NCBI GenBank assembly: GCA_030610855.1
Contig: JAUWQY010000007.1
Coordinates: forward strand, 1 to 63,356
DNA length: 63,356 bases
Direction: 5' to 3'
Source of the DNA: Dehalococcoidia bacterium
Lineage (GTDB): Bacteria > Chloroflexota > Dehalococcoidia > GIF9 > AB-539-J10
Every line of letters starts with the position of its first letter. Within the stretch, counting starts at the first letter, position 1. Shown one piece after another: positions 1 to 63,356 of this stretch. The translations under genes and the position numbers were made by a program. The notes under the pieces were generated by a model, which made no database searches, was not told the DNA's origin, and saw only the letters and a list, made by a program, of their open reading frames with translations.

Positions 1-29
1 GGGACTTAGCGTCGAGGATATCTTGTGAT

Positions 30-464
30 TCAGGACTGGGCACGTCGCTGATAGCGTACGAACCTGCCTTTCCGCACGGTGTCCAGCAAGCCAGTCAGAG
101 ATAGCCGCTTCAAATTCGCCCTGACGCCATTCTCTGTGAAGATAAGACCCGCCTCACTTAATCGTTGCTTGATTTCGCGGATAGAGCGTGGTTGATCAAA
201 GAAGCCCGCGTCCAGATCGCTCCGAATGGCCCCTATGCAGGAACCCCGTCTCGCTCTACCTGATTTGGTAACAACAGCCGCTGCCTTCCTCTTTCGGGGC
301 AAAGGCTTGGCTTTCTCCGGTGTGGCTGCAACATCCTGTGGTAAGCCCTGCAGTCCCATGATAGTAGGTTGGTACATATCAAGGCAATGTCGCACGAAGT
401 CAACCGGACCCTGGAGTTCGACGATGCCTTCCTTTAGGTTTATCACCACTCTTGCCTCATCCAT
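30..464 (-). CDS. Hypothetical protein with C-terminal winged-helix-like segment
   Basis: 144 aa, no family recognised. Residues 1-45 look like a small folded domain that starts MDEARVVINLKEG. Residues 50-75 are a basic linker rich in K, R, P and A (KPLPRKRKAAAV). Residues 85-140 have the pattern of a winged helix: a helix with IREIKQRLSEAG, a second with GVRANLKRLSLTGLL, then a basic wing RKGRFVRYQRR. A DNA-binding role is inferred from this pattern only. The start at 464 is preceded by a strong AGGAGG about 10 bases upstream, which supports translation from this ATG rather than the second ATG four bases later. The gene reads away from the accessory region and has no visible operon partner inside the window. 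Confidence 0.7.
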   Translation of the reverse strand: MDEARVVINLKEGIVELQGPVDFVRHCLDMYQPTIMGLQGLPQDVAATPEKAKPLPRKRKAAAVVTKSGRARRGSCIGAIRSDLDAGFFDQPRSIREIKQRLSEAGLIFTENGVRANLKRLSLTGLLDTVRKGRFVRYQRRAQS

Positions 465-821
465 CGGATGTTCCTCCTTCAGTCATTGTGCAGATCGCGT
501 CTGTGCTTCGCCTATTATAGCACTGACCTCACAGTAACAAAACGCGCCTCAATGGCAAACCTCTGGTGGGAATGTGACTCAACATTCCTGACAAATGTTC
601 AGCTCCGGTCACCCCCTGTTTACCATGGTTCCCCAGATCATTCAATAGACAGAACTCGAGGTATAACTTGCAGGGCGGTGTCTGCTTTCGCTTAGTCAGC
701 CTTGGTCGGCACTACAAGACCGATCATCATGGGCAACTGGAAAGCCCCACTTCCGAGGCTTTGCAACCCATGAAGCAACTGCTCCAAAACAGGGAGGCCG
801 GTACAGAAGCACAATGTCAAC
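465..821. other. Gene-poor stretch
   Basis: I see nothing supportable here. The open frames are short, lack ribosome-binding sites and have no recognisable protein pattern. The part nearest 465-490 holds the ribosome-binding site and presumably the promoter of the minus-strand gene at 30-464. Confidence 0.5.
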
Positions 822-1382
822 TTAGGATCCTGATGCTCCTAAAGGACTTGGTTTTGAAATGCTTTCCCTTGCAGAATGGAGTTGCGAGATTGGAATTGAG
901 AGTAAATGTTGGCGGGCGGACGCTCCGGGAATCTCCCCAAATATACAAGGCCTACATAACATTAAGACACCTAGAACGAAATCCACCAAGATTAGCATGA
1001 CTATATAAGCGTAAATCATGTAATGCCCACGGGCAAGATACTTACGGTACCAAACCGTATCATCCACCCACTTTACTGGGCCTGTAACAGAAAACGGGAG
1101 CAGAATACTAGCAAGGTCCTTCATAGTTTCTTCATTAACCTTCATGTCAGCATAGTCCCCTATTACAAGGAAAAACATGATAAGTGACACCACTCCCCCA
1201 AAAACCAGAAACGATCCACCCAATAATGAATTTCCCCAGGAAAAATGCGCAGCAAAACCACCTCCTATAACTGCAACCTGTAGCGCATGGAGAGTTTGAA
1301 TTCTACTCCATAAAAATTGGTCCTGATGTATTTTGTGTTGCACCAACGCTTGATATAGACCTGAAATGTCGTGTGATCGCAT
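822..1382 (-). CDS. Hypothetical multi-pass membrane protein
   Basis: 186 aa, family not recognised. A cytoplasmic-looking N-terminus (about residues 1-30, HKIHQDQFLWSRIQTLHALQ) is followed by hydrophobic segments near residues 32-45, 52-75 and 121-145. The middle loop carries polar and charged residues (DYADMKVNEETMKD). The C-terminal 40 residues are polar and low in complexity. A clear GGAGGT sits 9 bases before the ATG, so the gene is probably expressed. It is a lone gene in an otherwise poorly coding stretch. A 14-bp perfect hairpin lies about 80 bases upstream of its start. No function can be assigned. Confidence 0.65.
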   Translation of the reverse strand: MRSHDISGLYQALVQHKIHQDQFLWSRIQTLHALQVAVIGGGFAAHFSWGNSLLGGSFLVFGGVVSLIMFFLVIGDYADMKVNEETMKDLASILLPFSVTGPVKWVDDTVWYRKYLARGHYMIYAYIVMLILVDFVLGVLMLCRPCIFGEIPGASARQHLLSIPISQLHSARESISKPSPLGASGS

Positions 1383-1460
1383 CTTACCATACCTCCTTTC
1401 TTTTGCACTGATAACATCTTCAGGACATTATACCAATCGATGATCCATTGCTCGCATCTG

Positions 1461-1501
1461 CGACCTTCCCCCAATAATGATACCACTTTGGGGGAAGGTC
1501 G
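1461..1501. repeat. Perfect 14-bp inverted repeat with 13-base loop
   Basis: CGACCTTCCCCCAA at 1461-1474 is exactly complementary to TTGGGGGAAGGTCG at 1488-1501. The predicted hairpin is GC-rich and strong. There is no T-run on either side, so it is not a classic intrinsic terminator. It lies between the membrane-protein gene (822-1382) and the decayed frame (1752-2142), both on the minus strand. It could be an RNA hairpin at the 5' side of the former, a processed 3' end of the latter, or an end of a small mobile sequence. Confidence 0.7.
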
Positions 1502-1519
1502 AAGTTTATCCCTCTCCTC

Positions 1520-1640
1520 CTGATTTCAGATGACTGAAGTCGGTCCTGGGATAAATATCCCAGACTAACTTCCTATGTCTCCGGTGTAGTCTCCTTCCAA
1601 TCGATCCTGGGATTATTATCTGGGTACAAATCCCAACGGA
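1520..1640. repeat. Two imperfect TCCTGGGAT-type hairpin units
   Basis: Two related units occur about 70 bases apart: TCGGTCCTGGGATAAATATC near 1530 and TCGATCCTGGGATTATTATC near 1600. Each can fold on itself (TGGGATAAATATCCCA in the first). No gene overlaps them. They may be decayed copies of a small repeat family; only two copies are visible here. Confidence 0.45.
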
Positions 1641-1751
1641 TTTGGTTCCACTGTCCAGCTATATGTATGAGCAGGTGATAATACATTCTTCCCAGATTGG
1701 CGAAATCATCACGCCCCAAGGCAGCACGGCGTGAATCAAGAGTGTCCCAGG

Positions 1752-2142
1752 TTATAGTATATTTATCCTTGTTTTTCGATCAACAGCAAAGCCCTTGACC
1801 GCGATTCTTATGAATTGGCGCGCTGCTTCCGCCATCGGACTGTTATATCCGATGATTTCAGAAAATCTTACTTCGCGAATTTGCCTGTTATCGAGTTCCT
1901 CTTGCAGGTTATTTCTCAGTTCCTCACGCGTCTCGTCTTTACCTGATACCACAGCAATAGATTGGATGCGATGGTCGAATATACCAGATTCGTCCCTCTA
2001 AGCCGAAAAACTGCTCATATTACTATTTTATCACCAGAAAAATGTGGGCACCTGCTTTTTGCAGAAGACGCCTAAGGTTAAAGGCTGTTTCGAACTCAAA
2101 TCTATCACCATTGAACAACATTGGGATGATTGCACGAATCTA
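1752..2142 (-). pseudogene. Decayed gene, two protein-like stretches broken by frame changes and stops
   Basis: Read on the minus strand, 2142-2025 encodes a protein-like stretch ending FETAFNLRRLLQKAGAHIFL, then hits a stop. From 2000 to 1752, in another frame, a second stretch reads FDHRIQSIAVVSGKDETREE and continues to SPMAEAARQFIRIAVKGFAVDRKT. Neither has a normal start with a ribosome-binding site. The first stretch has the spacing of the E-x-x-x-A-x-x-L-x-x-L-L-x-x-A-G-A helix of N-acetylmuramoyl-L-alanine amidases (Amidase_3), but that similarity is weak. Amino-acid composition is protein-like in both parts, which suggests one gene broken by a frameshift or deletion. Confidence 0.4.
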
Positions 2143-2543
2143 TAATCACAGACACCAATTCATCGGTTCTTATCCAACAATTCTCGGTTTTGTTATCTCT
2201 GGCGTAACAGGATAGCGTTAACTTATGTTTCTACACCATACCTACAGACAACTTAAAGTTAAAAGGTATAGGTATTACGTTGCTCAAGTCATTTTGACTG
2301 CATAACGGCGGTTAAACGGCGCACAATGACAATGCGACGGCCTTAACGGTAAGAGCAGACGATGCCTCATTATGCAACAAAGTTGCTAATGTGTCCGCAA
2401 TGCAAATGAAACACAAAGAAGAAAAGAGTGCAAGAGGAGGAACTGGGGATAAAGTTGAGGAAAACGTGTTGATTATCTATTGAATCCTCCTCGCATTTGG
2501 AGACGCTTTACAACAATCCAGCGAACTGTATAGCATTAACCCA
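2143..2543. other. Intergenic, no gene seen
   Basis: About 400 bases with no credible open frame, no recognisable RNA and no strong repeat. The sequence is more AT-rich than its surroundings toward the left end. A promoter for the membrane-protein pair that follows is expected here but I cannot place it with confidence. Confidence 0.4.
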
Positions 2544-2894
2544 ATGGGAGACTGCCTAGCGTTACTATCTGTTAATAAGATGTTATTCTGGATAGCTATA
2601 TTAACGCTGGTAATCGAAGCAATAACAGTACTATTTCGCTTTGGTTTCAGAATTCAGGCCACACGGAGCCCTGCGTTCATTGCTAGATTTACGTTCGGGA
2701 TAAGAATACACCATGGTTATTTGGGCATAATATTGCTTATTGTCTCTTTGATCCCTACTCTTCCTGTTTATTTGCCCAATATGTTATTAATTCTCGGCAG
2801 TTCTTTGCTGCTATCAGATTTAATTCATCACTTTGTTGTACTATGGTGGATTACGGGGGACCCTCAATTCCACCTTAGATACCCGCGGCGATGA
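2544..2894 (+). CDS. Small histidine-containing membrane protein
   Basis: 116 aa, family not recognised. Three hydrophobic segments are visible: about residues 12-31, 55-76 and 77-102. Histidines cluster at membrane edges: RIHHGYLG after the first segment, and SDLIHHFVVLWW then DPQFHLRYP at the end. Paired histidines like these could bind metal or haem, but that is inference. The annotated ATG has no good ribosome-binding site; the in-frame ATG at 2580 is an alternative, though it too lacks one. A second membrane protein follows 62 bases later on the same strand, and the two are probably one unit. Confidence 0.5.
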   Translation: MGDCLALLSVNKMLFWIAILTLVIEAITVLFRFGFRIQATRSPAFIARFTFGIRIHHGYLGIILLIVSLIPTLPVYLPNMLLILGSSLLLSDLIHHFVVLWWITGDPQFHLRYPRR

Positions 2895-2962
2895 TTATTA
2901 TGACTACTCGCGATTTAATAGGACGATTATAATAACTCCGCTCTAGTAAAGGAGAGGTGCAA

Positions 2963-3448
2963 ATGCAAATAATGAGTATAGAGTTCTTTGCGCCTTTCCT
3001 TATACCAATCGGAATATCATTATTGGGGGCAATGGTAGATTCTGTAAGTCAAAGGGGGCAGCAATTAGCCGTACATCAGGGAGTTCTATTACCCTTTCGG
3101 GGATTGAAAAAAGTTGGCTTCCATTTTAGCCAATACATGCACCATATATACCTGGGGTGCATTGCCTTTGACTTGGCCGCACTCATACCCGCAAGAATGG
3201 GAGCCGAATATAGATTCATCATGAGTTTCAGCGAAAAGGATCCAACACGTTGGATACCATTGGTAGGATTTGCTATTCTTCTTCATATTGCTGTGTATAT
3301 CCACACGGTACTCATATTAAGAGAATACGAGAGACAAAAGACTGTTCACGCTCAAGACCCGCATAAGATCAAAACTAAACCAATTACCTATCTGCATTTA
3401 CTATACCTACCCGTTTCCGTTCTATTTGTTATATTGATCAGATTATGA
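2963..3448 (+). CDS. Four-helix membrane protein, partner of the preceding gene
   Basis: 161 aa, family not recognised. Hydrophobic segments lie near residues 7-25, 58-76, 91-112 and 142-160. The segment before the second helix has FHFSQYMHHIYLG, an H-H pair placed much like that in the preceding gene. The last loop is basic and histidine-rich (ERQKTVHAQDPHKIKTKP). I start it at the ATG at 2963 because AAGGAGAGG lies 6-13 bases upstream; a GTG at 2957 would overlap that site. No enzymatic motif is evident. Confidence 0.6.
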   Translation: MQIMSIEFFAPFLIPIGISLLGAMVDSVSQRGQQLAVHQGVLLPFRGLKKVGFHFSQYMHHIYLGCIAFDLAALIPARMGAEYRFIMSFSEKDPTRWIPLVGFAILLHIAVYIHTVLILREYERQKTVHAQDPHKIKTKPITYLHLLYLPVSVLFVILIRL

Positions 3449-3811
3449 CTCGTTCTTCCTCCAGCCTTTTCAAGGCATCATTTTGTCGCAAATACTCATT
3501 TTGTTGTATGCGAGCGACAATCGCTGTAGGGTACATCTTGGTCGCAGGCAAGTACTAGTACCATTTAGCTATATATTTAGGTGCTTTTGGGTGATTGACA
3601 CACGCGCCCCCACCTAATATCATTAGTAACAGCGAAACAGGCAAATAAAGCAGCACACAATAAACAGGAGAAACACCGGGAAGTAAGACGAGAGCTCAAT
3701 AGAAAAGTTCGGGAGGCGATGAACCGCTACCTGTAGGTGGTTACTTGGGTAACGGGGAGCCAATAGTAAAACCGCCCCGAAAAGGGTCGGTTTTTTTGTT
3801 TGAGGGCGATA
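3449..3811. other. Non-coding leader region upstream of the pseudopilin gene
   Basis: About 360 bases without a gene. The last third is structured: a GTTAC/GTAAC hairpin with a TTGG loop near 3740-3752, an ACC/GGT pairing just before it, and an intrinsic-terminator-like hairpin at 3767-3797 only 15 bases from the next start codon. The arrangement looks like an attenuator or riboswitch. I could not match it to a known class, and the conserved blocks of c-di-GMP-I riboswitches are absent. Confidence 0.4.
3767..3797 (+). terminator. Intrinsic-terminator-like hairpin just before the pseudopilin gene
   Basis: AAAACCG-C-CCC, a GAAAA loop and GGG-T-CGGTTTT form a stem with one mismatch, followed by more T residues. 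It is a textbook intrinsic terminator. Because the next ATG is at 3812, it may act as an attenuator in the leader of that gene rather than as the end of an upstream unit, since the previous gene ended 320 bases earlier. Confidence 0.7.
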
Positions 3812-3967
3812 ATGAAGATTAGCTGGCAGAAAAGAATAGAGGAGGAGAAGGGGGCGGCGCTGCTTTTAGTGATGATTCTCATGCTTCTTGGCAGCCTGGT
3901 GGTTGCCCCCCTTCTTGACTTTATGAGCACCGGGCTTGTCGCCGCTCAAGGGAGCACTCTAACATGA
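3812..3967 (+). pseudogene. Truncated PilX-like pseudopilin N-terminus (51 aa)
   Basis: A 51-codon frame whose product starts MKISWQKRIEEEKGAALLLV and goes on through a long hydrophobic helix (LLLVMILMLLGSLVVAPLL) to DFMSTGLVAAQ before stopping at TGA. The short basic leader, the EKG followed by a hydrophobic helix and the D-F-M-S-T-G-L continuation match the N-terminus of PilX-type pseudopilins from Dehalococcoidia, which normally run for several hundred residues. No processing glutamate lies at the usual +5 position, as in many PilX N-domains. The stop overlaps the next start (ATGA). The frame is either a truncation or a genuine micro-gene coupled to the following lipoprotein. Confidence 0.55.
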
Positions 3968-5283
3968 GAAGAGCCGGCTTCTTCTTTGCATTAGTCCTGA
4001 TTACGGCAGCATTCGGTTGCAGTAGTGGCACTGCTGACACCGACCCTCGTGAGCCTTTGGAGAACCCTGAGCCTATGGGGTATACCCTGACCACCATCTC
4101 CAGCACCGCTGGAGGCTCAATAATCATCCCTGGTGAAGGCGACTTTGCCTATGACGGAGTAACGGTGGTTGACCTGGTCGCTGAAGTTGAGCCAGGCTAC
4201 CGGTTCGGCAACTGGACAGGTGACGTCGACACCATCGTTGATCCCGATTCTGCCTCAACCACCGTCACCATGAACGATGACTATTCCATAACAGCTAACT
4301 TCGAACCACTTCCGTCTGTGGAGTACTCCCTGACCATAAATAGCACGGAGGGTGGGGAAGTAACTACCCCTGGTGAGGGGACTTTTACCTGCGATGCAGG
4401 CAAGGTGGTGAATCTGCTTGCTGTGGCTGATGAGCATTATGAGTTTACTTGCTGGACCGGCGACGTGGACTATGTTGATGATATCTACGCTGCTGAAACA
4501 ACCATTACTGTATGGGACGACTACTCCATTACCGCGAACTTTGAGTTGGTGCAGTACACCCTGATCGTAGACAGCACGGAGGGCGGATCGGTGACCGTGC
4601 CCGGCGAAGGAGAGTCTGCCTATCCCGCAGGAACCGTGGTTGACCTTGTGGCTGTAGCTGACGAGCACTACCAGTTTGTCGAGTGGACCGGCGATGTAGA
4701 CGAGATTGACGACGTCTACGCCGCTGACACCTTCATCACCATATGTGGCGATTATTCCATCACCACTGTCTTCGAGCTGGTAGATTACACGCTGACCATA
4801 GACAGCACGGAGGGCGGTTGGGTTACCATTCTCGGCGAGGGGGAGTTTGCCTATCCCGCAGGAACCGTGGCTGACCTTCTCGCTGTGGAGGACGAGCACT
4901 ACCAGTTTGTGGAGTGGACCGGCGATGTGGACTATGTCGATGATATCTACGCCGCCCAGATGACCATCACCGTATGGGGCGACTACTCCATCAGCGCCGA
5001 GTTCGAGAAGGTGCCTGCTCCTGAGGTCTATAGCGTGGAGCCGAATAGCGGTCAGCCAAAGGACCGGTTAACAGTGACCATATTTGGAGCAAACTTCAAG
5101 GATAGACCCAGTGTTGATTTCGGCGAACGGATTGTAGTGCAGCAAGTGACCTTTGTTAGCGCTTCCCAACTGGAAGTACGCATCAGGGTGCACAAGCTGG
5201 CCGAACCTGGACCGCGCGACGTTACCGTCACCAACCCTGACGGGCAAAGTGCCACGTTGCCCGACGGCTTTACCGTGCTGTGA
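3964..5283 (+). CDS. Putative lipoprotein with four InlB-like repeats and IPT/TIG domain
   Basis: 439 aa. Residues 1-19 are a signal peptide (MRRAGFFFALVLITAAFGC) ending in a lipobox-like AAFGC, so a cell-surface lipoprotein is likely. Residues 38-348 hold four ~75-residue repeats of the Divergent InlB B-repeat / Flg_new_2 type, each with Y-T/S-L-T-I-x-S-T-x-G-G near the start, P-G-E-G, a V-D-L-V-A core, W-T-G-D-V-D, and a closing D-Y-S-I-T-A-x-F-E. Residues 354-439 form an IPT/TIG immunoglobulin-like domain (VEPNSGQPKDRLTVTIFGANF). Repeats 3 and 4 are nearly identical at DNA level, a sign of recent duplication. The start overlaps the stop of the pseudopilin fragment by four bases. Likely adhesive or structural at the cell surface. 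Confidence 0.75.
   Translation: MRRAGFFFALVLITAAFGCSSGTADTDPREPLENPEPMGYTLTTISSTAGGSIIIPGEGDFAYDGVTVVDLVAEVEPGYRFGNWTGDVDTIVDPDSASTTVTMNDDYSITANFEPLPSVEYSLTINSTEGGEVTTPGEGTFTCDAGKVVNLLAVADEHYEFTCWTGDVDYVDDIYAAETTITVWDDYSITANFELVQYTLIVDSTEGGSVTVPGEGESAYPAGTVVDLVAVADEHYQFVEWTGDVDEIDDVYAADTFITICGDYSITTVFELVDYTLTIDSTEGGWVTILGEGEFAYPAGTVADLLAVEDEHYQFVEWTGDVDYVDDIYAAQMTITVWGDYSISAEFEKVPAPEVYSVEPNSGQPKDRLTVTIFGANFKDRPSVDFGERIVVQQVTFVSASQLEVRIRVHKLAEPGPRDVTVTNPDGQSATLPDGFTVL
4081..5010 (+). repeat. Four tandem ~231-bp coding repeats
   Basis: Units begin at about 4081, 4324, 4555 and 4786 at the codons for Y-T/S-L. The later units share long identical blocks such as GACAGCACGGAGGGCGG and GACGAGCACTACCAGTTTGT. 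The period of units 2 to 4 is 231 bases. They encode the InlB-like repeats of the lipoprotein. Confidence 0.85.
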
Positions 5284-5751
5284 CAATTGCGCGGTCTTCA
5301 CAGACGTATTCTCACGAGGCGTATCTTGTCGGCGCGTCATCGACGCCATGTTGCTCCAGCGTTTCCCCAATTAAAAGTTTCCCTCTCAACTTCTTCAATA
5401 CTCTTGCTTAACGTGGTTATATGATATTAAGGAGTATCCCTCCAATACAGACTGGCTAATCCCATGAAGTGGCTTCTGTCTCCTTAAGCCGAAGGATTTG
5501 CTGAACAATTGCCTGTATTGTTACTCACTTGGACAGAAAGCCGAGTTGTCTCCTCAAATCTGCTTCCCAGTTCCACTGTTCAGGCTTGGCTCCAGTTCGG
5601 GTCCAGCATACTTGATATCCTTTCACTCTGGACCTGAAGTTAGGTTCCTGCTAATAATTTGCTAATAGACTGGATTAAACCAGTTGTTACTGGTTGGCAT
5701 TCTACGCACAAAAAGGGTCTTGTCAAGAAACTCAGAAACACTGTTTTGAAG
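5284..5751. other. Gene-poor stretch with left arm of a diverged repeat
   Basis: No credible gene. The block TTTGCTAATAGACTGGATTA at 5658 begins copy A of the diverged direct repeat described separately. The rest shows no hairpin or open frame I can support. Confidence 0.4.
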
Positions 5752-5789
5752 CTAGAAACATCCTTTGAGACCCCTGCTGGCAAATCCGG
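5658..5789 (+). repeat. Diverged direct repeat, copy A
   Basis: Begins TTTGCTAATAGACTGGATTA at 5658 and ends TGCTGGCAAATCCGG at 5775-5789. Copy B (7613-7748) begins TTTGCTAACAGACCGGACTA and ends with the identical 15-mer. The distance between the two landmarks is 117 bases in A and 121 in B, and the middle is only partly conserved. The copies bracket the saccharopine-dehydrogenase-like gene and lie next to a recombinase scrap (A) and a trpS scrap (B). Confidence 0.6.
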
Positions 5790-6021
5790 TATGCGCTACC
5801 AATGATAAAATCGCCTCCTGTTCTGAGGTTAAATTCTGGAAACATGGGGTTTGTGTTTGCCACCTTGCTACTGTCTTGCCACCAATCCCTGTCAACGGCC
5901 ACGTTTTAGTGCTCGAGATCAAGCGATCTGTGGAAGGTCTCCGCTGCTGTTTGCTGGAGTCCAGACGTAACCGTCTGTAGGTATCAAGAGTCATCTGAAC
6001 AGTGGTATGCCCTCGTAGTTT
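5752..6021 (-). pseudogene. Tyrosine recombinase (integrase) C-terminal remnant
   Basis: From 6018 downward the minus strand encodes LRGHTTVQMTLDTYRR, followed by LRLDSSKQQRRPST. This is the catalytic C-terminus of phage-type tyrosine recombinases: the L-G-H-T-T-V-Q-M-T-L-D-T-Y block with the nucleophilic tyrosine. A stop at 6022-6024 cuts the frame just upstream, and no core-binding domain or other catalytic residues precede it. The remaining ~55 codons to 5752 (GGKTVARWQTQ and so on) are unrecognised. This is the fossil of an integrated element. Confidence 0.65.
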
Positions 6022-6186
6022 CTAGACCATTCTGGCGTTGTGCAACTAGTAGGACCGATGTAAAGCAGTAATCAATGGCACCACCCACTTCTTTCAAGCG
6101 TGCGCAACAACACCGAAAGAGTATTGAAGACCACAGGCTTATCTCCTCCATACAGCGTCTTCTGCAGATGTCCGCGGCATCCTCAG

Positions 6187-7422
6187 TTAACCTGATTCGG
6201 GAACCTCACGTATCGTTATGTTCCTTTTTCTCAACTCATCCAGAAATCCGCGGTAGACTTCTCCTTCTATAGCATCCTCGGGAGCAACGATGCCTTTTTT
6301 CCTTATCTCTCCTCTCGCTACGAGCTTCGCACCAATTGCAGCAGGGAATCCGGTAACCCGCCCCATAGCAGAGATCCCGTTCTCCTTGTCCGCCTCTTCC
6401 CACATGTAGTAGTCGATTCTCATTTTCTTTCCGTTCTCTGTCCCAATCACCGTGTTCCACATAATGCATACATCAGTATCGCCTTCTGACGGCGCAAGTT
6501 TGGGACTCATCACAGATGACAAGAAATCGCGAGGCGCTATCCTCATTCCCTCAAATTCAACAGGCGTAAGATCAAGCATTCCGCATTCCTTAAGTCTGTC
6601 TATGCCTTCATAATGACCGGGCCATCTAATAGTCTTCTCAGCAAATTCACTAAGCTGTCGCCTCGTAAAGACATAGGAAGGCATGCCACGGGTAACAGCG
6701 CACTCTAATTCCTCGTCTCTGCCAAGTCCTGTAAATCTGAAGCTTTCACGGTCACTCAGTGCTGGTACTTGCTGAACCTTGCCGTTCTTAATCACTTCCA
6801 CTGGAACCATGTATTCCCTTAGAACATGGTCGAATGCCCAGGTAATCATGTAGTTCAGCGGGTATTTCCCGCTGGCTTCTTTTGCAGGAATACCACCGAC
6901 TCTTGCTATCGCCGACTCCGCCTTGTCCATTTTCCTGATACCGTCACCAAGTGTGATATTGCTCAAACCGGGGGCAAAACCTAATCCGTCCAGGAGTAAC
7001 ACATCATTCTCCATCGCTCTCTTATGGAGCCATTCTCCGTATTCATCCGGTGTCATCTGACCCGGAACCTGCAAAGCCTCGGCTCCGGAAGGGTCTGGTC
7101 TCCTGTGATAATCTTCGAGTATGTCAACAGTATTCAGTCCGGCATCAATCGCTGCCTCAACAGCCATGTAATTCGTCTTTCTATCAGCCAGCGAAATCAC
7201 GCCGACATCATATTCTCTCATCAATCTTCTGGTCTTCTCCCTGTCAGTGACATCAAGGACATGCACTATGAGCTTGTTACTGTTTATCCCTTTCTGCGCC
7301 ATCTGAAGGATACTACTCTGCCTATCGACAATTCCTACTACTTCAACTTCATTATCTCTGAGCAAATCCCATGCGATTACACCACCCATTCTACCCGAAC
7401 CACCAACAATCAAAACTCTCAT
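6187..7422 (-). CDS. Saccharopine dehydrogenase family oxidoreductase
   Basis: 411 aa. The N-terminal Rossmann fold begins MRVLIVGGSGRMGGVIAWDL, a G-G-S-G-x-M-G nucleotide-binding turn, with VVGIVDR at the end of strand 2. The middle has the family's catenin-like segment DGLGFAPGLSNITLGDGI. The C-terminal half includes GRVTGFPAAIGAKLVARGEI, typical of saccharopine dehydrogenase-like proteins. The family covers lysine-metabolism saccharopine reductases and many NAD(P)-dependent enzymes of unknown substrate; length fits the single-domain form. A GGGAAGAG lies upstream of the ATG. The gene stands alone between two copies of a diverged repeat, so it may have arrived as cargo. Confidence 0.8.
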   Translation of the reverse strand: MRVLIVGGSGRMGGVIAWDLLRDNEVEVVGIVDRQSSILQMAQKGINSNKLIVHVLDVTDREKTRRLMREYDVGVISLADRKTNYMAVEAAIDAGLNTVDILEDYHRRPDPSGAEALQVPGQMTPDEYGEWLHKRAMENDVLLLDGLGFAPGLSNITLGDGIRKMDKAESAIARVGGIPAKEASGKYPLNYMITWAFDHVLREYMVPVEVIKNGKVQQVPALSDRESFRFTGLGRDEELECAVTRGMPSYVFTRRQLSEFAEKTIRWPGHYEGIDRLKECGMLDLTPVEFEGMRIAPRDFLSSVMSPKLAPSEGDTDVCIMWNTVIGTENGKKMRIDYYMWEEADKENGISAMGRVTGFPAAIGAKLVARGEIRKKGIVAPEDAIEGEVYRGFLDELRKRNITIREVPESG

Positions 7423-7770
7423 ATTGCTCTTCCCTTTTTCCTCGTCACTAACGGTGTCTTCGCTCAGTTAGTGCATTTTCGGTCCCCGGCAGGCCTAAAG
7501 CTAGAGGAGACACCTGCCCTACTCATAACTTGTGAACCACATGGCTATTGCTGTGCCACATCTCTATCTACCTCCGGCTTCAAATAACAAACAGAGAAGC
7601 GTTAGTTAATGGTTTGCTAACAGACCGGACTAAACGGACTATGACCTGACGGCACTTCACGAACAAGGCGGCCCTTCGGGGGAAAACCACTTACTAGTCT
7701 TCTATAGCAGCTAAGGATACCATTCTTGACCATTGCTGGCAAATCCGGCTACGCTATGACATGCCTCTAC
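7423..7770. other. Intergenic region holding repeat copy B
   Basis: Contains the upstream region of the saccharopine-dehydrogenase-like gene and repeat copy B at 7613-7748. No gene is apparent. Confidence 0.4.
7613..7748 (+). repeat. Diverged direct repeat, copy B
   Basis: Partner of copy A at 5658-5789. The first 23 bases match copy A at 20 positions and the final 15-mer TGCTGGCAAATCCGG is identical. It ends about 20 bases before the recognisable trpS fragment. Confidence 0.6.
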
Positions 7771-7983
7771 ACAACCGCGCTTGACTGGCTGGCGGCCGGC
7801 GTTGACCCGCACAAGAACGTTGTCTTCGTTCAGTCTCATGTTCCTCAGGTGGAGGAATTCCATGCTTTGTTCAGTATCCTGACTCCTTTGAGTTGGTTAG
7901 TGCGTGTTTCCACGTTCAAAGAGAAGGCTAAGATGCAATCGCAAGGCGTCAAGATCGGACTGGTGGGTCATCCTGTTCTCATG
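7771..7983 (+). pseudogene. trpS: Tryptophanyl-tRNA synthetase fragment
   Basis: In one frame, 7771-7983 encodes TTALDWLAAGVDPHKNVVFV, then QSHVPQVEEFHALFSILTPL, then a segment with SWLVRVSTFKEKAKMQ and GLVGHPVLM. This is the class I aminoacyl-tRNA synthetase TrpRS segment that follows the HIGH region (family pattern: W-L-A-x-G-x-D-P, V-Q-S-x-V-P-E, P-V-L-M-A-A-D-I-L). It covers roughly residues 60-140 of a ~330-residue enzyme. After PVLM the conserved AADILLY is replaced by unrelated residues and a stop, and upstream the HIGH-containing part is missing. The open frame itself runs 7726-8058. A functional trpS must lie elsewhere. Confidence 0.75.
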
Positions 7984-8054
7984 CCGAGTTCATCTGTGCT
8001 ACAAGAAACTGATGAGGGAGCTGACCTGCACTGCAGGACAATCACTGTGAAGAT

Positions 8055-8081
8055 TTGACCTTTGTTCTGGTTGACTATAAA
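8055..8081 (+). promoter_or_regulatory. Likely rnpB promoter
   Basis: TTGACC at 8055-8060 and TATAAA at 8076-8081, separated by 15 bases, sit 6 bases before the first paired base of the RNase P RNA. The spacer is shorter than the ideal 17. Confidence 0.55.
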
Positions 8082-8086
8082 ATGGA

Positions 8087-8500
8087 TTCGGGCGAGTAAA
8101 CTGGGTGACCGCTCTGGATTCGCTTTGCCAGGGAGGAAAGTCCGAGCTCCACCGAGCAGGGTGCTGGGTAACACCCAGGAGGGGTGACTCTACGGAAAGT
8201 GCCACAGAAACATACCGCCAGCGGTCGGCTTTGCCGGTGCTGGCAAGGGTGAAATGGTGAGGTAAGAGCTCACCAGCAGCCAGGAGACTGGCTGGCTGGG
8301 CAAACCCCACCCGGAGCAAGACCGAATAAGTGGGCTCAGCTGCTCCCAGGCTGCAAGGCTATGGGGTAAGCTTAAGGTGCTCGGCCGGAGGCCCTCGGGT
8401 TGGTCGCTTGACCCTGGTGGCAACATCAGGGCTAGATGGATGGTCACCGTCCCGACAGGGTCGGGATACAGAACTCGGCTTATAGGTTTACTCGCCCGAA
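8087..8500 (+). ncRNA. rnpB: RNase P RNA, bacterial type A
   Basis: Catalytic RNA that trims the 5' leader of pre-tRNAs. Helix P1 is closed by TTCGGGCGAGTAAAC at 8087-8101 and its complement GTTTACTCGCCCGAA at 8486-8500. Conserved core blocks appear in order: GAGGAAAGTCCGAGCTCC, ACAGAAACATACCGCC, GAGGTAAGAGCTCACC, the CCCACCCGGAGCAAGACC J11/12-type block, GATGGATGGTCACC and the closing ACAGAACTCGGCTTATAG. Length of about 414 bases is normal for a type A RNA. A promoter-like pair lies immediately upstream. Confidence 0.96.
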
Positions 8501-8617
8501 AATATCTTTCAGGGGCTCGTATGCGGCAAAGCACAGGGATGAGGCTTAAGCCTTGACCAGGGCATTATCCAAGGTCACACAAGGGAGAGGATGCCATCCC
8601 AGCAGCCATAAGCAGGC

Positions 8618-8646
8618 TTGTTAAATCAGGATTCCAGGCGTAAAAT
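8618..8646 (+). promoter_or_regulatory. Promoter for the gene at 8656, near-leaderless
   Basis: TTGTTA at 8618-8623 and TAAAAT at 8641-8646 with exactly 17 bases between them. Transcription would begin near 8652-8656, at or only a few bases before the GTG start, and there is no ribosome-binding site. A leaderless mRNA is therefore possible. Confidence 0.45.
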
Positions 8647-8655
8647 GACTACATC

Positions 8656-8883
8656 GTGGATGATATACCCCCCAAGCTTCGTGATTTTGTTCTCTTTTGT
8701 GCCCGGAGGCGGACTCCTGAGTGGCCGGCTATTTATGACGAGATGACCAGAGTAGCCGGACGAAAACTGTTCGAGGGACTGGGCTACGAAGAGCTTAGAC
8801 AACTAGGGCTATCCTTCTCGCTATCAAGAGCGGACAAAACCATACAGTTGGTGAGACAAATCACCTCCCAAGACCATCGGTGA
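8656..8883 (+). CDS. Small hypothetical protein
   Basis: 75 aa, family not recognised. It is charged and helical in character, with ARRRTPEWPAIYDEMTRVAG and YEELRQLGLSFSLSRADKTI. The GTG start has no ribosome-binding site; a promoter with ideal spacing places the transcript start almost on it. The gene ends where a longer frame of the next gene could begin (GTGA overlap at 8880), and it is probably cotranscribed with the phosphodiesterase downstream. Confidence 0.55.
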   Translation: MDDIPPKLRDFVLFCARRRTPEWPAIYDEMTRVAGRKLFEGLGYEELRQLGLSFSLSRADKTIQLVRQITSQDHR

Positions 8884-8948
8884 GAAAGGCTTTCCAGTCC
8901 TTCATCCGTGATGGTATTATTGATGCAGTCAATTCAAGCAGGATTGTT

Positions 8949-9413
8949 ATGCGCATAGTTGTGCTTGCTGATACTCATGTGAGTCGGCTTGAGGACATCC
9001 CCAAGAAGATAGTTCATGCAGTCTCCACGGCGGATTTGATAATCCACGCTGGGGATTTCACAGATGTCCAGGCACTCAGGGAGCTTAAACAACTAAGAGA
9101 GGTGAAGGCAGTCCAAGGTAATATGGATTCCATGCAGTTAAGGACTATACTACCCGTCAAGGACATACTTGAAATAGACGACAAAAGGATCGGCATAACT
9201 CACGGCTCAGGCGGTCCCGGGGGAATAGAAGAGAGGATAAGGAAAGTGTTCGACGGGGATCAGGTTGATGTCATCGTCTATGGCCACTCTCACCGATCCC
9301 AAAACAAGGTCATCGACGGCGTTCTCTTTTTCAATCCGGGAACGGCCACAGATTCTTTTGGCATCCTCATAATCGACGGAGACGTGAAAGGTGAGATAAT
9401 CAGTTCTCGATAG
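8949..9413 (+). CDS. YfcE/MJ0936-family metallophosphodiesterase
   Basis: 155 aa from this start. The calcineurin-like signature is complete: D-T-H (VVLADTHV, residues 5-12), HAGDF (near 36-40), G-N-M-D (near 60, the usual GNCD position), THGSGG (the TH-G block) and VYGHSHR near 117-123, followed by N-P-G-T. These residues bind two metal ions in the active site. Family members hydrolyse phosphodiesters; the natural substrate is uncertain. An in-frame GTG at 8880 would add 23 residues, but the family starts at MRIVVLADTH and a GCAGG-type site precedes 8949. Confidence 0.88.
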   Translation: MRIVVLADTHVSRLEDIPKKIVHAVSTADLIIHAGDFTDVQALRELKQLREVKAVQGNMDSMQLRTILPVKDILEIDDKRIGITHGSGGPGGIEERIRKVFDGDQVDVIVYGHSHRSQNKVIDGVLFFNPGTATDSFGILIIDGDVKGEIISSR

Positions 9414-9424
9414 TGATGCTCAGG

Positions 9425-10258
9425 TTACCGTCTTATCACGATGGAGCCATAGCCGACCACCTGAGAGAAATCGCCGCTCGTGTCTCCGCTGGTGGCATAC
9501 TTCAACAAACTAACCCTCTTGGCTTCCATTTCTTTCGCTGCCACAATAGCTGAAGCTACCGGACCATATCCGCACATTGTACAATTGAGGCGTTCACAAC
9601 GCTCATATAGCTCTTCCTCATCAAGATTGACTATGGCCTCTATAACAGAGCCATCCTTTTCCATAGCTATATTGTGCGGCTCATAATGCGTAAAATCACT
9701 GCTGGCTATGACGATCAGGTTGTCGTCTGACCGGGAAATGGCCTTACCTACTGCCCGAGCGGTTTCTATGTCTTGAGCCAGCATAGCTATGGGCACAATT
9801 CTTACACTCTCATACAGGTGCTGAAGCCAGGGCAACTGGACTTCTATGCTATGCTCATGTATATGAGCCGTTTCGTCGGCTTCGATCACTTCCCCCAGAA
9901 GCCTTCGGGCAAGTGCCTCATTTATCTCTACCTCACCGAAGGGAGTGTTCCAGACGGCCCCTACCCAGACGGAAACAGGGTACCCGTACCCGGTGTGGTT
10001 AGGTCCAAGTATCACTGCGGTATCAGGTACTCCGTCATCAGCAAGTTCGTTGTAGGCATGGGCTGCTACCGGCCCAGAGTAGTAGTAGCCAGCGTGAGGC
10101 ACAACGATAGCCACAATCTCTCTCAGTCCTTTGCTATTGACACGTGGCACAGCACCGGGTCCGAGTTCATGCTTATAGCACCACTCGATTTGCTCTTCTA
10201 ATTCTCTGGCAGTTCCGGCATAGAACATACCCGAAACAGCAGGTTTTCTTGCCTTCAT
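9425..10258 (-). CDS. amrB: MEMO1 family protein (AmmeMemoRadiSam system protein B)
   Basis: 277 aa. It starts MKARKPAVSGMFYAG, the family's typical opening (R-x-P-A-V-A-G-x-F-Y). It has VVPHAGYYYSGPVAAHAY (PHAGY block), ILGPNHTG, the HEHSIEVQLPWLQ motif, ASSDFTHYEP and CGYGPV. These histidines, aspartate and cysteine form the putative metal site related to class III extradiol dioxygenases. In other genomes it travels with an AMMECR1 protein and a radical SAM protein; neither is next to it here. I start at 10258 because the 55 residues upstream in the longer frame are arginine-rich non-family sequence that overlaps the neighbouring gene. Molecular function of the family is unsettled. Confidence 0.88.
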   Translation of the reverse strand: MKARKPAVSGMFYAGTARELEEQIEWCYKHELGPGAVPRVNSKGLREIVAIVVPHAGYYYSGPVAAHAYNELADDGVPDTAVILGPNHTGYGYPVSVWVGAVWNTPFGEVEINEALARRLLGEVIEADETAHIHEHSIEVQLPWLQHLYESVRIVPIAMLAQDIETARAVGKAISRSDDNLIVIASSDFTHYEPHNIAMEKDGSVIEAIVNLDEEELYERCERLNCTMCGYGPVASAIVAAKEMEAKRVSLLKYATSGDTSGDFSQVVGYGSIVIRR

Positions 10259-10280
10259 AACACACCCACTTAGAAATGGG

Positions 10281-10994
10281 CTACCTCTCAGGCTTTCTTT
10301 TCGTCCTTCTCCTGGTCTTTCTCTTGACCTCCTCAGCCTCTCCTTCGGTCTTCTCCTGGCTCTTCTCTGCGGGCTTCTCCATCCCCAGCCTGGCCTGGTC
10401 ACGGTGCCAGCGGTGTATCTCATCCAGAGCCGGCGGGAACACGCTGAACACCTCTATCTCGGCCGGGAATTGCACCGAGTGTCCCTCTCTGATGAAGAGA
10501 AGCCCGGCCTCATCGTCTTTGAGTGTCTCACCTATATTCTTGGCCGCAGCTTCATTTCTCTTCTTTCCCGCCTCAAGATAGAACTCGAGGACCTTCCGTT
10601 CCACCTTCTCACTCATGAAGCCCAGCATCAGGCATCTCTGCCAATCCATAACCTCTTCGAGTGATTCCTTTTCTTCAAGCGGCTCAAAGATAGCGCCATG
10701 ATCACACTGGCTTTTGGCAATCTGATAGCTGGCTGGATTCAGCCTTTCCGCAGCTTTCAAGCCTTCCTCGCCGGCTTGAACGACTGATTCATGATAAACC
10801 CGGCTTACATTCCCGACCTTCGACGCTAGCTTGTGTAGCTGTTCTGCCACTTGCTGCCAATAGCGACTATGTTTTTCTTTGTACTCCTCAGGTGCTTCCT
10901 CGCTCAAATATATAAGCGGTACAAGGTAGAGCTTCTTTCCCCGTCTAAAGCGCTCAGCTTCAGGCTTCTCTATTCGGCCCAATGGCTCTGACAT
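10281..10994 (-). CDS. Hypothetical protein with basic C-terminal tail
   Basis: 237 aa, family not recognised. Residues 1-200 are a soluble, largely helical domain with KLYLVPLIYLSEEAPEEY and a glutamate-rich middle that includes a W-Q-R-C-L segment. Residues 205-237 form a K/R/E-rich tail ending RKTRRRTKRKPER, which could bind nucleic acid; this is inference from composition. It lies between two genes on the same strand (hypothetical at 11085-11411 upstream, MEMO1-like downstream, 22 bases away), so the three are probably one operon. Confidence 0.7.
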   Translation of the reverse strand: MSEPLGRIEKPEAERFRRGKKLYLVPLIYLSEEAPEEYKEKHSRYWQQVAEQLHKLASKVGNVSRVYHESVVQAGEEGLKAAERLNPASYQIAKSQCDHGAIFEPLEEKESLEEVMDWQRCLMLGFMSEKVERKVLEFYLEAGKKRNEAAAKNIGETLKDDEAGLLFIREGHSVQFPAEIEVFSVFPPALDEIHRWHRDQARLGMEKPAEKSQEKTEGEAEEVKRKTRRRTKRKPER

Positions 10995-11084
10995 GGTTGT
11001 CTCCCTCCATAGAAGAAATCCCCCGAAACCTCAATGCACGTCATACCAGCACAGGCTTGAGTGGAAAGGCGCCAGGCAAATCCT

Positions 11085-11411
11085 TCACCGCTCCAACTCG
11101 TCAGATTCGCCCTCCTGCCCCCAATTCTGCATCATCTCCTTGACTCGCCCGGCAAGCTTGGCATCCTCTTTGAGTCGCTGAGTGAATACAGGGCAACTCT
11201 GAAGAATCATCTCCTGGCTCATGGAAGCGATATTCTCCACTAGCTGATCTAGTTCGCTTTTGGCCTGTTCAGGGAGGTCGGTCCCCTGCATCACCATCCT
11301 GAACTGCGTGATGTCTTCAGTATTAACCTGGACCGGAGTCAGGCAGTTCTTATACCAGTGACATTCCTTACATCTGACGAGCGCCGTGACTTTATCTACA
11401 ATATCACCCAT
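11085..11411 (-). CDS. Small hypothetical protein with cysteine cluster
   Basis: 108 aa, family not recognised. Residues 14-23 read [11 protein letters not shown], a C-x2-C-x5-C arrangement with an adjacent histidine, and another cysteine lies at about residue 73 (QSCPVF). This could ligate zinc or an iron-sulfur cluster. The rest is helical and acidic. It is the first gene of the likely operon that continues with the hypothetical at 10281 and the MEMO1-like protein. Confidence 0.65.
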
Positions 11412-11489
11412 TCTCAGTTCTCCCGGCTAATCCAATTCTAGCACTTCTACCTGATACAAGGGAAATGAATGAGGAGCCAATCGTTTGTT

Positions 11490-11517
11490 TTGACTAATCG
11501 ATTCCTTGTGTTATAAT
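11490..11517 (+). promoter_or_regulatory. Strong sigma-70-type promoter for rplJL
   Basis: TTGACT at 11490-11495 and a perfect TATAAT at 11512-11517 with a 16-base spacer. It is the best consensus promoter in the window and fits high expression of ribosomal stalk proteins. Confidence 0.85.
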
Positions 11518-11525
11518 AAATCGGC

Positions 11526-11612
11526 GCCAGTGACAGCAGGTACGGTGAGCGTTTAAAAGAGTTGCCTGCCGAGGCCTAGAGGTCAACCCTGTGTCAGCTG
11601 GCACAGGGATTT
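11526..11612 (+). promoter_or_regulatory. Ribosomal protein L10 leader
   Basis: The transcript leader carries the L10-leader-type arrangement: a first stem around GACAGCAGGTACGGTGAGC, the AGAGTTGCCTGCCGAGGC block, then a hairpin CCCTGTG (11587-11593) with CACAGGG (11602-11608) followed by ATTTTT. The last hairpin would act as a terminator. In this family the L10-(L12)4 complex binds the leader to repress its own operon. Confidence 0.75.
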
Positions 11613-11665
11613 TTCGTTGTAGACTTGCTCTCCCGTGATAGGAAGGAATTAGAGAGAGGCTGAAT

Positions 11666-12187
11666 ATGTTAAGAGAAAAGAAGATACAAATAGTAAGCAA
11701 TCTAGCCGATGATTTGTCGCGAAGCGCTATTATCATCGCTACCAGTTACCAGGGTATGCTTGCCAAACAGATGACTGAGTTGCGTGCTACTCTGGCAAAA
11801 GCAAATGTCGAGTATCATGTCGTGAAGAATACTCTAGCGTATCGCGCCGCCCACAAGGCAGGTAAGCCACAACTCATGGCCATTATCGAGGGTCCCGTTG
11901 CGTTGGCTTTCGGCTATGATGATGTAGCTAGCACAGCTAGAGTTCTTAACCAGTACATCAAATCAGCCGCATCGCCTCTCCAGATCAGAGGTGGGCTGTT
12001 AGGAGACCGGGTCCTGCTTCCCGAGGAAGTGGTAAGCCTGGCCAATTTGCCATCCAGGGAAGTTCTTATCTCCAAACTGATCGGGCAATTACAGGCTCCT
12101 ATGGCGACTTTACATAATGTGCTTAGCTCTCCCCTGCGAGGGCTATTACACGTGCTGCAAAGCAGGGCTCAAACGACCAAACAGTAA
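11666..12187 (+). CDS. rplJ: Ribosomal protein L10
   Basis: 173 aa, normal length. L10 anchors the L7/L12 stalk to 23S rRNA on the large subunit. The N-terminus ([20 protein letters not shown]) followed by [19 protein letters not shown] matches the family, as does [13 protein letters not shown] and the [12 protein letters not shown] segment. The C-terminal helix ([20 protein letters not shown]) is the L7/L12 binding spine. It follows a strong promoter and autoregulatory leader and is immediately followed by rplL. Confidence 0.95.
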
Positions 12188-12201
12188 CGAAGGAGGGAAT
12201 C

Positions 12202-12714
12202 ATGCCACCAGTGGAATCAGAGAAGGGCGTCAAGGAAGGGGAGGTCAAGAAGGCTGCAAAGGCAAAGAAGGAAGTCAGAGAAACGGAGGTGAAGGAGGCT
12301 GCAAAGACAAAGAAAGAGGCGAAAAGTTTGACCAAGGATGAGATTCTCGCTGCCATCAAGAATATGACAGTGCTGGATCTGGCTGACCTGGTCAAAAGCC
12401 TGGAGCATGAATTCGGGGTTAGCGCTGCTCCCGTAGCAGCAGTAGCAGCAGCGCCGGCAGCTGCTCCGGGCGAACCAGCAGAGGCAGCCGCAGCGGAGGA
12501 GAAGACGGAATTTAGCATCACCCTGAAGAGCTTCGGTGAGAGAAAGATCGAAGTCATCAAAGCAGTGCGTGAGGTAACGACTCTAGGACTGAAGCAGGCC
12601 AAGGATTTGGTGGAAGCTGCTCCGCAACTGGTGAAAGAAGGCGTTCCCAAGGAAGAGGCCGAAACAATCAAGCAGAAGCTAGAGGCAGCTGGAGCGACTG
12701 CAGAGATCAAATAG
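12202..12714 (+). CDS. rplL: Ribosomal protein L7/L12 with N-terminal lysine/glutamate extension
   Basis: 170 aa against about 120-130 for the family. The true stalk domains are residues 41-170: dimerisation helices ([20 protein letters not shown]), an alanine-rich hinge (about residues 74-98) and the C-terminal factor-binding domain with [20 protein letters not shown] and [17 protein letters not shown]. The first 40 residues are an added K/E/A-rich arm made of two copies of a 15-residue unit. AGGAGG stands 7 bases before the ATG at 12202, and no start with a ribosome-binding site exists nearer the family boundary, so the extension is probably translated. Confidence 0.95.
12241..12330 (+). 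repeat. Tandem 45-bp duplication in the 5' end of rplL
   Basis: Units 12241-12285 and 12286-12330 share GAGGT-AAG-AGGCTGCAAAG and CAAAGAA blocks and encode [15 protein letters not shown] and [15 protein letters not shown]. They make up most of the extra N-terminal arm. Confidence 0.75.
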
Positions 12715-12757
12715 GGTCACCTCACGACCCCGCGAGCGTTGAGGAGGGGTTAGGAAA

Positions 12758-13018
12758 ATGCCATCGGCCAGTTACCCGGCGATCTTGGGGATGGGAGGAT
12801 TCTTCGTCCTCTTGGGCATTATTCTCATTATCTGGAACAAGAGGGAAAGGGAAGGATACTACAATTCCATTCTGCTGACCCGGAAGGATATTAAGGAGTC
12901 TCTAACTCATGATCCCGACCGTCCCTGGCTACATGCCTGGAGAGTAGGAGGCAAGATTTCCCTTATCATCGGCATAATGCTGCTCATCATTGGCGGAATT
13001 CTATGGCTCGTCACGTAG
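12758..13018 (+). CDS. Small two-helix membrane protein
   Basis: 86 aa, family not recognised. Hydrophobic helices span about residues 7-26 (ILGMGGFFVLLGIILIIW) and 64-85 (KISLIIGIMLLIIGGILWLV). The loop between is charged and carries YYNSILLTRKDIKESLTHDP. GAGGAGGGG lies upstream of the ATG. It follows rplL by 43 bases on the same strand and may share the transcript; no link in function is evident. Confidence 0.65.
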   Translation: MPSASYPAILGMGGFFVLLGIILIIWNKREREGYYNSILLTRKDIKESLTHDPDRPWLHAWRVGGKISLIIGIMLLIIGGILWLVT

Positions 13019-13142
13019 CAAGCTTCTCCTGGACATTGGAGGGCGGCGGAGGCCTTCTCGGCAAAGTGGTCCAGTTTTTCGGGCCTGTCTATTTCACGAG
13101 ACCAGACCAAGCTTAGGGAGACAGCCAGTGGGGGAAAACAGG

Positions 13143-13712
13143 GTGCCACCTCGGTTTATCTTGAACTTGTGGCCTATAATAGATAAGCTCTTGCGGGTAA
13201 TCTACCGCATCAGGCCCCTGAAAGCAGATGGCAGCGGCATCATTTGTCTCGAAGTTCGCCGCTACAGGGGCCCCACCAGAGTACTAGATGACGGGTCTCA
13301 GGTGAAAACCGGAGACACAGTGATAGAGCTTCATCTGAACAATGCCTGGTTTGAGAGAAGACGCAAGCTCAGCCTGAGAGCCTCACAATCGCCCCGGGAA
13401 TTCCTTGGTAGCTTCGCACAGGACCTCCGGTTTCTGGCTCAGCAGGTAGCCAGCGGGAGGTTTGGCGATATAACAGCGCTCCACGGCAGCACCCTTCTGC
13501 ATATAGCCGCCAGACGACTGGGATTTCAGGTTGATGAACTGCCAAATACCTTATGGACGAAAGGTGCCCACTTCTACATGGTCGGGTTAATGCAAGTCTA
13601 TCACTTACGAGGAGACGAAGTGTCCGGATTCAAAGACAAGTCCTGGGAGCTAAAAGAGCTCTGGCTTTCCCGGGCGACACTTCTGACCAAGTACAGCCCA
13701 AAACATTCGTGA
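13143..13712 (+). CDS. YkoP-like domain protein
   Basis: About 189 aa from a GTG at 13143; the frame is open from 12990 but the first 50 codons overlap the previous gene and lack family features. The sequence IICLEVRRYRGPTRVLDDGS, then TGDTVIELHLNN, resembles the YkoP-like domain found beside or fused to polysaccharide deacetylases in Firmicutes. The rest includes a helix near LGSFAQDLRFLAQQV and HGSTLLHIAARRLGFQV. It converges with a glycosyltransferase/deacetylase fusion 35 bases away, which fits the known association of YkoP with deacetylases. Function unknown; the start is uncertain. Confidence 0.6.
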   Translation: MPPRFILNLWPIIDKLLRVIYRIRPLKADGSGIICLEVRRYRGPTRVLDDGSQVKTGDTVIELHLNNAWFERRRKLSLRASQSPREFLGSFAQDLRFLAQQVASGRFGDITALHGSTLLHIAARRLGFQVDELPNTLWTKGAHFYMVGLMQVYHLRGDEVSGFKDKSWELKELWLSRATLLTKYSPKHS

Positions 13713-13746
13713 GTTCGCTCGTGTGCCGGTCGGGGCTGTGCTAGCC

Positions 13747-15345
13747 TCAGGACTTTGCCTCTAACCCAAGAAGCTCAGGTATGGTAACAAAATCAAAACC
13801 CCTTTGCCTCAGGGTGTCGATTATCTGGGGCAGGGCCTGGAGCATCTGGCTGCGGTCATAGCCTGGTCTGGTATCGCGACCATCGTGCAGGACAATCACG
13901 CTCCCCGGCTTAGCTCGCCCAACGATAACCCGTACAATCTCATCAACTGGCGTATTTGCCCGCCAGTCATCCGTCATGCTGTCCCAGGTAACTACTGTAT
14001 AACCGAGGCGGTGAGCAGTTCGCATCAGCCAGGGAGTGCGAAAGCCGTGGGGAGGGCGAAACAGCTTTGGCTCAAATCCGGTGCATTCATAGATCGCCTG
14101 GTGAGACATCTCAATCTCACGGGCGATCGCCCTGCCCAGTCTCAGGCATAATGACTTGTGGTGACGGTAAGAGTGATTCCCGACCACATTCCCAGTTGTC
14201 GCTATCCGCCGGCAGACTTCGGGATGGCGCTGGACGTTTTGCCCAATGACAAAGAAGGTAGCTTTTACTCCGTATTGCTCCAATACTCCGAGCACTCGAG
14301 AAGTGTACGGTTCGTTCGGGCCGTCATCAAACGTCAGCGCAATCCGAGGACAGTCGCGATTACCATTAGACCACACCTTGCCATAGAACCGGGAGCGAGG
14401 GTTAATCCCGTGGTAGGCAAGCAGTGTACCCAGAACACCAATATCAAAGACATAGATCACCCTTCCCGCTGCCTCTATCACGGGGCTGATATGCAGCCAA
14501 AGCAAGCCGAAGAGAAGGGCAACATATCGCAAGGATGTCTTCACTCTCTGCGAGGAAAGACTGGCAACCACTGTTCGCCACGCCTTGGCCGGCCAGTCTT
14601 CCAGCTCTTCGGAAATCGGTTTATACCAGAACAGGACCGAGAAATAATCCACAGTCCAGTTCCAGTATTGAGTCACCACGCCCAACCTCTTCAGGCGACG
14701 AGCTGAGGTGAGGACGAAGAGCCGCGGGATAATGCCTGCCTTACCAGCTTTCTTTAGTCTCAAAGAAAGCTCGTACTCCTCACCATAAAACTTGATGCTG
14801 GTATCGAATCCACCTACTTCCAGTAGCGCTGAGCGGCGCACAGCGAAGTTACACCCCCATACCGCACCACCCTTACTAAAAGCTTTACGGAAAAGCTGGT
14901 CTGTGATGATATTGATGAAATTGCCAGCGTAAGAGGCAATCTTGGCAATTCTGCCGGCATCGAAGTAAGCATAGGGTCCACTTATCACAACGGTCTCCGG
15001 CTCCCGAACAAAGCGCGATACGATGGCTGAAAGCCAATAATCCGGCGCCTGAGTATCGGCGTCGATGAAGGCGATAATCTCTCCTGTTGCTGCTTCCACA
15101 CCTCTTTGCCGGGCACAGGCGGGACTCGTCCTGTTTTCATAAACGACTCTAGCACCCCAAGCCAGAGCTATTTCTGCCGTGTCATCCGTGCTGGCATTAT
15201 CAACCACGATAACTTCACACTCTCCGGCGTAGTCCTGCTTTCTTATGGACTCCAAACACAAAGGCAGGTACTCCTCTTCATTATGAGCCGGTATGACCAC
15301 GGATACGAAGGGTAACCCTTTGGAGCTGCTCGTCTGTGCCTGCAC
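13747..15345 (-). CDS. Glycosyltransferase family 2 - polysaccharide deacetylase fusion
   Basis: 532 aa, two enzymes in one chain. Residues 10-235 are a GT-A glycosyltransferase family 2 domain: SVVIPAHNEEEYLPLCLESI, VVDNASTDDT, the FIDADT metal-binding motif and FYGEEYELSLRLKKAG near the acceptor site. Residues 270-310 contain hydrophobic helices that likely anchor the protein in the membrane. Residues 330-525 are a NodB-type carbohydrate esterase 4 domain with the full motif set: TFDDGP, GNHSYRHH, RPPHGFR and LHDGRD. It probably builds a surface polysaccharide and removes N-acetyl groups from it. Gene order next to a YkoP-like protein and a DUF502 membrane protein suggests an envelope function. 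Confidence 0.9.
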   Translation of the reverse strand: MQAQTSSSKGLPFVSVVIPAHNEEEYLPLCLESIRKQDYAGECEVIVVDNASTDDTAEIALAWGARVVYENRTSPACARQRGVEAATGEIIAFIDADTQAPDYWLSAIVSRFVREPETVVISGPYAYFDAGRIAKIASYAGNFINIITDQLFRKAFSKGGAVWGCNFAVRRSALLEVGGFDTSIKFYGEEYELSLRLKKAGKAGIIPRLFVLTSARRLKRLGVVTQYWNWTVDYFSVLFWYKPISEELEDWPAKAWRTVVASLSSQRVKTSLRYVALLFGLLWLHISPVIEAAGRVIYVFDIGVLGTLLAYHGINPRSRFYGKVWSNGNRDCPRIALTFDDGPNEPYTSRVLGVLEQYGVKATFFVIGQNVQRHPEVCRRIATTGNVVGNHSYRHHKSLCLRLGRAIAREIEMSHQAIYECTGFEPKLFRPPHGFRTPWLMRTAHRLGYTVVTWDSMTDDWRANTPVDEIVRVIVGRAKPGSVIVLHDGRDTRPGYDRSQMLQALPQIIDTLRQRGFDFVTIPELLGLEAKS

Positions 15346-15359
15346 TGCGTTACCTCAAC

Positions 15360-16007
15360 TTAAGACTTGTCAACTCCCTCAGCGCCCAGTCTATCGGTGA
15401 CTTCCTTCAGTGATACTTTGCCGGCAGACAGGACCATTTTCAGCGCGTCATCAATTGCTATATTGGTCCGGATGACGTCGTCTTCCCTTACGATCTCCAG
15501 GTAGCCAGACGTCGGATTGGGAGACGTCGGTATGAACACTGTGAGCAGCTTTTCCCCGGACGGGACGCGTGATTCACTCGTGACAAAGCCTATGACCCGC
15601 ATGCCTTTTTTGGGGAATTCCACCAGCACTACCTGCAGGAATCTGGTCTCGCTGGGAGTGGTGAAGCTCATCATGATTTGCTTGATACTGGTATAGAGAT
15701 ATCGAAACAATGGCACCCTTGCCAATAAAGACTCTACAAAGCCAACCAGTCTCTTTCCAATAACGCTGGTCGCCACAATCCCGGTCACGAAGATTAATAC
15801 CACTGTCAAGGCGAATCCCAGGCCGGGCACCGTGTAACCAAACAGCGACCTGGCTACAGGCTGCAGAATACTGTCGATGTAGAGAAAAAGCCAGCGCAGA
15901 ATCAGCACGGCAGCCCCAATCGGCACAACAACAAGAACCCCCGCGATGAACTGGGTTCTCACTTTCTTACTTGCCCCCCTCAGAGATATCCTCCCGCTAC
16001 GTTTCAT
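15360..16007 (-). CDS. DUF502 family membrane protein
   Basis: 215 aa. Two long hydrophobic segments at about residues 20-43 (FIAGVLVVVPIGAAVLIL) and 60-85 (PGLGFALTVVLIFVTGIVAT) are followed by a cytoplasmic or periplasmic domain with the family blocks VPLFRYLYTSIKQI, VVLVEFPKKGMRVIGFVT and FIPTSPNPTSGYLEIV. DUF502 proteins are widespread and of unknown molecular function. It lies 15 bases upstream of the glycosyltransferase/deacetylase gene and is likely cotranscribed with it. Confidence 0.88.
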   Translation of the reverse strand: MKRSGRISLRGASKKVRTQFIAGVLVVVPIGAAVLILRWLFLYIDSILQPVARSLFGYTVPGLGFALTVVLIFVTGIVATSVIGKRLVGFVESLLARVPLFRYLYTSIKQIMMSFTTPSETRFLQVVLVEFPKKGMRVIGFVTSESRVPSGEKLLTVFIPTSPNPTSGYLEIVREDDVIRTNIAIDDALKMVLSAGKVSLKEVTDRLGAEGVDKS

Positions 16008-16576
16008 TGCCCCGGCCTCCTTGGTACACTAAGTGAACTAACCGTTCGTAGCAACTCGTGACAACCACTCTGACACTGCGCCCTGGCAACGCGAAACAGA
16101 GCGACTTCTTGCACATGGCAAATCACAAGGGCATCTCCTCCCCCCAGACAACTACCCATGGCAGTCCCTCCAAAATGGCTTCTCGACGACACTGCTGCAA
16201 CTAGTATGTGCCTCGCCTTCTCCGAGAATGTTACTCCGATAATCCTGCTGCCGGCCTATTTCAGGGCATTATAGCGCCTCTTGCTATTCCCTGCAAAAGC
16301 ATTGAAGTTCCACTCCCCCTCAGCCTGAAGGGATTAAGCGACGTGAAGAGTCACCCTTTTCTCACCCGAGCCCTCTGTTCAACAGAGGGTCTCCTACGCG
16401 AAATCATGGGGAAGACCGTAATGCCAGGTGGCAACCGGTCAGGTGCTTGCTAAAAGTATTCTCGTGAAGGAAAGGATTCCTTCGGCTTCGCTCAGAACAG
16501 GTGCTTCATGCCTTAGTGATTTGATGCTGACGCATTCTGCCCTTGGTTTGACGTGTATCTCGTGGGGGTTTTATGC
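16008..16576. other. Long intergenic region
   Basis: No gene. It holds a perfect 19-base palindrome at 16371-16389 and a low-complexity stretch near 16470-16500 (TTCCTTCGGCTTCGCTCAGA) of the kind that recurs as an interspersed repeat in bacterial genomes. Only one clear copy of the latter is visible here. Confidence 0.4.
16371..16389. repeat. Perfect 19-base palindrome
   Basis: CCCTCTGTT, a single C, then AACAGAGGG. It could be an operator or a small hairpin upstream of the DUF502 operon, but lies 360 bases from that start. Confidence 0.5.
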
Positions 16577-18097
16577 TCAGGTGATTTCCTTGTGCCGGTA
16601 CTGTAGAGCTTCAGCCATGTGATGTGTTCTGATGATGTCGCTATGCTCCAGGTCAGCGATGGTGCGGGAAAGCTTGAGGATACGGTGAAAGGCACGGCCG
16701 GTGAGATGAAGCTGCTTCATGGCGGCGCGAAGCAGACTCTGCGCCGCTGGTTCCACCGTGCAGAACTCCTTCACCTCCTTGGGCGTCATATCGGCGTTGC
16801 ACCGTAGCTTTGTCCCTCGAAAACGCTCAAGCTGTATTTCATGCGCCCCCTTGACTCTGGCCCTGACTTTTTCGGCGCCTTCCCCGGGCTTATCCTCAGT
16901 GAGTTTCTCGTAGCCAATGTGGGGAACATCAACAAAGATATCGATGCGGTCCAGCAACGGTCCGCTGATTCTTTTATGATAGCGAGAGATTTCGCCAGGC
17001 GAGCATTTACACTCCTTGAACGGGTCACCGTAATACCCGCAGGGGCAGGGGTTCATAGCTGCAACCAGCATGAAGCTAGCAGGGAAGGTAACACTGCCAT
17101 GGACACGGCTGACGGTAACTGTCCTGTCCTCCATTGGTTGACGCAGCGACTCCAGTGTGACGTGTCCAAACTCAGGAAATTCATCCAGAAAGAGTACCCC
17201 GTGGTGCCCCATGCTTATCTCCCCGGGCCGTGGCCATTGCCCCCCTCCCACCAGGCCAGCATGAGAAATGGTATAGTGAGGCGACCGGAAAGGACGGCTC
17301 ACAATGACGGGAGTGTCTTGCGGCAACAATCCGCTGACGCTGTAGATCTTGGTTACCTCTATAGCTTCCTCCATGGTCAACAGGGGAAGTATCGACGGCA
17401 ACGAGCGAGCCAGCATAGTCTTGCCACTTCCCGGTGGACCACACATGAGGATGTTGTGTCTTCCGGATGCCGCTATCTCCAGGGCCCTTTTGGCATGCTC
17501 CTGACCCTTGATATAAACGAGGTCGAAGGCATAACTGGGACGGAATTCCTGCTCCCAATCTACTTTATTCTGGTACTCGGGGATCTCTGCTCCACCTTGA
17601 AGGTGAGCAACCAGCTGCGCTAACGATTCGGCAGGGAATATACGTATATCGTCTATAAGGGAAGCCTCTCTAGCGTCATCCCAGGGCACAAACACGACAG
17701 ATAGGCCTTTATCCTTGGCCAAAGCCACCATGGGTAATACTCCGTGAGTGTGACGCAGTTTACCGTCCAAGGAGAGTTCTCCCAAGAAGATGCTCTGGGA
17801 AAGGTCGGCGTTCAGTTGCTCTGAGCTAATCAATATGCCGATGGCTATGGACAGGTCGTAGGCGGGGCCTTCCTTCTTCAAGTTGGCCGGAGCCAGATTG
17901 ACGGTAATACGCCTGTTAGGGAACTTATAGTAGGAGTTTCTTATCGCTGACCTTACTCGTTCTCTTGCTTCCTGGACTGCCTTGTCCGGCAGCCCAACGA
18001 TGGTGAAGGAAGGTAAGCCGGGCGATATATCCACCTCCACCTCTACTACGGCTCCCTCCAATCCGACCACAGCAGTGCTCTTTACCTTGGCTAGCAT
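16577..18097 (-). CDS. comM: ComM/YifB-family Mg-chelatase-like ATPase
   Basis: 506 aa, normal length. Residues 1-165 are the Lon/S5-like N-domain (SPGLPSFTIVGLPDKAVQEA, NLAPANLKKEGPAYDLSIAI). The AAA+ module has Walker A MCGPPGSGKTMLARSLP and Walker B GVLFLDEFPEF, followed by MNPCPCGYYGDP, a cysteine block typical of the family. The C-terminal domain ends GRAFHRILKLSRTIADLE. In competent bacteria ComM is a helicase that promotes branch migration during natural transformation; its role elsewhere is less clear. It precedes two PAC2 genes in the opposite order of transcription, that is, it is the third gene of a minus-strand run. Confidence 0.93.
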   Translation of the reverse strand: MLAKVKSTAVVGLEGAVVEVEVDISPGLPSFTIVGLPDKAVQEARERVRSAIRNSYYKFPNRRITVNLAPANLKKEGPAYDLSIAIGILISSEQLNADLSQSIFLGELSLDGKLRHTHGVLPMVALAKDKGLSVVFVPWDDAREASLIDDIRIFPAESLAQLVAHLQGGAEIPEYQNKVDWEQEFRPSYAFDLVYIKGQEHAKRALEIAASGRHNILMCGPPGSGKTMLARSLPSILPLLTMEEAIEVTKIYSVSGLLPQDTPVIVSRPFRSPHYTISHAGLVGGGQWPRPGEISMGHHGVLFLDEFPEFGHVTLESLRQPMEDRTVTVSRVHGSVTFPASFMLVAAMNPCPCGYYGDPFKECKCSPGEISRYHKRISGPLLDRIDIFVDVPHIGYEKLTEDKPGEGAEKVRARVKGAHEIQLERFRGTKLRCNADMTPKEVKEFCTVEPAAQSLLRAAMKQLHLTGRAFHRILKLSRTIADLEHSDIIRTHHMAEALQYRHKEIT

Positions 18098-18131
18098 TTT
18101 GACATAAAGCCCTTTCTCGTCTGAGTGAGGC

Positions 18132-18965
18132 TCAGCTTCTCTCCCTTAATGAGCTCTCAATCTTCTTAATCAGCTCTCCGTTCTCTTCGTCAGATAGCAT
18201 AAGGTTGCTTTCCAACCTGTGAATGTAATCATCGATTTCAGGAGAGAGAGACCTTGCCTGGGCCAGTTTCTCGTTCTGCTCTTGGATCTCCTGGTTCAGG
18301 TCACTGAAATCAATCCTCAGGTTCAATCTTTCATCCAAGAAGCTCAGCACCTTCTTCTGAGCCTGAGCATCTTCTACTCTGGCCAGGTAGAATGGTATCG
18401 GCACCCACAGGCTTAGCGCGCGAAGATTCCTTCCTTTTGCGATCCACAAGAGGAACGAATTCAGGGTTGGCCTCTCGCCCGGCGGAGTTTGATAATCCAT
18501 GTCTCCGACCAGGCCGTATTGGCTCAAACTCCCCTTAGTCTCTGCTGAGTCAAACACGGCAAACAGCTGGCGGGGCGTAGTATGAGCGCTGGCGGTAACC
18601 ATGGCTCCAAGGATACATAGCTCCTTTACCCGACAGTGACGCTCCGCCACATCCAAAATCGAGTTCAGAAATCTATACCATTCAACTCTGGGAGGATCAC
18701 TGCGAAAAACCACGAGTTCATGCGCCTGGCATGCATAGAACTTGCTTTCAGGAAATTGGGCGAGATCACTTCTAACGGCAACGCCACCCAGGGAAAAGAA
18801 GTCCTCTGGATCAATCTCGGCAACTTCCTGCCCTTTCAGTTTCCGGTTCAAGTACTCGGTGACCTTCCGTCCCACGCCCCCCGCATCGTCGCTCCAACCC
18901 AGTACTAAGGAGGATTGGCGGAGCTCAGGCGCTCTATAGATTCCAGCAGGATCTCCCAGGCTCAA
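18132..18965 (-). CDS. PAC2 family protein (second of pair)
   Basis: 277 aa. PAC2-fold elements include LVLGWSDDAGGVGRKVTEYL, the AEIDPEDFFSLGGVAV block, and ELCILGAMVTASAHTTP. The C-terminal 70 residues are a charged coiled coil (LNQEIQEQNEKLAQARSLSP and following). PAC2 proteins resemble proteasome assembly chaperones and are mostly archaeal and actinobacterial. The ATG overlaps the stop of the upstream PAC2 gene by four bases, so the pair is translationally coupled and may form a heteromer. No proteasome genes are in the window. Confidence 0.82.
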   Translation of the reverse strand: MSLGDPAGIYRAPELRQSSLVLGWSDDAGGVGRKVTEYLNRKLKGQEVAEIDPEDFFSLGGVAVRSDLAQFPESKFYACQAHELVVFRSDPPRVEWYRFLNSILDVAERHCRVKELCILGAMVTASAHTTPRQLFAVFDSAETKGSLSQYGLVGDMDYQTPPGERPTLNSFLLWIAKGRNLRALSLWVPIPFYLARVEDAQAQKKVLSFLDERLNLRIDFSDLNQEIQEQNEKLAQARSLSPEIDDYIHRLESNLMLSDEENGELIKKIESSLRERS

Positions 18966-19873
18966 CCTCCCTCACCTCGCCTTTTGAAGAACTTCTCAAC
19001 CTCTTGCATAATTCTCTGCTCTTCTTCTTCGGTAATCGGCCCGGGCTCACTCGGTTCGGTATAGGTCACATGTCTCAATCTATCTAACTGCCCTCTTACT
19101 TCCAGAGGGATCTGCCGGTAGAACTCTTCGATTCCTCGTTCTATCTTCTCGTCCAACTCATCCAGTTTGTCCAGGTTGACCTCGATTTCCAGGTCACGGC
19201 TGAGAACCTCCAGCACTGATTTGGAAGCTTTAGGGTAGGACAGGGGCAATCCCTGAAGGTATACCGGTATCTCGCCCATCAGGCAAATGGCCTCAAGCCC
19301 CCTCCTTTTGGCCACTCCCAAGAGAAGCCCGTTCAGGCCGGTGATGTTTCCCTGTCCACCCCTTCCCTCAATATCGGACATCAGTACGGTATTCTCGTAT
19401 CCTCTTATCTCCCGGATTAGACCTTCGCTATTGGGCACTGCCCAAACTCTTGGCTTCATGGTATGGTGAGTCAGGGCCACAGCCGCTCCTGACGTATAGA
19501 TTCTACGACATTTGAATTTCTCGGCTACATCCAGAACAAGGTTAGCCATGCAATAGGCCTTCTTTCCCTCGGCATAGACCCTCCCCCCTTCTGCAGGCTG
19601 TTCTTCCCCAATAAAGAGTATCAGATCACCCTTCTCCATTGTTCTGAAGTAGAATTTGCTGCCGGGAAACTCCAGGCATTCCAACACACCTTTGCGAATC
19701 AAGACTCGCTTCGGATAGAAGAAATGCCAGGGCTCAATTTCGCCAAACTCCTCTGCCCCTAACATCTCTCTCAGAGTATCAACAGCGATTATGCCGATAT
19801 TCCCTATTCCCGGCCAACTAGCCACCATAACCGGGTTCTCAAGCCGTGGCTCCTGATAAAGCCTGATTCCCAT
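18962..19873 (-). CDS. PAC2 family protein (first of pair)
   Basis: 303 aa. Canonical PAC2 features: MVASWPGIGNIGIIAVDTL near the N-terminus, FGEIEPWHFFYP, YTSGAAVALTHHTMKPRVWA, GNITGLNGLLLGVAKRRGLE and CLMGEIPVYLQG. The C-terminal ~80 residues are charged and helical. The paralogue downstream is more divergent at the glycine-rich turn. The upstream region is very AT-rich (TTATTATATACTATAATATG near 19900) and probably carries promoters for this gene and the divergent one at 19991. Confidence 0.85.
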   Translation of the reverse strand: MGIRLYQEPRLENPVMVASWPGIGNIGIIAVDTLREMLGAEEFGEIEPWHFFYPKRVLIRKGVLECLEFPGSKFYFRTMEKGDLILFIGEEQPAEGGRVYAEGKKAYCMANLVLDVAEKFKCRRIYTSGAAVALTHHTMKPRVWAVPNSEGLIREIRGYENTVLMSDIEGRGGQGNITGLNGLLLGVAKRRGLEAICLMGEIPVYLQGLPLSYPKASKSVLEVLSRDLEIEVNLDKLDELDEKIERGIEEFYRQIPLEVRGQLDRLRHVTYTEPSEPGPITEEEEQRIMQEVEKFFKRRGEGG

Positions 19874-19990
19874 CGCTCACCCCAAATGCATCTTTATTAT
19901 ATACTATAATATGCTGTTCCTTTTCTTGCCATGTGTGAATCGTCCACGGGAATTCTACTGAACAGCTCTGAAGATAGAAGGGGGTAGGCA

Positions 19991-20599
19991 ATGACAAACT
20001 GGCAGAAAGACCTTCCACCAATCGCTAGAGAAAGACTGGCCAGAGTCGGGGAGTTGACCCAGGAGGAGAAGGAGAGGATGATGGACTCTGAGAAGGTGAA
20101 CTCCCTTCTCTCGGAGTTCTATCAAGGTCAAATTGACCCCGAGAGCTTATGGAACAGGCTAAAGGAAGAAGGCAAGCCGTCGCTTCTGAGGGAAGCCCAG
20201 GCAAGACTGATAGATTCGCTCAGTTTTGGAGATACTCCAGCCGAGCTACAAAGGAGAAGGGACGGGATTCTGGCCATAGAGACCTTGAAGGAAGAACAGA
20301 ACACTCCTGTAGTTAAGCTCAGCTTAAACCTGATGGAGGATCTGCGGAAGAGGTACAGAGCAGAGATAGAGCAAGCCTACAGCCACATCAGAGCTGAAGT
20401 AGAGAGAAATCCCCAGCTAAGGGTGAAACAGGTTCAGCAAGGAGAGCGCACCACGCTTGTTCAACTGACCGTTGACGAGGCGATAAAACAGCTTCCTCAA
20501 TGGCAGGATTTCCTTTCCAAGCACGAAGGAAGGTACAACCAGGAGTTTGCCGAAGTGGTGGAGAAGCTGAAGAGAGAGCCAAAATCAAGGACTATGTGA
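19991..20599 (+). CDS. Hypothetical charged helical protein
   Basis: 202 aa, family not recognised. It is rich in E, K, R, L and Q and predicted helical throughout, with coiled-coil-like stretches around residues 75-135 (AELQRRRDGILAIETLKEEQ, LRKRYRAEIEQAYSHIRAEV). No membrane segment or catalytic motif. It is divergent from the PAC2 pair and shares an AT-rich intergenic region of about 115 bases with them. Confidence 0.65.
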   Translation: MTNWQKDLPPIARERLARVGELTQEEKERMMDSEKVNSLLSEFYQGQIDPESLWNRLKEEGKPSLLREAQARLIDSLSFGDTPAELQRRRDGILAIETLKEEQNTPVVKLSLNLMEDLRKRYRAEIEQAYSHIRAEVERNPQLRVKQVQQGERTTLVQLTVDEAIKQLPQWQDFLSKHEGRYNQEFAEVVEKLKREPKSRTM

Positions 20600-20629
20600 G
20601 GGAGTAGCACTCAGGACTAGCTAAACCCG

Positions 20630-21472
20630 CTACACGTTCATCTGCATGCCATCGTAGGCAAACTTGATGCGGTCCGACTCCATGGCGCAATAGTCATCAT
20701 AGCTGCGGTTCCAGTACTCCTCAAGATGAACAAACAGAACCTTCTTCGCCTCGATGCGTGCCACCAGTTCGAGCGTCTGTTCGAAGGTATACAGGGTGGT
20801 TCTCGAGATGTGATCCGCCGGGTATTTGAAGTGATGTTTCAGACCACTCCCGAATATCCCCGGCTGGATGACAAGGAGGTCGGGCTGTTGAACCTCAGTT
20901 CGATGCTCGGGGAAGGGCTTGAAATCGCAGGGGGCATGGACAACCCTGCACCCTGGCTTTTCAAAGACGTAAACGAAGGCTAACTGGGAGCCTCGGTCCA
21001 CCGGGATGGCAGTTATCTGAACGTTGTTTATCTGGACTTCCCCCTGAAAAAGCATGAGCCGGACAAAACCCCTCTGCCGGTAGGAATCGAGCAAGGGACC
21101 GTACTGAGACCGGATCTCCCTTATTCGTTCGCCTAGCTGTTCAGGGAGTAGCAAACAAATTTGCTTTTCTGGATAGGCACGCCAGGTGCGAGAATCCAGC
21201 GTGATCTGCTCCACAACGCGCAATCCTTCCACATGGTCCGGGTCCAGATGAGTTAACATCAGATAATCGATGCGACGGATATGACAACGATTCAATTGGC
21301 TTGCGATTTCTGCAGGTGTGTCAATCAGGAGCTTGATATCGTGAAGGAAAGCAGAAGGCCCTGTTCTCGCGTAAGGAATACCCTTCTTCCTGGCTTCCTC
21401 GCAGATGCGGCATTGGCACAGGGGTTTGGGAATAACCATGCACCCCCCAGAGCCCAGGATAGTCCACTTCAT
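20630..21472 (-). CDS. MBL-fold metallohydrolase, PhnP/PqqB-like
   Basis: 280 aa. The N-terminus has the strand MKWTILGSGGCMVIPKP followed by a C-x-C-x2-C zinc-binding segment (LCQCRICEEARKKG), as in PhnP-like phosphodiesterases. The lactamase metal motif is THLDPDHVEG, and later ligands are suggested by HAPCDFKPF and LFVHLEEYWN. Several usual ligands differ from textbook beta-lactamase spacing. It lies 70 bases downstream of the asparagine-synthetase-like gene on the same strand. The substrate is unknown. Confidence 0.78.
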   Translation of the reverse strand: MKWTILGSGGCMVIPKPLCQCRICEEARKKGIPYARTGPSAFLHDIKLLIDTPAEIASQLNRCHIRRIDYLMLTHLDPDHVEGLRVVEQITLDSRTWRAYPEKQICLLLPEQLGERIREIRSQYGPLLDSYRQRGFVRLMLFQGEVQINNVQITAIPVDRGSQLAFVYVFEKPGCRVVHAPCDFKPFPEHRTEVQQPDLLVIQPGIFGSGLKHHFKYPADHISRTTLYTFEQTLELVARIEAKKVLFVHLEEYWNRSYDDYCAMESDRIKFAYDGMQMNV

Positions 21473-21541
21473 ATCAGTCTCCGGTGCCCTTAGGCATGGC
21501 AGTTGGAGATGCTGTCGACATGATGGCGACGGACCACTCTT

Positions 21542-23026
21542 CTACTTGAAGGGATCCCACCGCACCGTCTGCTTCTCATACGCGGGCGGAAACAGCTTCA
21601 AGAATTCGTCGTAATAAAGGAGTTCCTTGAAAGTGGAGAACGGCATGCCGTAAGCTGATCTGGGTCGGTTCTTTATCTCTTCGGGGCCGATTACCCTGGA
21701 TACTAGCATATCCATGACGTCATCAGTGCCAACCCCCATGGCAAACCTGAGTTTCTCACGATTGGCAATCTTCTCGGGAAGCATGTCGCGGAACGCCTCA
21801 CGCAGAATGAACTTCTCTATCTGTTGCTCTCCGTAAATCTTCCACGCCATCGGTATCTTCTGGGCGAAAGCGACAATCTTGGCGTCCAGGAATGGTATCT
21901 GATACACCACGGCGTTCGCCATCCAGCCCCGGTCGAGGCGCCTCAGAGCAGTGTTGTAGGCGATGTCCAGCAATTTCTGGGCAAGCTGCTCCCGGTGTGC
22001 GTCGCTGGTCACTTTGGGGTTTTTTAGAACCATACGGTATCCCCCAAACAGCTCATCTGCCCCTTCACCAACCAGGACAGCATCGGTGTATTCCTTTGCC
22101 ATCCGCGCAACGTAGTAATTGGAGATAATGCCCGATATGCAGTCCTCGTCAAAACTCTCAAGGTGCCAGACTGCCCTGTGAATCAAATCGGAAATATCGG
22201 AGTCGGTTATCCGGTAGATGTGAAGATTGTGCTCAAGACCGAGGAATTCGGCCATTAGCACGGCATTTTCCAGGTCGGGGCCGGGCGCGCTGTCAATCGT
22301 AGCAGTGAACAAGTGCAGGTCAGGGTTGTACTCCTTGGCGATGGCGGCCATAATAGAGCTGTCCAGACCGCCGCTCAACGAGACGCCCCGTACGCCGGGC
22401 ATTCTTTTCTGCACTGCCTCTATGAGTAGTTGACGGAGGGTCATAGCTGCTTCCTTTATGGTTCCCGGCTCAGGCACGTCAGGAGCAAAAGACTGAAATG
22501 CCTTCAGTCCTCCGCTGGTGCTGTAGATGTGGCCAGGGGGCAACTCATTGACGTCAAAGCGAATGTGGTCTATCAGTCCCTTCATCTCGGTACTGAAGCA
22601 CAACAGGCCATGCTCCGACCCGTAGAAGAGAGGCCTGGCGCCCACAGAATCCCGTGCCAGGATCACTTCGCCTGCGTCAACGATGGCGCACGTGTAGCTT
22701 CCCTCGAGCAGGGAGAAACACTCCTTGCCGTGCTTCTCGTAAAACTCTTTGAACAGCTCAACATCATGCTGGCCCGGGGCTCTTTCGTTGAACAACTCTC
22801 CATCAAAGAGGACGAATGGAGGCCTTGAGAGCGAGCTGCAGCAGGTTCTCTCCGGCACCAGATTGACTTCATTGGCGCCCAGAGCGCCGTGGTGGTCAGG
22901 CAAGGTTCGCACGGCCGCATTGTCTGGACCGCGGTGTCGCATCCGCTCCAGCATCTTGCCAACCTGCTCCCCACACCCCTCGAGCACATCTCCGTGCAAT
23001 GAAAAGATTCCAGCTATGCTTGCCAT
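21542..23026 (-). CDS. asnB: Asparagine synthetase B-like protein lacking the glutaminase cysteine
   Basis: 494 aa. The C-terminal synthetase domain is intact: GVSLSGGLDSSIMAAIA (PP-loop), LFTATIDSAPG, EGADELFGGYR and IPFLDAKIVAFA. The N-terminal domain has the class II amidotransferase fold pattern with RMRHRGPDN and FDGELFN, but begins MASIAGIFSLHG. The position that must be a free N-terminal cysteine (M-C-G-I) is alanine. AAGGAGTG stands 7 bases before this ATG, so the start is firm. The product should not use glutamine directly; ammonia-dependent amidation or adenylation chemistry on another substrate is possible. It is the last gene of the corrinoid methyltransferase run. Confidence 0.85.
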   Translation of the reverse strand: MASIAGIFSLHGDVLEGCGEQVGKMLERMRHRGPDNAAVRTLPDHHGALGANEVNLVPERTCCSSLSRPPFVLFDGELFNERAPGQHDVELFKEFYEKHGKECFSLLEGSYTCAIVDAGEVILARDSVGARPLFYGSEHGLLCFSTEMKGLIDHIRFDVNELPPGHIYSTSGGLKAFQSFAPDVPEPGTIKEAAMTLRQLLIEAVQKRMPGVRGVSLSGGLDSSIMAAIAKEYNPDLHLFTATIDSAPGPDLENAVLMAEFLGLEHNLHIYRITDSDISDLIHRAVWHLESFDEDCISGIISNYYVARMAKEYTDAVLVGEGADELFGGYRMVLKNPKVTSDAHREQLAQKLLDIAYNTALRRLDRGWMANAVVYQIPFLDAKIVAFAQKIPMAWKIYGEQQIEKFILREAFRDMLPEKIANREKLRFAMGVGTDDVMDMLVSRVIGPEEIKNRPRSAYGMPFSTFKELLYYDEFLKLFPPAYEKQTVRWDPFK

Positions 23027-23072
23027 ACAACACTCCTTTGCCGCACGTATACTCGGTGCCTGTAACCACGCC

Positions 23073-23759
23073 TCAGCCCATCTGTCGGTAGGAATCGAGC
23101 ACTTTGACTGCAGCGAAGGCATCAGCACAATAGGCATCGGCACCTATCTCCTGGGCAAACTCATCGGAGACAGCGGCACCCCCTATGAGTACTTTCACAC
23201 TGCTCCGGAGTTTGCTTTCCTCAAGAGCTTTGATCACCACGCCCATCTCAATCATGGTGGTAGTAAGCAGGGCTGATAGGCCCAGATATCCGGGTCTTTC
23301 TTCCCTCACGAACCCGACCACTTTCTCCGTGGGCACGTCTGTTCCCAGGTCATGCACATCGTAACCAGCACCTTTCAGCAAGATAGCAACGATATTCTTG
23401 CCGATATCGTGGATATCCCCCTTTACCGTAGCGATGGCGAATTTCCCCTTAGTCTCCACGTTCGCGGACTCGAGCACCGGCTTCATAATATCCATTGCCG
23501 CTCCCACTGCTTCAGCAGAGGCAAGCATGTCCGGGATGAAGTACTCTTTGGTAGAGAACTTCTCACCGACCACCTCCATCCCAGCAGTCAAGCCCTCGGT
23601 TATTATCACCTGCGGAGAGGTATTCTTGTCAAGAGCTTGTTGCACGAGTTCCACCACACCGGGTGTTCCCGCCAGACTGTCATCTATCCCCACATCCTCC
23701 TGTGTCTTTCTTCCCTGTATCACATTCTCTTTAATCGTCGCAATTATATCCTTGCTCAT
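23073..23759 (-). CDS. Corrinoid-binding methyltransferase protein (second copy)
   Basis: 228 aa. Residues 1-90 form the B12-binding cap-type helical domain (ENVIQGRKTQEDVGI, ITEGLTAGMEVVGEKF). Residues 90-228 are the cobalamin-binding Rossmann fold with GDIHDIGKNIVAILLKGAGY, where D-x-H-x-x-G supplies the lower histidine ligand, then GLSALLTTTM and VLIGGAAVSDEFA. MtbC/MttC-type proteins carry the methyl group on cobalt between substrate and acceptor methyltransferases. The ATG at 23759 follows the stop of the MttB gene directly and has GGGAGAG upstream. The pair is coupled. Confidence 0.93.
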   Translation of the reverse strand: MSKDIIATIKENVIQGRKTQEDVGIDDSLAGTPGVVELVQQALDKNTSPQVIITEGLTAGMEVVGEKFSTKEYFIPDMLASAEAVGAAMDIMKPVLESANVETKGKFAIATVKGDIHDIGKNIVAILLKGAGYDVHDLGTDVPTEKVVGFVREERPGYLGLSALLTTTMIEMGVVIKALEESKLRSSVKVLIGGAAVSDEFAQEIGADAYCADAFAAVKVLDSYRQMG

Positions 23760-23760
23760 G

Positions 23761-25299
23761 CTAACTCTCCCTTTCATAAACGTTAAGTCGGGGTAGTATG
23801 CCAGGAATCTCTTCGAATATTCTGGCAGTTGTCTCTCGATCGATGTGTTCCACCGGTCTTGCCAGCAAATCCTTCATTTGCTCATAGGCAAGCTCAAGAA
23901 CATCGTCCGTTTCACCACTTCCCTCAAAGGGATATATCCCGGAGATTTCTCCACTGCGCAACACAGGGCGAATATAGCTTATGTATAGCTTTTGCGGCGT
24001 AGTCACTACCGCGCGTATCTGCTTCAGCGCTGCTTCCATCTCCGGCTGATCAATCCGCGGTTGTCGTAAGAAAAACTTTATCATCTTGAAGTGGGCATCA
24101 TCCAAGACCGCCTGGAGGAGACAGAAGACAGAATTACAGTCCAGAAGACCAAAGGCGCAGTGCAGGTATTGAGGTCCTGACATGGCCACCACTATATCCG
24201 AGAACAGCCTCTCTATTGATGATTGCTGGCCAGGTATCTTCGTGTCAGAGACGCCAGAGGTAGAATAGTTGGGTATCCCGTAGAAACGTGCCATCTGGGC
24301 GCAGTCGATGTTGTACTGACTGGTCTCAACAGAGCCGTAGGAATCACCCAGGGTGTCCATCCTGGCTCTGACTGGCACGCTGCCGTAGAGCACTGGGGTC
24401 CCCGGTTTTACCAGTTGCCCTAGAGTTATGCCTGCCAACAACTCCGCATTTATCTGAGCCATGATACCGGCTTCCTTTATAGGTGCGGTGGTGCCTGCTT
24501 GGGGTGATGATGACACAGCAACCGGCAATCCTCGGCGGCACACTTCAATGAAAGTGGCTGTGGTGTCATCAACGAACTGGAGTGGGCTCTTCACAAGGCA
24601 GGTGATAAACGAGATGATGGGGTTCTCCTCGAGTGCCTTTTTACCTCCAACGATGAGTTCTGCCATCCTCACCACGTTGTCAAGCTGCTTCAAACTGGTC
24701 AACCCGCTCATAAAGTGTTTGGTATTGTTGTTGAGTGAGGCGAAGAACTTGTTGACGTCTTTGTTCTCCTCGGTTATCTCGCGATCCTGGATGTTCACAG
24801 TGCGAATGTAGCCATCAACCATCTCCAGATGCTCGCAGACATGGGCTGACTGGCACAGGTCCTCAACCGTGCCCCGCCTGGGCTTGAACTCAGGCACCCT
24901 GATTTCCCTGCTAGCGTCAGACTTATGCACATAGGTAGGAAACTCCACATCCAGCCAGATATTGGTCTCTGAGCCGGTGATTAAATATACCCTCGGCTCG
25001 TCACCCTGCATGATGAGGGTATTATCCGGGTTACGAGCCCCCAGTTTCACGGTCCTGGGAGCATTATCCAGCGCATTTAATATCAATTGCTCTGGAATCT
25101 TCACCTGCCAGCTCCGACGGTCACCGGGGATAGACTCAACCGCTGCACCGTGACTGTGGAGTATATTCGCCGCTTCCTCGTTGAAGCTAATCAACCCGGG
25201 GGCAGTCAGTATCTCCATGGAAGCCTGGTGAATTAGCTCCACCTGCTCCTTCGTCAACCTCTCATATGGTCTATCAACAAGTATTCCTGCTCTTGGCAC
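23761..25299 (-). CDS. MttB-family (non-pyrrolysine) corrinoid methyltransferase, copy 1
   Basis: 512 aa in one uninterrupted frame, so no amber codon for pyrrolysine. Family blocks include ERLTKEQVELIHQASMEIL, the KHFMSGLTSLKQLDNVVRMA segment (equivalent of the KH-x-x-x-G region), SSPQAGTTAPIKEAGIMAQI and the Y-G-I-P-N-Y-S-T-S-G-V-S-D core. Relatives such as MtgB demethylate glycine betaine and others act on proline betaine, carnitine or butyrobetaine. The GTG start has AAGGAGG 8 bases upstream. Followed without a gap by its corrinoid protein, it probably transfers a methyl group from a quaternary amine to Co(I). The substrate cannot be read from sequence. Confidence 0.9.
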   Translation of the reverse strand: MPRAGILVDRPYERLTKEQVELIHQASMEILTAPGLISFNEEAANILHSHGAAVESIPGDRRSWQVKIPEQLILNALDNAPRTVKLGARNPDNTLIMQGDEPRVYLITGSETNIWLDVEFPTYVHKSDASREIRVPEFKPRRGTVEDLCQSAHVCEHLEMVDGYIRTVNIQDREITEENKDVNKFFASLNNNTKHFMSGLTSLKQLDNVVRMAELIVGGKKALEENPIISFITCLVKSPLQFVDDTTATFIEVCRRGLPVAVSSSPQAGTTAPIKEAGIMAQINAELLAGITLGQLVKPGTPVLYGSVPVRARMDTLGDSYGSVETSQYNIDCAQMARFYGIPNYSTSGVSDTKIPGQQSSIERLFSDIVVAMSGPQYLHCAFGLLDCNSVFCLLQAVLDDAHFKMIKFFLRQPRIDQPEMEAALKQIRAVVTTPQKLYISYIRPVLRSGEISGIYPFEGSGETDDVLELAYEQMKDLLARPVEHIDRETTARIFEEIPGILPRLNVYERES

Positions 25300-25346
25300 C
25301 AGATTCCTCCTTCAGATGATAAGGCTACAATCGAATGATTGCTCTG

Positions 25347-26039
25347 CTAGTTCTCTGTGCCAGAAGCAAGAGCTTCCACCACAGCTACGGCCTGAAAGCC
25401 ATCTGCGCCATATCCATCCGCGCCGATGCTCTTAGCAAACTCCTCTGAGACAGGTGCTCCGCCGACTATAATCTTCACTTGATCCCTAAGCCCATTCTCC
25501 TCAAGTATTTGTATCACATCCGCCATCCGGGCCATGGTGCTGGTGAGCAGGGCGGACAAACCCAGAAACTGTGGTCTCTCCTCTCTCACCGCATCTACAA
25601 TGACCTGAGTGTCGATATTATGCCCCAGGTCTTTTACAGCGTATCCTGCCCCACGGAGCAGAATGGACACTATGTTCTTGCCAATATCGTGAAGGTCGTC
25701 TTTTACCGTGGCCACAATGATAGTGCCCTTGGTCTTAATGCCACTCCTGGCAAGACGGGGCTGCAATATCTCCATGGCTACGCCCACTGCTTCGGCCGAG
25801 GCCAGCATATCAGGAATGAAGTACTCCCCCGCTTCAAACTTCTGCCCCACAACCTCCATACCACCCGAAAGCCCCTTAGTGACTATGTCCTGAATAGGCA
25901 AGTCAGAGGCAAGAGCCTGTTCAACAAGCTCGGTAACACCGGGCTTACCTACCATTCCTTCATCCATGCCTTCGTCATCCTTTGTTATCCTCCCCTGGAT
26001 AACATTCTCTCGGATCAAGCCGATTATGTCCTCTGGCAT
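25347..26039 (-). CDS. Corrinoid-binding methyltransferase protein (first copy)
   Basis: 230 aa. Same architecture as the copy at 23073: helical cap domain followed by the cobalamin fold with DDLHDIGKNIVSILLRGAGY (D-x-H-x-x-G histidine ligand), GLSALLTSTM and IIVGGAPVSEEFA. GGAGG stands upstream of the ATG. It lies between the methyl-THF methyltransferase and MttB copy 1. Two corrinoid proteins for two MttBs suggests each methyltransferase has its own carrier, or two substrates. Confidence 0.93.
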   Translation of the reverse strand: MPEDIIGLIRENVIQGRITKDDEGMDEGMVGKPGVTELVEQALASDLPIQDIVTKGLSGGMEVVGQKFEAGEYFIPDMLASAEAVGVAMEILQPRLARSGIKTKGTIIVATVKDDLHDIGKNIVSILLRGAGYAVKDLGHNIDTQVIVDAVREERPQFLGLSALLTSTMARMADVIQILEENGLRDQVKIIVGGAPVSEEFAKSIGADGYGADGFQAVAVVEALASGTEN

Positions 26040-26161
26040 TATCTTCCTCCAGTTTCAATAGTATATTACACTGCTTGGCGCGCTGAGCCTCGCGCAAGCC
26101 AACTCGGATCAGTATTGAAGCTTGCGGATTTCCAACGGTGCTCCAGAAATCTGCCCCGGGT

Positions 26162-26971
26162 TCAATCTACTATGTTGCCCTTTCTGTGTGCCCTCAAATA
26201 TGCCCTGCATGACGGGTCCTTTCCTGTTAGCATATCGGCGACCTTGATAAGGCTGATCGCTTTACTATCAAGCGGGTCAATAATCACGGCGTCTAAGCCA
26301 GCATAAGCAGCCATAAGCAGGAAGGCACGGTTCACTAACTTCCTGCTGGGCAAACCATACGAGATGTTACTCAATCCCATCACTACGCCGGCATCAGGAT
26401 AGCGCGATTTGATCTGCTCTATGGTCTTTAATGTGACCAATCCCTGACGTGTATCCACAGCGATAGGTAATACAAGCGGGTCGAATAATACTTGTTCTGC
26501 CTTTACACCCAAACCAGTCAGGTATGCCATTATCCGTTCGCAAGCAGTCAGACGCCCTTCGACGTGAGCCGGTATTCCGTCCGGTCCCATGGCCAGTGCT
26601 ATTACCCAGGCCTGCCGCTCGGCTACCAATGGACCAATAGATTCTAGTCTCGCTGGTTCCGCAGTGACCGAATTAACTATCAATCTTTCACGATCGTATT
26701 CCTTTAGGGCAGCCTCAATAATCTCCGGAGAATCACTGTCAATAGCCAGTGGCTTCTCAGTGGCAGCCTGGACTATTCCCACCAGCCACCTGGCATCTGC
26801 GATTGCTTTCCGGAGCGAGCCGTGACCGCTGCCCGCGTTTACATCGATGAAATCAGCTCCGGATGATGCTTGAGCCTTAGCCAGGTTTGCCAAGAACTCC
26901 TCATCCCGCTTGGCGATAGCCTCAGCCACTAACTTATTTGATGCGTTTATGTTTTCTCCGATTACAAGCAT
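26162..26971 (-). CDS. Methyltetrahydrofolate:corrinoid methyltransferase (MtgA/AcsE-like)
   Basis: 269 aa, single pterin-binding (DHPS-like) TIM barrel. Family landmarks: MLVIGENINASNK at the N-terminus, FIDVNAGSG, KPLAIDSDSPEIIEAAL, LIVNSVTAEPARL, FDPLVLPIAVD and GLSNISYGLP (the G-x-S-N-x-S-x-G-L-P block). MtgA moves the methyl group from methyl-corrinoid to tetrahydrofolate in glycine betaine catabolism; AcsE does the same reaction in the Wood-Ljungdahl pathway in the opposite sense. Between MttB copy 2 and a corrinoid protein, the MtgA-type role is the likeliest. It follows the MttB stop by 3 bases. Confidence 0.9.
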   Translation of the reverse strand: MLVIGENINASNKLVAEAIAKRDEEFLANLAKAQASSGADFIDVNAGSGHGSLRKAIADARWLVGIVQAATEKPLAIDSDSPEIIEAALKEYDRERLIVNSVTAEPARLESIGPLVAERQAWVIALAMGPDGIPAHVEGRLTACERIMAYLTGLGVKAEQVLFDPLVLPIAVDTRQGLVTLKTIEQIKSRYPDAGVVMGLSNISYGLPSRKLVNRAFLLMAAYAGLDAVIIDPLDSKAISLIKVADMLTGKDPSCRAYLRAHRKGNIVD

Positions 26972-26974
26972 ATC

Positions 26975-28414
26975 TTAATCCACTATATCCTCTATTTCTG
27001 CAAACACCTGCTGTCTTGTTGCGTCAGGAAGGCTATATCTACGATTGGCTAGCAGTTCCTTTACCTTTTCCGCCGCTCTCTCCCAGGTAGTCTTTCTACC
27101 ACCAGCTTCCCAGTCCTCCCTGCTATCACGGTCACTCAGGGTAGGCTGATAATGCTCGCCGCGCATAAAGCGTCTTGTATGCCTGGCAGCTACGAAATTG
27201 CCCCCCGGTCCTACTTGCTTTATGAGGTCAAAGGCCAGAGTGTCATCATCTACTTTGATTCCATCTACGGCTCTCATCACCATTCCCAGCATCTCGTTAT
27301 CTATGACATACTTCTCATAGCACACGGTCATTGCGAATTCCATAAGCCCAGCAGCATCATGAATGAAATTAGCTCCTGAAAGGGCACATAGCAGGGCGGT
27401 CAAAGCAGATTCATAGCCACTTTGGGCATCGAGCGTTTTGGAATCGGTCATGCCACCGGTAGCATAGAAGGGAAGCTGGTAAAACTGGGCCATCTGGGCA
27501 CCGGCGGCATTGAGCAGACCCATTTCTATTGAACCAGCAAGATACCTCAGGTTCCTGAGGTCTGTACTGGTGGCTACCGAGCCAAGGATGACCGGAGTCC
27601 CCGGGTTGGTAATCTGGGTAAGCATTACTCCCATCAGTGAGTCTACGGTCTGGACCACCAGATTTCCGGCGAGTGTAACCGGCGAAGTGGCACCACACAA
27701 CGGTTCTGCAGGACAGGCTACAGGTATGCCGTTTCTGGCAATGGTTACGAGCAAGTCGCCATATGTCTTGTCAATCCTTAAGGGGCTTATGATGCAGGCT
27801 ATCATTGAGATGAGAGGGCGTTGCCTGAGTGCCTGAGCGGAACCTGCCACTATCTCCGCCATCCGTATCACGTTCTTCACCCCTTCCAGAGTATAGACGC
27901 CTCCCATCACATGCTTCGTAGTATTGTCCAACCCGGCAAAGAAGCGGTTTACATCCACTTGCTCGACAGGCAACTCATTGGGATAGGTAGGTAACATGAA
28001 CAGATGGATGTTATCCAGCTTGTCAACCAATCCGGCGATGCATCTCAGGTCTTCCATGCTTGCCAGTCTTGTTTGGTTAGCAGTAGGGTTATAGACATAA
28101 AGTGCCGTGCCGCCTGTTCCAGCGTACACTCGTCGCCCGCCTAAAATAACGTCATGTGCTTCGTCCTGTCCACAGAGTCTGATCTCCGATGGTGCCACGT
28201 CGACAAGCTCCTTAACTTTACTCTCATTCAGCCGCACCAGGTGCTTTTCCCGATCCACTATGGCTCCGGCTCCTGCGAAAAGCTCCAGTGCCGTGTCTGA
28301 CTGCACTTCAAAACCCACCTCCTCAATCACCTGCATCGCAGTCCGGTGCACCTTCGATATAGACTCTTCAGTTAGAACCTTAAAACTGCCTCCATCCAAT
28401 CCTTTGCGGGTCAT
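26975..28414 (-). CDS. MttB-family (non-pyrrolysine) corrinoid methyltransferase, copy 2
   Basis: 479 aa from an ATG at 28414. The longer frame from 28444 contains the ribosome-binding site (AAGGAGGT) inside its own codons, so I prefer the ATG, though the spacing of 13 is long. There is no internal amber codon. Blocks match copy 1: ISKVHRTAMQVIEEVGFEV, TKHVMGGVYTLEGVKNVIRM, CPAEPLCGATSPVTLAGNLV and FYATGGMTDSKTLDAQSGYE. Identity to copy 1 is low by eye, so the two may use different substrates. The gene begins 11 bases after the MetH-activation-like gene ends. Confidence 0.9.
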   Translation of the reverse strand: MTRKGLDGGSFKVLTEESISKVHRTAMQVIEEVGFEVQSDTALELFAGAGAIVDREKHLVRLNESKVKELVDVAPSEIRLCGQDEAHDVILGGRRVYAGTGGTALYVYNPTANQTRLASMEDLRCIAGLVDKLDNIHLFMLPTYPNELPVEQVDVNRFFAGLDNTTKHVMGGVYTLEGVKNVIRMAEIVAGSAQALRQRPLISMIACIISPLRIDKTYGDLLVTIARNGIPVACPAEPLCGATSPVTLAGNLVVQTVDSLMGVMLTQITNPGTPVILGSVATSTDLRNLRYLAGSIEMGLLNAAGAQMAQFYQLPFYATGGMTDSKTLDAQSGYESALTALLCALSGANFIHDAAGLMEFAMTVCYEKYVIDNEMLGMVMRAVDGIKVDDDTLAFDLIKQVGPGGNFVAARHTRRFMRGEHYQPTLSDRDSREDWEAGGRKTTWERAAEKVKELLANRRYSLPDATRQQVFAEIEDIVD

Positions 28415-28425
28415 TGTGTTTGGCT

Positions 28426-29109
28426 TTACCTCCTTCCCGGACAATCTTGTTTGTTGCAGAACTCGCAGGGGTTATAGCTCTCCGCCTTGCCGTCTGGGGA
28501 CCCGATACCGACGATTCCCGAAATCGACTTCTGGGGAATCATCAGACACTCTCCAGTCAGGCGAACCCCTAATGTATGACCGGTTAGAGCATGGAAAAGC
28601 ATCCGTTGCTGACCTATATTCCAGTCACAATAGCCGGGGCTGAAGCGTCGGCTAGTGACAAGCCCCTCAGTCTCAGCTATCTCTCTTATCTTGTCTTGGA
28701 CACTGTCCGCTGCTTTCTCCACAGCACTTGACCCCACTGCATCTAAAACGGTCGCCTGGAGTACGAGCCCATCTCTGGCCAGCTTCCACGCTGTCTCCTC
28801 AAGGTATTTGTCTATTGTGACCAAGAATATCGCAACCTGCTGGCATTGCTCCAACAACTGGACGACAACCTGGCTCTTGAAGATAATCGAATCTTCAATG
28901 AAGGCGATAGAACCCCGAGCCCACTCCACATCCTTGATAATATATGAATATAACGGATTAATAAGCTGATGCGCGTGTTTTGCACAATCATCAACTAAGG
29001 AAGACATACGCGCTGACAGTTTATAGTTATCGTCATATCCTATGTAGTGACACACTTGCTTCTTGTCGATTTCAACATCCACACCGCCTTTGCCGTCGGT
29101 GACAATCAT
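28426..29109 (-). CDS. MetH-activation-domain-like protein, candidate corrinoid reactivator
   Basis: 227 aa. The C-terminal half has RRFSPGYCDWNIGQQR, the R-x-x-P-G-Y-x-x-W motif of the vitamin B12-dependent methionine synthase activation domain that binds SAM. It ends NPCEFCNKQDCPGRR, a C-x2-C-x4-C-P tail found in stand-alone members. The N-terminal half is helical. In MetH this domain supplies SAM and an electron to rescue oxidised Co(II). As first gene of the corrinoid operon it probably re-methylates or reactivates the two corrinoid proteins. No RamA-type ferredoxin reactivator is in the window. AAGGAGGG lies 12 bases before the ATG. Confidence 0.85.
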   Translation of the reverse strand: MIVTDGKGGVDVEIDKKQVCHYIGYDDNYKLSARMSSLVDDCAKHAHQLINPLYSYIIKDVEWARGSIAFIEDSIIFKSQVVVQLLEQCQQVAIFLVTIDKYLEETAWKLARDGLVLQATVLDAVGSSAVEKAADSVQDKIREIAETEGLVTSRRFSPGYCDWNIGQQRMLFHALTGHTLGVRLTGECLMIPQKSISGIVGIGSPDGKAESYNPCEFCNKQDCPGRR

Positions 29110-29708
29110 ATTACTAGAACCCTCCTTTCATCTCGCGCGCTACGAACACATGCTCCTACGCTGGATGAGACACAATCCGTGAATAACCGACTACGGGTCC
29201 GGGGTGATCTGAGGAACGTGGGAAAGATTAGTTTCTGGTCATTTGAAAGACCTTGAGAGTCAGGATCTGAACAAAATCAACTGCGCATTATGAACAAGCC
29301 GATTAGACTATTATCTCTCTATAGAAGAAAAGCAGATGGGTAACTCCGGATCAATCTCACCCTGCTTACTTCACAGCATGTAATACCCTCCTTGTGAGCC
29401 TTTCTCCCTCCTTCCTCGATCATAAGCCAACATATGATATCACAAAACCCACCTCTCTGTCCGCTTGGATCTGAGTCATCTAGAATCTAACCAGAGGTGG
29501 GCTGTCAGATGGCAAAGAGTCTGACTGGATAATAGCCATTCAGCCTGCTTAAGTCCTTAGAAGGAGGCAAAGCCAGGCTGTTGAGAGGCTATAGAAAGGG
29601 ATAGACTCGGACAACGATAGTGAATCCCTCAACCAGATTCTGCACAGGTATTGTCAGAGGGAAGGCCTTGAATCCACCCCAACAAGGGGCCCTTGCTGTC
29701 CGACAGGG
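29110..29708. other. Intergenic, upstream of the corrinoid operon and downstream of acyl-CoA genes
   Basis: About 600 bases without a gene. It should hold the promoter of the corrinoid operon at the left end and the terminator of the acyl-CoA operon at the right end. A 9-bp inverted repeat (CCCACCTCT at 29448-29456, AGAGGTGGG at 29493-29501) is present but with a 36-base loop. No known cobalamin riboswitch box is evident to me. Confidence 0.45.
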
Positions 29709-30842
29709 CTAAAGCCCCAGCTCAACAGCTATCACTTCCCTGTGCAAGTCGGTGTCGCCGGCAGCAAATTCTGCCGCCCTGACGCGACGATAATAAAGCC
29801 CAATATCATGGTCCATGGTATATCCGATAGCCCCATGAGCAGTGATGGCTTCAATGCAAATCCGCTGGTAAGCTTCATTGGCTTTGGCCTTGGCTGCGGC
29901 AATTTGCCAGGACGATGGTGAACCAATGCTTATTCCCCACGCTGCCTGATAGAGCAAATGCTGAACCGCATCCGCATCAATCAGCATGTCAGCCAGTTTA
30001 TGCTGTATCGCCTGAAAAGAGCCGATCGGCCGGTCAAACTGAACCCGTTCCTTGGCGTAGCTGCTGGTCATCTCCAGAGCAGCCCGACACGCTCCGGACA
30101 TCTCGGCACACTTCAGCACCGCAGCCCGTTGTAATACAAAGTCCGCTATGTCCCAGCCACTGCCTATCTCACCCAGTACATAATCTTCCGGCACCGCTAC
30201 TTTGTTGAAGCTGACTTTGAACTGTCTATCACCGCCTATAGTCGGGATCGTCTCGACCTCCACGTTTGGTTCGCTGGCATCCACCACAAAAAGCGTGATT
30301 CCGTCCTCAGGTCTTTCTCCGTCCCCGTTCCTGCCCGCCACCAGGATGTAATCAGCAATATGAACATCAGTAACAAAGAGCTTGTACCCCTGGAGAACAT
30401 AATGTGTCCCTTCCAATACAGCGCGGAGTTTTACGTCAGAAGCTTTGTACCTGCCTGACGACTCGGCCAGAGCGAAAGCCCAGATAGCCTCCCCCTTGGC
30501 TATCTGCGGCAGATACTTAGTTTTCTGCTCACTGCTTCCATATTCAAGCAGAGGCAGGGCACAGAGGGCGATCGTGGAAAAGAAAGGACCGGGCACGATG
30601 TTCCTTCCCATCTCTTCCATCAAGACAACCAGCTCCATAAAGCTGGAATTCATGCCGCCGTATTCGTCTGGAAGGACGAGCCCCATCCAGCCCAGTTCCG
30701 CCATCCTGCGCCACAATTGCGGATCATAGCCTTTCTCATCCTTATCCATTTGCCTGACCTTAGCTTTGGGACACTCCTTTGTCAGAAAATCCCGGGCTAA
30801 AGTCCGCAGCATGTCCTGCTCTTCTGTAAAACTGAAGTCCAT
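29709..30842 (-). CDS. Acyl-CoA dehydrogenase (second subunit of pair)
   Basis: 377 aa, full length. The N-terminal domain starts MDFSFTEEQDMLRTLARDFL; the middle beta domain has FALAESSGRYKASDVK, a degenerate form of the usual Y-x-x-T-E-P-x-x-G-S-D flavin/substrate block; the C-terminal helical domain has FDRPIGSFQAIQHKLADMLI and AHGAIGYTMDHDIGLYYRR. Because the middle motif is altered while the upstream partner keeps it, the two may be subunits of a heteromeric enzyme, as in the FadE28/FadE29 type. It is the last gene of the acyl-CoA operon. Confidence 0.88.
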   Translation of the reverse strand: MDFSFTEEQDMLRTLARDFLTKECPKAKVRQMDKDEKGYDPQLWRRMAELGWMGLVLPDEYGGMNSSFMELVVLMEEMGRNIVPGPFFSTIALCALPLLEYGSSEQKTKYLPQIAKGEAIWAFALAESSGRYKASDVKLRAVLEGTHYVLQGYKLFVTDVHIADYILVAGRNGDGERPEDGITLFVVDASEPNVEVETIPTIGGDRQFKVSFNKVAVPEDYVLGEIGSGWDIADFVLQRAAVLKCAEMSGACRAALEMTSSYAKERVQFDRPIGSFQAIQHKLADMLIDADAVQHLLYQAAWGISIGSPSSWQIAAAKAKANEAYQRICIEAITAHGAIGYTMDHDIGLYYRRVRAAEFAAGDTDLHREVIAVELGL

Positions 30843-30954
30843 GCTAACCCCCTAGAAGAATGTGCCTTGTTATCAACCTCAATACTATGGAGCGTCTGGA
30901 TTTCGTGCTCTACTTACAGCTACGAGCATGCCATCAAGCGATCTCCGAAAAACC

Positions 30955-32157
30955 TCAGTATGATTTTGGCAGACCCAGTCCGAACCGCGCGATGACGCTT
31001 TTTTCTATCTCAGCGGTGCCAGCCGCGATTGCCTGACCGGGAAACCCCAGGTATGCGCCCTGTATGGCCCCCCTGAGTTTCGCCCATTCGGAATCCGGAT
31101 CGACCTGAGAGTATACTCCCAGAAGCTCCGCCCCAGTGACAGCTACCCGTCTCATCACCTCGTCACTCATTACCTTGTTCCTCGAAGATTCATATACAGG
31201 GATCTGACCTTGACTTATCCGCCAGGCAATCTGATAGGCAAACATCTTCAGCACTTCCAAATCGATAGCCAGGTCGGCTAGCTTGGCCCGAACAACAGGA
31301 TTCTGTGACAACGGCCGGCCCTCATACTCGGTGTGACCGGCATACTTAGCTAGCTCTTCTAACACTCTCCTGAAATGACCGTAGGTCATAGGTGCTGTGC
31401 TGCGCCGCTCAAAAGCCAGTGCCTGCATAAGAAGATACCAGCCTTTGTTCTCCTCACCAACCAGGTTATGAGCCGGCACCTTCACATTGTCGAAGAACAC
31501 CTCATTGAAATGATGCCGTCCATAGTAGTTCAAAATAGGATTAACCGTGACACCGGGGTTCTTCATGTCCACGATGAAGATGCTGACTCCGTGGTGTTTC
31601 TTCGCGGCATTGGGATCTGTCCTGGCGGCCAGCCAGCACCATCTTGCCCGGTGAGCAGCGCTCGTCCACACTTTCTGCCCATCTATGATGTAGTTATCTC
31701 CATCCCTCACCGCCCGTGTCTGAAGATTGGCAAAGTCTGAGCCAGCATTCGGTTCACTGTAACAGGTGCACCAGACACCATCTTTTTCGCCAGAGGCAAT
31801 CAACGGCAGGTATTTGCCCATCTGCTCCTTGGTGCCGAACATCATGAGGCAGGGTCCTACCCACTGTGTGCCGCTTATGCCCATCCATGCCCCCGGTATA
31901 CCCCAGTAGGCTATCTCCATCTCGTAAACAGTCTGTTCCCAGAGCGAGGCACCGCGTCCGCCATATTCCTCTGGCCAACTCATAACAAGCCAACCCCTCT
32001 GGGCCAGCTTTCTGGATATGGCTATCTCGAACTCGAAATCTCTGCACTCTCCGTCGATTAGGGTGCTGCGCCTCCAGCCTGGAGGCAACTCGGCTTCGGC
32101 GAACTTGCGGATTTCCTCCTTCAGGGCCAGTTCCTTTTCGCCCAGTCTGAAGTCCAT
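30955..32157 (-). CDS. Acyl-CoA dehydrogenase (first subunit of pair)
   Basis: 400 aa from the ATG at 32157, which has GGAGAG just upstream; the frame's longer start adds 24 unrelated residues. Canonical blocks: WPEEYGGRGASLWEQTVYEM, CYSEPNAGSDFANLQT, GQKVWTSAAHRARWCWLAAR and the C-terminal GTAEIEKSVIARFGLGLPK. It oxidises acyl-CoA thioesters to 2-enoyl-CoA with FAD. It pairs with the more divergent dehydrogenase downstream (113 bases). Two-gene acyl-CoA dehydrogenases are typical of steroid and other branched acyl-CoA pathways. Confidence 0.9.
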   Translation of the reverse strand: MDFRLGEKELALKEEIRKFAEAELPPGWRRSTLIDGECRDFEFEIAISRKLAQRGWLVMSWPEEYGGRGASLWEQTVYEMEIAYWGIPGAWMGISGTQWVGPCLMMFGTKEQMGKYLPLIASGEKDGVWCTCYSEPNAGSDFANLQTRAVRDGDNYIIDGQKVWTSAAHRARWCWLAARTDPNAAKKHHGVSIFIVDMKNPGVTVNPILNYYGRHHFNEVFFDNVKVPAHNLVGEENKGWYLLMQALAFERRSTAPMTYGHFRRVLEELAKYAGHTEYEGRPLSQNPVVRAKLADLAIDLEVLKMFAYQIAWRISQGQIPVYESSRNKVMSDEVMRRVAVTGAELLGVYSQVDPDSEWAKLRGAIQGAYLGFPGQAIAAGTAEIEKSVIARFGLGLPKSY

Positions 32158-32260
32158 TCTCTCCTTCCCGTGGTTTTGTCGTGCCAGGTGTGGTGCCTTC
32201 GCCCCTGTTAGTCTGTAACGTAGCTGCAAACTGAGCCCGATGACATCATGCAGCGAGCCG

Positions 32261-33160
32261 CTATTCTGATTCGGGCGGATCCGGATTGACCAATTCCCCG
32301 GTTATCGTTGCCGGCATGAACATGAATAGCTCATCGATTGTCCATCCGCCAGCCTTGACTAGCTGCTTCTCCAATACCGGCTCAGAATAGAGCCCGATCC
32401 GACCTGCTTCCACATAGAATGTCCGCCCGGTGACATTAGCAGCGTCATCAGAGGCGAGCCATACCACTAGAGGAGCGATATCCTCAGGCCTCATACTCTC
32501 AAACCTGGCTATGATTCCTGGCCGAGCTTTCCTCATTTCGTCGCTGAGGGTAAGCCGGGTCCCTGCACTAGGCCTGATACAGTTGCACGTCACGCCGTAT
32601 CTGCCCATATCCCGCGCCACTTTTCTTGTTAAGCCAACGATTCCCTCTTTAGCCGCACCGTAATTGGCTTGCCCGTACGTAGTAGCATAGAGACCTGCTA
32701 CAGATGACGTGTTTATTATTCGTCCGTATCTTTGCTGGCGGAAGAAGGGGCTCACTGCTCTGATGACATAGAAATGACCATAGAGGTGCACTTTGAGCAC
32801 CGAATCCCACTCCGCCTCACTCATGTTGAACACCATCCTGTCACGGAGAATCCCGGCATTGCTGACCAGTATATCGATCCTACCAAAGCTGTCCGTGGCA
32901 GTCTTCACGATGCTCTCGCCGCCCTGCATAGTGGCCACCGAGTCATAGTTGGCAACTGCCTCCCCGCCGAGCCTTCTAATCTCTGCCACTACCTCCTCTG
33001 CTGGTGAAGTTGATGCCCCGGACCCATCAACAGCGCCTCCCAGATCATTGACCACTACTTTAGCCCCTTCCGATGCTAACGCTAGAGCTTCTCCCCGGCC
33101 GATGCCTCGTCCGGCACCGGTTACTATAGCTACTCTACCCTCGAGCCTCTTCGCCACCAT
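32261..33160 (-). CDS. SDR family 3-hydroxyacyl-CoA dehydrogenase-like protein
   Basis: 299 aa. Rossmann motif VAIVTGAGRGIGRGEALALA, NAG (LVSNAGILRD), and the catalytic S-x(12)-Y-x3-K (SSVAGLYATTYGQANYGAAK). The long VVVNDLGGAVDGSGASTSPA insert is characteristic of the SDR domain of multifunctional enzyme type 2 / 17-beta-HSD type 4, and of actinobacterial Hsd4B-like proteins. It probably oxidises a 3-hydroxyacyl-CoA after hydration by the MaoC proteins encoded upstream in the same operon. The C-terminal extension after ~260 is longer than in FabG. Confidence 0.88.
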   Translation of the reverse strand: MVAKRLEGRVAIVTGAGRGIGRGEALALASEGAKVVVNDLGGAVDGSGASTSPAEEVVAEIRRLGGEAVANYDSVATMQGGESIVKTATDSFGRIDILVSNAGILRDRMVFNMSEAEWDSVLKVHLYGHFYVIRAVSPFFRQQRYGRIINTSSVAGLYATTYGQANYGAAKEGIVGLTRKVARDMGRYGVTCNCIRPSAGTRLTLSDEMRKARPGIIARFESMRPEDIAPLVVWLASDDAANVTGRTFYVEAGRIGLYSEPVLEKQLVKAGGWTIDELFMFMPATITGELVNPDPPESE

Positions 33161-33250
33161 CGATCTCCTTATGTGGTTTCCCTAGATTTCCACATGGCAG
33201 ACACTTTGTACCCAGTGAATCTCTGGTCAAGCGGGACTGAACGCCTAGAC

Positions 33251-34030
33251 CTACATATAAATCCCGGCAGAAACGTTCAGCACTTGTCCGGTAATAAAGG
33301 CAGCATCATCGGAGGCGAGGAACAAGACAGGCTTAGCGGCATCTTCAGGCGTCATCGGTTTGACTTGAAGAAGGACCAAATCCCTTACCTTCTTTGGTAT
33401 ACCCACTGCCTCTCCTGCTACCTCTTCCTGCTGCGTTTCTTTTTCTCCCGTCAATCGTGTATCGACAAAGCCGTAGGCTATGACATTGCAGGTAATGCCA
33501 AATCGTCCCCATTCCCTGGCTACGGTCTTGCTTAGTCCGATAAGACCTGACTTGGCAGCAGAGTAGTTAATCTGGCCGATGTTTCCCATCAGTCCAGCTA
33601 CGGAGGCCACATTGATTATCCTGCCGTTGTGTCCTTCCTTCAGCATGTATTTGGAAGCTGCCCTGATACAATTAAAGGTCCCCTTGAGGCTGATGTCAAT
33701 ACATATGTCCCATTGGGCATCTGTCATCTTATGTATTAAAGCATCTCTGGTAAGCCCGGCATTATTGACCAGAACATCTATTTTGCCGAATTTCTCTACT
33801 GCCTTATCCATCACTTTCTGACAATCTCCGGGTTTCGTCACATCGCCAGCACAGCCATCGGCTCTACCTCCGGCAGCTTTTATGTCGTTGACTACCTGGA
33901 TAAGCGGTGCCTCATCAATATCGGTCACATAAACGGCAGCACCCTCCCTGGCAAACAACAGAGCATCAGCTCTGCCTATACCCCGCGCCGCCCCTGTCAC
34001 CACCGCCGCTTTACCATCCAGTTTTCCCAT
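33251..34030 (-). CDS. FabG-like SDR oxidoreductase
   Basis: 259 aa, classical SDR. It has AAVVTGAARGIGRADALLFA, LVNNAGLTRDALI, and the catalytic SVAGLMGNIGQINYSAAKSG (Y-x3-K). The C-terminal end DDAAFITGQVLNVSAGIYM is typical of 3-oxoacyl reductase relatives. In this operon it is likely the second hydroxyacyl-CoA dehydrogenase, perhaps for a different chain length or for the last step before thiolysis. NAD versus NADP use cannot be settled, though D at the end of strand 2 (VTDIDEA) favours NAD. Confidence 0.88.
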   Translation of the reverse strand: MGKLDGKAAVVTGAARGIGRADALLFAREGAAVYVTDIDEAPLIQVVNDIKAAGGRADGCAGDVTKPGDCQKVMDKAVEKFGKIDVLVNNAGLTRDALIHKMTDAQWDICIDISLKGTFNCIRAASKYMLKEGHNGRIINVASVAGLMGNIGQINYSAAKSGLIGLSKTVAREWGRFGITCNVIAYGFVDTRLTGEKETQQEEVAGEAVGIPKKVRDLVLLQVKPMTPEDAAKPVLFLASDDAAFITGQVLNVSAGIYM

Positions 34031-34127
34031 CTTTACCTCCTTGAACCTTGTTCTTCTGAAGACACGGGCTCGACTCAGTACTCCTACGGAACTGCCCCTG
34101 GATAGCTATCAAAATCAAAGCCTTCGC

Positions 34128-34598
34128 TCATTTCCCCATTCGTGTGGGTAAGACAACCAAGGCCGAGCCAGGCGTCGTCCTATCTCCATTTCCATTCTCC
34201 ACCCAGATCTCGCACTCAACGAGGTGCTCCCCGTCATCCTCGTATTTCCTGGTCACCTTGCCTTTACACCACCAGGTTTCGCCGTCGCGAGGCTCATCAA
34301 TCGTCTTCATTTTGCGGGGATAGTCCATACCCCGGTATTGGCAGGACAGCTTCTTGAGTTTCCCCTCTTCTCCAATCCAGTCAGTCATCAATTGTCCTAA
34401 CCACGCACGCTTAAGCGCGCCATGTACGATGGGAGCCCCCACGCCCATAGCTTTGGCGAAATCATCCTCATAATGCAAAGGGTTGAAATCTCCTGATGCG
34501 CCTGCCCATCGGACCAGCATGCGAGTTGTAGCGATCTTAGCCAGCGGGGTTATCTCAGTACCTACCTCAACGTCCTCACAGCAAACCTGCTTAGGCAT
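34128..34598 (-). CDS. MaoC-like hydratase, catalytic subunit
   Basis: 156 aa hot-dog fold. The hydratase-2 motif is present as AGASGDFNPLHYEDDFAKAM, with D and H five residues apart at the expected catalytic sites, and VGAPIVHGALKRAWLGQL follows. This is the R-specific enoyl-CoA hydratase type. The gene just upstream encodes a second hot-dog protein in which the histidine is replaced, so the two probably form a heterodimer like ChsH1/ChsH2 or HadAB. Confidence 0.85.
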   Translation of the reverse strand: MPKQVCCEDVEVGTEITPLAKIATTRMLVRWAGASGDFNPLHYEDDFAKAMGVGAPIVHGALKRAWLGQLMTDWIGEEGKLKKLSCQYRGMDYPRKMKTIDEPRDGETWWCKGKVTRKYEDDGEHLVECEIWVENGNGDRTTPGSALVVLPTRMGK

Positions 34599-34629
34599 CT
34601 CTCTTCCTAGAACAAAGCAGTAGAACAGA

Positions 34630-35103
34630 CTAGAACTGGATCAATGTCGACCTGCTCTTCAGCACTTCATTGCCATTCTGGTTCACAAAAGCGATCTCCG
34701 CTGTCGTGAACATGGTTCTGCCCAGTCTCGTCTCGCGCTCGCTTATGCTGGCAATTCTGGGTGTGGCAGTTAGTACATCGCCAGCACCAATAGGTTCAAT
34801 GAACTCGAGTTCGACACCGCCATCGAGAATCCTCGGAGGTGCTCCAGCCTTAACCAGAGATTCGAACAGTTTTTCGGTAGGGCGTCCGGCCTTGACTGGC
34901 CAACCCGTGAAACCGGGAGGAGCCACAAGACGGCGATGCTTCGTCTTACTGGCAAAGTCCGGGTCATTGTACAGAGGGCTGGGGTCACCTATGGCCTGCA
35001 CATACCTCTGGATCGCTCCTTCCTCGACCTTGAAAACGATGGCCTCAGAAGGCACTCCTATCAATTTCCGTAGCTCATCCGTAATCAAACTACCTTCAGC
35101 CAT
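34630..35103 (-). CDS. FAS1-like MaoC dehydratase subunit, probably non-catalytic
   Basis: 157 aa. The N-terminal FAS1-like dehydratase pattern is visible (EEGAIQRYVQAIGDPSPLYN, RRLVAPPGFTGWPV). At the site where MaoC has D-x-x-x-x-H the sequence reads AIGDPSPLYND, with tyrosine instead of histidine, so it probably binds the CoA moiety but does not catalyse. It is 31 bases upstream of the catalytic partner. In steroid and mycolate pathways such split pairs are obligate heterodimers. Confidence 0.82.
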   Translation of the reverse strand: MAEGSLITDELRKLIGVPSEAIVFKVEEGAIQRYVQAIGDPSPLYNDPDFASKTKHRRLVAPPGFTGWPVKAGRPTEKLFESLVKAGAPPRILDGGVELEFIEPIGAGDVLTATPRIASISERETRLGRTMFTTAEIAFVNQNGNEVLKSRSTLIQF

Positions 35104-35129
35104 AGCTAGTCTCCTTGATTGAGTTCCTT

Positions 35130-36332
35130 CTATAACCCTATGATAGCCACACTAACGATGTTCATGGCGGGAAAACCGCCCATGTTGTGGGTCAGACCTA
35201 GCTTGGGATTCTTGATCTGTCGTTCCGGGAGCTGGGCTTTGCCCTGCAATTGCTTGTACATCTCATACAGCATCCTGAGACCAGAGGCGCCAATAGGATG
35301 CCCGAAGCACTTCAATCCACCATCCGGCTGAACAGGCTGGGGGCCATCAAGATTAAAACGGCCGGCCTCGATGTCCTCCCTGACTCTCCCCCTGGCGCTG
35401 AACTGCAGATCTTCCATAGTCACTGCCTCAGTTATGGAGAAGCAATCGTGCACCTCAGCCATGCTTATCTCCTCACGAGGGTTCTTTATCCCCGCCTCCT
35501 TGTAAGCCAGAATGCCAGCTCGGTAACCGGTCTCAACATGAGCTCCGTCCCATTTGGTGTACATCAGTTCCTCGCCCGAACTCACGGCGATTTGCAGTGC
35601 CTTGACACGTATGGGGTCTGGCCGAAACTTCTTAGCCATGTCAGCTCTGGTTATGATTGCGGCCGCTGCGCCATCACTGACTCCACAGCAATCAAAAAGC
35701 CCCAGTGGCCAAGCAATGATAGGCGCACTCAGTATCTGTTCCTCAGTCACTTCGCGGCGCAAATGCGCCTTCGGGTTCCGTGCCCCGTTGTAATGGCTTT
35801 TGGCTGACACTTTAGCCAGCATTCTCTTGCCTTCCTCCGGACTGAGGCCATACACAGCAAAGTATCGGGTCGCCAGCATGGCAAAAGCCCCAGGCGCGGT
35901 CAACTTGGGCATAATCAGCGCATTCTTTGTTCCCATAAGACCAGGGCCACCCGGAAGCCCACCGTATCCGGTGTCTTTGAGCTTTTCTACACCCAGAGCC
36001 AGGGCTATGTCATAAGCTCCTGAAGCTACACCGTAACATGCACCCCTGAACGCTTCGGTGGCAGTAGCACAAAAATTTTCCGTTCTGGTGACCGGAATAA
36101 AGGGTAACTTCAATGCTAAAGCCATAGACGTAGCCCCTTTTCCTACACTCTGTTCCTCAAAATGCACGCCAAACCAGGCTGCATTGATGTCCTTTTTTTC
36201 TATGCCAGCGTCCTCAATACATTCTTGAAAAACGTCTACCATAAGGTCGTCTGCACTCTTGTCCCATAGCTCTCCAAACTTGGTGCAACCCATCCCTATA
36301 ATAGCAACCTTGTCTTTGATACCTTCTGCCAT
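35130..36332 (-). CDS. SCP-x/lipid-transfer-type thiolase
   Basis: 400 aa. Thiolase fold with nucleophile block TRTENFCATATEAFRGACYG, the AEVHDCFSITE motif and CFGHPIGASGLRMLYEM near the C-terminus. This is the nonspecific lipid-transfer-protein (SCP-2 associated) thiolase branch, which includes actinobacterial Ltp2-type enzymes and archaeal acetoacetyl-CoA thiolases that work with DUF35 partners. It is encoded next to an HMG-CoA-synthase-fold/DUF35 fusion. It may catalyse thiolytic or retro-aldol cleavage; which one cannot be told from sequence alone. Confidence 0.88.
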   Translation of the reverse strand: MAEGIKDKVAIIGMGCTKFGELWDKSADDLMVDVFQECIEDAGIEKKDINAAWFGVHFEEQSVGKGATSMALALKLPFIPVTRTENFCATATEAFRGACYGVASGAYDIALALGVEKLKDTGYGGLPGGPGLMGTKNALIMPKLTAPGAFAMLATRYFAVYGLSPEEGKRMLAKVSAKSHYNGARNPKAHLRREVTEEQILSAPIIAWPLGLFDCCGVSDGAAAAIITRADMAKKFRPDPIRVKALQIAVSSGEELMYTKWDGAHVETGYRAGILAYKEAGIKNPREEISMAEVHDCFSITEAVTMEDLQFSARGRVREDIEAGRFNLDGPQPVQPDGGLKCFGHPIGASGLRMLYEMYKQLQGKAQLPERQIKNPKLGLTHNMGGFPAMNIVSVAIIGL

Positions 36333-36371
36333 GTTTGCTCCCTCCGTAAGTCTTATTACTTCCCGCTGTGG

Positions 36372-37814
36372 TCAGGCACGTATTGGCATTGCCTTCCATG
36401 AATAGCCGTGAACGCCACTCGACTCATCAACATATCGTCTGCGGAAGGTCATCTCTACCGGCATGCCTACTTTAACAGAATCCAGGTCACAATCAGTGAA
36501 ATCAAACCAGAACCTGCCACCGCCATCAAAATCCACCAGGCCATATATTGAAGGTGGGTCAATGCTGGCCGCCAGATTATCACCAGTATAAGTGAATACT
36601 ACGCCTTGCCTATCCGAAAAGCGATAATCTTCCATCCGATCAATGGCTCCGCAATCAGGATTTACGCACACTCTCTGATATGGATATTGCGGCGTACCGC
36701 ATTCCTTGCACTTCGAGCCACAAAGAGCCAGAACTACCTTCCGTTCCCTAAACAGTGCCGACATCGGCGTGCGTATGCTCATCTCTCCACGCATACCCAG
36801 GTCCATCGGTGCCAGATTTCTGAAGGCAAGGTATTTCTCATAGCTAGCAAGCTCCTTTTTCGAGTTGAGGTGCCTCTTCACCGCCCTTCTACCAGTTATG
36901 CTCTCTATTCTCTCAGTAACCCGGAAGAACAGTGCGTCGCTGCCGTTTCCGAAGCTGGCAACCAGTATTCTGTCGCCTGGCTTCGCATCCTCCAGTGCCG
37001 CTACCAACATCATCAAAGGCGACGCTGACCCCGTATCACCGACTGTGCTGAGCAATGTCTCCTGAAGCTGATCAGGCTCCGCACCTAATCGCCTGGCTAT
37101 AGCTCCATGCTCTCGCGCATACAGACCTGGATAGACTATCCTGGCAAAGTCCTTGATGTTCAGGTTGTATCTCTTCAACAGCCCAGAAATTACTTCCGGA
37201 ACGAATTTACCATAGCCAGAATCGCGGATGAACCTGTCTTCCCAGGCATGCTCAAATCTTTCCCCACTTGCCCTCCATCGGTCGGGGAAATCGTAAGAAA
37301 CGGAATACGAACCCTCAAAAGTAGCAACCACATCATCATCTCCCACAAGAAGCGCAGCAGCGCCATCGCCGTAAAGATACTCTTGAGGACTGCCCGGTTT
37401 ACTCAAGCGGCAGTCAGAAGCACAGACGAGAACATTGCTTGACATCTCTCCCTTTGCGGCATCAAAGGCGGAAAGCAGTGCACTTGTCCCTGACTTCACA
37501 GAGCCCAGGAAATCAGCAGTCCTCATGTTTGACCGCAAATCAAGAGCAGTGGCTATCAGAGCCGAATTCTGCCTTACCATATAAGGCTGACTGGTGGTAG
37601 CAAGATACAGCCCATCAACGGTCTCCCGGTTCACGTCACCCAGACAATCAGTTCCCGCGGCGACTGCCATGCTGAGAGAATCCTCATCATGACTAGCGAT
37701 TGCATTTTCGCCGGGCGGCGGGAACGTTCCCAAGAATCCGACAGCTGTGAAGATAGTGTTGTGATTCATTCGATACCGCGGGATATAAGCTCCGTAAGAC
37801 TTTATGCCGACCAT
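36372..37814 (-). CDS. HMG-CoA synthase-like protein fused to DUF35 zinc ribbon/OB domain
   Basis: 480 aa. Residues 1-335 have the HMG-CoA synthase fold: VGIKSYGAYIPRYRMN, DGLYLATTSQPYM, YLYGDGAAALLVGDDDVVAT and VASFGNGSDALFFR. The active-site region reads FLGSVKSGTSALL, so the nucleophilic cysteine of A-C-Y-G-G-T is valine. Residues 365-480 are a DUF35 domain with zinc ligands CGSKCKECGTPQYPYQRVCV followed by NPDCG and an OB fold (FTYTGDNLAASIDPPSIYGL). In archaea DUF35 proteins tie thiolase and HMG-CoA synthase into one complex. Here it may be a scaffold for the thiolase. First gene of the operon; AGGAGG precedes its ATG. Confidence 0.85.
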   Translation of the reverse strand: MVGIKSYGAYIPRYRMNHNTIFTAVGFLGTFPPPGENAIASHDEDSLSMAVAAGTDCLGDVNRETVDGLYLATTSQPYMVRQNSALIATALDLRSNMRTADFLGSVKSGTSALLSAFDAAKGEMSSNVLVCASDCRLSKPGSPQEYLYGDGAAALLVGDDDVVATFEGSYSVSYDFPDRWRASGERFEHAWEDRFIRDSGYGKFVPEVISGLLKRYNLNIKDFARIVYPGLYAREHGAIARRLGAEPDQLQETLLSTVGDTGSASPLMMLVAALEDAKPGDRILVASFGNGSDALFFRVTERIESITGRRAVKRHLNSKKELASYEKYLAFRNLAPMDLGMRGEMSIRTPMSALFRERKVVLALCGSKCKECGTPQYPYQRVCVNPDCGAIDRMEDYRFSDRQGVVFTYTGDNLAASIDPPSIYGLVDFDGGGRFWFDFTDCDLDSVKVGMPVEMTFRRRYVDESSGVHGYSWKAMPIRA

Positions 37815-37877
37815 ATAACTAACCTCCTGACATAAGCTTTCCAGGCCCAGAAGACCTAATCGAAAACGATTAGAAGC

Positions 37878-39185
37878 TCACGGCCCTGCTAGGACTTTCT
37901 TCAGTCTCTTTAAGGCCCAGTCGATCTCGCGTCTGGTTATTACCAGAGGGGGGGCAAAACGGATAGTGTGCTCACGAGTCTGATTGCAGAGTATGCCTGC
38001 TTCGATTAGTTTAGTAACAAATGGTTTGGCTCCGCCAAGTTCGTGTTTTAGCTCGACACCTATTAGCAATCCCCTCCCTCTGATTTCCTTGATACGAGGA
38101 CTCTTCATCTTCTCCAGTTCTGCCCGGAAGTAGTTGCCCAGTTCAAAAGCTCTCTCCGTCAATCCTTCATCCTGAATCAATCTTAAGGCTGCCAGGGCAG
38201 CAGCGCAGTCAATGGGGTGGCACTGGAAAGTGCTTCCGTCTTCGGGATACTCCAGAACACTCGCCACTTTCTCGTTGCAGACAGCCGCTGAAACCTGACC
38301 GGGTCCTCCGCCCAAGAACTTGCCTAAGATCAGGATGTCGGGTTTGGCATCTTCGTATTGGTAGGCAAAGCGCTTTCCGCAACGGCCCAATCCCGTCTGA
38401 ATCTCATCCCAGACAAGCAAGACATTACGCTTTTCGCAAATTCGTTTGGCGCCCTTCAGATAACCTTCAGGTGGAACTACCACTCCCCCTTCGCCCTGAA
38501 TTGGTTCGGCCAGGAAAGCAACGGTGTAAGGGGTAATCGCTTTTTCTAAAGCAGCAAGGTCGCCATAGGGAATAAGAGTGAAGCCGGGAGTAAGGGGACC
38601 GAAGTACCTCTTGTATTTGTCGTGGCTGGAAGCTGAAATCACGGTAATTGTGCGGCCGTGAAAGTTGTTGTCGCAGAGAATAATCTGGGCCGTATCGAGC
38701 GGAATGCCTTTGGTTTTTTTGCCCCAGGTCTTGGCAGTCTCCACTGCGTCCACGACCCTCTCGAATCCCAAAGAATCACCGGCATTTTCCTTGCAGGTAT
38801 AGCCCCATTTCCTGGCAATCTTGATCGCCCTCTCGACTGCTTCCGCCCCCGTATTGATCGGCAAAACCTTTGCCATTTCACAGAATTCCACCAGTTCCTT
38901 AGCAAACAGAGGGGCCACGTCATTGTAGAAGGCATTAGAGCCCGGCCAGTATCTCCTTGCCTGTCTTACAAAAGCCTGCAGAATGTTCCTGTGGCAGTGG
39001 CCGCCACCCAGAGCCGAATAACAGCTCAGCATCTCCATTTTTCGCTCGCCTTCGGGATTCCAGACCCAAACTCCTCTTCCCCTTGCATAGACGAATTTGT
39101 GCGGCTTGTAGGTCTGAACTATGTATCTTTCATGCATCTCAATGGCTTCTTGAGATGTTGTGATGCTCCACTCTCTCTCAGTCAT
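37878..39185 (-). CDS. Class III PLP aminotransferase (ornithine/4-aminobutyrate type)
   Basis: 435 aa from the ATG at 39185, preceded by GAGGAGG; the longer frame begins inside the upstream gene. Family blocks: LSCYSALGGGHCHRNILQAF, INTGAEAVERAIKIARKWGY, FHGRTITVISAS, AEPIQGEGGVVVPPEGYL, VWDEIQTGLGRCGK and LGKFLGGGPGQVSA with the PLP lysine. Closest in pattern to ornithine-oxo-acid aminotransferases (RocD) by eye. In this context it would exchange glutamate and 2-oxoglutarate with another amino acid and feed the oxidoreductase genes immediately upstream. Confidence 0.85.
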   Translation of the reverse strand: MTEREWSITTSQEAIEMHERYIVQTYKPHKFVYARGRGVWVWNPEGERKMEMLSCYSALGGGHCHRNILQAFVRQARRYWPGSNAFYNDVAPLFAKELVEFCEMAKVLPINTGAEAVERAIKIARKWGYTCKENAGDSLGFERVVDAVETAKTWGKKTKGIPLDTAQIILCDNNFHGRTITVISASSHDKYKRYFGPLTPGFTLIPYGDLAALEKAITPYTVAFLAEPIQGEGGVVVPPEGYLKGAKRICEKRNVLLVWDEIQTGLGRCGKRFAYQYEDAKPDILILGKFLGGGPGQVSAAVCNEKVASVLEYPEDGSTFQCHPIDCAAALAALRLIQDEGLTERAFELGNYFRAELEKMKSPRIKEIRGRGLLIGVELKHELGGAKPFVTKLIEAGILCNQTREHTIRFAPPLVITRREIDWALKRLKKVLAGP

Positions 39186-39209
39186 GTTCCTCCTCTCTCT
39201 AGTTCTCAT

Positions 39210-39818
39210 TCAACTCAAAGGTGCTTCACCGGATCGTAAACGTGCTTTAAGGCAGTTTGCTGAGTCGCATAGATGATAATCACAAGGTTGACGCTCAATT
39301 TGGAGGCCAATCCCAAAGGCTTGTTCGTTCAACTCGGGGTTTTTCCTCTCAAATTCCTCGATAATCACCTGGATAACCGATTCCGGCCGGACTATCTGAG
39401 TAATGGCAACGACCGCGCCGAGCATTACTATATTGGCAAACTGATTTCTGCCAAAACTCCCTACCGCCTTTTCTGCAGCAGGTACCCAGAGTATCCTAAG
39501 GCCCTCAGAGGTCTGCCCTGGATTCACGAAACTCGGATCGCAGAAAAGCAGTGCCTTCCGGTCAGTCCCCGGAGCGAATTTGTCATAACTCTCCTGGCTC
39601 AAAAGGATCAGGATATCAGGGTTCAGGACAGCCGGAAAGTCGATTTTCTCATCAGAGATTATTACTTCCGATTGCGAAAGCCCGCCGGTGACTTCCCCAC
39701 CGTATGATACTGAACTGGCGACTTCCTTTCCATCGAGAACAGCAGCCATGGCCAGAATCCGGCCCATAACTCCCAGACCCTGACCGCCCTTGCCGGAAAA
39801 GATGATCTCCTTCTGCAT
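39210..39818 (-). CDS. korC: 2-oxoacid:ferredoxin oxidoreductase gamma subunit
   Basis: 202 aa. It starts MQKEIIFSGKGGQGLGVMGR, the gamma-domain signature (G-x-G-G-Q-G), followed by YGGEVTGGLSQSEVIISDEK and PDILILLSQESYDKF. This domain completes the TPP-dependent oxidoreductase with alpha and beta subunits. The beta gene ends 2 bases upstream. The family forms include 2-oxoglutarate, 2-oxoisovalerate and indolepyruvate enzymes; the beta subunit pattern and the link to histidine breakdown favour 2-oxoglutarate. Confidence 0.9.
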   Translation of the reverse strand: MQKEIIFSGKGGQGLGVMGRILAMAAVLDGKEVASSVSYGGEVTGGLSQSEVIISDEKIDFPAVLNPDILILLSQESYDKFAPGTDRKALLFCDPSFVNPGQTSEGLRILWVPAAEKAVGSFGRNQFANIVMLGAVVAITQIVRPESVIQVIIEEFERKNPELNEQAFGIGLQIERQPCDYHLCDSANCLKARLRSGEAPLS

Positions 39819-39820
39819 TT

Positions 39821-40615
39821 CTACTCTTCCTCGGGCAAAAAACCCAGATATTCCTTCAGACTTCGGAAGTTACCGAAAACAATTCTGCCTTCCAGTTTAC
39901 CAGAATTGAGGGCTCGGGCTTTCTCCTTTGAAACATAATGCCTCTTCTGCCAGGCAAGCATGCTTGAAGCAGTGGGAATCTCATTTCTCAGACCGTATTG
40001 ACGGGGACACTGACTGACCACTTCCATGAAGCGAAAACCAGGGGAAAGAAGCATGCTCTCTACACCCTTTACCAGAAGGTGGGGATAGGACGTCGGATAT
40101 CGACTAGCGTGCTTCCCGCCGACACTCAGAACCAGTCTCACCAAATCAAACGGTTCTTCAAGATTCCCTTCGGTCGTGGTTGAAGTCTTTGACTTCAGGG
40201 GCGTGGTCGGGCCGACCTGACCACCCGTCATTCCGTAGATGAAATTGTTCAGACAAAAAACGGCAATTGAGACATTCTTTCTAATAGCGTGAATCAGGTG
40301 ATTGCCGCCGATTGAAGCGATATCGCCGTCGCCGCCTATCGTTACCACCTCTAAATCGGGGTTGGCCGATTTCAAACCGATGGCTGCCGGAATTGCCCTG
40401 CCATGCGCAGTATGAAAATTATCGGCCCTGAAATAGTTGTTGGGTACCCAGGCGGAACAGCCGATGCCCGCGGTGAAAGTGTAATCGTCCAGTTTCTTGC
40501 CCAACTTCTCTACCGCCCTCAAGAAACAATTGATGAAAATCTCGTAGCCGCAGCCAGGACAAAAGGTCGTCTTTTCTTCTCTTAAGTAGACCTTTCTCAG
40601 TTCCCGGATGTTCAT
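39821..40615 (-). CDS. korB: 2-oxoglutarate:ferredoxin oxidoreductase beta subunit
   Basis: 264 aa, the thiamine-diphosphate-binding subunit. TTFCPGCGYEIFINCFLRAV at the N-terminus, the TPP motif TIGGDGDIASIGGNHLIHAI and NNFIYGMTGGQVGPTTPLKS then TTTEGNLEEPFDLV are the KorB pattern. It converts 2-oxoglutarate and CoA to succinyl-CoA, CO2 and reduced ferredoxin. Only 1 base separates it from the alpha gene, so translation is coupled. Confidence 0.92.
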   Translation of the reverse strand: MNIRELRKVYLREEKTTFCPGCGYEIFINCFLRAVEKLGKKLDDYTFTAGIGCSAWVPNNYFRADNFHTAHGRAIPAAIGLKSANPDLEVVTIGGDGDIASIGGNHLIHAIRKNVSIAVFCLNNFIYGMTGGQVGPTTPLKSKTSTTTEGNLEEPFDLVRLVLSVGGKHASRYPTSYPHLLVKGVESMLLSPGFRFMEVVSQCPRQYGLRNEIPTASSMLAWQKRHYVSKEKARALNSGKLEGRIVFGNFRSLKEYLGFLPEEE

Positions 40616-40616
40616 T

Positions 40617-42032
40617 TTACCACACCCCTTCTATCAAGTACCTCAGAATTCTCCGGGGATCGATGATCTGACCGTTGGGCTGAGGCAGCGACACGACCTC
40701 TCTGGACACCTTCTCGCTGACGACATGAAACATCTGACCCTGGTTCATCTCGGGAACAACGAATTTCCTGACAGCTCCGGCGAGCTCCCTAACTCTCAGG
40801 GACGGGAATGGATAGACAATCCTCGGCCGCAGAAGTCCGACTGGCTTCCCCAATCTTCGCGCCTCTTTGACCGCCCATTTGGCCGACCGGCCAACCGTTC
40901 CAAAAGCGACTACCGCCGTTTCTGCATCCTCCAGAAATAGCTCCTCACAATCCGTAAGCTCCTCTCGATGTTCCAGAATCTTACGGTCAAGATGGAAAAC
41001 TAAACTCTCTTGAACTGACGGGTCGGCAGTCGCCCTCTTGCCAAACCTGTCGTGAGTCGAACCGGTCACTCCGACATTCTCGCCATCACCGAACCTGGGC
41101 ATCGAAGGAGCCGAGAAATCCGGAGTCGGACCGAACGCCGGTTTTCCAGGAACGTAGATTCTGTCATAGACTCTTATGTGCTCGCTTAGTTCAACCTTTT
41201 CGGAGAGATGACTCAGATAACCATCGGAAAGAAGAATGACGGGCGTTCTGAACCTCTCGGCCATGTTAAAGGCCTCAATTGTTAAGTCAAGGACTTCCTG
41301 AACGGACTCGGGATAGAGCACTATTCGCTCAACTCCGCCGTGAGAGCCGTATCTCGCCTCTCTCATGTCCATTGCCGCCGGCCTGGTCGCCTGGCCGGTT
41401 GAAGGACCGGCCCTCTGGACATTGATAACAACGCAAGGTACTTCAGCCATATCGGCTAGACTCAAACCTTCTTGCATCAGAGCAAAGCCCGGCCCGGCAG
41501 TGGCAGTCAGCGCTTTCAATCCGGCCCAGGAAGCGCCCAAAACCATGAAGATGGAGGCGATTTCATCTTCTGCCTGGATGAACTTTCCGCCTACCTCCTT
41601 CAGTCTCCTTGCCATTCCCTCCAGAATCTCATTGGCCGGAGTGATCGGGTAGCCGGAGAAGAACCGGCATCCAACCGCTAAGGCAGCTTCGACAATTGCG
41701 TCATTACCTGTCATGAAGTATCTCCCCGGCTGCAGAAGGCTCTTCACTTCTTTCCAGCCACCCCGAGACTGACTTTGGGTTCTCCTACTCTCTCTTCCCG
41801 CCAAAATCGTTGCGAAAACCTCGTCAGGCAGACAATCAAGACTGATCGCTCCTGGACAACAGAGTTCGCACAGGCCGCAACCGGTGCATTTCTCCGGAGA
41901 AACAACCTGTTTCAGTCTAAAGCCTCCTGAACCGATTACAGCCGAATCCTGAAAGATCTCCTTCGGGCACACTTCCAAACACAGATTGCAGCCTCTACAC
42001 AGAAGATGGTCTATGGAAATCCTATGCTGCAT
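40617..42032 (-). CDS. korA: 2-oxoglutarate:ferredoxin oxidoreductase alpha subunit with N-terminal ferredoxin domain
   Basis: 471 aa. Residues 1-70 are a bacterial ferredoxin with two 4Fe-4S motifs, CRGCNLCLEVCP and CTGCGLCELCCP, equivalent to a separate delta subunit. Residues 100-471 are the alpha subunit (GNDAIVEAALAVGCRFFSGY, PITPANEIL, TATAGPGFALMQEGLSLADM, NVQRAGPSTGQATRPAAMDM). The natural fusion of delta and alpha into one chain is less common than separate genes. GGAGG precedes the ATG. The gene diverges from hutH across a 147-base promoter region. Confidence 0.92.
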   Translation of the reverse strand: MQHRISIDHLLCRGCNLCLEVCPKEIFQDSAVIGSGGFRLKQVVSPEKCTGCGLCELCCPGAISLDCLPDEVFATILAGRESRRTQSQSRGGWKEVKSLLQPGRYFMTGNDAIVEAALAVGCRFFSGYPITPANEILEGMARRLKEVGGKFIQAEDEIASIFMVLGASWAGLKALTATAGPGFALMQEGLSLADMAEVPCVVINVQRAGPSTGQATRPAAMDMREARYGSHGGVERIVLYPESVQEVLDLTIEAFNMAERFRTPVILLSDGYLSHLSEKVELSEHIRVYDRIYVPGKPAFGPTPDFSAPSMPRFGDGENVGVTGSTHDRFGKRATADPSVQESLVFHLDRKILEHREELTDCEELFLEDAETAVVAFGTVGRSAKWAVKEARRLGKPVGLLRPRIVYPFPSLRVRELAGAVRKFVVPEMNQGQMFHVVSEKVSREVVSLPQPNGQIIDPRRILRYLIEGVW

Positions 42033-42117
42033 CTATCATCCTCCGAGTCTCAATGGTCCCGCTCACAGCATCTATACCCCGACCTGCAGAAAATGCGATA
42101 ATGTTCCTAAGGAAGAC

Positions 42118-42146
42118 TTGCCATTTTGAAGAAAAAGATATTATAT
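42118..42146 (+). promoter_or_regulatory. Promoter of the hut operon
   Basis: TTGCCA at 42118-42123 and TTATAT at 42141-42146 with a 17-base spacer, 34 bases before the hutH ATG. AAAGGAG lies 8 bases before that ATG. The spacer is A-rich. Confidence 0.65.
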
Positions 42147-42179
42147 ACGGAAGAGAGCTCTTTGGAAAGGAGATGAGCA

Positions 42180-43616
42180 ATGACGGACGAGATGAACTAC
42201 TCTGAGTTCGTGGCTCTCTGCCGCGGCGAAGAGAAGATTGCCTTGACCAAGGAAGAGAAGGACAGAATCAGAGAATCCAGAAAAGCTTTCGAAGAAGTCC
42301 TAAGAACCGATGCCGAGAGGCCTTACTACGGAATCAACACGGGCGTGGGTGCTCTCTTGAACAAGCGTGTTCCCGCAAACAGGATGAAGGAGTTTCAGGA
42401 GAACCTCATCATGAGCCATGCCTGCGGGATTGGCCCGGCTCTGGAAAACGAGATAGCAAAAGGAATGATGCTTCATATGATTTTGAATCTCAAAAAGGGA
42501 TGCTCTGTAATCAGGCTGTCCACCCTGGAACTTCTGATTGAGATGTTCAACCGGGATATCATCCCCCGAGTTCCCGGGAAAGGTTCTTTGGGAGCAAGCG
42601 GGGATCTCATTCCCCAGGCGCATATCGCTCTGGCTTTGATCGGAAGGGGAGATGTCTTCTGTGGAGATAGTAGTATGCTCCTGCCCTCAGAATCCGTCTT
42701 CCAAAACCACGGATTGAAGGCGGCTGAATTGGAGGTTGGCGAAGCCATTGCTCTGTTGAACGGCACCGGTCTGATGACGAGTTATCTTGCATTTCTGGTT
42801 TTTCAAGCCGATATTCTGGTTGAAACCGCCGACACAGTAGCTGCCTCGACTACGGCAATCCTGGGCTACGACTCTCAGTCCTTTGAGGACCAGCTTCACA
42901 GTTTGAGGCCTCATCCGGGGCAGATTGCCACCGCTCTCAACTTGAGGAATATTCTGAAGAGGAAGAATGCAGAGAGAAGGTCAAGCCTGGTGCAGGACGC
43001 CTATTCCTTAAGATGCATTCCCCAGGTGCACGGCGCTTTCAGAGAAGCTCTCTACAGGGCAAGAGACGTTGCCAACATCGAGATTAACTCCTTTGGCGGC
43101 AACCCTTTGATTCTGTTCGAAGGGAAGAAGCCAAGAATCGTTCAGGGCAGCGGCAATTTCCACGGCCAGATCCTGGCTCAAACTGCCGACAGCCTGTCGA
43201 TCGCCCTTTGCGGCCTGGCCGGCATCTCCGAAAGAAGAATCGAGCGCTTGCTCAATGACAAGCTTTCCGACCTGCCACCCTTTCTGGCAAAAACAGACGG
43301 CCTGAATACCGGGTTGATGATCGCTCAATATACCGCAGCCGCACTGGTTTCGGAGAACAAGACTCTGGCTCATCCGGCTTCGGTTGACTCGATACCGGTT
43401 TCTGCGGGTCAGGAGGATTTTGTCAGTATGGGAGCCTGGGCCGTGAGGAAAGCTTGGGAGATACTGAAGAATACAGAATACGTCATAGCCATTGAAGCTC
43501 TCTGCGCTTCTCAAGCCTCTCAGCCAGAGAAAGACAGAGTGCTTTCAGAGGACATCGAGAAGACCCGCCGACTCATTCATAAGGGAGGATTCTTGGATGA
43601 TGAAGCGAATTGTTGA
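42180..43616 (+). CDS. hutH: Histidine ammonia-lyase
   Basis: 478 aa. It deaminates histidine to urocanate. The MIO prosthetic group forms from the Ala-Ser-Gly triad seen in KGSLGASGDLIPQAHIALAL. The catalytic tyrosine is in YYGINTGVGALLNK, and ALLNGTGLMTSYLAF and HPASVDSIPVSAGQEDFVSM complete the active site. Length is slightly short of the ~500-510 residue norm. Its end overlaps the start of ftcD by 20 bases, so the two are coupled. It heads the five-gene hut operon. Confidence 0.95.
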   Translation: MTDEMNYSEFVALCRGEEKIALTKEEKDRIRESRKAFEEVLRTDAERPYYGINTGVGALLNKRVPANRMKEFQENLIMSHACGIGPALENEIAKGMMLHMILNLKKGCSVIRLSTLELLIEMFNRDIIPRVPGKGSLGASGDLIPQAHIALALIGRGDVFCGDSSMLLPSESVFQNHGLKAAELEVGEAIALLNGTGLMTSYLAFLVFQADILVETADTVAASTTAILGYDSQSFEDQLHSLRPHPGQIATALNLRNILKRKNAERRSSLVQDAYSLRCIPQVHGAFREALYRARDVANIEINSFGGNPLILFEGKKPRIVQGSGNFHGQILAQTADSLSIALCGLAGISERRIERLLNDKLSDLPPFLAKTDGLNTGLMIAQYTAAALVSENKTLAHPASVDSIPVSAGQEDFVSMGAWAVRKAWEILKNTEYVIAIEALCASQASQPEKDRVLSEDIEKTRRLIHKGGFLDDEANC

Positions 43617-44592
43617 GTGCGTCCCGAATTTTAGCGAGGGTCGCGACGAAACAAAGGTAAGTCTTATCGCCGCGGAAATACAGAAGGCCGATAGAGTTAA
43701 GGTTCTGGACATCGATATCAGCCCATCTTACAACCGTTCGGTCATAACTTTCGTCGGCATGCCGGAGGGAGTTAAGGAAGCGGCGTTTTCGGCCATCGCT
43801 AAAGCGGTCGAGCTCATAGACATGTCCATGCATCGAGGAGAGCATCCGCGTCTTGGTGCTTGCGATGTCTGCCCTTTCGTGCCAATTCAGAACACCACCA
43901 TGGCCGATTGCATAGTTCTGGCCGTGGAGCTAGGCAGGGAAGTGGCCGAAAAACTGGCCATGTCCGTGTATCTTTATGGGAAAGCAGCGGGATCTCCCGA
44001 TAGAGAGAATCTAGCCCGGATCAGAGCCGGCGAGTATGAAGGTCTGGCAGAGAAACTGAGAGACCCTGTCTGGAAGCCCGATTTCGGCCCCGTGGTTCTC
44101 AACCGAAGGGCGGGAGCGGTAATGATCGGCGCTAGAGAACCCCTGATTGCCTTCAACATCAATCTGAGAGCGGAGAGCAAAAAAGCAGTCGACATCATTG
44201 CCGGCCGCATCAGAGAATCGGGCCGGACTTCCATTTCCCAGGACGGCAAAAAGGTGCGCTTCCCCGGAGTTTTCAGAGAGGTCAAAGCACTGGGTGTTTC
44301 TCTTGAGGAATGCGGGATTTACCAGGTCTCCACAAATCTGACGAACTACAAGGTAACGCCACCCCACGAGGTTTTTGAGATGGTGAAGAGATTGTCTCCC
44401 GGCCTCGGAGAAGTAATGGGATCAGAGATAGTAGGATTGGTGCCCAAGGAGGCCATTTTGGCGGCAGGCAGGTTCTATTCTCCCGAAGAACAGTCGGAGG
44501 AAGTGTTGATTGACTGCGCCATAAACAGCCTGGGGCTCAATTCCCTGAAAGAATTCGATGCCAGCAAGAAGATCATTGAGTATTTGATTTAG
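43597..44592 (+). CDS. ftcD: Glutamate formimidoyltransferase
   Basis: 331 aa from the ATG at 43597 (a second ATG follows at once); GGGAGGA lies upstream. It has VECVPNFSEGRDETKVSLIA, NRSVITFVGMPEGVKEAAFS, MHRGEHPRLGACDVCPFVPI with the catalytic histidine, and the C-terminal domain YQVSTNLTNYKVTPPHEVFE. It transfers the formimino group of formiminoglutamate to tetrahydrofolate, releasing glutamate. In mammals it is fused to a cyclodeaminase; here that is the next gene. Confidence 0.94.
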   Translation: MMKRIVECVPNFSEGRDETKVSLIAAEIQKADRVKVLDIDISPSYNRSVITFVGMPEGVKEAAFSAIAKAVELIDMSMHRGEHPRLGACDVCPFVPIQNTTMADCIVLAVELGREVAEKLAMSVYLYGKAAGSPDRENLARIRAGEYEGLAEKLRDPVWKPDFGPVVLNRRAGAVMIGAREPLIAFNINLRAESKKAVDIIAGRIRESGRTSISQDGKKVRFPGVFREVKALGVSLEECGIYQVSTNLTNYKVTPPHEVFEMVKRLSPGLGEVMGSEIVGLVPKEAILAAGRFYSPEEQSEEVLIDCAINSLGLNSLKEFDASKKIIEYLI

Positions 44593-44600
44593 GAGGACCA

Positions 44601-45125
44601 GTGAAGCTACAGGAAATGACTCTGAACAAGTTCCTGGAGGAATTGGCTTGCCGAAAACCGGTTCCCGGCGGCGGTTCCGTTTCCGCTCTTTCGGGGGCCC
44701 TGGCCGCGGGTCTTGTCTCAATGGCAGCCGAGTTTTCCCGAGATAGCGGAACCGCTGAGAAATCCCGAAGACTCGGCAAGGTTCTTATCAACCTGGTTGA
44801 TAAGGATGCCGAGGCCTTTGCCGGAGGAGATCTGAAAGACGCTACCGAGATTCCCTTACAGACAGCAAGATACGCTTACGAGGTTCTGAAGTTGGCCGGG
44901 GTTTTGCTTCAAAGCTGCAATCCCAGACTCATCACCGACATAGGTGTGGCAGCTAAGATGGCAGAAGCCGCCGTTGAAGGGGCTCTGCTGAACGTCACGG
45001 TAAATCTCATTTCAATGGAAGACGAGGAGTACGAAAAAGAGATACTTAAGGCCGCCCACAAGCTTCGCTCAACGGTCTCCAGATCAGGGGCGATATTGAG
45101 CCAGGTAGAGGCTCGTCTTCACTGA
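44601..45125 (+). CDS. fchA: Formimidoyl-THF cyclodeaminase / methenyl-THF cyclohydrolase (FchA type)
   Basis: 174 aa from a GTG start preceded by AGGAGG. The family signature ACRKPVPGGGSVSALSGALA is clear, followed by AAGLVSMAAEFSRDSGTAEK, and NPRLITDIGVAAKMAEAAVE in the C-terminal helices. The protein is all-helical. It converts 5-formimino-THF to 5,10-methenyl-THF plus ammonia. Encoded 8 bases after ftcD, it reconstitutes as two polypeptides the vertebrate bifunctional FTCD enzyme and links histidine carbon to the folate pool. Confidence 0.92.
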   Translation: MKLQEMTLNKFLEELACRKPVPGGGSVSALSGALAAGLVSMAAEFSRDSGTAEKSRRLGKVLINLVDKDAEAFAGGDLKDATEIPLQTARYAYEVLKLAGVLLQSCNPRLITDIGVAAKMAEAAVEGALLNVTVNLISMEDEEYEKEILKAAHKLRSTVSRSGAILSQVEARLH

Positions 45126-45196
45126 TGGGGCTTGTGTCTTTGCGCATTTTCAGGAAGTAGTTTGCACGTTGAAGACGATATTAACGGAGGTATGAG

Positions 45197-46828
45197 ATGA
45201 GGCCAATTCTTAACAAGAAAGGCAGTGAACTGGAGTGCAGAAATTGGGATGCGGAAGCTGCTTTGCGCATGCTGAGGAATAATCTGCATCCCGAGGTTGC
45301 CACTGACTGGAAAAACCTGATTGTCTACGGCGGCCGGGGAAAGGCTGCTCGAAACTGGCAGGAATACCGCAAGATTGTCGAGGCCCTGAAGAACCTGGGG
45401 GATGAGGAGACCCTCTGCATCCAATCAGGCAAAGCCGTCTATGTCGCACCTACCCACCGCGAGGCCCCCAGAGTTATCATCGCCAATTCCAATATCGTAC
45501 CTCAGTGGGCAACCCAGGAGAACTTCGACAGATACGACAAGATGGGGCTGACCATGTATGGTCAGATGACGGCCGGTTCATGGATTTACATTGGCACCCA
45601 GGGGATTCTGCAGGGAACGTACGAAACTCTGGCTGCCTTAGCCAGGAAAGAATTCGGCAAAGACTCTCTTAAGGGGAAGTTCATCCTCACCGCCGGGATG
45701 GGCGGAATGTCGGGTGCCCAACCCCTGGCCGCCACTATGAACGAGGCAGTTATCCTGGACGTCGAGGTCAGGCCGGAGAGAATTAAGAAGAAAATCCGCG
45801 AAGGATATTGCGATACGATGACCGGAGACCTTGACGAAGCTTTGAAATGGGCAAAGGAGGCAAAGAGAAAACGGCTGCCCCTTTCCATCGGATTGGTCGG
45901 CAACGCCGCCGAGGTTCATCCGGAACTGGTCAAGAGAGGAGTCATCCCTGATATCGTCACTGACCAGACGCCAGCTCATGACATCTGGAGTTATGTTCCC
46001 GCCGGTGAGCTGCCGAGAAGCCCTGACGAATACAAGGCGCGGGCTTACGAGTCAATTGTTAAGCACGTTGAAGCAATCTTGGAAATGCAGAAACAGGGAG
46101 CTGTTTGTTTTGATTACGGGAATAATCTGCGACAGCAAGCGGAAACAGGCGGCTTGCGGACAAGAGATGACAATGGCCAATTCCTGTATCCGGGTTTTGT
46201 GCCCGCTTATATCAGACCTCTTTTCTGCGAAGGCAAAGGTCCATTCAGATGGGTTGCTCTTTCAGGAGATCCGCAAGATATCTTAACGCTTGACGGAGCG
46301 CTGCTCGAGACTTTTCCGGAAGATGCCGCTCTTCGTCGTTGGGTAGAAAAAGCCCAGGAACGAGTTCCTTTCATCGGATTGCCGGCCAGGATTTGCTGGC
46401 TGGGTTACGGTGATAGAGCCAGATTTGGCAAAGTGATAAATGACCTGGTCGGTCGAGGGACATTAAGAGCCCCTGTGGTTATCGGCAGAGACCACCTGGA
46501 CACAGGTTCGGTGGCTTCTCCCAACCGCGAGACGGAGGGAATGCAGGACGGGTCGGACGCCATTGCCGATTGGCCGCTTCTGAATTTCGCCCTGAATGCC
46601 GTCAACGGCGCTTCTTGGGTTTCTTTCCATCACGGAGGCGGAGTCGGAATAGGCTACGCCCTGCATGCCGGCCAGGTTTGTGTGGCTGACGGAACAAAGG
46701 AACGAGAGAGAAGATTGGAAAGGGTTTTGACAGTTGACCCGGGCATTGGTGTCGCCAGACACGCCGATGCGGGTTATGAAATCGCCACCAGGACAGCCGG
46801 AGAGAAGGGAGTCAAGATCCCGTGTTAG
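45197..46828 (+). CDS. hutU: Urocanate hydratase
   Basis: 543 aa. It hydrates urocanate to imidazolonepropionate using NAD+ as electrophile. Blocks: [100 protein letters not shown] and [20 protein letters not shown]. It ends with the [16 protein letters not shown] segment. Normal length. The stop overlaps the GTG of hutI. Confidence 0.95.
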
Positions 46829-48042
46829 ATATTCTTATCAAGAACGCCTCAGAACTGGCCACCTGTAAGAGCGCAGGTCCCAAAACCGGACGAGATCTGG
46901 ACGTTCTGGATGTAGTCAAGGGCGGAGATTTGGCTATCAAGGAAGGCAGGATTGTCGCCATCGGTCATCTCAACGAAGATGCCAAGAAGATTATTGACGC
47001 TACGGAAAAGACAGTTCTTCCCGGATTCGTTGACTGCCACACTCATCTGGTTTTCTCAGGTTCGCGGGAAGATGAGTTTGCCTTGAAGACTCAAGGGGCC
47101 AATTACCTTGAGATTCTGAAACAGGGCGGCGGCATAATGAGCACCGTTAACAGGACGAGACAGGCGACGCCTCCGCAATTGCTGGCCGCCGCTCTGGCAA
47201 GAATAAGGATGGCATCCGATTACGGCACGACGACCCTGGAGATAAAAAGCGGATACGGCCTCGATTTTCAGAACGAATTGAAGATGTTGGCCGCGGTTAG
47301 ATGTTTGCATACGAACCGAAGGATTGAGTCGGTGCCAACGTTTCTTGGCGCCCATGCAGTTCCTCAGGAGTTCAAAGATAACAGAGAGGCCTACGTTCAT
47401 GAAGTTCTGAGAATGATTGAAGAATTCAGAAGGCAGGCCCTGGCGGAATACTGCGACGTCTTCGTGGAAGAGGGAGCATTCTCAGCCAAAGAAGCGGAAA
47501 CAGTTCTGAAGAGAGCCAAAGCTTGCGGTTGGAGGATAAAGCTCCATGCCGGGGAGTTCAGTGACATCGGCGGAGTGGAACTGGGGGCGGACCTGGGAGC
47601 AACGTCAATAGACCATCTGGATTACATCTCTGAAGAAGGAATGAGGCTGATGGCGGAGAAGAAGATCATCGGCGTTCTCTTGCCCGGGGTTCCCTTTCAT
47701 CTAATGACAGGGCATTACGCGCCGGCGAGAACGATAATTGATGCCGGCATACCGATTGCCTTGGCTACCGATTTCAACCCCGGGAGCTGTCCGACGCTCT
47801 CCATGCAGATGATCATTGCTCTGGCCTGCAGATACATGAGATTGACTGCCGCAGAGGCTCTTAACGCCGCGACCATCAATGCCGCTTACGCTCTGGATAG
47901 AGGCGACAGAATCGGCAGCCTGGATGTTGGCAAACAAGCCGATATCATCATCCTGAACATCCCCAATCATCGCCAGTTGCCCTACTGGTTCGGGATGAAC
48001 CTGGTTGAGAGAGTGATCAAGAACGGCAGAATCGTGAAATGA
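46822..48042 (+). CDS. hutI: Imidazolonepropionase
   Basis: 406 aa amidohydrolase. Metal ligands appear as [20 protein letters not shown], then [20 protein letters not shown] and the final [20 protein letters not shown]. It opens the imidazolone ring to give N-formiminoglutamate, the substrate of FtcD. The GTG start overlaps the last codons of hutU by 7 bases. It is the last gene of the hut operon and converges on a DUF74 gene 37 bases away. Confidence 0.95.
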
Positions 48043-48078
48043 GAAAAGTTGAGAGCGTTCAGCATAGCCGATTTACAC

Positions 48079-48393
48079 TCACGCTACTTTCACTGCTGTT
48101 CCGTAGGCCACCATCTCAGCAGCACCAGACATCACCATCGAGGTTACAAACCTGGCGCCTACTATGGCATTAGCACCCATCTTCTCAGCCTGCTCAATCA
48201 TCCTCTCTAGCGCTTCCTCCCGGGCCTGTGCCAGCATTACAGTGTACTCCGTGATTTCGCCACCCACGATGTTGCGCAAACCAGCCATAATATCACGCCC
48301 CATATGCCTGGCTCTGATGGTGCTGCCTTTGACCAGACCTAGGGTTTCTGTTGTCCTTTTGCCCTCTATCTGTTCTATCGTAACCACAATCAT
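48079..48393 (-). CDS. YbjQ/UPF0145 (DUF74) protein
   Basis: 104 aa. The family pattern is complete: the starting strand with VVTIEQIEGKRTTETLGLVK, then TIRARHMGRDIMAGLRNIVG, a helix with REEALERMIEQAEKMGANAI and VGARFVTSMVMSGAAEMVAY. Family members form pentamers and are loosely annotated as heavy-metal binding; function is unknown. It overlaps a small membrane-protein gene by four bases and is coupled to it. Confidence 0.9.
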   Translation of the reverse strand: MIVVTIEQIEGKRTTETLGLVKGSTIRARHMGRDIMAGLRNIVGGEITEYTVMLAQAREEALERMIEQAEKMGANAIVGARFVTSMVMSGAAEMVAYGTAVKVA

Positions 48394-48614
48394 TTCTCAA
48401 CCTCCTTGAATTTCTCCTTCTCCTCCTTTGATGCTCGACACCTCTCGCGGCCTAGCGATGCCAGGAGTATGATAAGGCCCACGGCTATAGCAGCAATGGC
48501 AATCTTAGCCGCCAAGGGTAGCTCCAAGAAAGCTAAACGGAAGAACCAATAAAGGCCCCAACCCATCAAGATCCCGAGGCCGACTGCTAACAGAGTGCCG
48601 CCCAGTTTTCTCAA
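48390..48614 (-). CDS. Small two-helix membrane protein
   Basis: 74 aa, no family recognised. Helices span about residues 5-25 (GGTLLAVGLGILMGWGLYWF) and 34-53 (AAKIAIAAIAVGLIILLASL). The tail is charged (ERCRASKEEKEKFKEVEK). It overlaps the YbjQ-like gene, and the pair may work together at the membrane. Confidence 0.7.
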   Translation of the reverse strand: MRKLGGTLLAVGLGILMGWGLYWFFRLAFLELPLAAKIAIAAIAVGLIILLASLGRERCRASKEEKEKFKEVEK

Positions 48615-48688
48615 TCCGTCTCCTTCCCCACCAGACTATTGTAGTTGTGACAACGCCTTTAGTCAATGCAGAGCATCTTGGCAACGTA

Positions 48689-50440
48689 TCATGAGGATGC
48701 CCATGTTTCCTCCCTGAACCGGTTCGTGATGGGCAGCCTCCTATCGCGGCCGAAATCCCTGGAACTTATCCTTATGCCGGGGGCAGCCTGGCGGCGCTTA
48801 TACTCGCTCTGATCTACCATGCGAGCTATTCCTGTAACTGTATCCCGGTCAAAACCCATGGCTATGATCTGGTCAACTGTCGCATCATCTTCCACATAGG
48901 CTTTCAGAATCGGGTCCAATACCTCATATGGGGGCAGAGTATCGGTATCCTTCTGGTTGGGTCTTAGTTCCGCCGAAGGCGCCTTGGTTAGAATGGCAGG
49001 CGGTATCACCTCTCTTCCTGCGTGCCGATTCTTGTATTTGGCCAATTCCAGAACCAGTGTCTTAGGGACATCTTTCAGGGGAATGAAGCCTCCAGCCATA
49101 TCCCCGTAGAGCGTAGTATAGCCCGTGGCAGTCTCGCTTTTATTGCTACAGGCGAGCACCAGCCAGCCGAATTTGTTGGACAAGGCGAAGAGAATGTTGC
49201 CCCTGATTCTTGCCTGGATGTTCTCCTCGGTGATGTCCGGTTGAGTATCTTTGAAGGGCTCCGCCAGTGTCTCCAGATAGGAGCTAAACGCTTTCTCTAT
49301 AGGTATTACCTTGAATCCTATTCCCAGATTTCTCGCTAGAGCCTCGGCATCTGACTTGCTGCCAGAGGATGAGTAGCGAGAGGGCATGGAAACACCTATG
49401 ACATTGCCAGCGCCGAGGGCATCCGTTGCTATGGCAGCCACAAGACTTGAATCGATTCCGCCGGATAGACCGATAACTACTTTCTCAAAACCATTCTTGC
49501 GCACATAGTCTCTGGTACCGAGTACGAGAGCCTGATAGATCTCCGTCAGTTCATCCAGTCTCTCGACTCGTCTTGGTGGCAAAGGAGGCCTGGCAGTTGA
49601 CGCCAACTGACTTGATACCTCTATTCTGGTGGCATCTTCCAGCTTCTTCTTGATCCATGGCGCATCTTTCCTTCGCCGCGGATTGCGCAGGTGAGAGCGA
49701 AGTACCGCCTCCACATCCAAGTCAGCTACTACGAAATCCTCTTCAAACTGCTTACCTCGAGCAATGAGCTCTCCCCTCTCATCGATAATCAGACTATTGC
49801 CGTCAAATACAAGCTCGTCTTGCCCGCCAACCAAATTGCTGTGGATCACAATGGCTACACTATCCGATGCTCTGGTAGCAAACATCCTTTCTCTGAAAAG
49901 CCCTCTTCCGGCGTGATACGGGGAAGCGCTTATGTTGACCAGCACCGTGGCTCCAGCATAGGCCTGCACAATTGCTGGTCCGGCTTCATACCACATATCT
50001 TCACAGATAGTTATGCCTATGCCCACACCGTAAAGAATGAAAACGGGACACTCCCTCCCGGCCTGAAAATATCTGTTCTCGTCAAACACGCCGTAGTTCG
50101 GCAAGTAGAATTTGTGGTAAACACCCACCAATTGTCTATCATAGATTACGGCGGCAGCGTTGTATACATCGCTATTACTGTCAACAAAGCCTACCACTAC
50201 CGCAATATCCGCGCTGTGTTCTATTATCTTGTCAAGACTTTCCCTGTTTCGCCTGATGAATTGCTGCTTGAGCAGCAAATCCTCGGGAGGGTAGCCAGTG
50301 ATGGCCAGTTCGGGAAGGACCAGCAGGTCAACTCCGAGCGAGTTCGCCTGGTCAATGGACTGCACTATCTTCCCGGTATTGCCTCTGATGTCGCCTACAG
50401 TGGGATTAATCTGAGCTATTCCAACCCTCATTGGACGCAA
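48689..50440 (-). CDS. nadE: Glutamine-dependent NAD+ synthetase
   Basis: 583 aa. The N-terminal nitrilase-like glutaminase domain shows its triad: E in VLPELAITGYPPEDLLLKQQ, K in GVYHKFYLPNYGVFDE and C in GIGITICEDMWYEAG. The C-terminal ATP-pyrophosphatase domain has VIGLSGGIDSSLVAAIATDA and SNKSETATGYTTLYGDMAGG. It amidates deamido-NAD+ to NAD+. I keep the TTG at 50440, 4-5 bases after GGGAGG; the in-frame ATG 9 bases downstream begins the usual MRVGIAQINP but sits far from that site. Confidence 0.94.
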   Translation of the reverse strand: MRPMRVGIAQINPTVGDIRGNTGKIVQSIDQANSLGVDLLVLPELAITGYPPEDLLLKQQFIRRNRESLDKIIEHSADIAVVVGFVDSNSDVYNAAAVIYDRQLVGVYHKFYLPNYGVFDENRYFQAGRECPVFILYGVGIGITICEDMWYEAGPAIVQAYAGATVLVNISASPYHAGRGLFRERMFATRASDSVAIVIHSNLVGGQDELVFDGNSLIIDERGELIARGKQFEEDFVVADLDVEAVLRSHLRNPRRRKDAPWIKKKLEDATRIEVSSQLASTARPPLPPRRVERLDELTEIYQALVLGTRDYVRKNGFEKVVIGLSGGIDSSLVAAIATDALGAGNVIGVSMPSRYSSSGSKSDAEALARNLGIGFKVIPIEKAFSSYLETLAEPFKDTQPDITEENIQARIRGNILFALSNKFGWLVLACSNKSETATGYTTLYGDMAGGFIPLKDVPKTLVLELAKYKNRHAGREVIPPAILTKAPSAELRPNQKDTDTLPPYEVLDPILKAYVEDDATVDQIIAMGFDRDTVTGIARMVDQSEYKRRQAAPGIRISSRDFGRDRRLPITNRFREETWASS

Positions 50441-50521
50441 TTCGCCTCCCTATTGTTATATTGGCTTATAGTATACCAGACATCCATGAGCGTTTTCCGT
50501 AATCTGAGTTATGTTTACGCA

Positions 50522-50571
50522 TTGACAGTACCGTCATATGTGTGACAGAATTATGCGGTAAAAGGTTACCG
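50522..50571 (+). promoter_or_regulatory. nrpR promoter region with palindromic operator candidate
   Basis: TTGACA at 50522-50527 is a consensus -35 box; the -10 is weak (CAGAAT at 50546-50551, 18-base spacer). Overlapping the probable start point is a perfect inverted repeat, CGGTAA-AAGG-TTACCG at 50556-50571. Written as GGTA-N6-TACC it has the same geometry as the GGAA-N6-TTCC operator of Methanococcus maripaludis NrpR. Autoregulation of the gene at 50599 is the likeliest reading. Confidence 0.55.
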
Positions 50572-50598
50572 TAGTCGGACGAGCAGGAGGACGAAAGA

Positions 50599-51594
50599 AT
50601 GCTGACACAACAGGCTCAGGAGGTAGAGAGAAAGGTAATTGGTATTCTCAGGATTCTGAGCCAATCCGATAAACCTCTGGGCGCTAGAGTTGTCTCGCGA
50701 CATCTTAAGGATCATGGCGTCGAGTTAACCGAACGGGCCGTCCGCTACCACCTCAAACTAATGGATGAGCGCGGGTTTACCGAGAGCATGGGAAGGGACG
50801 GGAGGTCGATCACACGACTGGGCCTTGAGGAACTGAAAAGTGCTTTAGTTAGCGACAAGGTTGGCTCCGTGGCTTCTAGGATTGAGCTTCTGGCCTGTCG
50901 AACGGAATTCGACATAGAAAGGCGCCAGGGTACAGTTCCGGTCAATATCTCGTTCTTCCCTGAGAAGCAATTTGAGAAGGCAGTTAAAGCCATGAAGAGG
51001 GTCTTTCGGGCCGGGATCTGCGTTAGTGAGCTTGTGGCTGTAGCTCGCCCGGGAGAGAACCTGGGCGGAATAACCACACCTCAGGGCAAGATAGGTTTGG
51101 CCACTGTTTGCAGTGTTGTCATCCATGGTGCTTTACTCAAAGCCGGCGTCCCTATGGACTACAAGTTTAGTGGCATCCTTCAGATTAAGAACGGCAAACC
51201 TCTGCGGTTTGTCGAGCTTATCCAATACTCGGGCTCATCTTTGGACCCTGCCGAGCTATACATTGCCAGTAAGATGACCAGCGTTGGTCAAGCAGTCAGA
51301 AGAGGGGAAGGAAGGATTCTGGCCAATTTCCGGGAAATACCTGCTATATGCCAACCATTAGGAGAGAAGGTCGCTGCCGGGTTAAAAGAAGCCGGTCTGG
51401 ACGGATTGCTTATGATGGGCGAGGTGAGCAAATCTGTGTGTGGAGTGCCGGTCGAGTTGAACAGGGTGGGGATGATACTTGCCGGTGGCCTCAACCCTGT
51501 AGCTGCCGCGGTTGAATCCGGCATAGCAGCGGAAAACCACTCTATGAGTACCGTCATGGACTATCGAGAGCTGACAAGATTCCGGGACTTGTGA
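50599..51594 (+). CDS. nrpR: NrpR-family transcriptional regulator
   Basis: 331 aa. Residues 1-75 are a winged helix (KVIGILRILSQSDKPLGARV, TERAVRYHLKLMDERGFT). Residues 85-331 are one NrpR/DUF128 domain: RQGTVPVNISFFPEKQFEKA, GKIGLATVCSVVIHGALLKA, KNGKPLRFVELIQYSGSSLD and GVPVELNRVGMILAGGLNPV. In methanogens NrpR represses nitrogen assimilation genes and is released by 2-oxoglutarate. It is encoded between nadE and gdhA, both nitrogen-related. AGCAGGAGG lies upstream of the ATG, and a palindrome lies in its promoter. Confidence 0.88.
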   Translation: MLTQQAQEVERKVIGILRILSQSDKPLGARVVSRHLKDHGVELTERAVRYHLKLMDERGFTESMGRDGRSITRLGLEELKSALVSDKVGSVASRIELLACRTEFDIERRQGTVPVNISFFPEKQFEKAVKAMKRVFRAGICVSELVAVARPGENLGGITTPQGKIGLATVCSVVIHGALLKAGVPMDYKFSGILQIKNGKPLRFVELIQYSGSSLDPAELYIASKMTSVGQAVRRGEGRILANFREIPAICQPLGEKVAAGLKEAGLDGLLMMGEVSKSVCGVPVELNRVGMILAGGLNPVAAAVESGIAAENHSMSTVMDYRELTRFRDL

Positions 51595-51753
51595 AGGATA
51601 GAGGTGATCATCGGCACCCATTGAGCTTCTTCCGTAAGGGAGAGGCAGGTCGGTCTTGGGCGATAAGAAACACCCGAAATACCAATGGGGTAGGGTCGAA
51701 AATGAGCGCGATGCGCACGAAAAGTGGAATCACAGAAACAAGGAGGTGAATTT

Positions 51754-53010
51754 ATGAGTACAGGTCCCAACGAGCAGGCGTTCCAAAATGTTAGGAAACT
51801 CATCAGTGATGTCTGTCAGCAGATGAACATCGCTGAAATGTGCCGCGTAAGACTGATGGAATGCGAGCGGGAGTTGACGATCCATTTCCCGATAAAGATG
51901 GATGATGGGGAAGTAAGAGTCTTCACCGGCTTCAGGGTAGTGCACAACGATAGCAGGGGACCAAGCAAGGGCGGGATCCGCTACCATCCAGATGTCAACC
52001 TGGACGAGGTGAGAGCTTTAGCAGCTTTGATGACTCTGAAAACAGCGGTTGCCGGTGTCCCCTACGGTGGGGCCAAAGGAGCTGTGATCTGCGACCCGAG
52101 GACCTTGTCCCAAACTGAGCTTGAAAGGCTAACTCGGCGTTACGCCTCTGATATCGCGATTATCATGGGTCCTGATAGCGATATCCCGGCTCCTGACGTA
52201 GGCACTAACCCCCAGATCATGGCCTGGATTATGGACACTTACAGCATGGGAAGGGGCTATTCCGTGCCCGCAGTCGTCACCGGCAAACCTTTGGAGATAG
52301 GTGGTAGCAATGGTAGGTTCGAGGCCACCGGACGCGGCTGCATGGTCAGTGCCTTGCTAGCGGCCAAGCATCTGGGCCTCAATCCGCTGGAAGCAACCGT
52401 TGTCGTTCAAGGCTGCGGAAATGTGGGGGCGACGGGAGCCGACCTTCTAGCCAGGGAGGGTTGCCGGGTAATGGCAATAAGCGATTCCAGGGGCGGCGTT
52501 TACAACCCGAAGGGTATAGACCTCGAGGGCTTATTCGCGCGAAAGAGGGAGACGGGGTCAGTAATAGGTTTCAGAAATGCCGAAACCCTGACCAATGCTG
52601 AACTCCTGGAACTCAAATGCGATATCTTAGTAGTGGCAGCTCTTGAACATGCGCTGGTCAAAGCTAACGCCCCTTCGGTAAAAGCAAGGATAATCGTAGA
52701 AGGCGCCAACGGTCCGACCACACCCGATGCAAATAAGATTCTCTGTGATAATGGCATATTCATTGTTCCTGACATACTGGCCAACGCGGGGGGCGTGATC
52801 GTATCGTACCTGGAGTGGGTGCAGGGTCTGCAGTCCTTCTACTGGGGTGAAGAGGAAGTAAACAACTACTTACGGAGATTGATGACCAGTGCCTTTACCG
52901 AGGTATTACACCTCAGCCAGCTGAACAAAGTCGACATGAGAACGGCAGCTTATATGACTGCGCTGCGCCAGCTGGCAGCTGCCATGACTATCAGAGGCGT
53001 GTTCCCATAA
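51754..53010 (+). CDS. gdhA: Glutamate dehydrogenase
   Basis: 418 aa from the ATG at 51754, which has AAGGAGGTGAAT just upstream; the frame's start at 51724 adds 10 unrelated residues. Catalytic and substrate blocks: FRVVHNDSRGPSKGGIRYHP, MTLKTAVAGVPYGGAKGAVI (lysines), SDIPAPDVGTNPQIMAWIMD, and the nucleotide fold VVVQGCGNVGATGADLLARE. Interconverts glutamate and 2-oxoglutarate plus ammonia. With the hut operon producing glutamate and the Kor genes consuming 2-oxoglutarate, it is the metabolic link between them. A hairpin follows the stop. Confidence 0.93.
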   Translation: MSTGPNEQAFQNVRKLISDVCQQMNIAEMCRVRLMECERELTIHFPIKMDDGEVRVFTGFRVVHNDSRGPSKGGIRYHPDVNLDEVRALAALMTLKTAVAGVPYGGAKGAVICDPRTLSQTELERLTRRYASDIAIIMGPDSDIPAPDVGTNPQIMAWIMDTYSMGRGYSVPAVVTGKPLEIGGSNGRFEATGRGCMVSALLAAKHLGLNPLEATVVVQGCGNVGATGADLLAREGCRVMAISDSRGGVYNPKGIDLEGLFARKRETGSVIGFRNAETLTNAELLELKCDILVVAALEHALVKANAPSVKARIIVEGANGPTTPDANKILCDNGIFIVPDILANAGGVIVSYLEWVQGLQSFYWGEEEVNNYLRRLMTSAFTEVLHLSQLNKVDMRTAAYMTALRQLAAAMTIRGVFP

Positions 53011-53053
53011 CCCCGGTAAGAAACAGCAGCCCGGGAAGAGTGAAGCCTCATTC

Positions 53054-53083
53054 GGCGGCAGTTGACATAATGTTACTGCCGCC
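53054..53083. terminator. Hairpin between gdhA and the recombinase gene
   Basis: GGCGGCAGT at 53054-53062 pairs exactly with ACTGCCGCC at 53075-53083. It lies between two convergent stops and probably ends both transcripts. The lack of a T-run means it may be a weak or Rho-assisted terminator. Confidence 0.55.
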
Positions 53084-53088
53084 TGATT

Positions 53089-54027
53089 CTAATCTGCTTC
53101 AGCCAGGGGATGGTACTTTTGGTGGGTTTCCTCCGCATACTTGTCGGAGGCATGGACGTAACGGGTGGTGGTATCCAGGGATTCGTGACCCAGCAGAATC
53201 TGAAGAGCTGCCGGATTGGCACCTCTTTCAGCCAGATAAGTAGCGAAACCATGCCTCAGGGAATGCGCCGAAGTGGGGACGTTGATCTTCAGTTTCTCCC
53301 GATACCTCTTGATTCTATCCTGAAGGTAGTTGGTAGAGATCCTTCTCCTGGATTTAGCCACATTTCTACCGGCATAAGGGACGAACAGGGCAGGACAGGT
53401 GTCCTCGCGGGTGGCTGAATATGCATCCAGATGCTGTTTCGCCCGCGGAGTAAGGTAGACGAAGCGCTGCTTTCTGCCCTTACCGGTGATGAAAATGCGT
53501 CCGGTATCGTCGATCTGATTACGGTCCAGGCCGCACAACTCAGAAATCCGCATGCCGGTAGCAAATAGCACTTCGAGCATGGCGCGGTTCCGTAGAGCCG
53601 TTCTCGTATTCAACTCGAACGAACTCGGCGCTTCAATCAGCCTGATCAAATCCTTGAGCTCCGCCACCTGGGGATGCTTCTTGCCGGCCTTGGTTAACTT
53701 GACCGCCTCAGGCGGTAGAGGACAGGAGTAGTCAATGTCAATCAAGTAGCGCAGATACGCTCTTAGCGCCGATAGCATGCGGTTTACAGAGCGCGAATCA
53801 AGCTGTTTCTCGCCTTGCTTACCCAGACTTGCTGTTCTGCGGTCACGGGAAACCAAATACGCCTTGTAATAGGTGATGGCGCGCTTATCAATCTTGTCAA
53901 ACTCAATGTCGCTTTCATCCAGGAAATTGCTGAAGACATTCAGATCCCGCTCATAGTTGTAAGTCGTCTCCGAAGAGTACTTATTGGCCTGCAAGTTCAG
54001 CAAGAAATCATCGATATTAGGCAGCAT
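53089..54027 (-). CDS. xerD: Site-specific tyrosine recombinase, XerC/XerD-like
   Basis: 312 aa. An N-terminal SAM-like core-binding domain (residues 5-95, NKYSSETTYNYERDLNVFSN) precedes the catalytic domain. The R-K-H-x-x-R-H-Y set is visible: ATGMRISELCGLDRNQI (R), ITGKGRKQRFVYLTPRA (K), TSAHSLRHGFATYLAERG (H-x-x-R), LLGHESLDTTTRYVHASDKY (H and Y). The size and the lack of phage neighbours fit a chromosome-dimer-resolving Xer enzyme. No dif-like site was recognised within the window. An alternative is an integron- or plasmid-type integrase. Confidence 0.85.
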   Translation of the reverse strand: MLPNIDDFLLNLQANKYSSETTYNYERDLNVFSNFLDESDIEFDKIDKRAITYYKAYLVSRDRRTASLGKQGEKQLDSRSVNRMLSALRAYLRYLIDIDYSCPLPPEAVKLTKAGKKHPQVAELKDLIRLIEAPSSFELNTRTALRNRAMLEVLFATGMRISELCGLDRNQIDDTGRIFITGKGRKQRFVYLTPRAKQHLDAYSATREDTCPALFVPYAGRNVAKSRRRISTNYLQDRIKRYREKLKINVPTSAHSLRHGFATYLAERGANPAALQILLGHESLDTTTRYVHASDKYAEETHQKYHPLAEAD

Positions 54028-54250
54028 CAGTTTCAGCTCCCTACAGGTTACGACTGAGTGTAAGGAATATTATACTCAATCCCATGATACAATCGCAACT
54101 CCCTTTTGTCAAGCTACCTGCGTGATCTTTCGGAAAGTACTCAGGGAGGAGAGTTTCCTGGCTCCCGAAGCTCTCTCGGCTCCAATTCTGAGTTTTCCAG
54201 CAGCCTGTCAACTGGTCTTAACATCCCTATCCTTGAAGCCAGCAAGCCCA

Positions 54251-54946
54251 ATGGATTACAATATTGACATGCCCGGCCAGACAATCAAAGAGACCGTCGC
54301 CAGACTGCTAGCTGAACTGCCAGATGGAGTTGAAGTGGTGGCGGCAGCAAAAACAAGGACACCGGAGAAGGTCCTGGAAGCTGTCCAGGCGGGAATACGA
54401 ATTATTGGAGAAAACTACGTCAGGGAAGCAAAAGAGGCACACGAATTGGTGGGAAAGAGAGCAAAATGGCATTTCATCGGTACCCTCCAGAAACATAACG
54501 TCAGGAGAAAAGTGTTAGAGATGTTCGACATGATAGAAAGCGTTGATTCTCTGGAGATTGCCGGGGAAATCGACAGAAGGTGCGCTCAAATGGGCAAGAT
54601 AATGCCGGTATTGATTGAGGTAAACAGCGGTAGAGAGCCACAGAAATCAGGGGTGCTCTCGGAAGACGTGGAACAACTAACAAGAGACATATCCAGTCTT
54701 AAAAGTATCAAGGTGATGGGGCTTATGACCATGGGGCCCCGTTTTGGAGATCCCGAGGACTCAAGACCCTATTTCCAGGAGACAAGAAAGATACTCGACA
54801 GGATTAAGAGGCTCCAGATCCCCAATGTAGAGATGAGATATCTTTCCATGGGCATGACTAATTCTTATAAGGTGGCCGTGCAAGAGGGCGCTAATATAGT
54901 CAGAATAGGCACCAGGATATTTGGCGAAAGGGTCCCTCCTTCATAG
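54251..54946 (+). CDS. YggS-family PLP homeostasis protein
   Basis: 231 aa. TIM-barrel PLP-binding fold with the Schiff-base lysine in VVAAAKTRTPEKVLEAVQAG. Other blocks are GENYVREAKEAHELVG, WHFIGTLQKHNVRRKV, IEVNSGREPQKSGV, VMGLMTMGP and LSMGMTNSYKVAVQEGANIV then RIGTRIFG. These proteins balance PLP and amino-acid pools and are usually linked to cell-division genes in Gram-positives. The start is chosen from the family pattern; no good ribosome-binding site is seen. The stop overlaps that of the convergent MBL gene. Confidence 0.9.
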   Translation: MDYNIDMPGQTIKETVARLLAELPDGVEVVAAAKTRTPEKVLEAVQAGIRIIGENYVREAKEAHELVGKRAKWHFIGTLQKHNVRRKVLEMFDMIESVDSLEIAGEIDRRCAQMGKIMPVLIEVNSGREPQKSGVLSEDVEQLTRDISSLKSIKVMGLMTMGPRFGDPEDSRPYFQETRKILDRIKRLQIPNVEMRYLSMGMTNSYKVAVQEGANIVRIGTRIFGERVPPS

Positions 54947-55582
54947 TTCGATTACCAACCCTGCTCCACACTCCAACGTTTTGTCTCCAAATAAGTCTCT
55001 TATCTCCTGCTTGTACGTGGTGCAGTGACAGGGACAGATCAATGATAAGCCATTGAAAACCTTAAAATCACAGAAACCGTGGAATCCACCCGCGATTCCA
55101 TAGAGCTCTCCAAACCTCGCGGCGGCTCCCAGAATGCTTTCCATCGCAGGGTGAGCACAACCTGTAAGCACAAATATCCCCTTGTCTACCTTGAGGGCCA
55201 GGGATTGCTCTATGCCTTCGAGTTCGCCAGTGGAGAAGATATCTTCACGAATTTGAACGGGACCTTTGACCATGGTTACCTTTCTGCCCGGAAACGCTCT
55301 GCTAAAGGAGCTTGGGAGGTAAAGTTCAGCAATCCCATTCATTCTAAGGATTTCTGAAAGTCCTCCAGTATGGTCCTCATGAGCATGTGAGATTACGATT
55401 ATACCTATGTCTTTTGGGTCAATATTAAGCTCCTTCATATTATGTAGCAGCGTAGGGCTATCGGCGCCTGTATCAAACAAGAGTGGTGATGCGGCTGTAT
55501 CTTCAATAAGGGCAGAAAATCCCCAGCCTTGCCTTAGGCCCACTTCTCTTACTTCATTGTCATAAACAATTGTAATCTTCAT
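54941..55582 (-). CDS. MBL-fold hydrolase, RFA-P synthase-like
   Basis: 213 aa, slightly short. Zinc ligands: ISHAHEDHTGGL (H-x-H-x-D-H), LTGCAHPAMESIL and the terminal LICPCHCTTYKQEI. GWGFSALIED near the N-terminus and LLFDTGADSPTLLHNM follow the pattern of proteins annotated as 7,8-dihydropterin-6-yl-methyl-4-(beta-D-ribofuranosyl)aminobenzene 5'-phosphate synthase; this name comes from a methanogen and the actual substrate in bacteria is unknown. It overlaps YggS tail to tail by 6 bases. Confidence 0.82.
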   Translation of the reverse strand: MKITIVYDNEVREVGLRQGWGFSALIEDTAASPLLFDTGADSPTLLHNMKELNIDPKDIGIIVISHAHEDHTGGLSEILRMNGIAELYLPSSFSRAFPGRKVTMVKGPVQIREDIFSTGELEGIEQSLALKVDKGIFVLTGCAHPAMESILGAAARFGELYGIAGGFHGFCDFKVFNGLSLICPCHCTTYKQEIRDLFGDKTLECGAGLVIEL

Positions 55583-55628
55583 TTTCTAATAAGAGACTGA
55601 TTTCAATGGCTCGTTTTAACTCACTCCC

Positions 55629-56771
55629 CTAAAGATGACAAGCTATCTTATCCATAAGCTTGTCCACTCCCCATCCCCTGGCGGCAGAAATGAGTACAAT
55701 GCCCTCTCTGGGCAATAATATCTCTTCCTCGAAGTAAGGAATAGTAGCCAGCGCCTTGAACTCCGCCTCGTTTTTCACAGCCAGGTCTAGCTTATTGAAC
55801 ACGGTGAATCTTGATCTACTCTCCAGATTCAACTCCTTGAGTATCCGTTCCACTGTCAAACACTGATGCGCAGCGTTGGCGTGTGTTATGTCAACTATAT
55901 GCAGTAGCAAATCAGCCTCATCCAGTTCTTCCAAAGTAGCCCGGAAGGCCGCGATGATCGAAGGCGGAAGCTTGTGGATGAAGCCAACGGTATCGGTTAT
56001 GAGGAGTTGTTGCCCGGTGGGCAAAGCCACCCGCCGCGTGACGGGATCGAGAGTAGAAAAGAGTTTGTGATCGGCGTCAACCCCGGCTTTGCTCAAAGCG
56101 TTAAACAGAGTGCTTTTGCCGGCATTGGTATATCCTACGAGGGCTACAATCGGTATGCCCTCTTCCTTGCGGCGTCTCCTGTAAAGGGACCGCTGCTTCC
56201 TCACTCTCTCTATTTTCCCCTTCAGGAGATTGATACGCTTATGGATAAGGCGGCGATCAGTTTCCAACTGCGCTTCTCCAGGACCTCTCGTACCGATGCC
56301 ACCACCCAGTCGTTCCAGGTGCCGCCACTGCCCGACAAGCCGGGGCAGAAGATACTGATGCTGGGCCAGTTCAACCTGGAGTTTTCCCTCACTGGTTCGG
56401 GCTCTTTGGGCAAAAATGTGTAGAATCAAAGCGCTGCGGTCGATAACTCTGACTCCCAATGCGTCTTCCAGATTTCTCTGCTGCCTTGGGGAGAGCTCAT
56501 CATCGACGATGACCGTGTCGTACCAGGTTTGCTCTTTGAGATCGACTAACTCCCCGATTTTCCCCTTACCGATATAGTGGGTAGGTGAAGGTTTATCCAG
56601 CTTTTGAGTCAACGTGCCAACAACGCTGGCGCCTGCCGTCCTGGCCAGATGGGCCAGCTCCTGCAAGGAATCTGTAACTGACCAACCGTGGTCATAGGTC
56701 TTACTTCCTACCCCTACGAGGAATACTTGTTCCGCTTTGGCTTCAGTAGTAAAGAGCTTCTGCTTTATCAT
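55629..56771 (-). CDS. hflX: GTPase HflX
   Basis: 380 aa. An N-terminal HflX domain (AGASVVGTLTQKLDKPSPTH, YIGKGKIGELVDL) is followed by a glycine-rich linker (RLGGGIGTRGPGEAQLETDR) and a G domain with IVALVGYTNAGKSTLFNAL (P-loop), DTVGFIHKLP (switch II) and FNKLDLA (NKxD). HflX binds ribosomes and splits stalled or heat-damaged 70S particles. A GTG 12 bases upstream is possible; GCAGGAGG precedes the ATG chosen. It follows miaA, as in many bacteria. Confidence 0.93.
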   Translation of the reverse strand: MIKQKLFTTEAKAEQVFLVGVGSKTYDHGWSVTDSLQELAHLARTAGASVVGTLTQKLDKPSPTHYIGKGKIGELVDLKEQTWYDTVIVDDELSPRQQRNLEDALGVRVIDRSALILHIFAQRARTSEGKLQVELAQHQYLLPRLVGQWRHLERLGGGIGTRGPGEAQLETDRRLIHKRINLLKGKIERVRKQRSLYRRRRKEEGIPIVALVGYTNAGKSTLFNALSKAGVDADHKLFSTLDPVTRRVALPTGQQLLITDTVGFIHKLPPSIIAAFRATLEELDEADLLLHIVDITHANAAHQCLTVERILKELNLESRSRFTVFNKLDLAVKNEAEFKALATIPYFEEEILLPREGIVLISAARGWGVDKLMDKIACHL

Positions 56772-56848
56772 CTCCTCCTGCACCTAATAATAGCCCGGTA
56801 TTGGTATTATGTCAACTTAAGCACCCGTGGCCTGCAACTCGGAGAATC

Positions 56849-57787
56849 TCATGATATGAAGCCCTCTACAAGACCCTTCGCTTTGTCCAGGGCGACTCCG
56901 ATGAGATCGGAGCCGGCCCCAGCTTCCACCTCACCTACATCAAGCCAGTGAATTCTCTTATCACCAAGGCGAAACCAGGCATACTGGTGGCGAACCAGTC
57001 TACGGGTCTCATGCTTTATCCTATCAACAGCCTCCGGTAAAGTCATCTCGCCTCGAAGAAACTGGCCTATCTGCTTGTAGCCTATTCCCGACATAGAGGG
57101 CAAGGAAGGGCCATAACCTTTCCTCAACAGCTGTTCCACTTCTTCAACCAATCCCCTTTGTATCATTTTGTCAACACGGCAATCAATCGTTCTATATAGT
57201 TCGCCTCTGTCCTGCGTTAAGCCAATGACCAGGACGGTGAAACCGGGCGTCTCTTTACGCCGCAATTGAGAAGGGAGATGCCCTGTCGTATGATAGATCT
57301 CCAGCGCTCTTATTATGCGACGGGCATTGCTCGGGTTGATTTTTTCTGCCGCTATAGGGTCAATATCCTGCAATTCCTGATAGAGGCTATGGCTACCTTC
57401 TTGCTCTGCTCTGGCTTCCAAATGGCGCCTTAGCTCCTCATCAGGCCCCACCTGAGGTATCTTCCACCCCTCTACTAATGACCACACATAAAGCCCGCTG
57501 CCACCGACCAGTAATGATAACTTGCCGTTTTGCTCAATGGCTTTCATCGCCTCGACAGCCAGGTCATGATACGTAGCCAGGCTGAAATCCTCGTCGGGCT
57601 CGACCACATCGACAACATGGTGAGGCACCGCTGCCCTCTCAGCCAGGCTCGGTTTGTTAGTACCGATATCCATACAGCGATAAACCTGGCGGCTATCGGC
57701 GCTTATTATCTCTGCGGGAAAGCATTCAGCCAGACGCAAAGCAAGCTCACTTTTCCCTACGGCAGTGGGACCAACGATGACAATCAT
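56849..57787 (-). CDS. miaA: tRNA dimethylallyltransferase
   Basis: 312 aa. MIVIVGPTAVGKSELALRLA (P-loop), ISADSRQVYRCMDIGTNKPS and VGGSGLYVWSLVEG form the dimethylallyl-diphosphate and tRNA site, and the C-terminal GIGYKQIGQFLRGEMTLPEA with KHETRRLVRHQYAWFR completes it. It adds the isopentenyl group to A37 of tRNAs reading UNN codons. Located between tpiA and hflX on the same strand. Confidence 0.95.
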   Translation of the reverse strand: MIVIVGPTAVGKSELALRLAECFPAEIISADSRQVYRCMDIGTNKPSLAERAAVPHHVVDVVEPDEDFSLATYHDLAVEAMKAIEQNGKLSLLVGGSGLYVWSLVEGWKIPQVGPDEELRRHLEARAEQEGSHSLYQELQDIDPIAAEKINPSNARRIIRALEIYHTTGHLPSQLRRKETPGFTVLVIGLTQDRGELYRTIDCRVDKMIQRGLVEEVEQLLRKGYGPSLPSMSGIGYKQIGQFLRGEMTLPEAVDRIKHETRRLVRHQYAWFRLGDKRIHWLDVGEVEAGAGSDLIGVALDKAKGLVEGFIS

Positions 57788-57990
57788 GCCTCAGTAGTCA
57801 GAATTCTGCAGCGGCAGCTCGTTCACTCCTTTTGTACTAGCCTCGAGTATTCGCCTGCTGTATTGCGAGTTGTTCTCCCAGCTTGCTCATATCGCCACAA
57901 CCAGGATCGCCAGCTAGGATCGAGTCACCGGCGCATTCTCCAATAAGGCCCTCGACTCCAAGCACTTCGCCATCGACTACTTGTTTCTAA

Positions 57991-58809
57991 CTACCTCGCG
58001 CTTCCTTTGATTTCAGCAGTCTTTTCAACAATCTCCACGAACTCCGCAGCTTTGAGACTGGCGCCACCGACCAGGGCACCATCGATTTCCGGATGAGAGA
58101 GGAACTCGTCAATGTTAGCGCCGGTAACACTGCCGCCATAAAGGATGCGCACACTTTGAGCTGTACTCCCATTCCAGAGCTTGGCTAGAACACTACGAAT
58201 AAACCCAATAGTTGCTGCTGCCTGCTCGCCGCTTGCCGCCTTGCCCGTGCCGATAGCCCAAACAGGCTCATAGGCGATTACGAGATTCGTCGCTGTCTCC
58301 TCATCGCTACAAGGTCGGGACTCGGAGCTTTGGCTCACAACGCGGGGCTCTACGCCATCCAAAGCTGCCCTTACCTGCCTATCGAGTACCATTTCTGTCT
58401 TTCCAGCTTCATTCTCCTCAAGTCTCTCCCCGATACACAGGATGGGCTTAAGCTTGCTTGCCAGAGCCGCCTTTAGCTTCCTGTGGACTATTTCATCCGT
58501 GTCCCCGAAATACGATCTCCTCTCAGAATGTCCCAGTATGACGAATTCACATAACTCGCTGAGCATTAGCGGGGATATCTCGCCGGTGTAAGCTCCCCGA
58601 GTCTCAAAATGCATATTCTGAGCACCGAGCTTAATAGACGAACTCCGGAGCATCATATCTATGGCAATCAAAGATACGAATGGCGGGCAGAGCACTTTTT
58701 CTACTCCTTCTACCTCGTCCAGTTTATCAAGCATGTCATAGACAAGCTTTTCAGCTTCACTGACAGTTGTATTCATCTTCCAGTTGCCGGCAATCAAAGG
58801 TATTCGCAT
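57991..58809 (-). CDS. tpiA: Triosephosphate isomerase
   Basis: 272 aa. It begins MRIPLIAGNWKMNTTVSEAE (N-x-K catalytic lysine). FVILGHSERRSYFGDT has the catalytic histidine, VIAYEPVWAIGTGKAASGEQ the catalytic glutamate with the mobile loop, and RILYGGSVTGANIDEFLSHP the phosphate site. About 20 residues longer than average, due to an insert after VLDRQVRAALDGVEPRVVSQ. It lies 11 bases after pgk. Confidence 0.95.
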   Translation of the reverse strand: MRIPLIAGNWKMNTTVSEAEKLVYDMLDKLDEVEGVEKVLCPPFVSLIAIDMMLRSSSIKLGAQNMHFETRGAYTGEISPLMLSELCEFVILGHSERRSYFGDTDEIVHRKLKAALASKLKPILCIGERLEENEAGKTEMVLDRQVRAALDGVEPRVVSQSSESRPCSDEETATNLVIAYEPVWAIGTGKAASGEQAAATIGFIRSVLAKLWNGSTAQSVRILYGGSVTGANIDEFLSHPEIDGALVGGASLKAAEFVEIVEKTAEIKGSAR

Positions 58810-58820
58810 TTCACAGCCTC

Positions 58821-60014
58821 CTATTGTTCCCTATCTAGTAAGACCTCCACACCGGGCAAGGCAGCGCCTTCCAGGAACCTGAGGCTGGCGCCGCCCCCCG
58901 TGGAGACGTGGGTCATCTTATCGGTCAATCCCATTTCCTGGACTACCTCGGCAGAAGAACCACCGCCAATCACGGTAGTCGCATTGAGAGTGGACAGAAA
59001 ACTCGCTAGTGACCTGGTTCCTTGAGCAAATTGAGGTATCTCGTATATTCCCATCGGGCCATTCCATATGACGGTGCGACATCCCTCTAACTTACTACGG
59101 AAAAGCTCAATCGATTTGGGGCCAATATCCACGATATGGCTACCCGATGGTACATTAGTTGTTGGCACTACTCTAGTTGGGGCTCCGGCTTTGATTTCTT
59201 TCGCCACAACTGCATCAATGGGGAGCAGGAATGGCACCTTCCACTCCTCGGCTTCCTGTAACAATTTCTTGGCCAGGCCCAACTTATCGTCCTCTATTAA
59301 AGAATGCCCCACCTCATATCCTTGCGTCTTTAAGAAAGTAGCGGCCATGCCACCACCAACCAGCAACATGTCAACCTTTCTTAGCATATTTTGCAGTAGC
59401 TCTATCTTATCGCTCACCTTGGCACCACCTATGAGGCAGGCGAAGGGCTGCTCTGGATTATGCAGAAGCTGCCCCATGACCTCTAGTTCTTTTACCATTA
59501 GAAAGCCGGCCACCGCAGGCAAGTGTTTGGCTACACCTACGGTGGAGGCATGAGCCCTGTGAGCAGTGCCGAAAGCATCATTCACGTAAATATCGGCCAA
59601 CCTGGCGAGCTTTCGGGCAAAGTCGGGAGCATTTGCCTCTTCCTCGGGATGAAAGCGCAGGTTCTCCAGAATCAAGACGTCGCCCTCTTTGAGTGCCCGG
59701 GCTTTGCCTTCTACATCCTGGCCGATACAATCTGGCGCTGTGCCGACCGGCAAACCTATAAGCTGTGACAACCTCTGTGCTATCGGCGCCATCCGCAGAT
59801 TCTCAACTACCTTGCCTTTGGGACGTCCTAAGTGGGAACATAGGATCACCTTAGCCCTTTGGTCGACGAGGTATTTGATGGTCGGTAGCGAAGCACGGAT
59901 TCGGCTATCATCGCTAATGTCGCCAGTTTCTATATTCAGTGGAACGTTGAAATCGACCCTGAGTAGAACTCTCCTGCCTTTCACCTCTATATCTGCGACA
60001 GTCCTTTTCGACAT
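58821..60014 (-). CDS. pgk: Phosphoglycerate kinase
   Basis: 397 aa from the ATG at 60014, which has AGGAGG 5-10 bases upstream. Substrate block [60 protein letters not shown] and hinge/ATP block [20 protein letters not shown] are all intact, as is WNGPMGIYE. Part of a polyprenyl synthetase-pgk-tpiA run on the minus strand; gaps are 8 and 11 bases. Confidence 0.96.
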
Positions 60015-60022
60015 GCTTCCTC

Positions 60023-61072
60023 CTAGAAATCGCGCTTCAATAGGAAACAAGCTATCTCTTCAAGCGGAGCTTTCATGGACGAGTCAAGCCCGGTAGCTGC
60101 GAGCTGCGCCAAAGCTCTATGGCAATGCTGCTCGGCCAGATTCTCGGCATAAGCTCTGGCGCCTGATTGCTCAAGCACCCTCTTAACCTCAGCTATATCC
60201 TCGCCGGCGATGAATTCTTGAGCGTAGAGGTTCTGAAGACTTTCTTTACCTTTCCCCGCACTATGCTGCAATCCGTAGACTACAGGCAGAGTTTTCTTCC
60301 TATGCGGGATGTCGCCGGCCGATTTACCGGTGCTTTCCTCCATTCCCCAGATTCCCATTATGTCGTCACGAATCTGAAAGGCCATGCCCAGCTCTCTGCC
60401 GAACAGGTGAAGGAGATCCACCACCTTACCATATCCGCTGCCCACATATGCTCCCAAAGATGTCGATACCGCAAGCAGGGCTGCCGTCTTCTTGGCTGCC
60501 ATGCCAAGGTACTGCTCGACCGTGATGTCGAGACGGCTCTCATATTCCAGGTCTAGGTACTGCCCCTCACAGAGCTCCAGGCAGGCCAGGCTCAGCATCT
60601 CAGTGGAAATAGCGATCTTATCATCGGCTATTCCCTTCTCCTTCAGTTTAAGCAGCGCCAGATAAGCCAGAGCGAACATGGCATCGCCCGCATTTATCGC
60701 CTGAGGCTGACCCCATAATCGCCATACAGCCGGTCGGTGATGACGGTCATGACTGGCGTCTTCTATATCGTCGTGAATCAAAGAGAAGTTATGGATGAGC
60801 TCGACGGCTGCGGCGGCGGGTATTACCTGTGACGTGTCACCACCTACCGCCTCACAACTGAGAAGGCAGAGAGTAGGGCGAATGAATTTACCCGATTCTC
60901 CCCTACAGGGACGCCCGTGTTCATCTTGCCAGCCCATGTGGTATCGTAGCATGTCGCGAAGGGCCGACGGACTGCTATCGATGATCTCTTCTAACTCAGC
61001 TCGTATTGCGTCGTGATAAGATGTGCAGAGATCAGGCAAGCCGCGCTTGATATTCATTGGGGGCCGTTCCAT
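60023..61072 (-). CDS. Polyprenyl synthetase (trans-isoprenyl diphosphate synthase)
   Basis: 349 aa. First aspartate motif in [20 protein letters not shown], an extended D-D-x-x-D with a charged histidine-rich follow-on, then [20 protein letters not shown]. The second motif is the variant [12 protein letters not shown] (D-D-x-x-G). It condenses isopentenyl diphosphate into a longer chain, probably for quinone or undecaprenyl-type lipids; chain length cannot be fixed from sequence. First gene of the run with pgk and tpiA. Start is uncertain by five residues, as a second ATG lies at 61057 and neither has a clear ribosome-binding site. Confidence 0.9.
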
Positions 61073-61138
61073 ATTAGCGGCTTCACAAACAGATTGTCAA
61101 CTGAATGTACTCGCTCAGGCGATTAGTGGCGCTTCTTT

Positions 61139-61288
61139 CTTGTCATTGCGAGGAGCGAGATTCCTCATCTGCGGTTCGGAACAGGCTCCGCAATCTCTAA
61201 GCGAGGTTTCTCAGTCCAACTATAGCAGGCTCCGGCTTCGCAATGAGATTGCCACGCCCCGATTGCATCGGGGCTCGCAACGACACGG
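61139..61288. mobile_element. MITE-like palindromic repeat
   Basis: Starts TTGTCATTGCGAGGAGCGAG and ends GGCTCGCAACGACACGG, so the two ends are inverted copies of GTCRTTGCGAG. The interior contains further inverted pieces, including CCCCGATTGCATCGGGG, and AATCTC/GAGATT blocks. Sequences with GTCATTGCGAG...AGCAATCTC ends are widespread non-coding repeats in many bacteria. No transposase is linked. Confidence 0.65.
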
Positions 61289-61584
61289 AAGGTTATTACC
61301 CGATCTTACAAGCACATGAAGTGTCACTCATCTATCTGAACTAGATCACTGAACCTGCCGAAGCGGTGCACTGCGGTTATCCCAAGAACTGTGCCTAACG
61401 GTGCAGGGGATGATATACTGTGCATCAACGCTCGCAAGAACCAGGTCGTTATCACGAGTTTGCCTGGCCCAAGCTCGGGACACGCCGCAAGCACAGAAAC
61501 CTCGGAAAGAGCCCCGCTTCTCCGGAGGATAGCCTTTCCCTTCATTTCTTAGGACACTGAGCAGGAACGCACGAGAAACAAGGC
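61289..61584. other. Intergenic between the repeat and the MFS gene
   Basis: About 300 bases with no gene, RNA or strong hairpin that I can support. The open frames on the minus strand have no ribosome-binding site. Confidence 0.4.
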
Positions 61585-62901
61585 ATGAACAAATCAGAGA
61601 ACGCCGAAATGGGCGGCGGTAGAGACCAGGTAACAGAAGGTGGCTCCAGCACAGGCCATAGGAAGAAAAGGTTATCTCTGCGTAACCTGCGAACATTCAG
61701 TTCCCTGAAGAACCCGATCTACAGGCTCTTCCTGGGCAACACGATAGGCTACACCGCCGGCATGAACATGGAGATGACGGCACGCAACTGGCTTATCTAC
61801 GAGTTGACCAGGTCTCCCACCATGGTGGGGCTGAAGTCTCTGGCCGTGGCCGGACCGATGCTTTTCTTCTCGCTCTTTGGCGGCGTGATTGCCGACCGGG
61901 TGCAGAAGAAGCATATCTTGTTCATTGGTCAGCTACTCTCAGCTGTGATTTCACTAGGCGTTGCCTTGTCCCTGGCTCTGGGCTACTTGAGCGCCGAGCG
62001 CGGCGGCTCGTGGTGGATTCTGATAATGGCGGCTGCATTCCAGGGAACAGTCTCATCTCTTATGATGCCCTCGCGCCAGGTGATGCTCTATGAAATCGTC
62101 GGCGGGCAGCAAATCATGAATGCTGTCTCCCTGAATACTCTGGCAATGAACGGTATGCGGGTTCTGGGACCGGCGCTGGCCGGCTTTATTATTGACGCCT
62201 TCGGCATCACTACTGCCTACTATGTGATAACGGGTCTGTATCTTTCATCCTCCATCATCATTCCCTTCCTGCCACGCACCAGCCCAACAGGTCTCGCCGG
62301 TCAAGGTGCTCTATCGAAAATCAAAGAAGGTCTTGTATACGTCCGGGGCGACATCACTGTCCTGCTCATTCTGGTCTTCGCTCTTGTCGGCATTGTTCTT
62401 GCCACGCCCTACTTGACGTTGATGCCCATCGTCGCTGCGGATGTACTGAATGTTGGCGCACGTGGACTGGGAGTGATGATGAGCTTCATCGGCATCGGCG
62501 CCATCGGTGGCTCCCTTGTTCTTGCCTCGTTGCCTGATAAGAGGCGGGGACTCCTATTGATAATGAGTGCCATCTGTTTTGCTCTGGGTCTGATAGGCTT
62601 CGCCTCTTCCAGTTCGTGGTATCTCTCCCTGTCCCTGCTCATCTTGGCCGGCCTGGGACAGACAGGGCTGATAGCGGTGGCCACCACTATGCTCCAGGAC
62701 TACTCCCGGGACGAGTACCGGGCACGGGTGATGAGCATTTTCATGATGGAGGTTGGGCTGGTGGGCTTTTGTGGCTTCGGCGCAGCACTGCTGACAGAGG
62801 TGGTAGAGGTGCGGTGGGTAATCGGCGGCTTCGCTACGGTTCTGGTTTTCTTGTCGATTCTAACCTTAGCCTTCGTCCCCCGCCTACGGAACCTGAACTA
62901 G
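61585..62901 (+). CDS. MFS transporter, EntS/MFS_3-like
   Basis: 438 aa. After a 40-residue polar N-terminus come about 12 transmembrane segments. The A-motif-like sequence is GGVIADRVQKKHILFIGQLL in loop 2-3. GTVSSLMMPSRQVMLYEIV and LGPALAGFIIDAFGITTAYY are typical of the enterobactin-exporter-like branch. It probably exports a small molecule; nothing nearby indicates which. It stands alone on the plus strand. Confidence 0.88.
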   Translation: MNKSENAEMGGGRDQVTEGGSSTGHRKKRLSLRNLRTFSSLKNPIYRLFLGNTIGYTAGMNMEMTARNWLIYELTRSPTMVGLKSLAVAGPMLFFSLFGGVIADRVQKKHILFIGQLLSAVISLGVALSLALGYLSAERGGSWWILIMAAAFQGTVSSLMMPSRQVMLYEIVGGQQIMNAVSLNTLAMNGMRVLGPALAGFIIDAFGITTAYYVITGLYLSSSIIIPFLPRTSPTGLAGQGALSKIKEGLVYVRGDITVLLILVFALVGIVLATPYLTLMPIVAADVLNVGARGLGVMMSFIGIGAIGGSLVLASLPDKRRGLLLIMSAICFALGLIGFASSSSWYLSLSLLILAGLGQTGLIAVATTMLQDYSRDEYRARVMSIFMMEVGLVGFCGFGAALLTEVVEVRWVIGGFATVLVFLSILTLAFVPRLRNLN

Positions 62902-63066
62902 TCAATCCAGCCTCAACAATGGTTCGACGGTAAGATCTCTTGTGGTCCAGCAACTCTTCCTTCAGCCGGATTCCAGATAGCTCAAATCGCAAGCTTGATG
63001 AAACCCCGTCAGCGCGCTATAATTAGCAGTTTGATAACAAGAGTGCTAGTTACAGGAGGTAGGTAG

Positions 63067-63351
63067 ATGAACTGTACCGTATGTGGGAATCCGCTGCTTT
63101 TTGACAGGGTCGCTTTCCATTGTTCGTGTGGCGCCTTCGTGCACGCCTACTGCTGGGATGAGCATGTACTGCAGGCACACCGGCCACCCTTTGAGATAGG
63201 CAGTGTCAATCTGGACGGCGAGTTTAGAGCAAGAGAGAACGAAATGGAGGCGGTGGTCTCAGAGGCGCAGGAGCCTCAGGAGCAGGGCTCTGAAGAGCAG
63301 ATATCAGAGGAAGAAAGCACAGAGGAACAGACAACACCTCTTTTGGGATAA
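63067..63351 (+). CDS. Small zinc-binding protein with acidic tail
   Basis: 94 aa, family not recognised. Residues 3-41 hold a cysteine/histidine cluster: CTVCG, FHCSCGAFVHAYCWDEHVLQ and AHRP, compatible with a two-metal RING- or FYVE-like zinc site (C-x2-C, C-x-C, H-x3-C-x3-H, H). Residues 55-94 are glutamate/serine-rich and disordered. AGGAGG lies 9 bases before the ATG. The frame closes 5 bases before the window ends. Confidence 0.7.
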   Translation: MNCTVCGNPLLFDRVAFHCSCGAFVHAYCWDEHVLQAHRPPFEIGSVNLDGEFRARENEMEAVVSEAQEPQEQGSEEQISEEESTEEQTTPLLG

Positions 63352-63356
63352 AGGAG

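Follow-up and report, generated by a model that had tools for sequence, protein, structure and literature searches.

A conserved Dehalococcoidia gene cassette that pairs two non-pyrrolysine MttB-family methyltransferases with a predicted MetH-type reactivation protein

The window analysed here is a stretch of 63,356 nucleotides, one contig of a Dehalococcoidia genome of 1.63 Mb that is 95% complete. The host is a small uncultured sediment bacterium. Reading the open reading frames of the window gives seven on the minus strand, from position 29109 down to 21542, in the place and on the strand that an initial annotation had given them. Gaps between these genes run from an overlap to 122 bases (about 120 in that annotation), and family searches return the content it described: Met_synt_B12, MTTB twice, Pterin_bind, B12-binding with B12-binding_2 twice, and Asn_synthase with GATase. 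The features, from upstream to downstream, are these.

28426..29109, minus strand: ActD, stand-alone MetH-type (AdoMet-binding) reactivation protein, 227 aa (Pfam Met_synt_B12 above cut-off; AF2 model; motifs)
26975..28414, minus strand: MttB1, non-Pyl MttB-family methyltransferase, 479 aa (PF06253, 363 bits; TIGR02369, 457 bits; own clade, 100/98)
27352..27451, minus strand: Rfam PYLIS_3 match inside MttB1, beginning at codon 332 (ATG, 27451-27449), which aligns with the Pyl TAG
26162..26971, minus strand: MtgA/AcsE-like methylcorrinoid:THF methyltransferase, 269 aa (NF005719, 275.9 bits; Pterin_bind)
25347..26039, minus strand: corrinoid protein 1, 230 aa, DLHDIG and GLSALLT (B12-binding, B12-binding_2, motif)
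23761..25299, minus strand: MttB2, divergent non-Pyl MttB-family methyltransferase, 512 aa (PF06253, 189 bits; own clade, 100/100; alignment)
23073..23759, minus strand: corrinoid protein 2, 228 aa, DIHDIG and GLSALLT (B12-binding, B12-binding_2, motif)
21542..23026, minus strand: AsnB-like protein, 494 aa, beginning MASIAGIF (Asn_synthase, GATase_7; ortholog N-termini)
20630..21472, minus strand: metallo-beta-lactamase-fold (MBL-fold) hydrolase (Lactamase_B_2; gap of 69 to the AsnB-like gene)

Three of these genes probably start further inside than the longest open reading frame, to judge from starts common to relatives and from ribosome-binding sites: MttB1 at ATG 28414, corrinoid protein 2 at ATG 23759 and the AsnB-like gene at ATG 23026. 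The MttB1 frame can be read from a TTG at 28444, and that of corrinoid protein 2 from 23777.

The cassette is a real unit, not a chance arrangement. About 80 named loci share its gene order; they come from Chloroflexota, Bacillota (Syntrophomonadaceae, Peptococcaceae) and deltaproteobacterial MAGs (labelled Deltaproteobacteria or Syntrophaceae), although some of these taxonomic labels may be wrong. The closest named cassettes belong to Dehalococcoidia MAGs, with MttB2 identities of 84-92%. Among named loci with room for the gene in question, a corrinoid protein directly follows MttB2 in 69 of 71, MttB1 lies upstream of MttB2 in 48 of 52, ActD is present in 38 of 44 and MtgA in 42 of 59; these counts come from mechanically read frames, and split or frameshifted genes are missed. 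Between-locus distances of MttB1, MtgA, ActD, the AsnB-like protein and the MBL-fold protein all correlate with those of MttB2 (r from 0.34 to 0.74, with 0 of 999 permutations as high). Related genomes share history, of course, so this correlation speaks for co-inheritance rather than for function. The MBL-fold hydrolase is a probable eighth member: its distances give the value of r=0.74, and an ortholog lies downstream in 13 of the 32 cassettes with room. That such a gene often follows the cassette was absent from the initial annotation. A glutamine synthetase gene was considered for membership and dropped, as it lies downstream in the closest relatives only.

Both MttB proteins belong to the MttB superfamily. 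PF06253 scores 363.6 bits for MttB1 and 188.5 bits for MttB2, with a cut-off of 25, and the TIM barrel of each aligns with MtgB (2QNE) and MttB (7XCL). On alignment, then, both keep the methyltransferase core on which the initial annotation had staked its reading. Neither is a pyrrolysine trimethylamine methyltransferase. The equivalog model for that enzyme (TIGR02369) gives 457 and 263 bits, both below 525, and the position of Pyl334 holds no in-frame TAG; it is Met332 in MttB1 (489-aa numbering), Val350 in MttB2 and Leu in MtgB. No PylS above cut-off is found in the host genome. The island had been described as being without pyrrolysine, and these results bear this out. The PYLIS_3 match was considered as a recoding element and rejected because its aligned codon is ATG and PylS above cut-off is missing from the genome; it is best read as homology between coding sequences.

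A tree built from 73 MttB proteins places MttB1 (100/98) and MttB2 (100/100) in separate clades, each spanning the phyla named above. MtgB and pyrrolysine MttB, both on long branches, fall outside the two clades. Neither protein can be called MtgB, given this placement (with MtgB on its long branch) and the pocket residues, which differ. The position of MttB Met249 is Glu247 in MttB1 (489-aa numbering), where it is invariant, Ser265 in MttB2 and Leu in MtgB; in MttB, this methionine shifts upon corrinoid-protein binding and opens the substrate space (PMC9842639). At the position of MttB Tyr364, pairwise alignment tentatively places His in both proteins, but the multiple alignment puts a neighbouring column there. 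The C-terminal dimerisation-loop region of MttB2 aligns as unlike that of MttB or MtgB. An AF2 model of MttB2, built from a 13-row alignment, reached a pLDDT of 41 and was not used.

Each MttB clade thus has its own fixed pocket. Fixed pockets that differ suggest, from alignment, different ligands, and these might be a pair of substrates or successive stages of a single one. The phrase "two-substrate" in the initial annotation therefore captures one option of two; two sequential demethylations fit equally well.

The MtgA-like protein carries a pterin-binding domain and scores 275.9 bits against NF005719 (cut-off 259), which places it with the methyl-THF:corrinoid methyltransferases. Both corrinoid proteins have B12-binding and B12-binding_2 domains and the DxHxxG cobalamin-binding motif (DLHDIG, DIHDIG). 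Assignment to MtgC, the glycine-betaine-specific corrinoid protein, was rejected: NF047996 gives 205.5 and 192.1 where 370 is needed, and NF047995 about 159 where 310 is needed.

ActD, the first protein of the set, was modelled with AF2 (pLDDT 82, pTM 0.82). The predicted fold best matches Thermotoga TM0269 (1j6r, TMt 0.84, E 2e-10) and the MetH reactivation domains, and ActD carries the AdoMet-site motif RxSPGY; on the predicted model, it is a MetH-type reactivation domain. Like TM0269, it stands alone. Unlike these relatives, it adjoins catabolic MttB genes, and it has a C-terminal CxxCxxxxCxxRR motif (Cys3), before which the sequence match to 1j6r stops. This motif and RFSPGYCDWxxxxQ (in the form RxSPGYCDWxxxxQ) are invariant in 12 orthologs. 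The Cys3 motif was not mentioned in the initial annotation; at a guess, it could be a metal site.

The C-terminal (ASKHA) domain of RACo, PF14574, has zero matches in a family search across the host genome, which by this measure holds no reactivator of the RamA/RACE/RACo type. The same family searches find across this genome no Meth_synt_2 protein (MetE or core-MetE), no B12-binding_2 protein beyond the two corrinoid proteins of the cassette, no Met_synt_B12 protein beyond ActD and no MttB protein beyond MttB1 and MttB2. These absences are not absolute, because the genome is 95% complete. The model and the searches together agree with the earlier reading of a stand-alone MetH-type reactivator in place of RamA. 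Its description as unusual is apt when set against published systems, which use RamA or RamQ, but not within the class, where the type is common beside this cassette. A close homolog occurs in about 21 of 148 genomes of the class, always adjoining MttB1, and divergent relatives lie beside RACo-type proteins in two other loci (L179 and L182). Thus, the ActD type is not rare; here, it occurs without RamA.

The AsnB-like protein had been listed without comment. It is indeed present, and it is a conserved and unusual part of the cassette. Its synthetase domain keeps the AsnB-type motifs SGGLDSS (the ATP loop) and GEGADELFGGY. Its N-terminus reads MASIAGIF where glutaminases read MCGI, so that the nucleophile Cys is absent, as it is in the cassette-form orthologs; this excludes a glutamine-dependent asparagine synthetase AsnB. 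Like AsnB (1ct9) and beta-lactam synthetase (1jgt), it combines a GATase-like domain with a synthetase domain bearing an ATP-pyrophosphatase motif. The missing Cys recalls enzymes of the beta-lactam synthetase type, whereas the synthetase half is nearer to AsnB.

It may be asked whether this protein belongs to the pathway at all. As a passenger, it would be an ordinary asparagine synthetase, dependent on ammonia and co-transcribed by chance. Its synthetase motifs are intact and it is the sole Asn_synthase protein above cut-off in the host genome, both of which would suit a passenger. Against this, the Cys-less form follows the corrinoid protein in 45 of the 62 loci with room, and in seven of those 45 a canonical AsnB (MCGIAG) is an additional neighbour. 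The canonical form alone is found in four of the 62, and in most of the remaining loci this position is taken by a glycyl radical enzyme or by a gene resembling SAM methyltransferases. A passenger is therefore doubtful, though a case can be made for it.

Clues to the substrate come from the relatives. The window's own cassette contains no transporter or substrate-specific gene; without a transporter gene, "complete", as the island had been called, is too strong a word. In other lineages, an ABC transporter of the OsmF/ProV osmoprotectant type is found between MttB1 and MtgA (L068), just before MtgA in a locus cut by a contig end (L072), or downstream of the cassette (L101). The single-cell genomes L068 and L072 are almost identical, so the independent cases number two rather than three. 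In two loci (L082 and L099), MetF separates ActD from MttB1, and in a third (L071) it adjoins MttB1. Three further cassettes (L108, L116, L121) are followed by glycyl radical enzymes that bear the motifs GC[LI]E and RVAGY; their relatives include choline TMA-lyase and dehydratases, but they score below every equivalog cut-off. L106 has a more distant enzyme of this kind, and L114 has one as well. Isochorismatase-like and histone-deacetylase-like genes are also found as neighbours.

The transporters, MetF and the glycyl radical enzymes point to quaternary amines and methyl-THF, and leave the compound unnamed. The initial suggestion of methylated amines or betaines as methyl source is in keeping with this, with the MttB cores retained without Pyl, an MtgA that passes its methyl-THF:corrinoid model, and betaine/choline-type ABC transporters or MetF inside some cassettes. 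The substrate class is, of course, argued from context, because MttB1 and MttB2 lie outside the characterised members placed in the tree (MtgB and Pyl-MttB). Only six MttB-family members have so far been assigned a physiological substrate, and most non-Pyl members of known substrate act on acidic quaternary amines (PMC12155760).

What the analysis shows are the families and motifs, the modelled fold of ActD, the conservation of the cassette and the lack of detectable RamA, MetH and MetE; from these, we infer the direction of methyl flow, the substrate class and the reactivation chemistry. We put at roughly three in four the probability that the cassette is a catabolic corrinoid operon moving methyl groups from quaternary amines (betaine- or choline-like) to tetrahydrofolate, with two substrates or two stages. 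Here, MttB1 and MttB2 would transfer methyl from a quaternary ammonium compound to the Co(I) of a corrinoid protein, working either on a pair of related substrates or at two consecutive stages of demethylation. From the corrinoid protein, the methyl would then go to tetrahydrofolate by way of the MtgA-like enzyme. The methyl-THF could enter the Wood-Ljungdahl pathway via AcsE and the CODH/ACS cluster, which sit apart from the cassette on another contig (C43) of the host genome, or be oxidised by MTHFR homologs, of which the genome has four. ActD would rescue adventitiously oxidised Co(II) by reductive methylation with AdoMet, giving a methyl-Co(III) that MtgA could discharge. The AsnB-like protein would be an ATP-using, glutaminase-dead ligase taking ammonia or an amine; it may tailor the substrate or handle the demethylated amine, which the context suggests faintly.

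Within this scheme, a single substrate might be demethylated in two steps, MttB1 taking the first methyl (for example, turning betaine into the dimethyl compound) and MttB2 the one after it. This variant does not exclude the main reading, and we hold it at somewhat less than even odds. Across phyla, the two MttBs occur together and their divergence is correlated, and in some loci (L106, L107, L108, L121) a single corrinoid protein accompanies both. To our knowledge, however, fully quaternary amines are the substrates of the non-Pyl MttBs characterised to date, and a tertiary amine gives up its methyl less readily; further, an enzyme for the remaining steps is not seen in the window. Methyl might instead flow in reverse, with methyl-THF methylating the corrinoid proteins for biosynthesis, for example of methionine, in place of the missing MetH and MetE. 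Such a role would suit a genome in which searches find neither Meth_synt_2 nor a further B12-binding or activation domain of the MetH type, and Roseobacter MtgC acts in both betaine demethylation and methionine synthesis (PMC12478193). It is nevertheless improbable: the cassette lacks a homocysteine methyltransferase domain, every characterised MttB takes methyl from a donor, and the transporter and MetF insertions of the relatives fit catabolism.

Another methylated compound might also be the donor, as happens in the mec or cdm systems: a halomethane, a methoxy compound or a methylated sulfur compound, for example. The AsnB-like, MBL-fold, isochorismatase-like and histone-deacetylase-like neighbours are, after all, foreign to known betaine systems. 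But the mec dichloromethane cassette was rejected as a match, since its methyltransferase MecE is of the MtaA/CmuA family (PMC9768040) and those here are MttBs, and two lineages have osmoprotectant-type transporters within the cassette or next to it; a non-amine donor is accordingly the least probable of these alternatives.

The demethylating operon, as a type, is known. The MtgB-MtgC-MtgA system for glycine betaine in Desulfitobacterium hafniense likewise has a non-Pyl MttB with a hydrophobic residue at the Pyl position, a stand-alone corrinoid protein and a pterin-binding methyltransferase to THF. It differs in having RamA where this cassette has a MetH-type reactivator, and MtgB has Leu where the two MttBs here, in clades of their own, have Glu247 and Ser265; the AsnB-like gene is a further difference. 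In Eubacterium limosum, MtpB, MtcB and MtyB set an example of several MttBs sharing one corrinoid protein (MtqC) and one THF methyltransferase (MtqA), with RamQ as the reactivator. The MthBCAK phosphocholine system of the same organism places an MttB-corrinoid-THF cluster beside an ATP-using tailoring enzyme, the choline kinase MthK, adjoining the phosphocholine enzyme MthB (PMC12155760). MthK is a precedent for the AsnB-like protein, although the latter would be an adenylating ligase of the AsnB type rather than a kinase.

New here are the paired MttB clades, the MetH-type reactivator without RamA and the glutaminase-dead AsnB-like partner. A literature search, with subscription papers mostly outside its reach, found no published account of this combination, no quaternary-amine system with an AsnB-like protein, no link between AsnB and MttB, and nothing relevant on CpaM or on MetH activation domains that stand alone in systems of this kind. 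A bolder view would make the two MttBs an obligate pathway for a quaternary amine beyond the known substrates. In it, the AsnB-like protein would first join (or finally amidate) the substrate, and ActD, with a metal centre at Cys3, would replace RamA by AdoMet-dependent reductive methylation of catabolic corrinoid proteins. As a whole, this is unlikely.

Dehalococcoidia are known widely from sediment MAGs, most of them without a cultured relative. With this cassette, they would have a defined methylated compound to use for growth or as a source of carbon. Substrate discovery can aim directly at the two further well-supported MttB clades, whose pockets are invariant. With a MetH-type reactivator beside catabolic methyltransferases, in a genome where no RamA is detected, the rescue of Co(II) without RACE becomes testable with purified parts.

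The gene for the metallo-beta-lactamase (MBL)-fold hydrolase that lies downstream of the cassette, together with the other features found around the cassette on the contig, can be listed as follows:

3703-3786, plus strand: c-di-GMP-II riboswitch, score above cut-off, 5' of the open reading frame at 3964-5283
20630-21472, minus strand: MBL-fold hydrolase, recurrent 3' of the cassette
29709-36332 and 39210-43616: acyl-CoA dehydrogenase/thiolase/MaoC-type block, then 2-oxoacid:ferredoxin oxidoreductase; a lyase of the aromatic amino acid (histidine) type is encoded on the opposite strand

The genes of the last entry have no evident link to the cassette. The roughly 600 bases 5' of ActD, the stand-alone reactivation protein (29110-29708), hold no convincing gene or Rfam match; they are possibly a regulatory region.

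In relatives, the MBL-fold hydrolase is found again after the cassette (65-88% identity). Other neighbors of the cassette also recur. An isochorismatase-type amidohydrolase occupies the slot of corrinoid protein 1 in loci L054, L055 and L084, and in L101 and L105 a SAM-methyltransferase-like gene is followed by histone-deacetylase-family proteins. The amidohydrolase and histone-deacetylase-family genes are repeated amide-chemistry neighbors of the cassette. In L106, L108, L114, L116 and L121, whose cassettes belong to the MttB2 ~55% group, a glycyl radical enzyme lies 3' of the corrinoid gene, in most cases accompanied by its activating enzyme.

Neither MetE, core-MetE nor MetH was found in the whole genome. 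Core-MetE, by contrast, is reported from every genome of the Dehalococcoidia that was known in 2020 (PMC7005905).

Genomes of the same family (L147; G020, G030, G034, G043) carry 7 to 17 MttB genes each. Some of these contain an in-frame TAG, and one MttB groups with pyrrolysine MttB.

Within MttB1, positions 27352-27451 (minus strand) score 57 bits against Rfam PYLIS_3 (cut-off 38). The gene contains no TAG, and the match begins at the very codon that aligns to pyrrolysine. The PYLIS_3 model therefore appears to pick up mttB coding sequence, and would mislabel the MttB1 gene.
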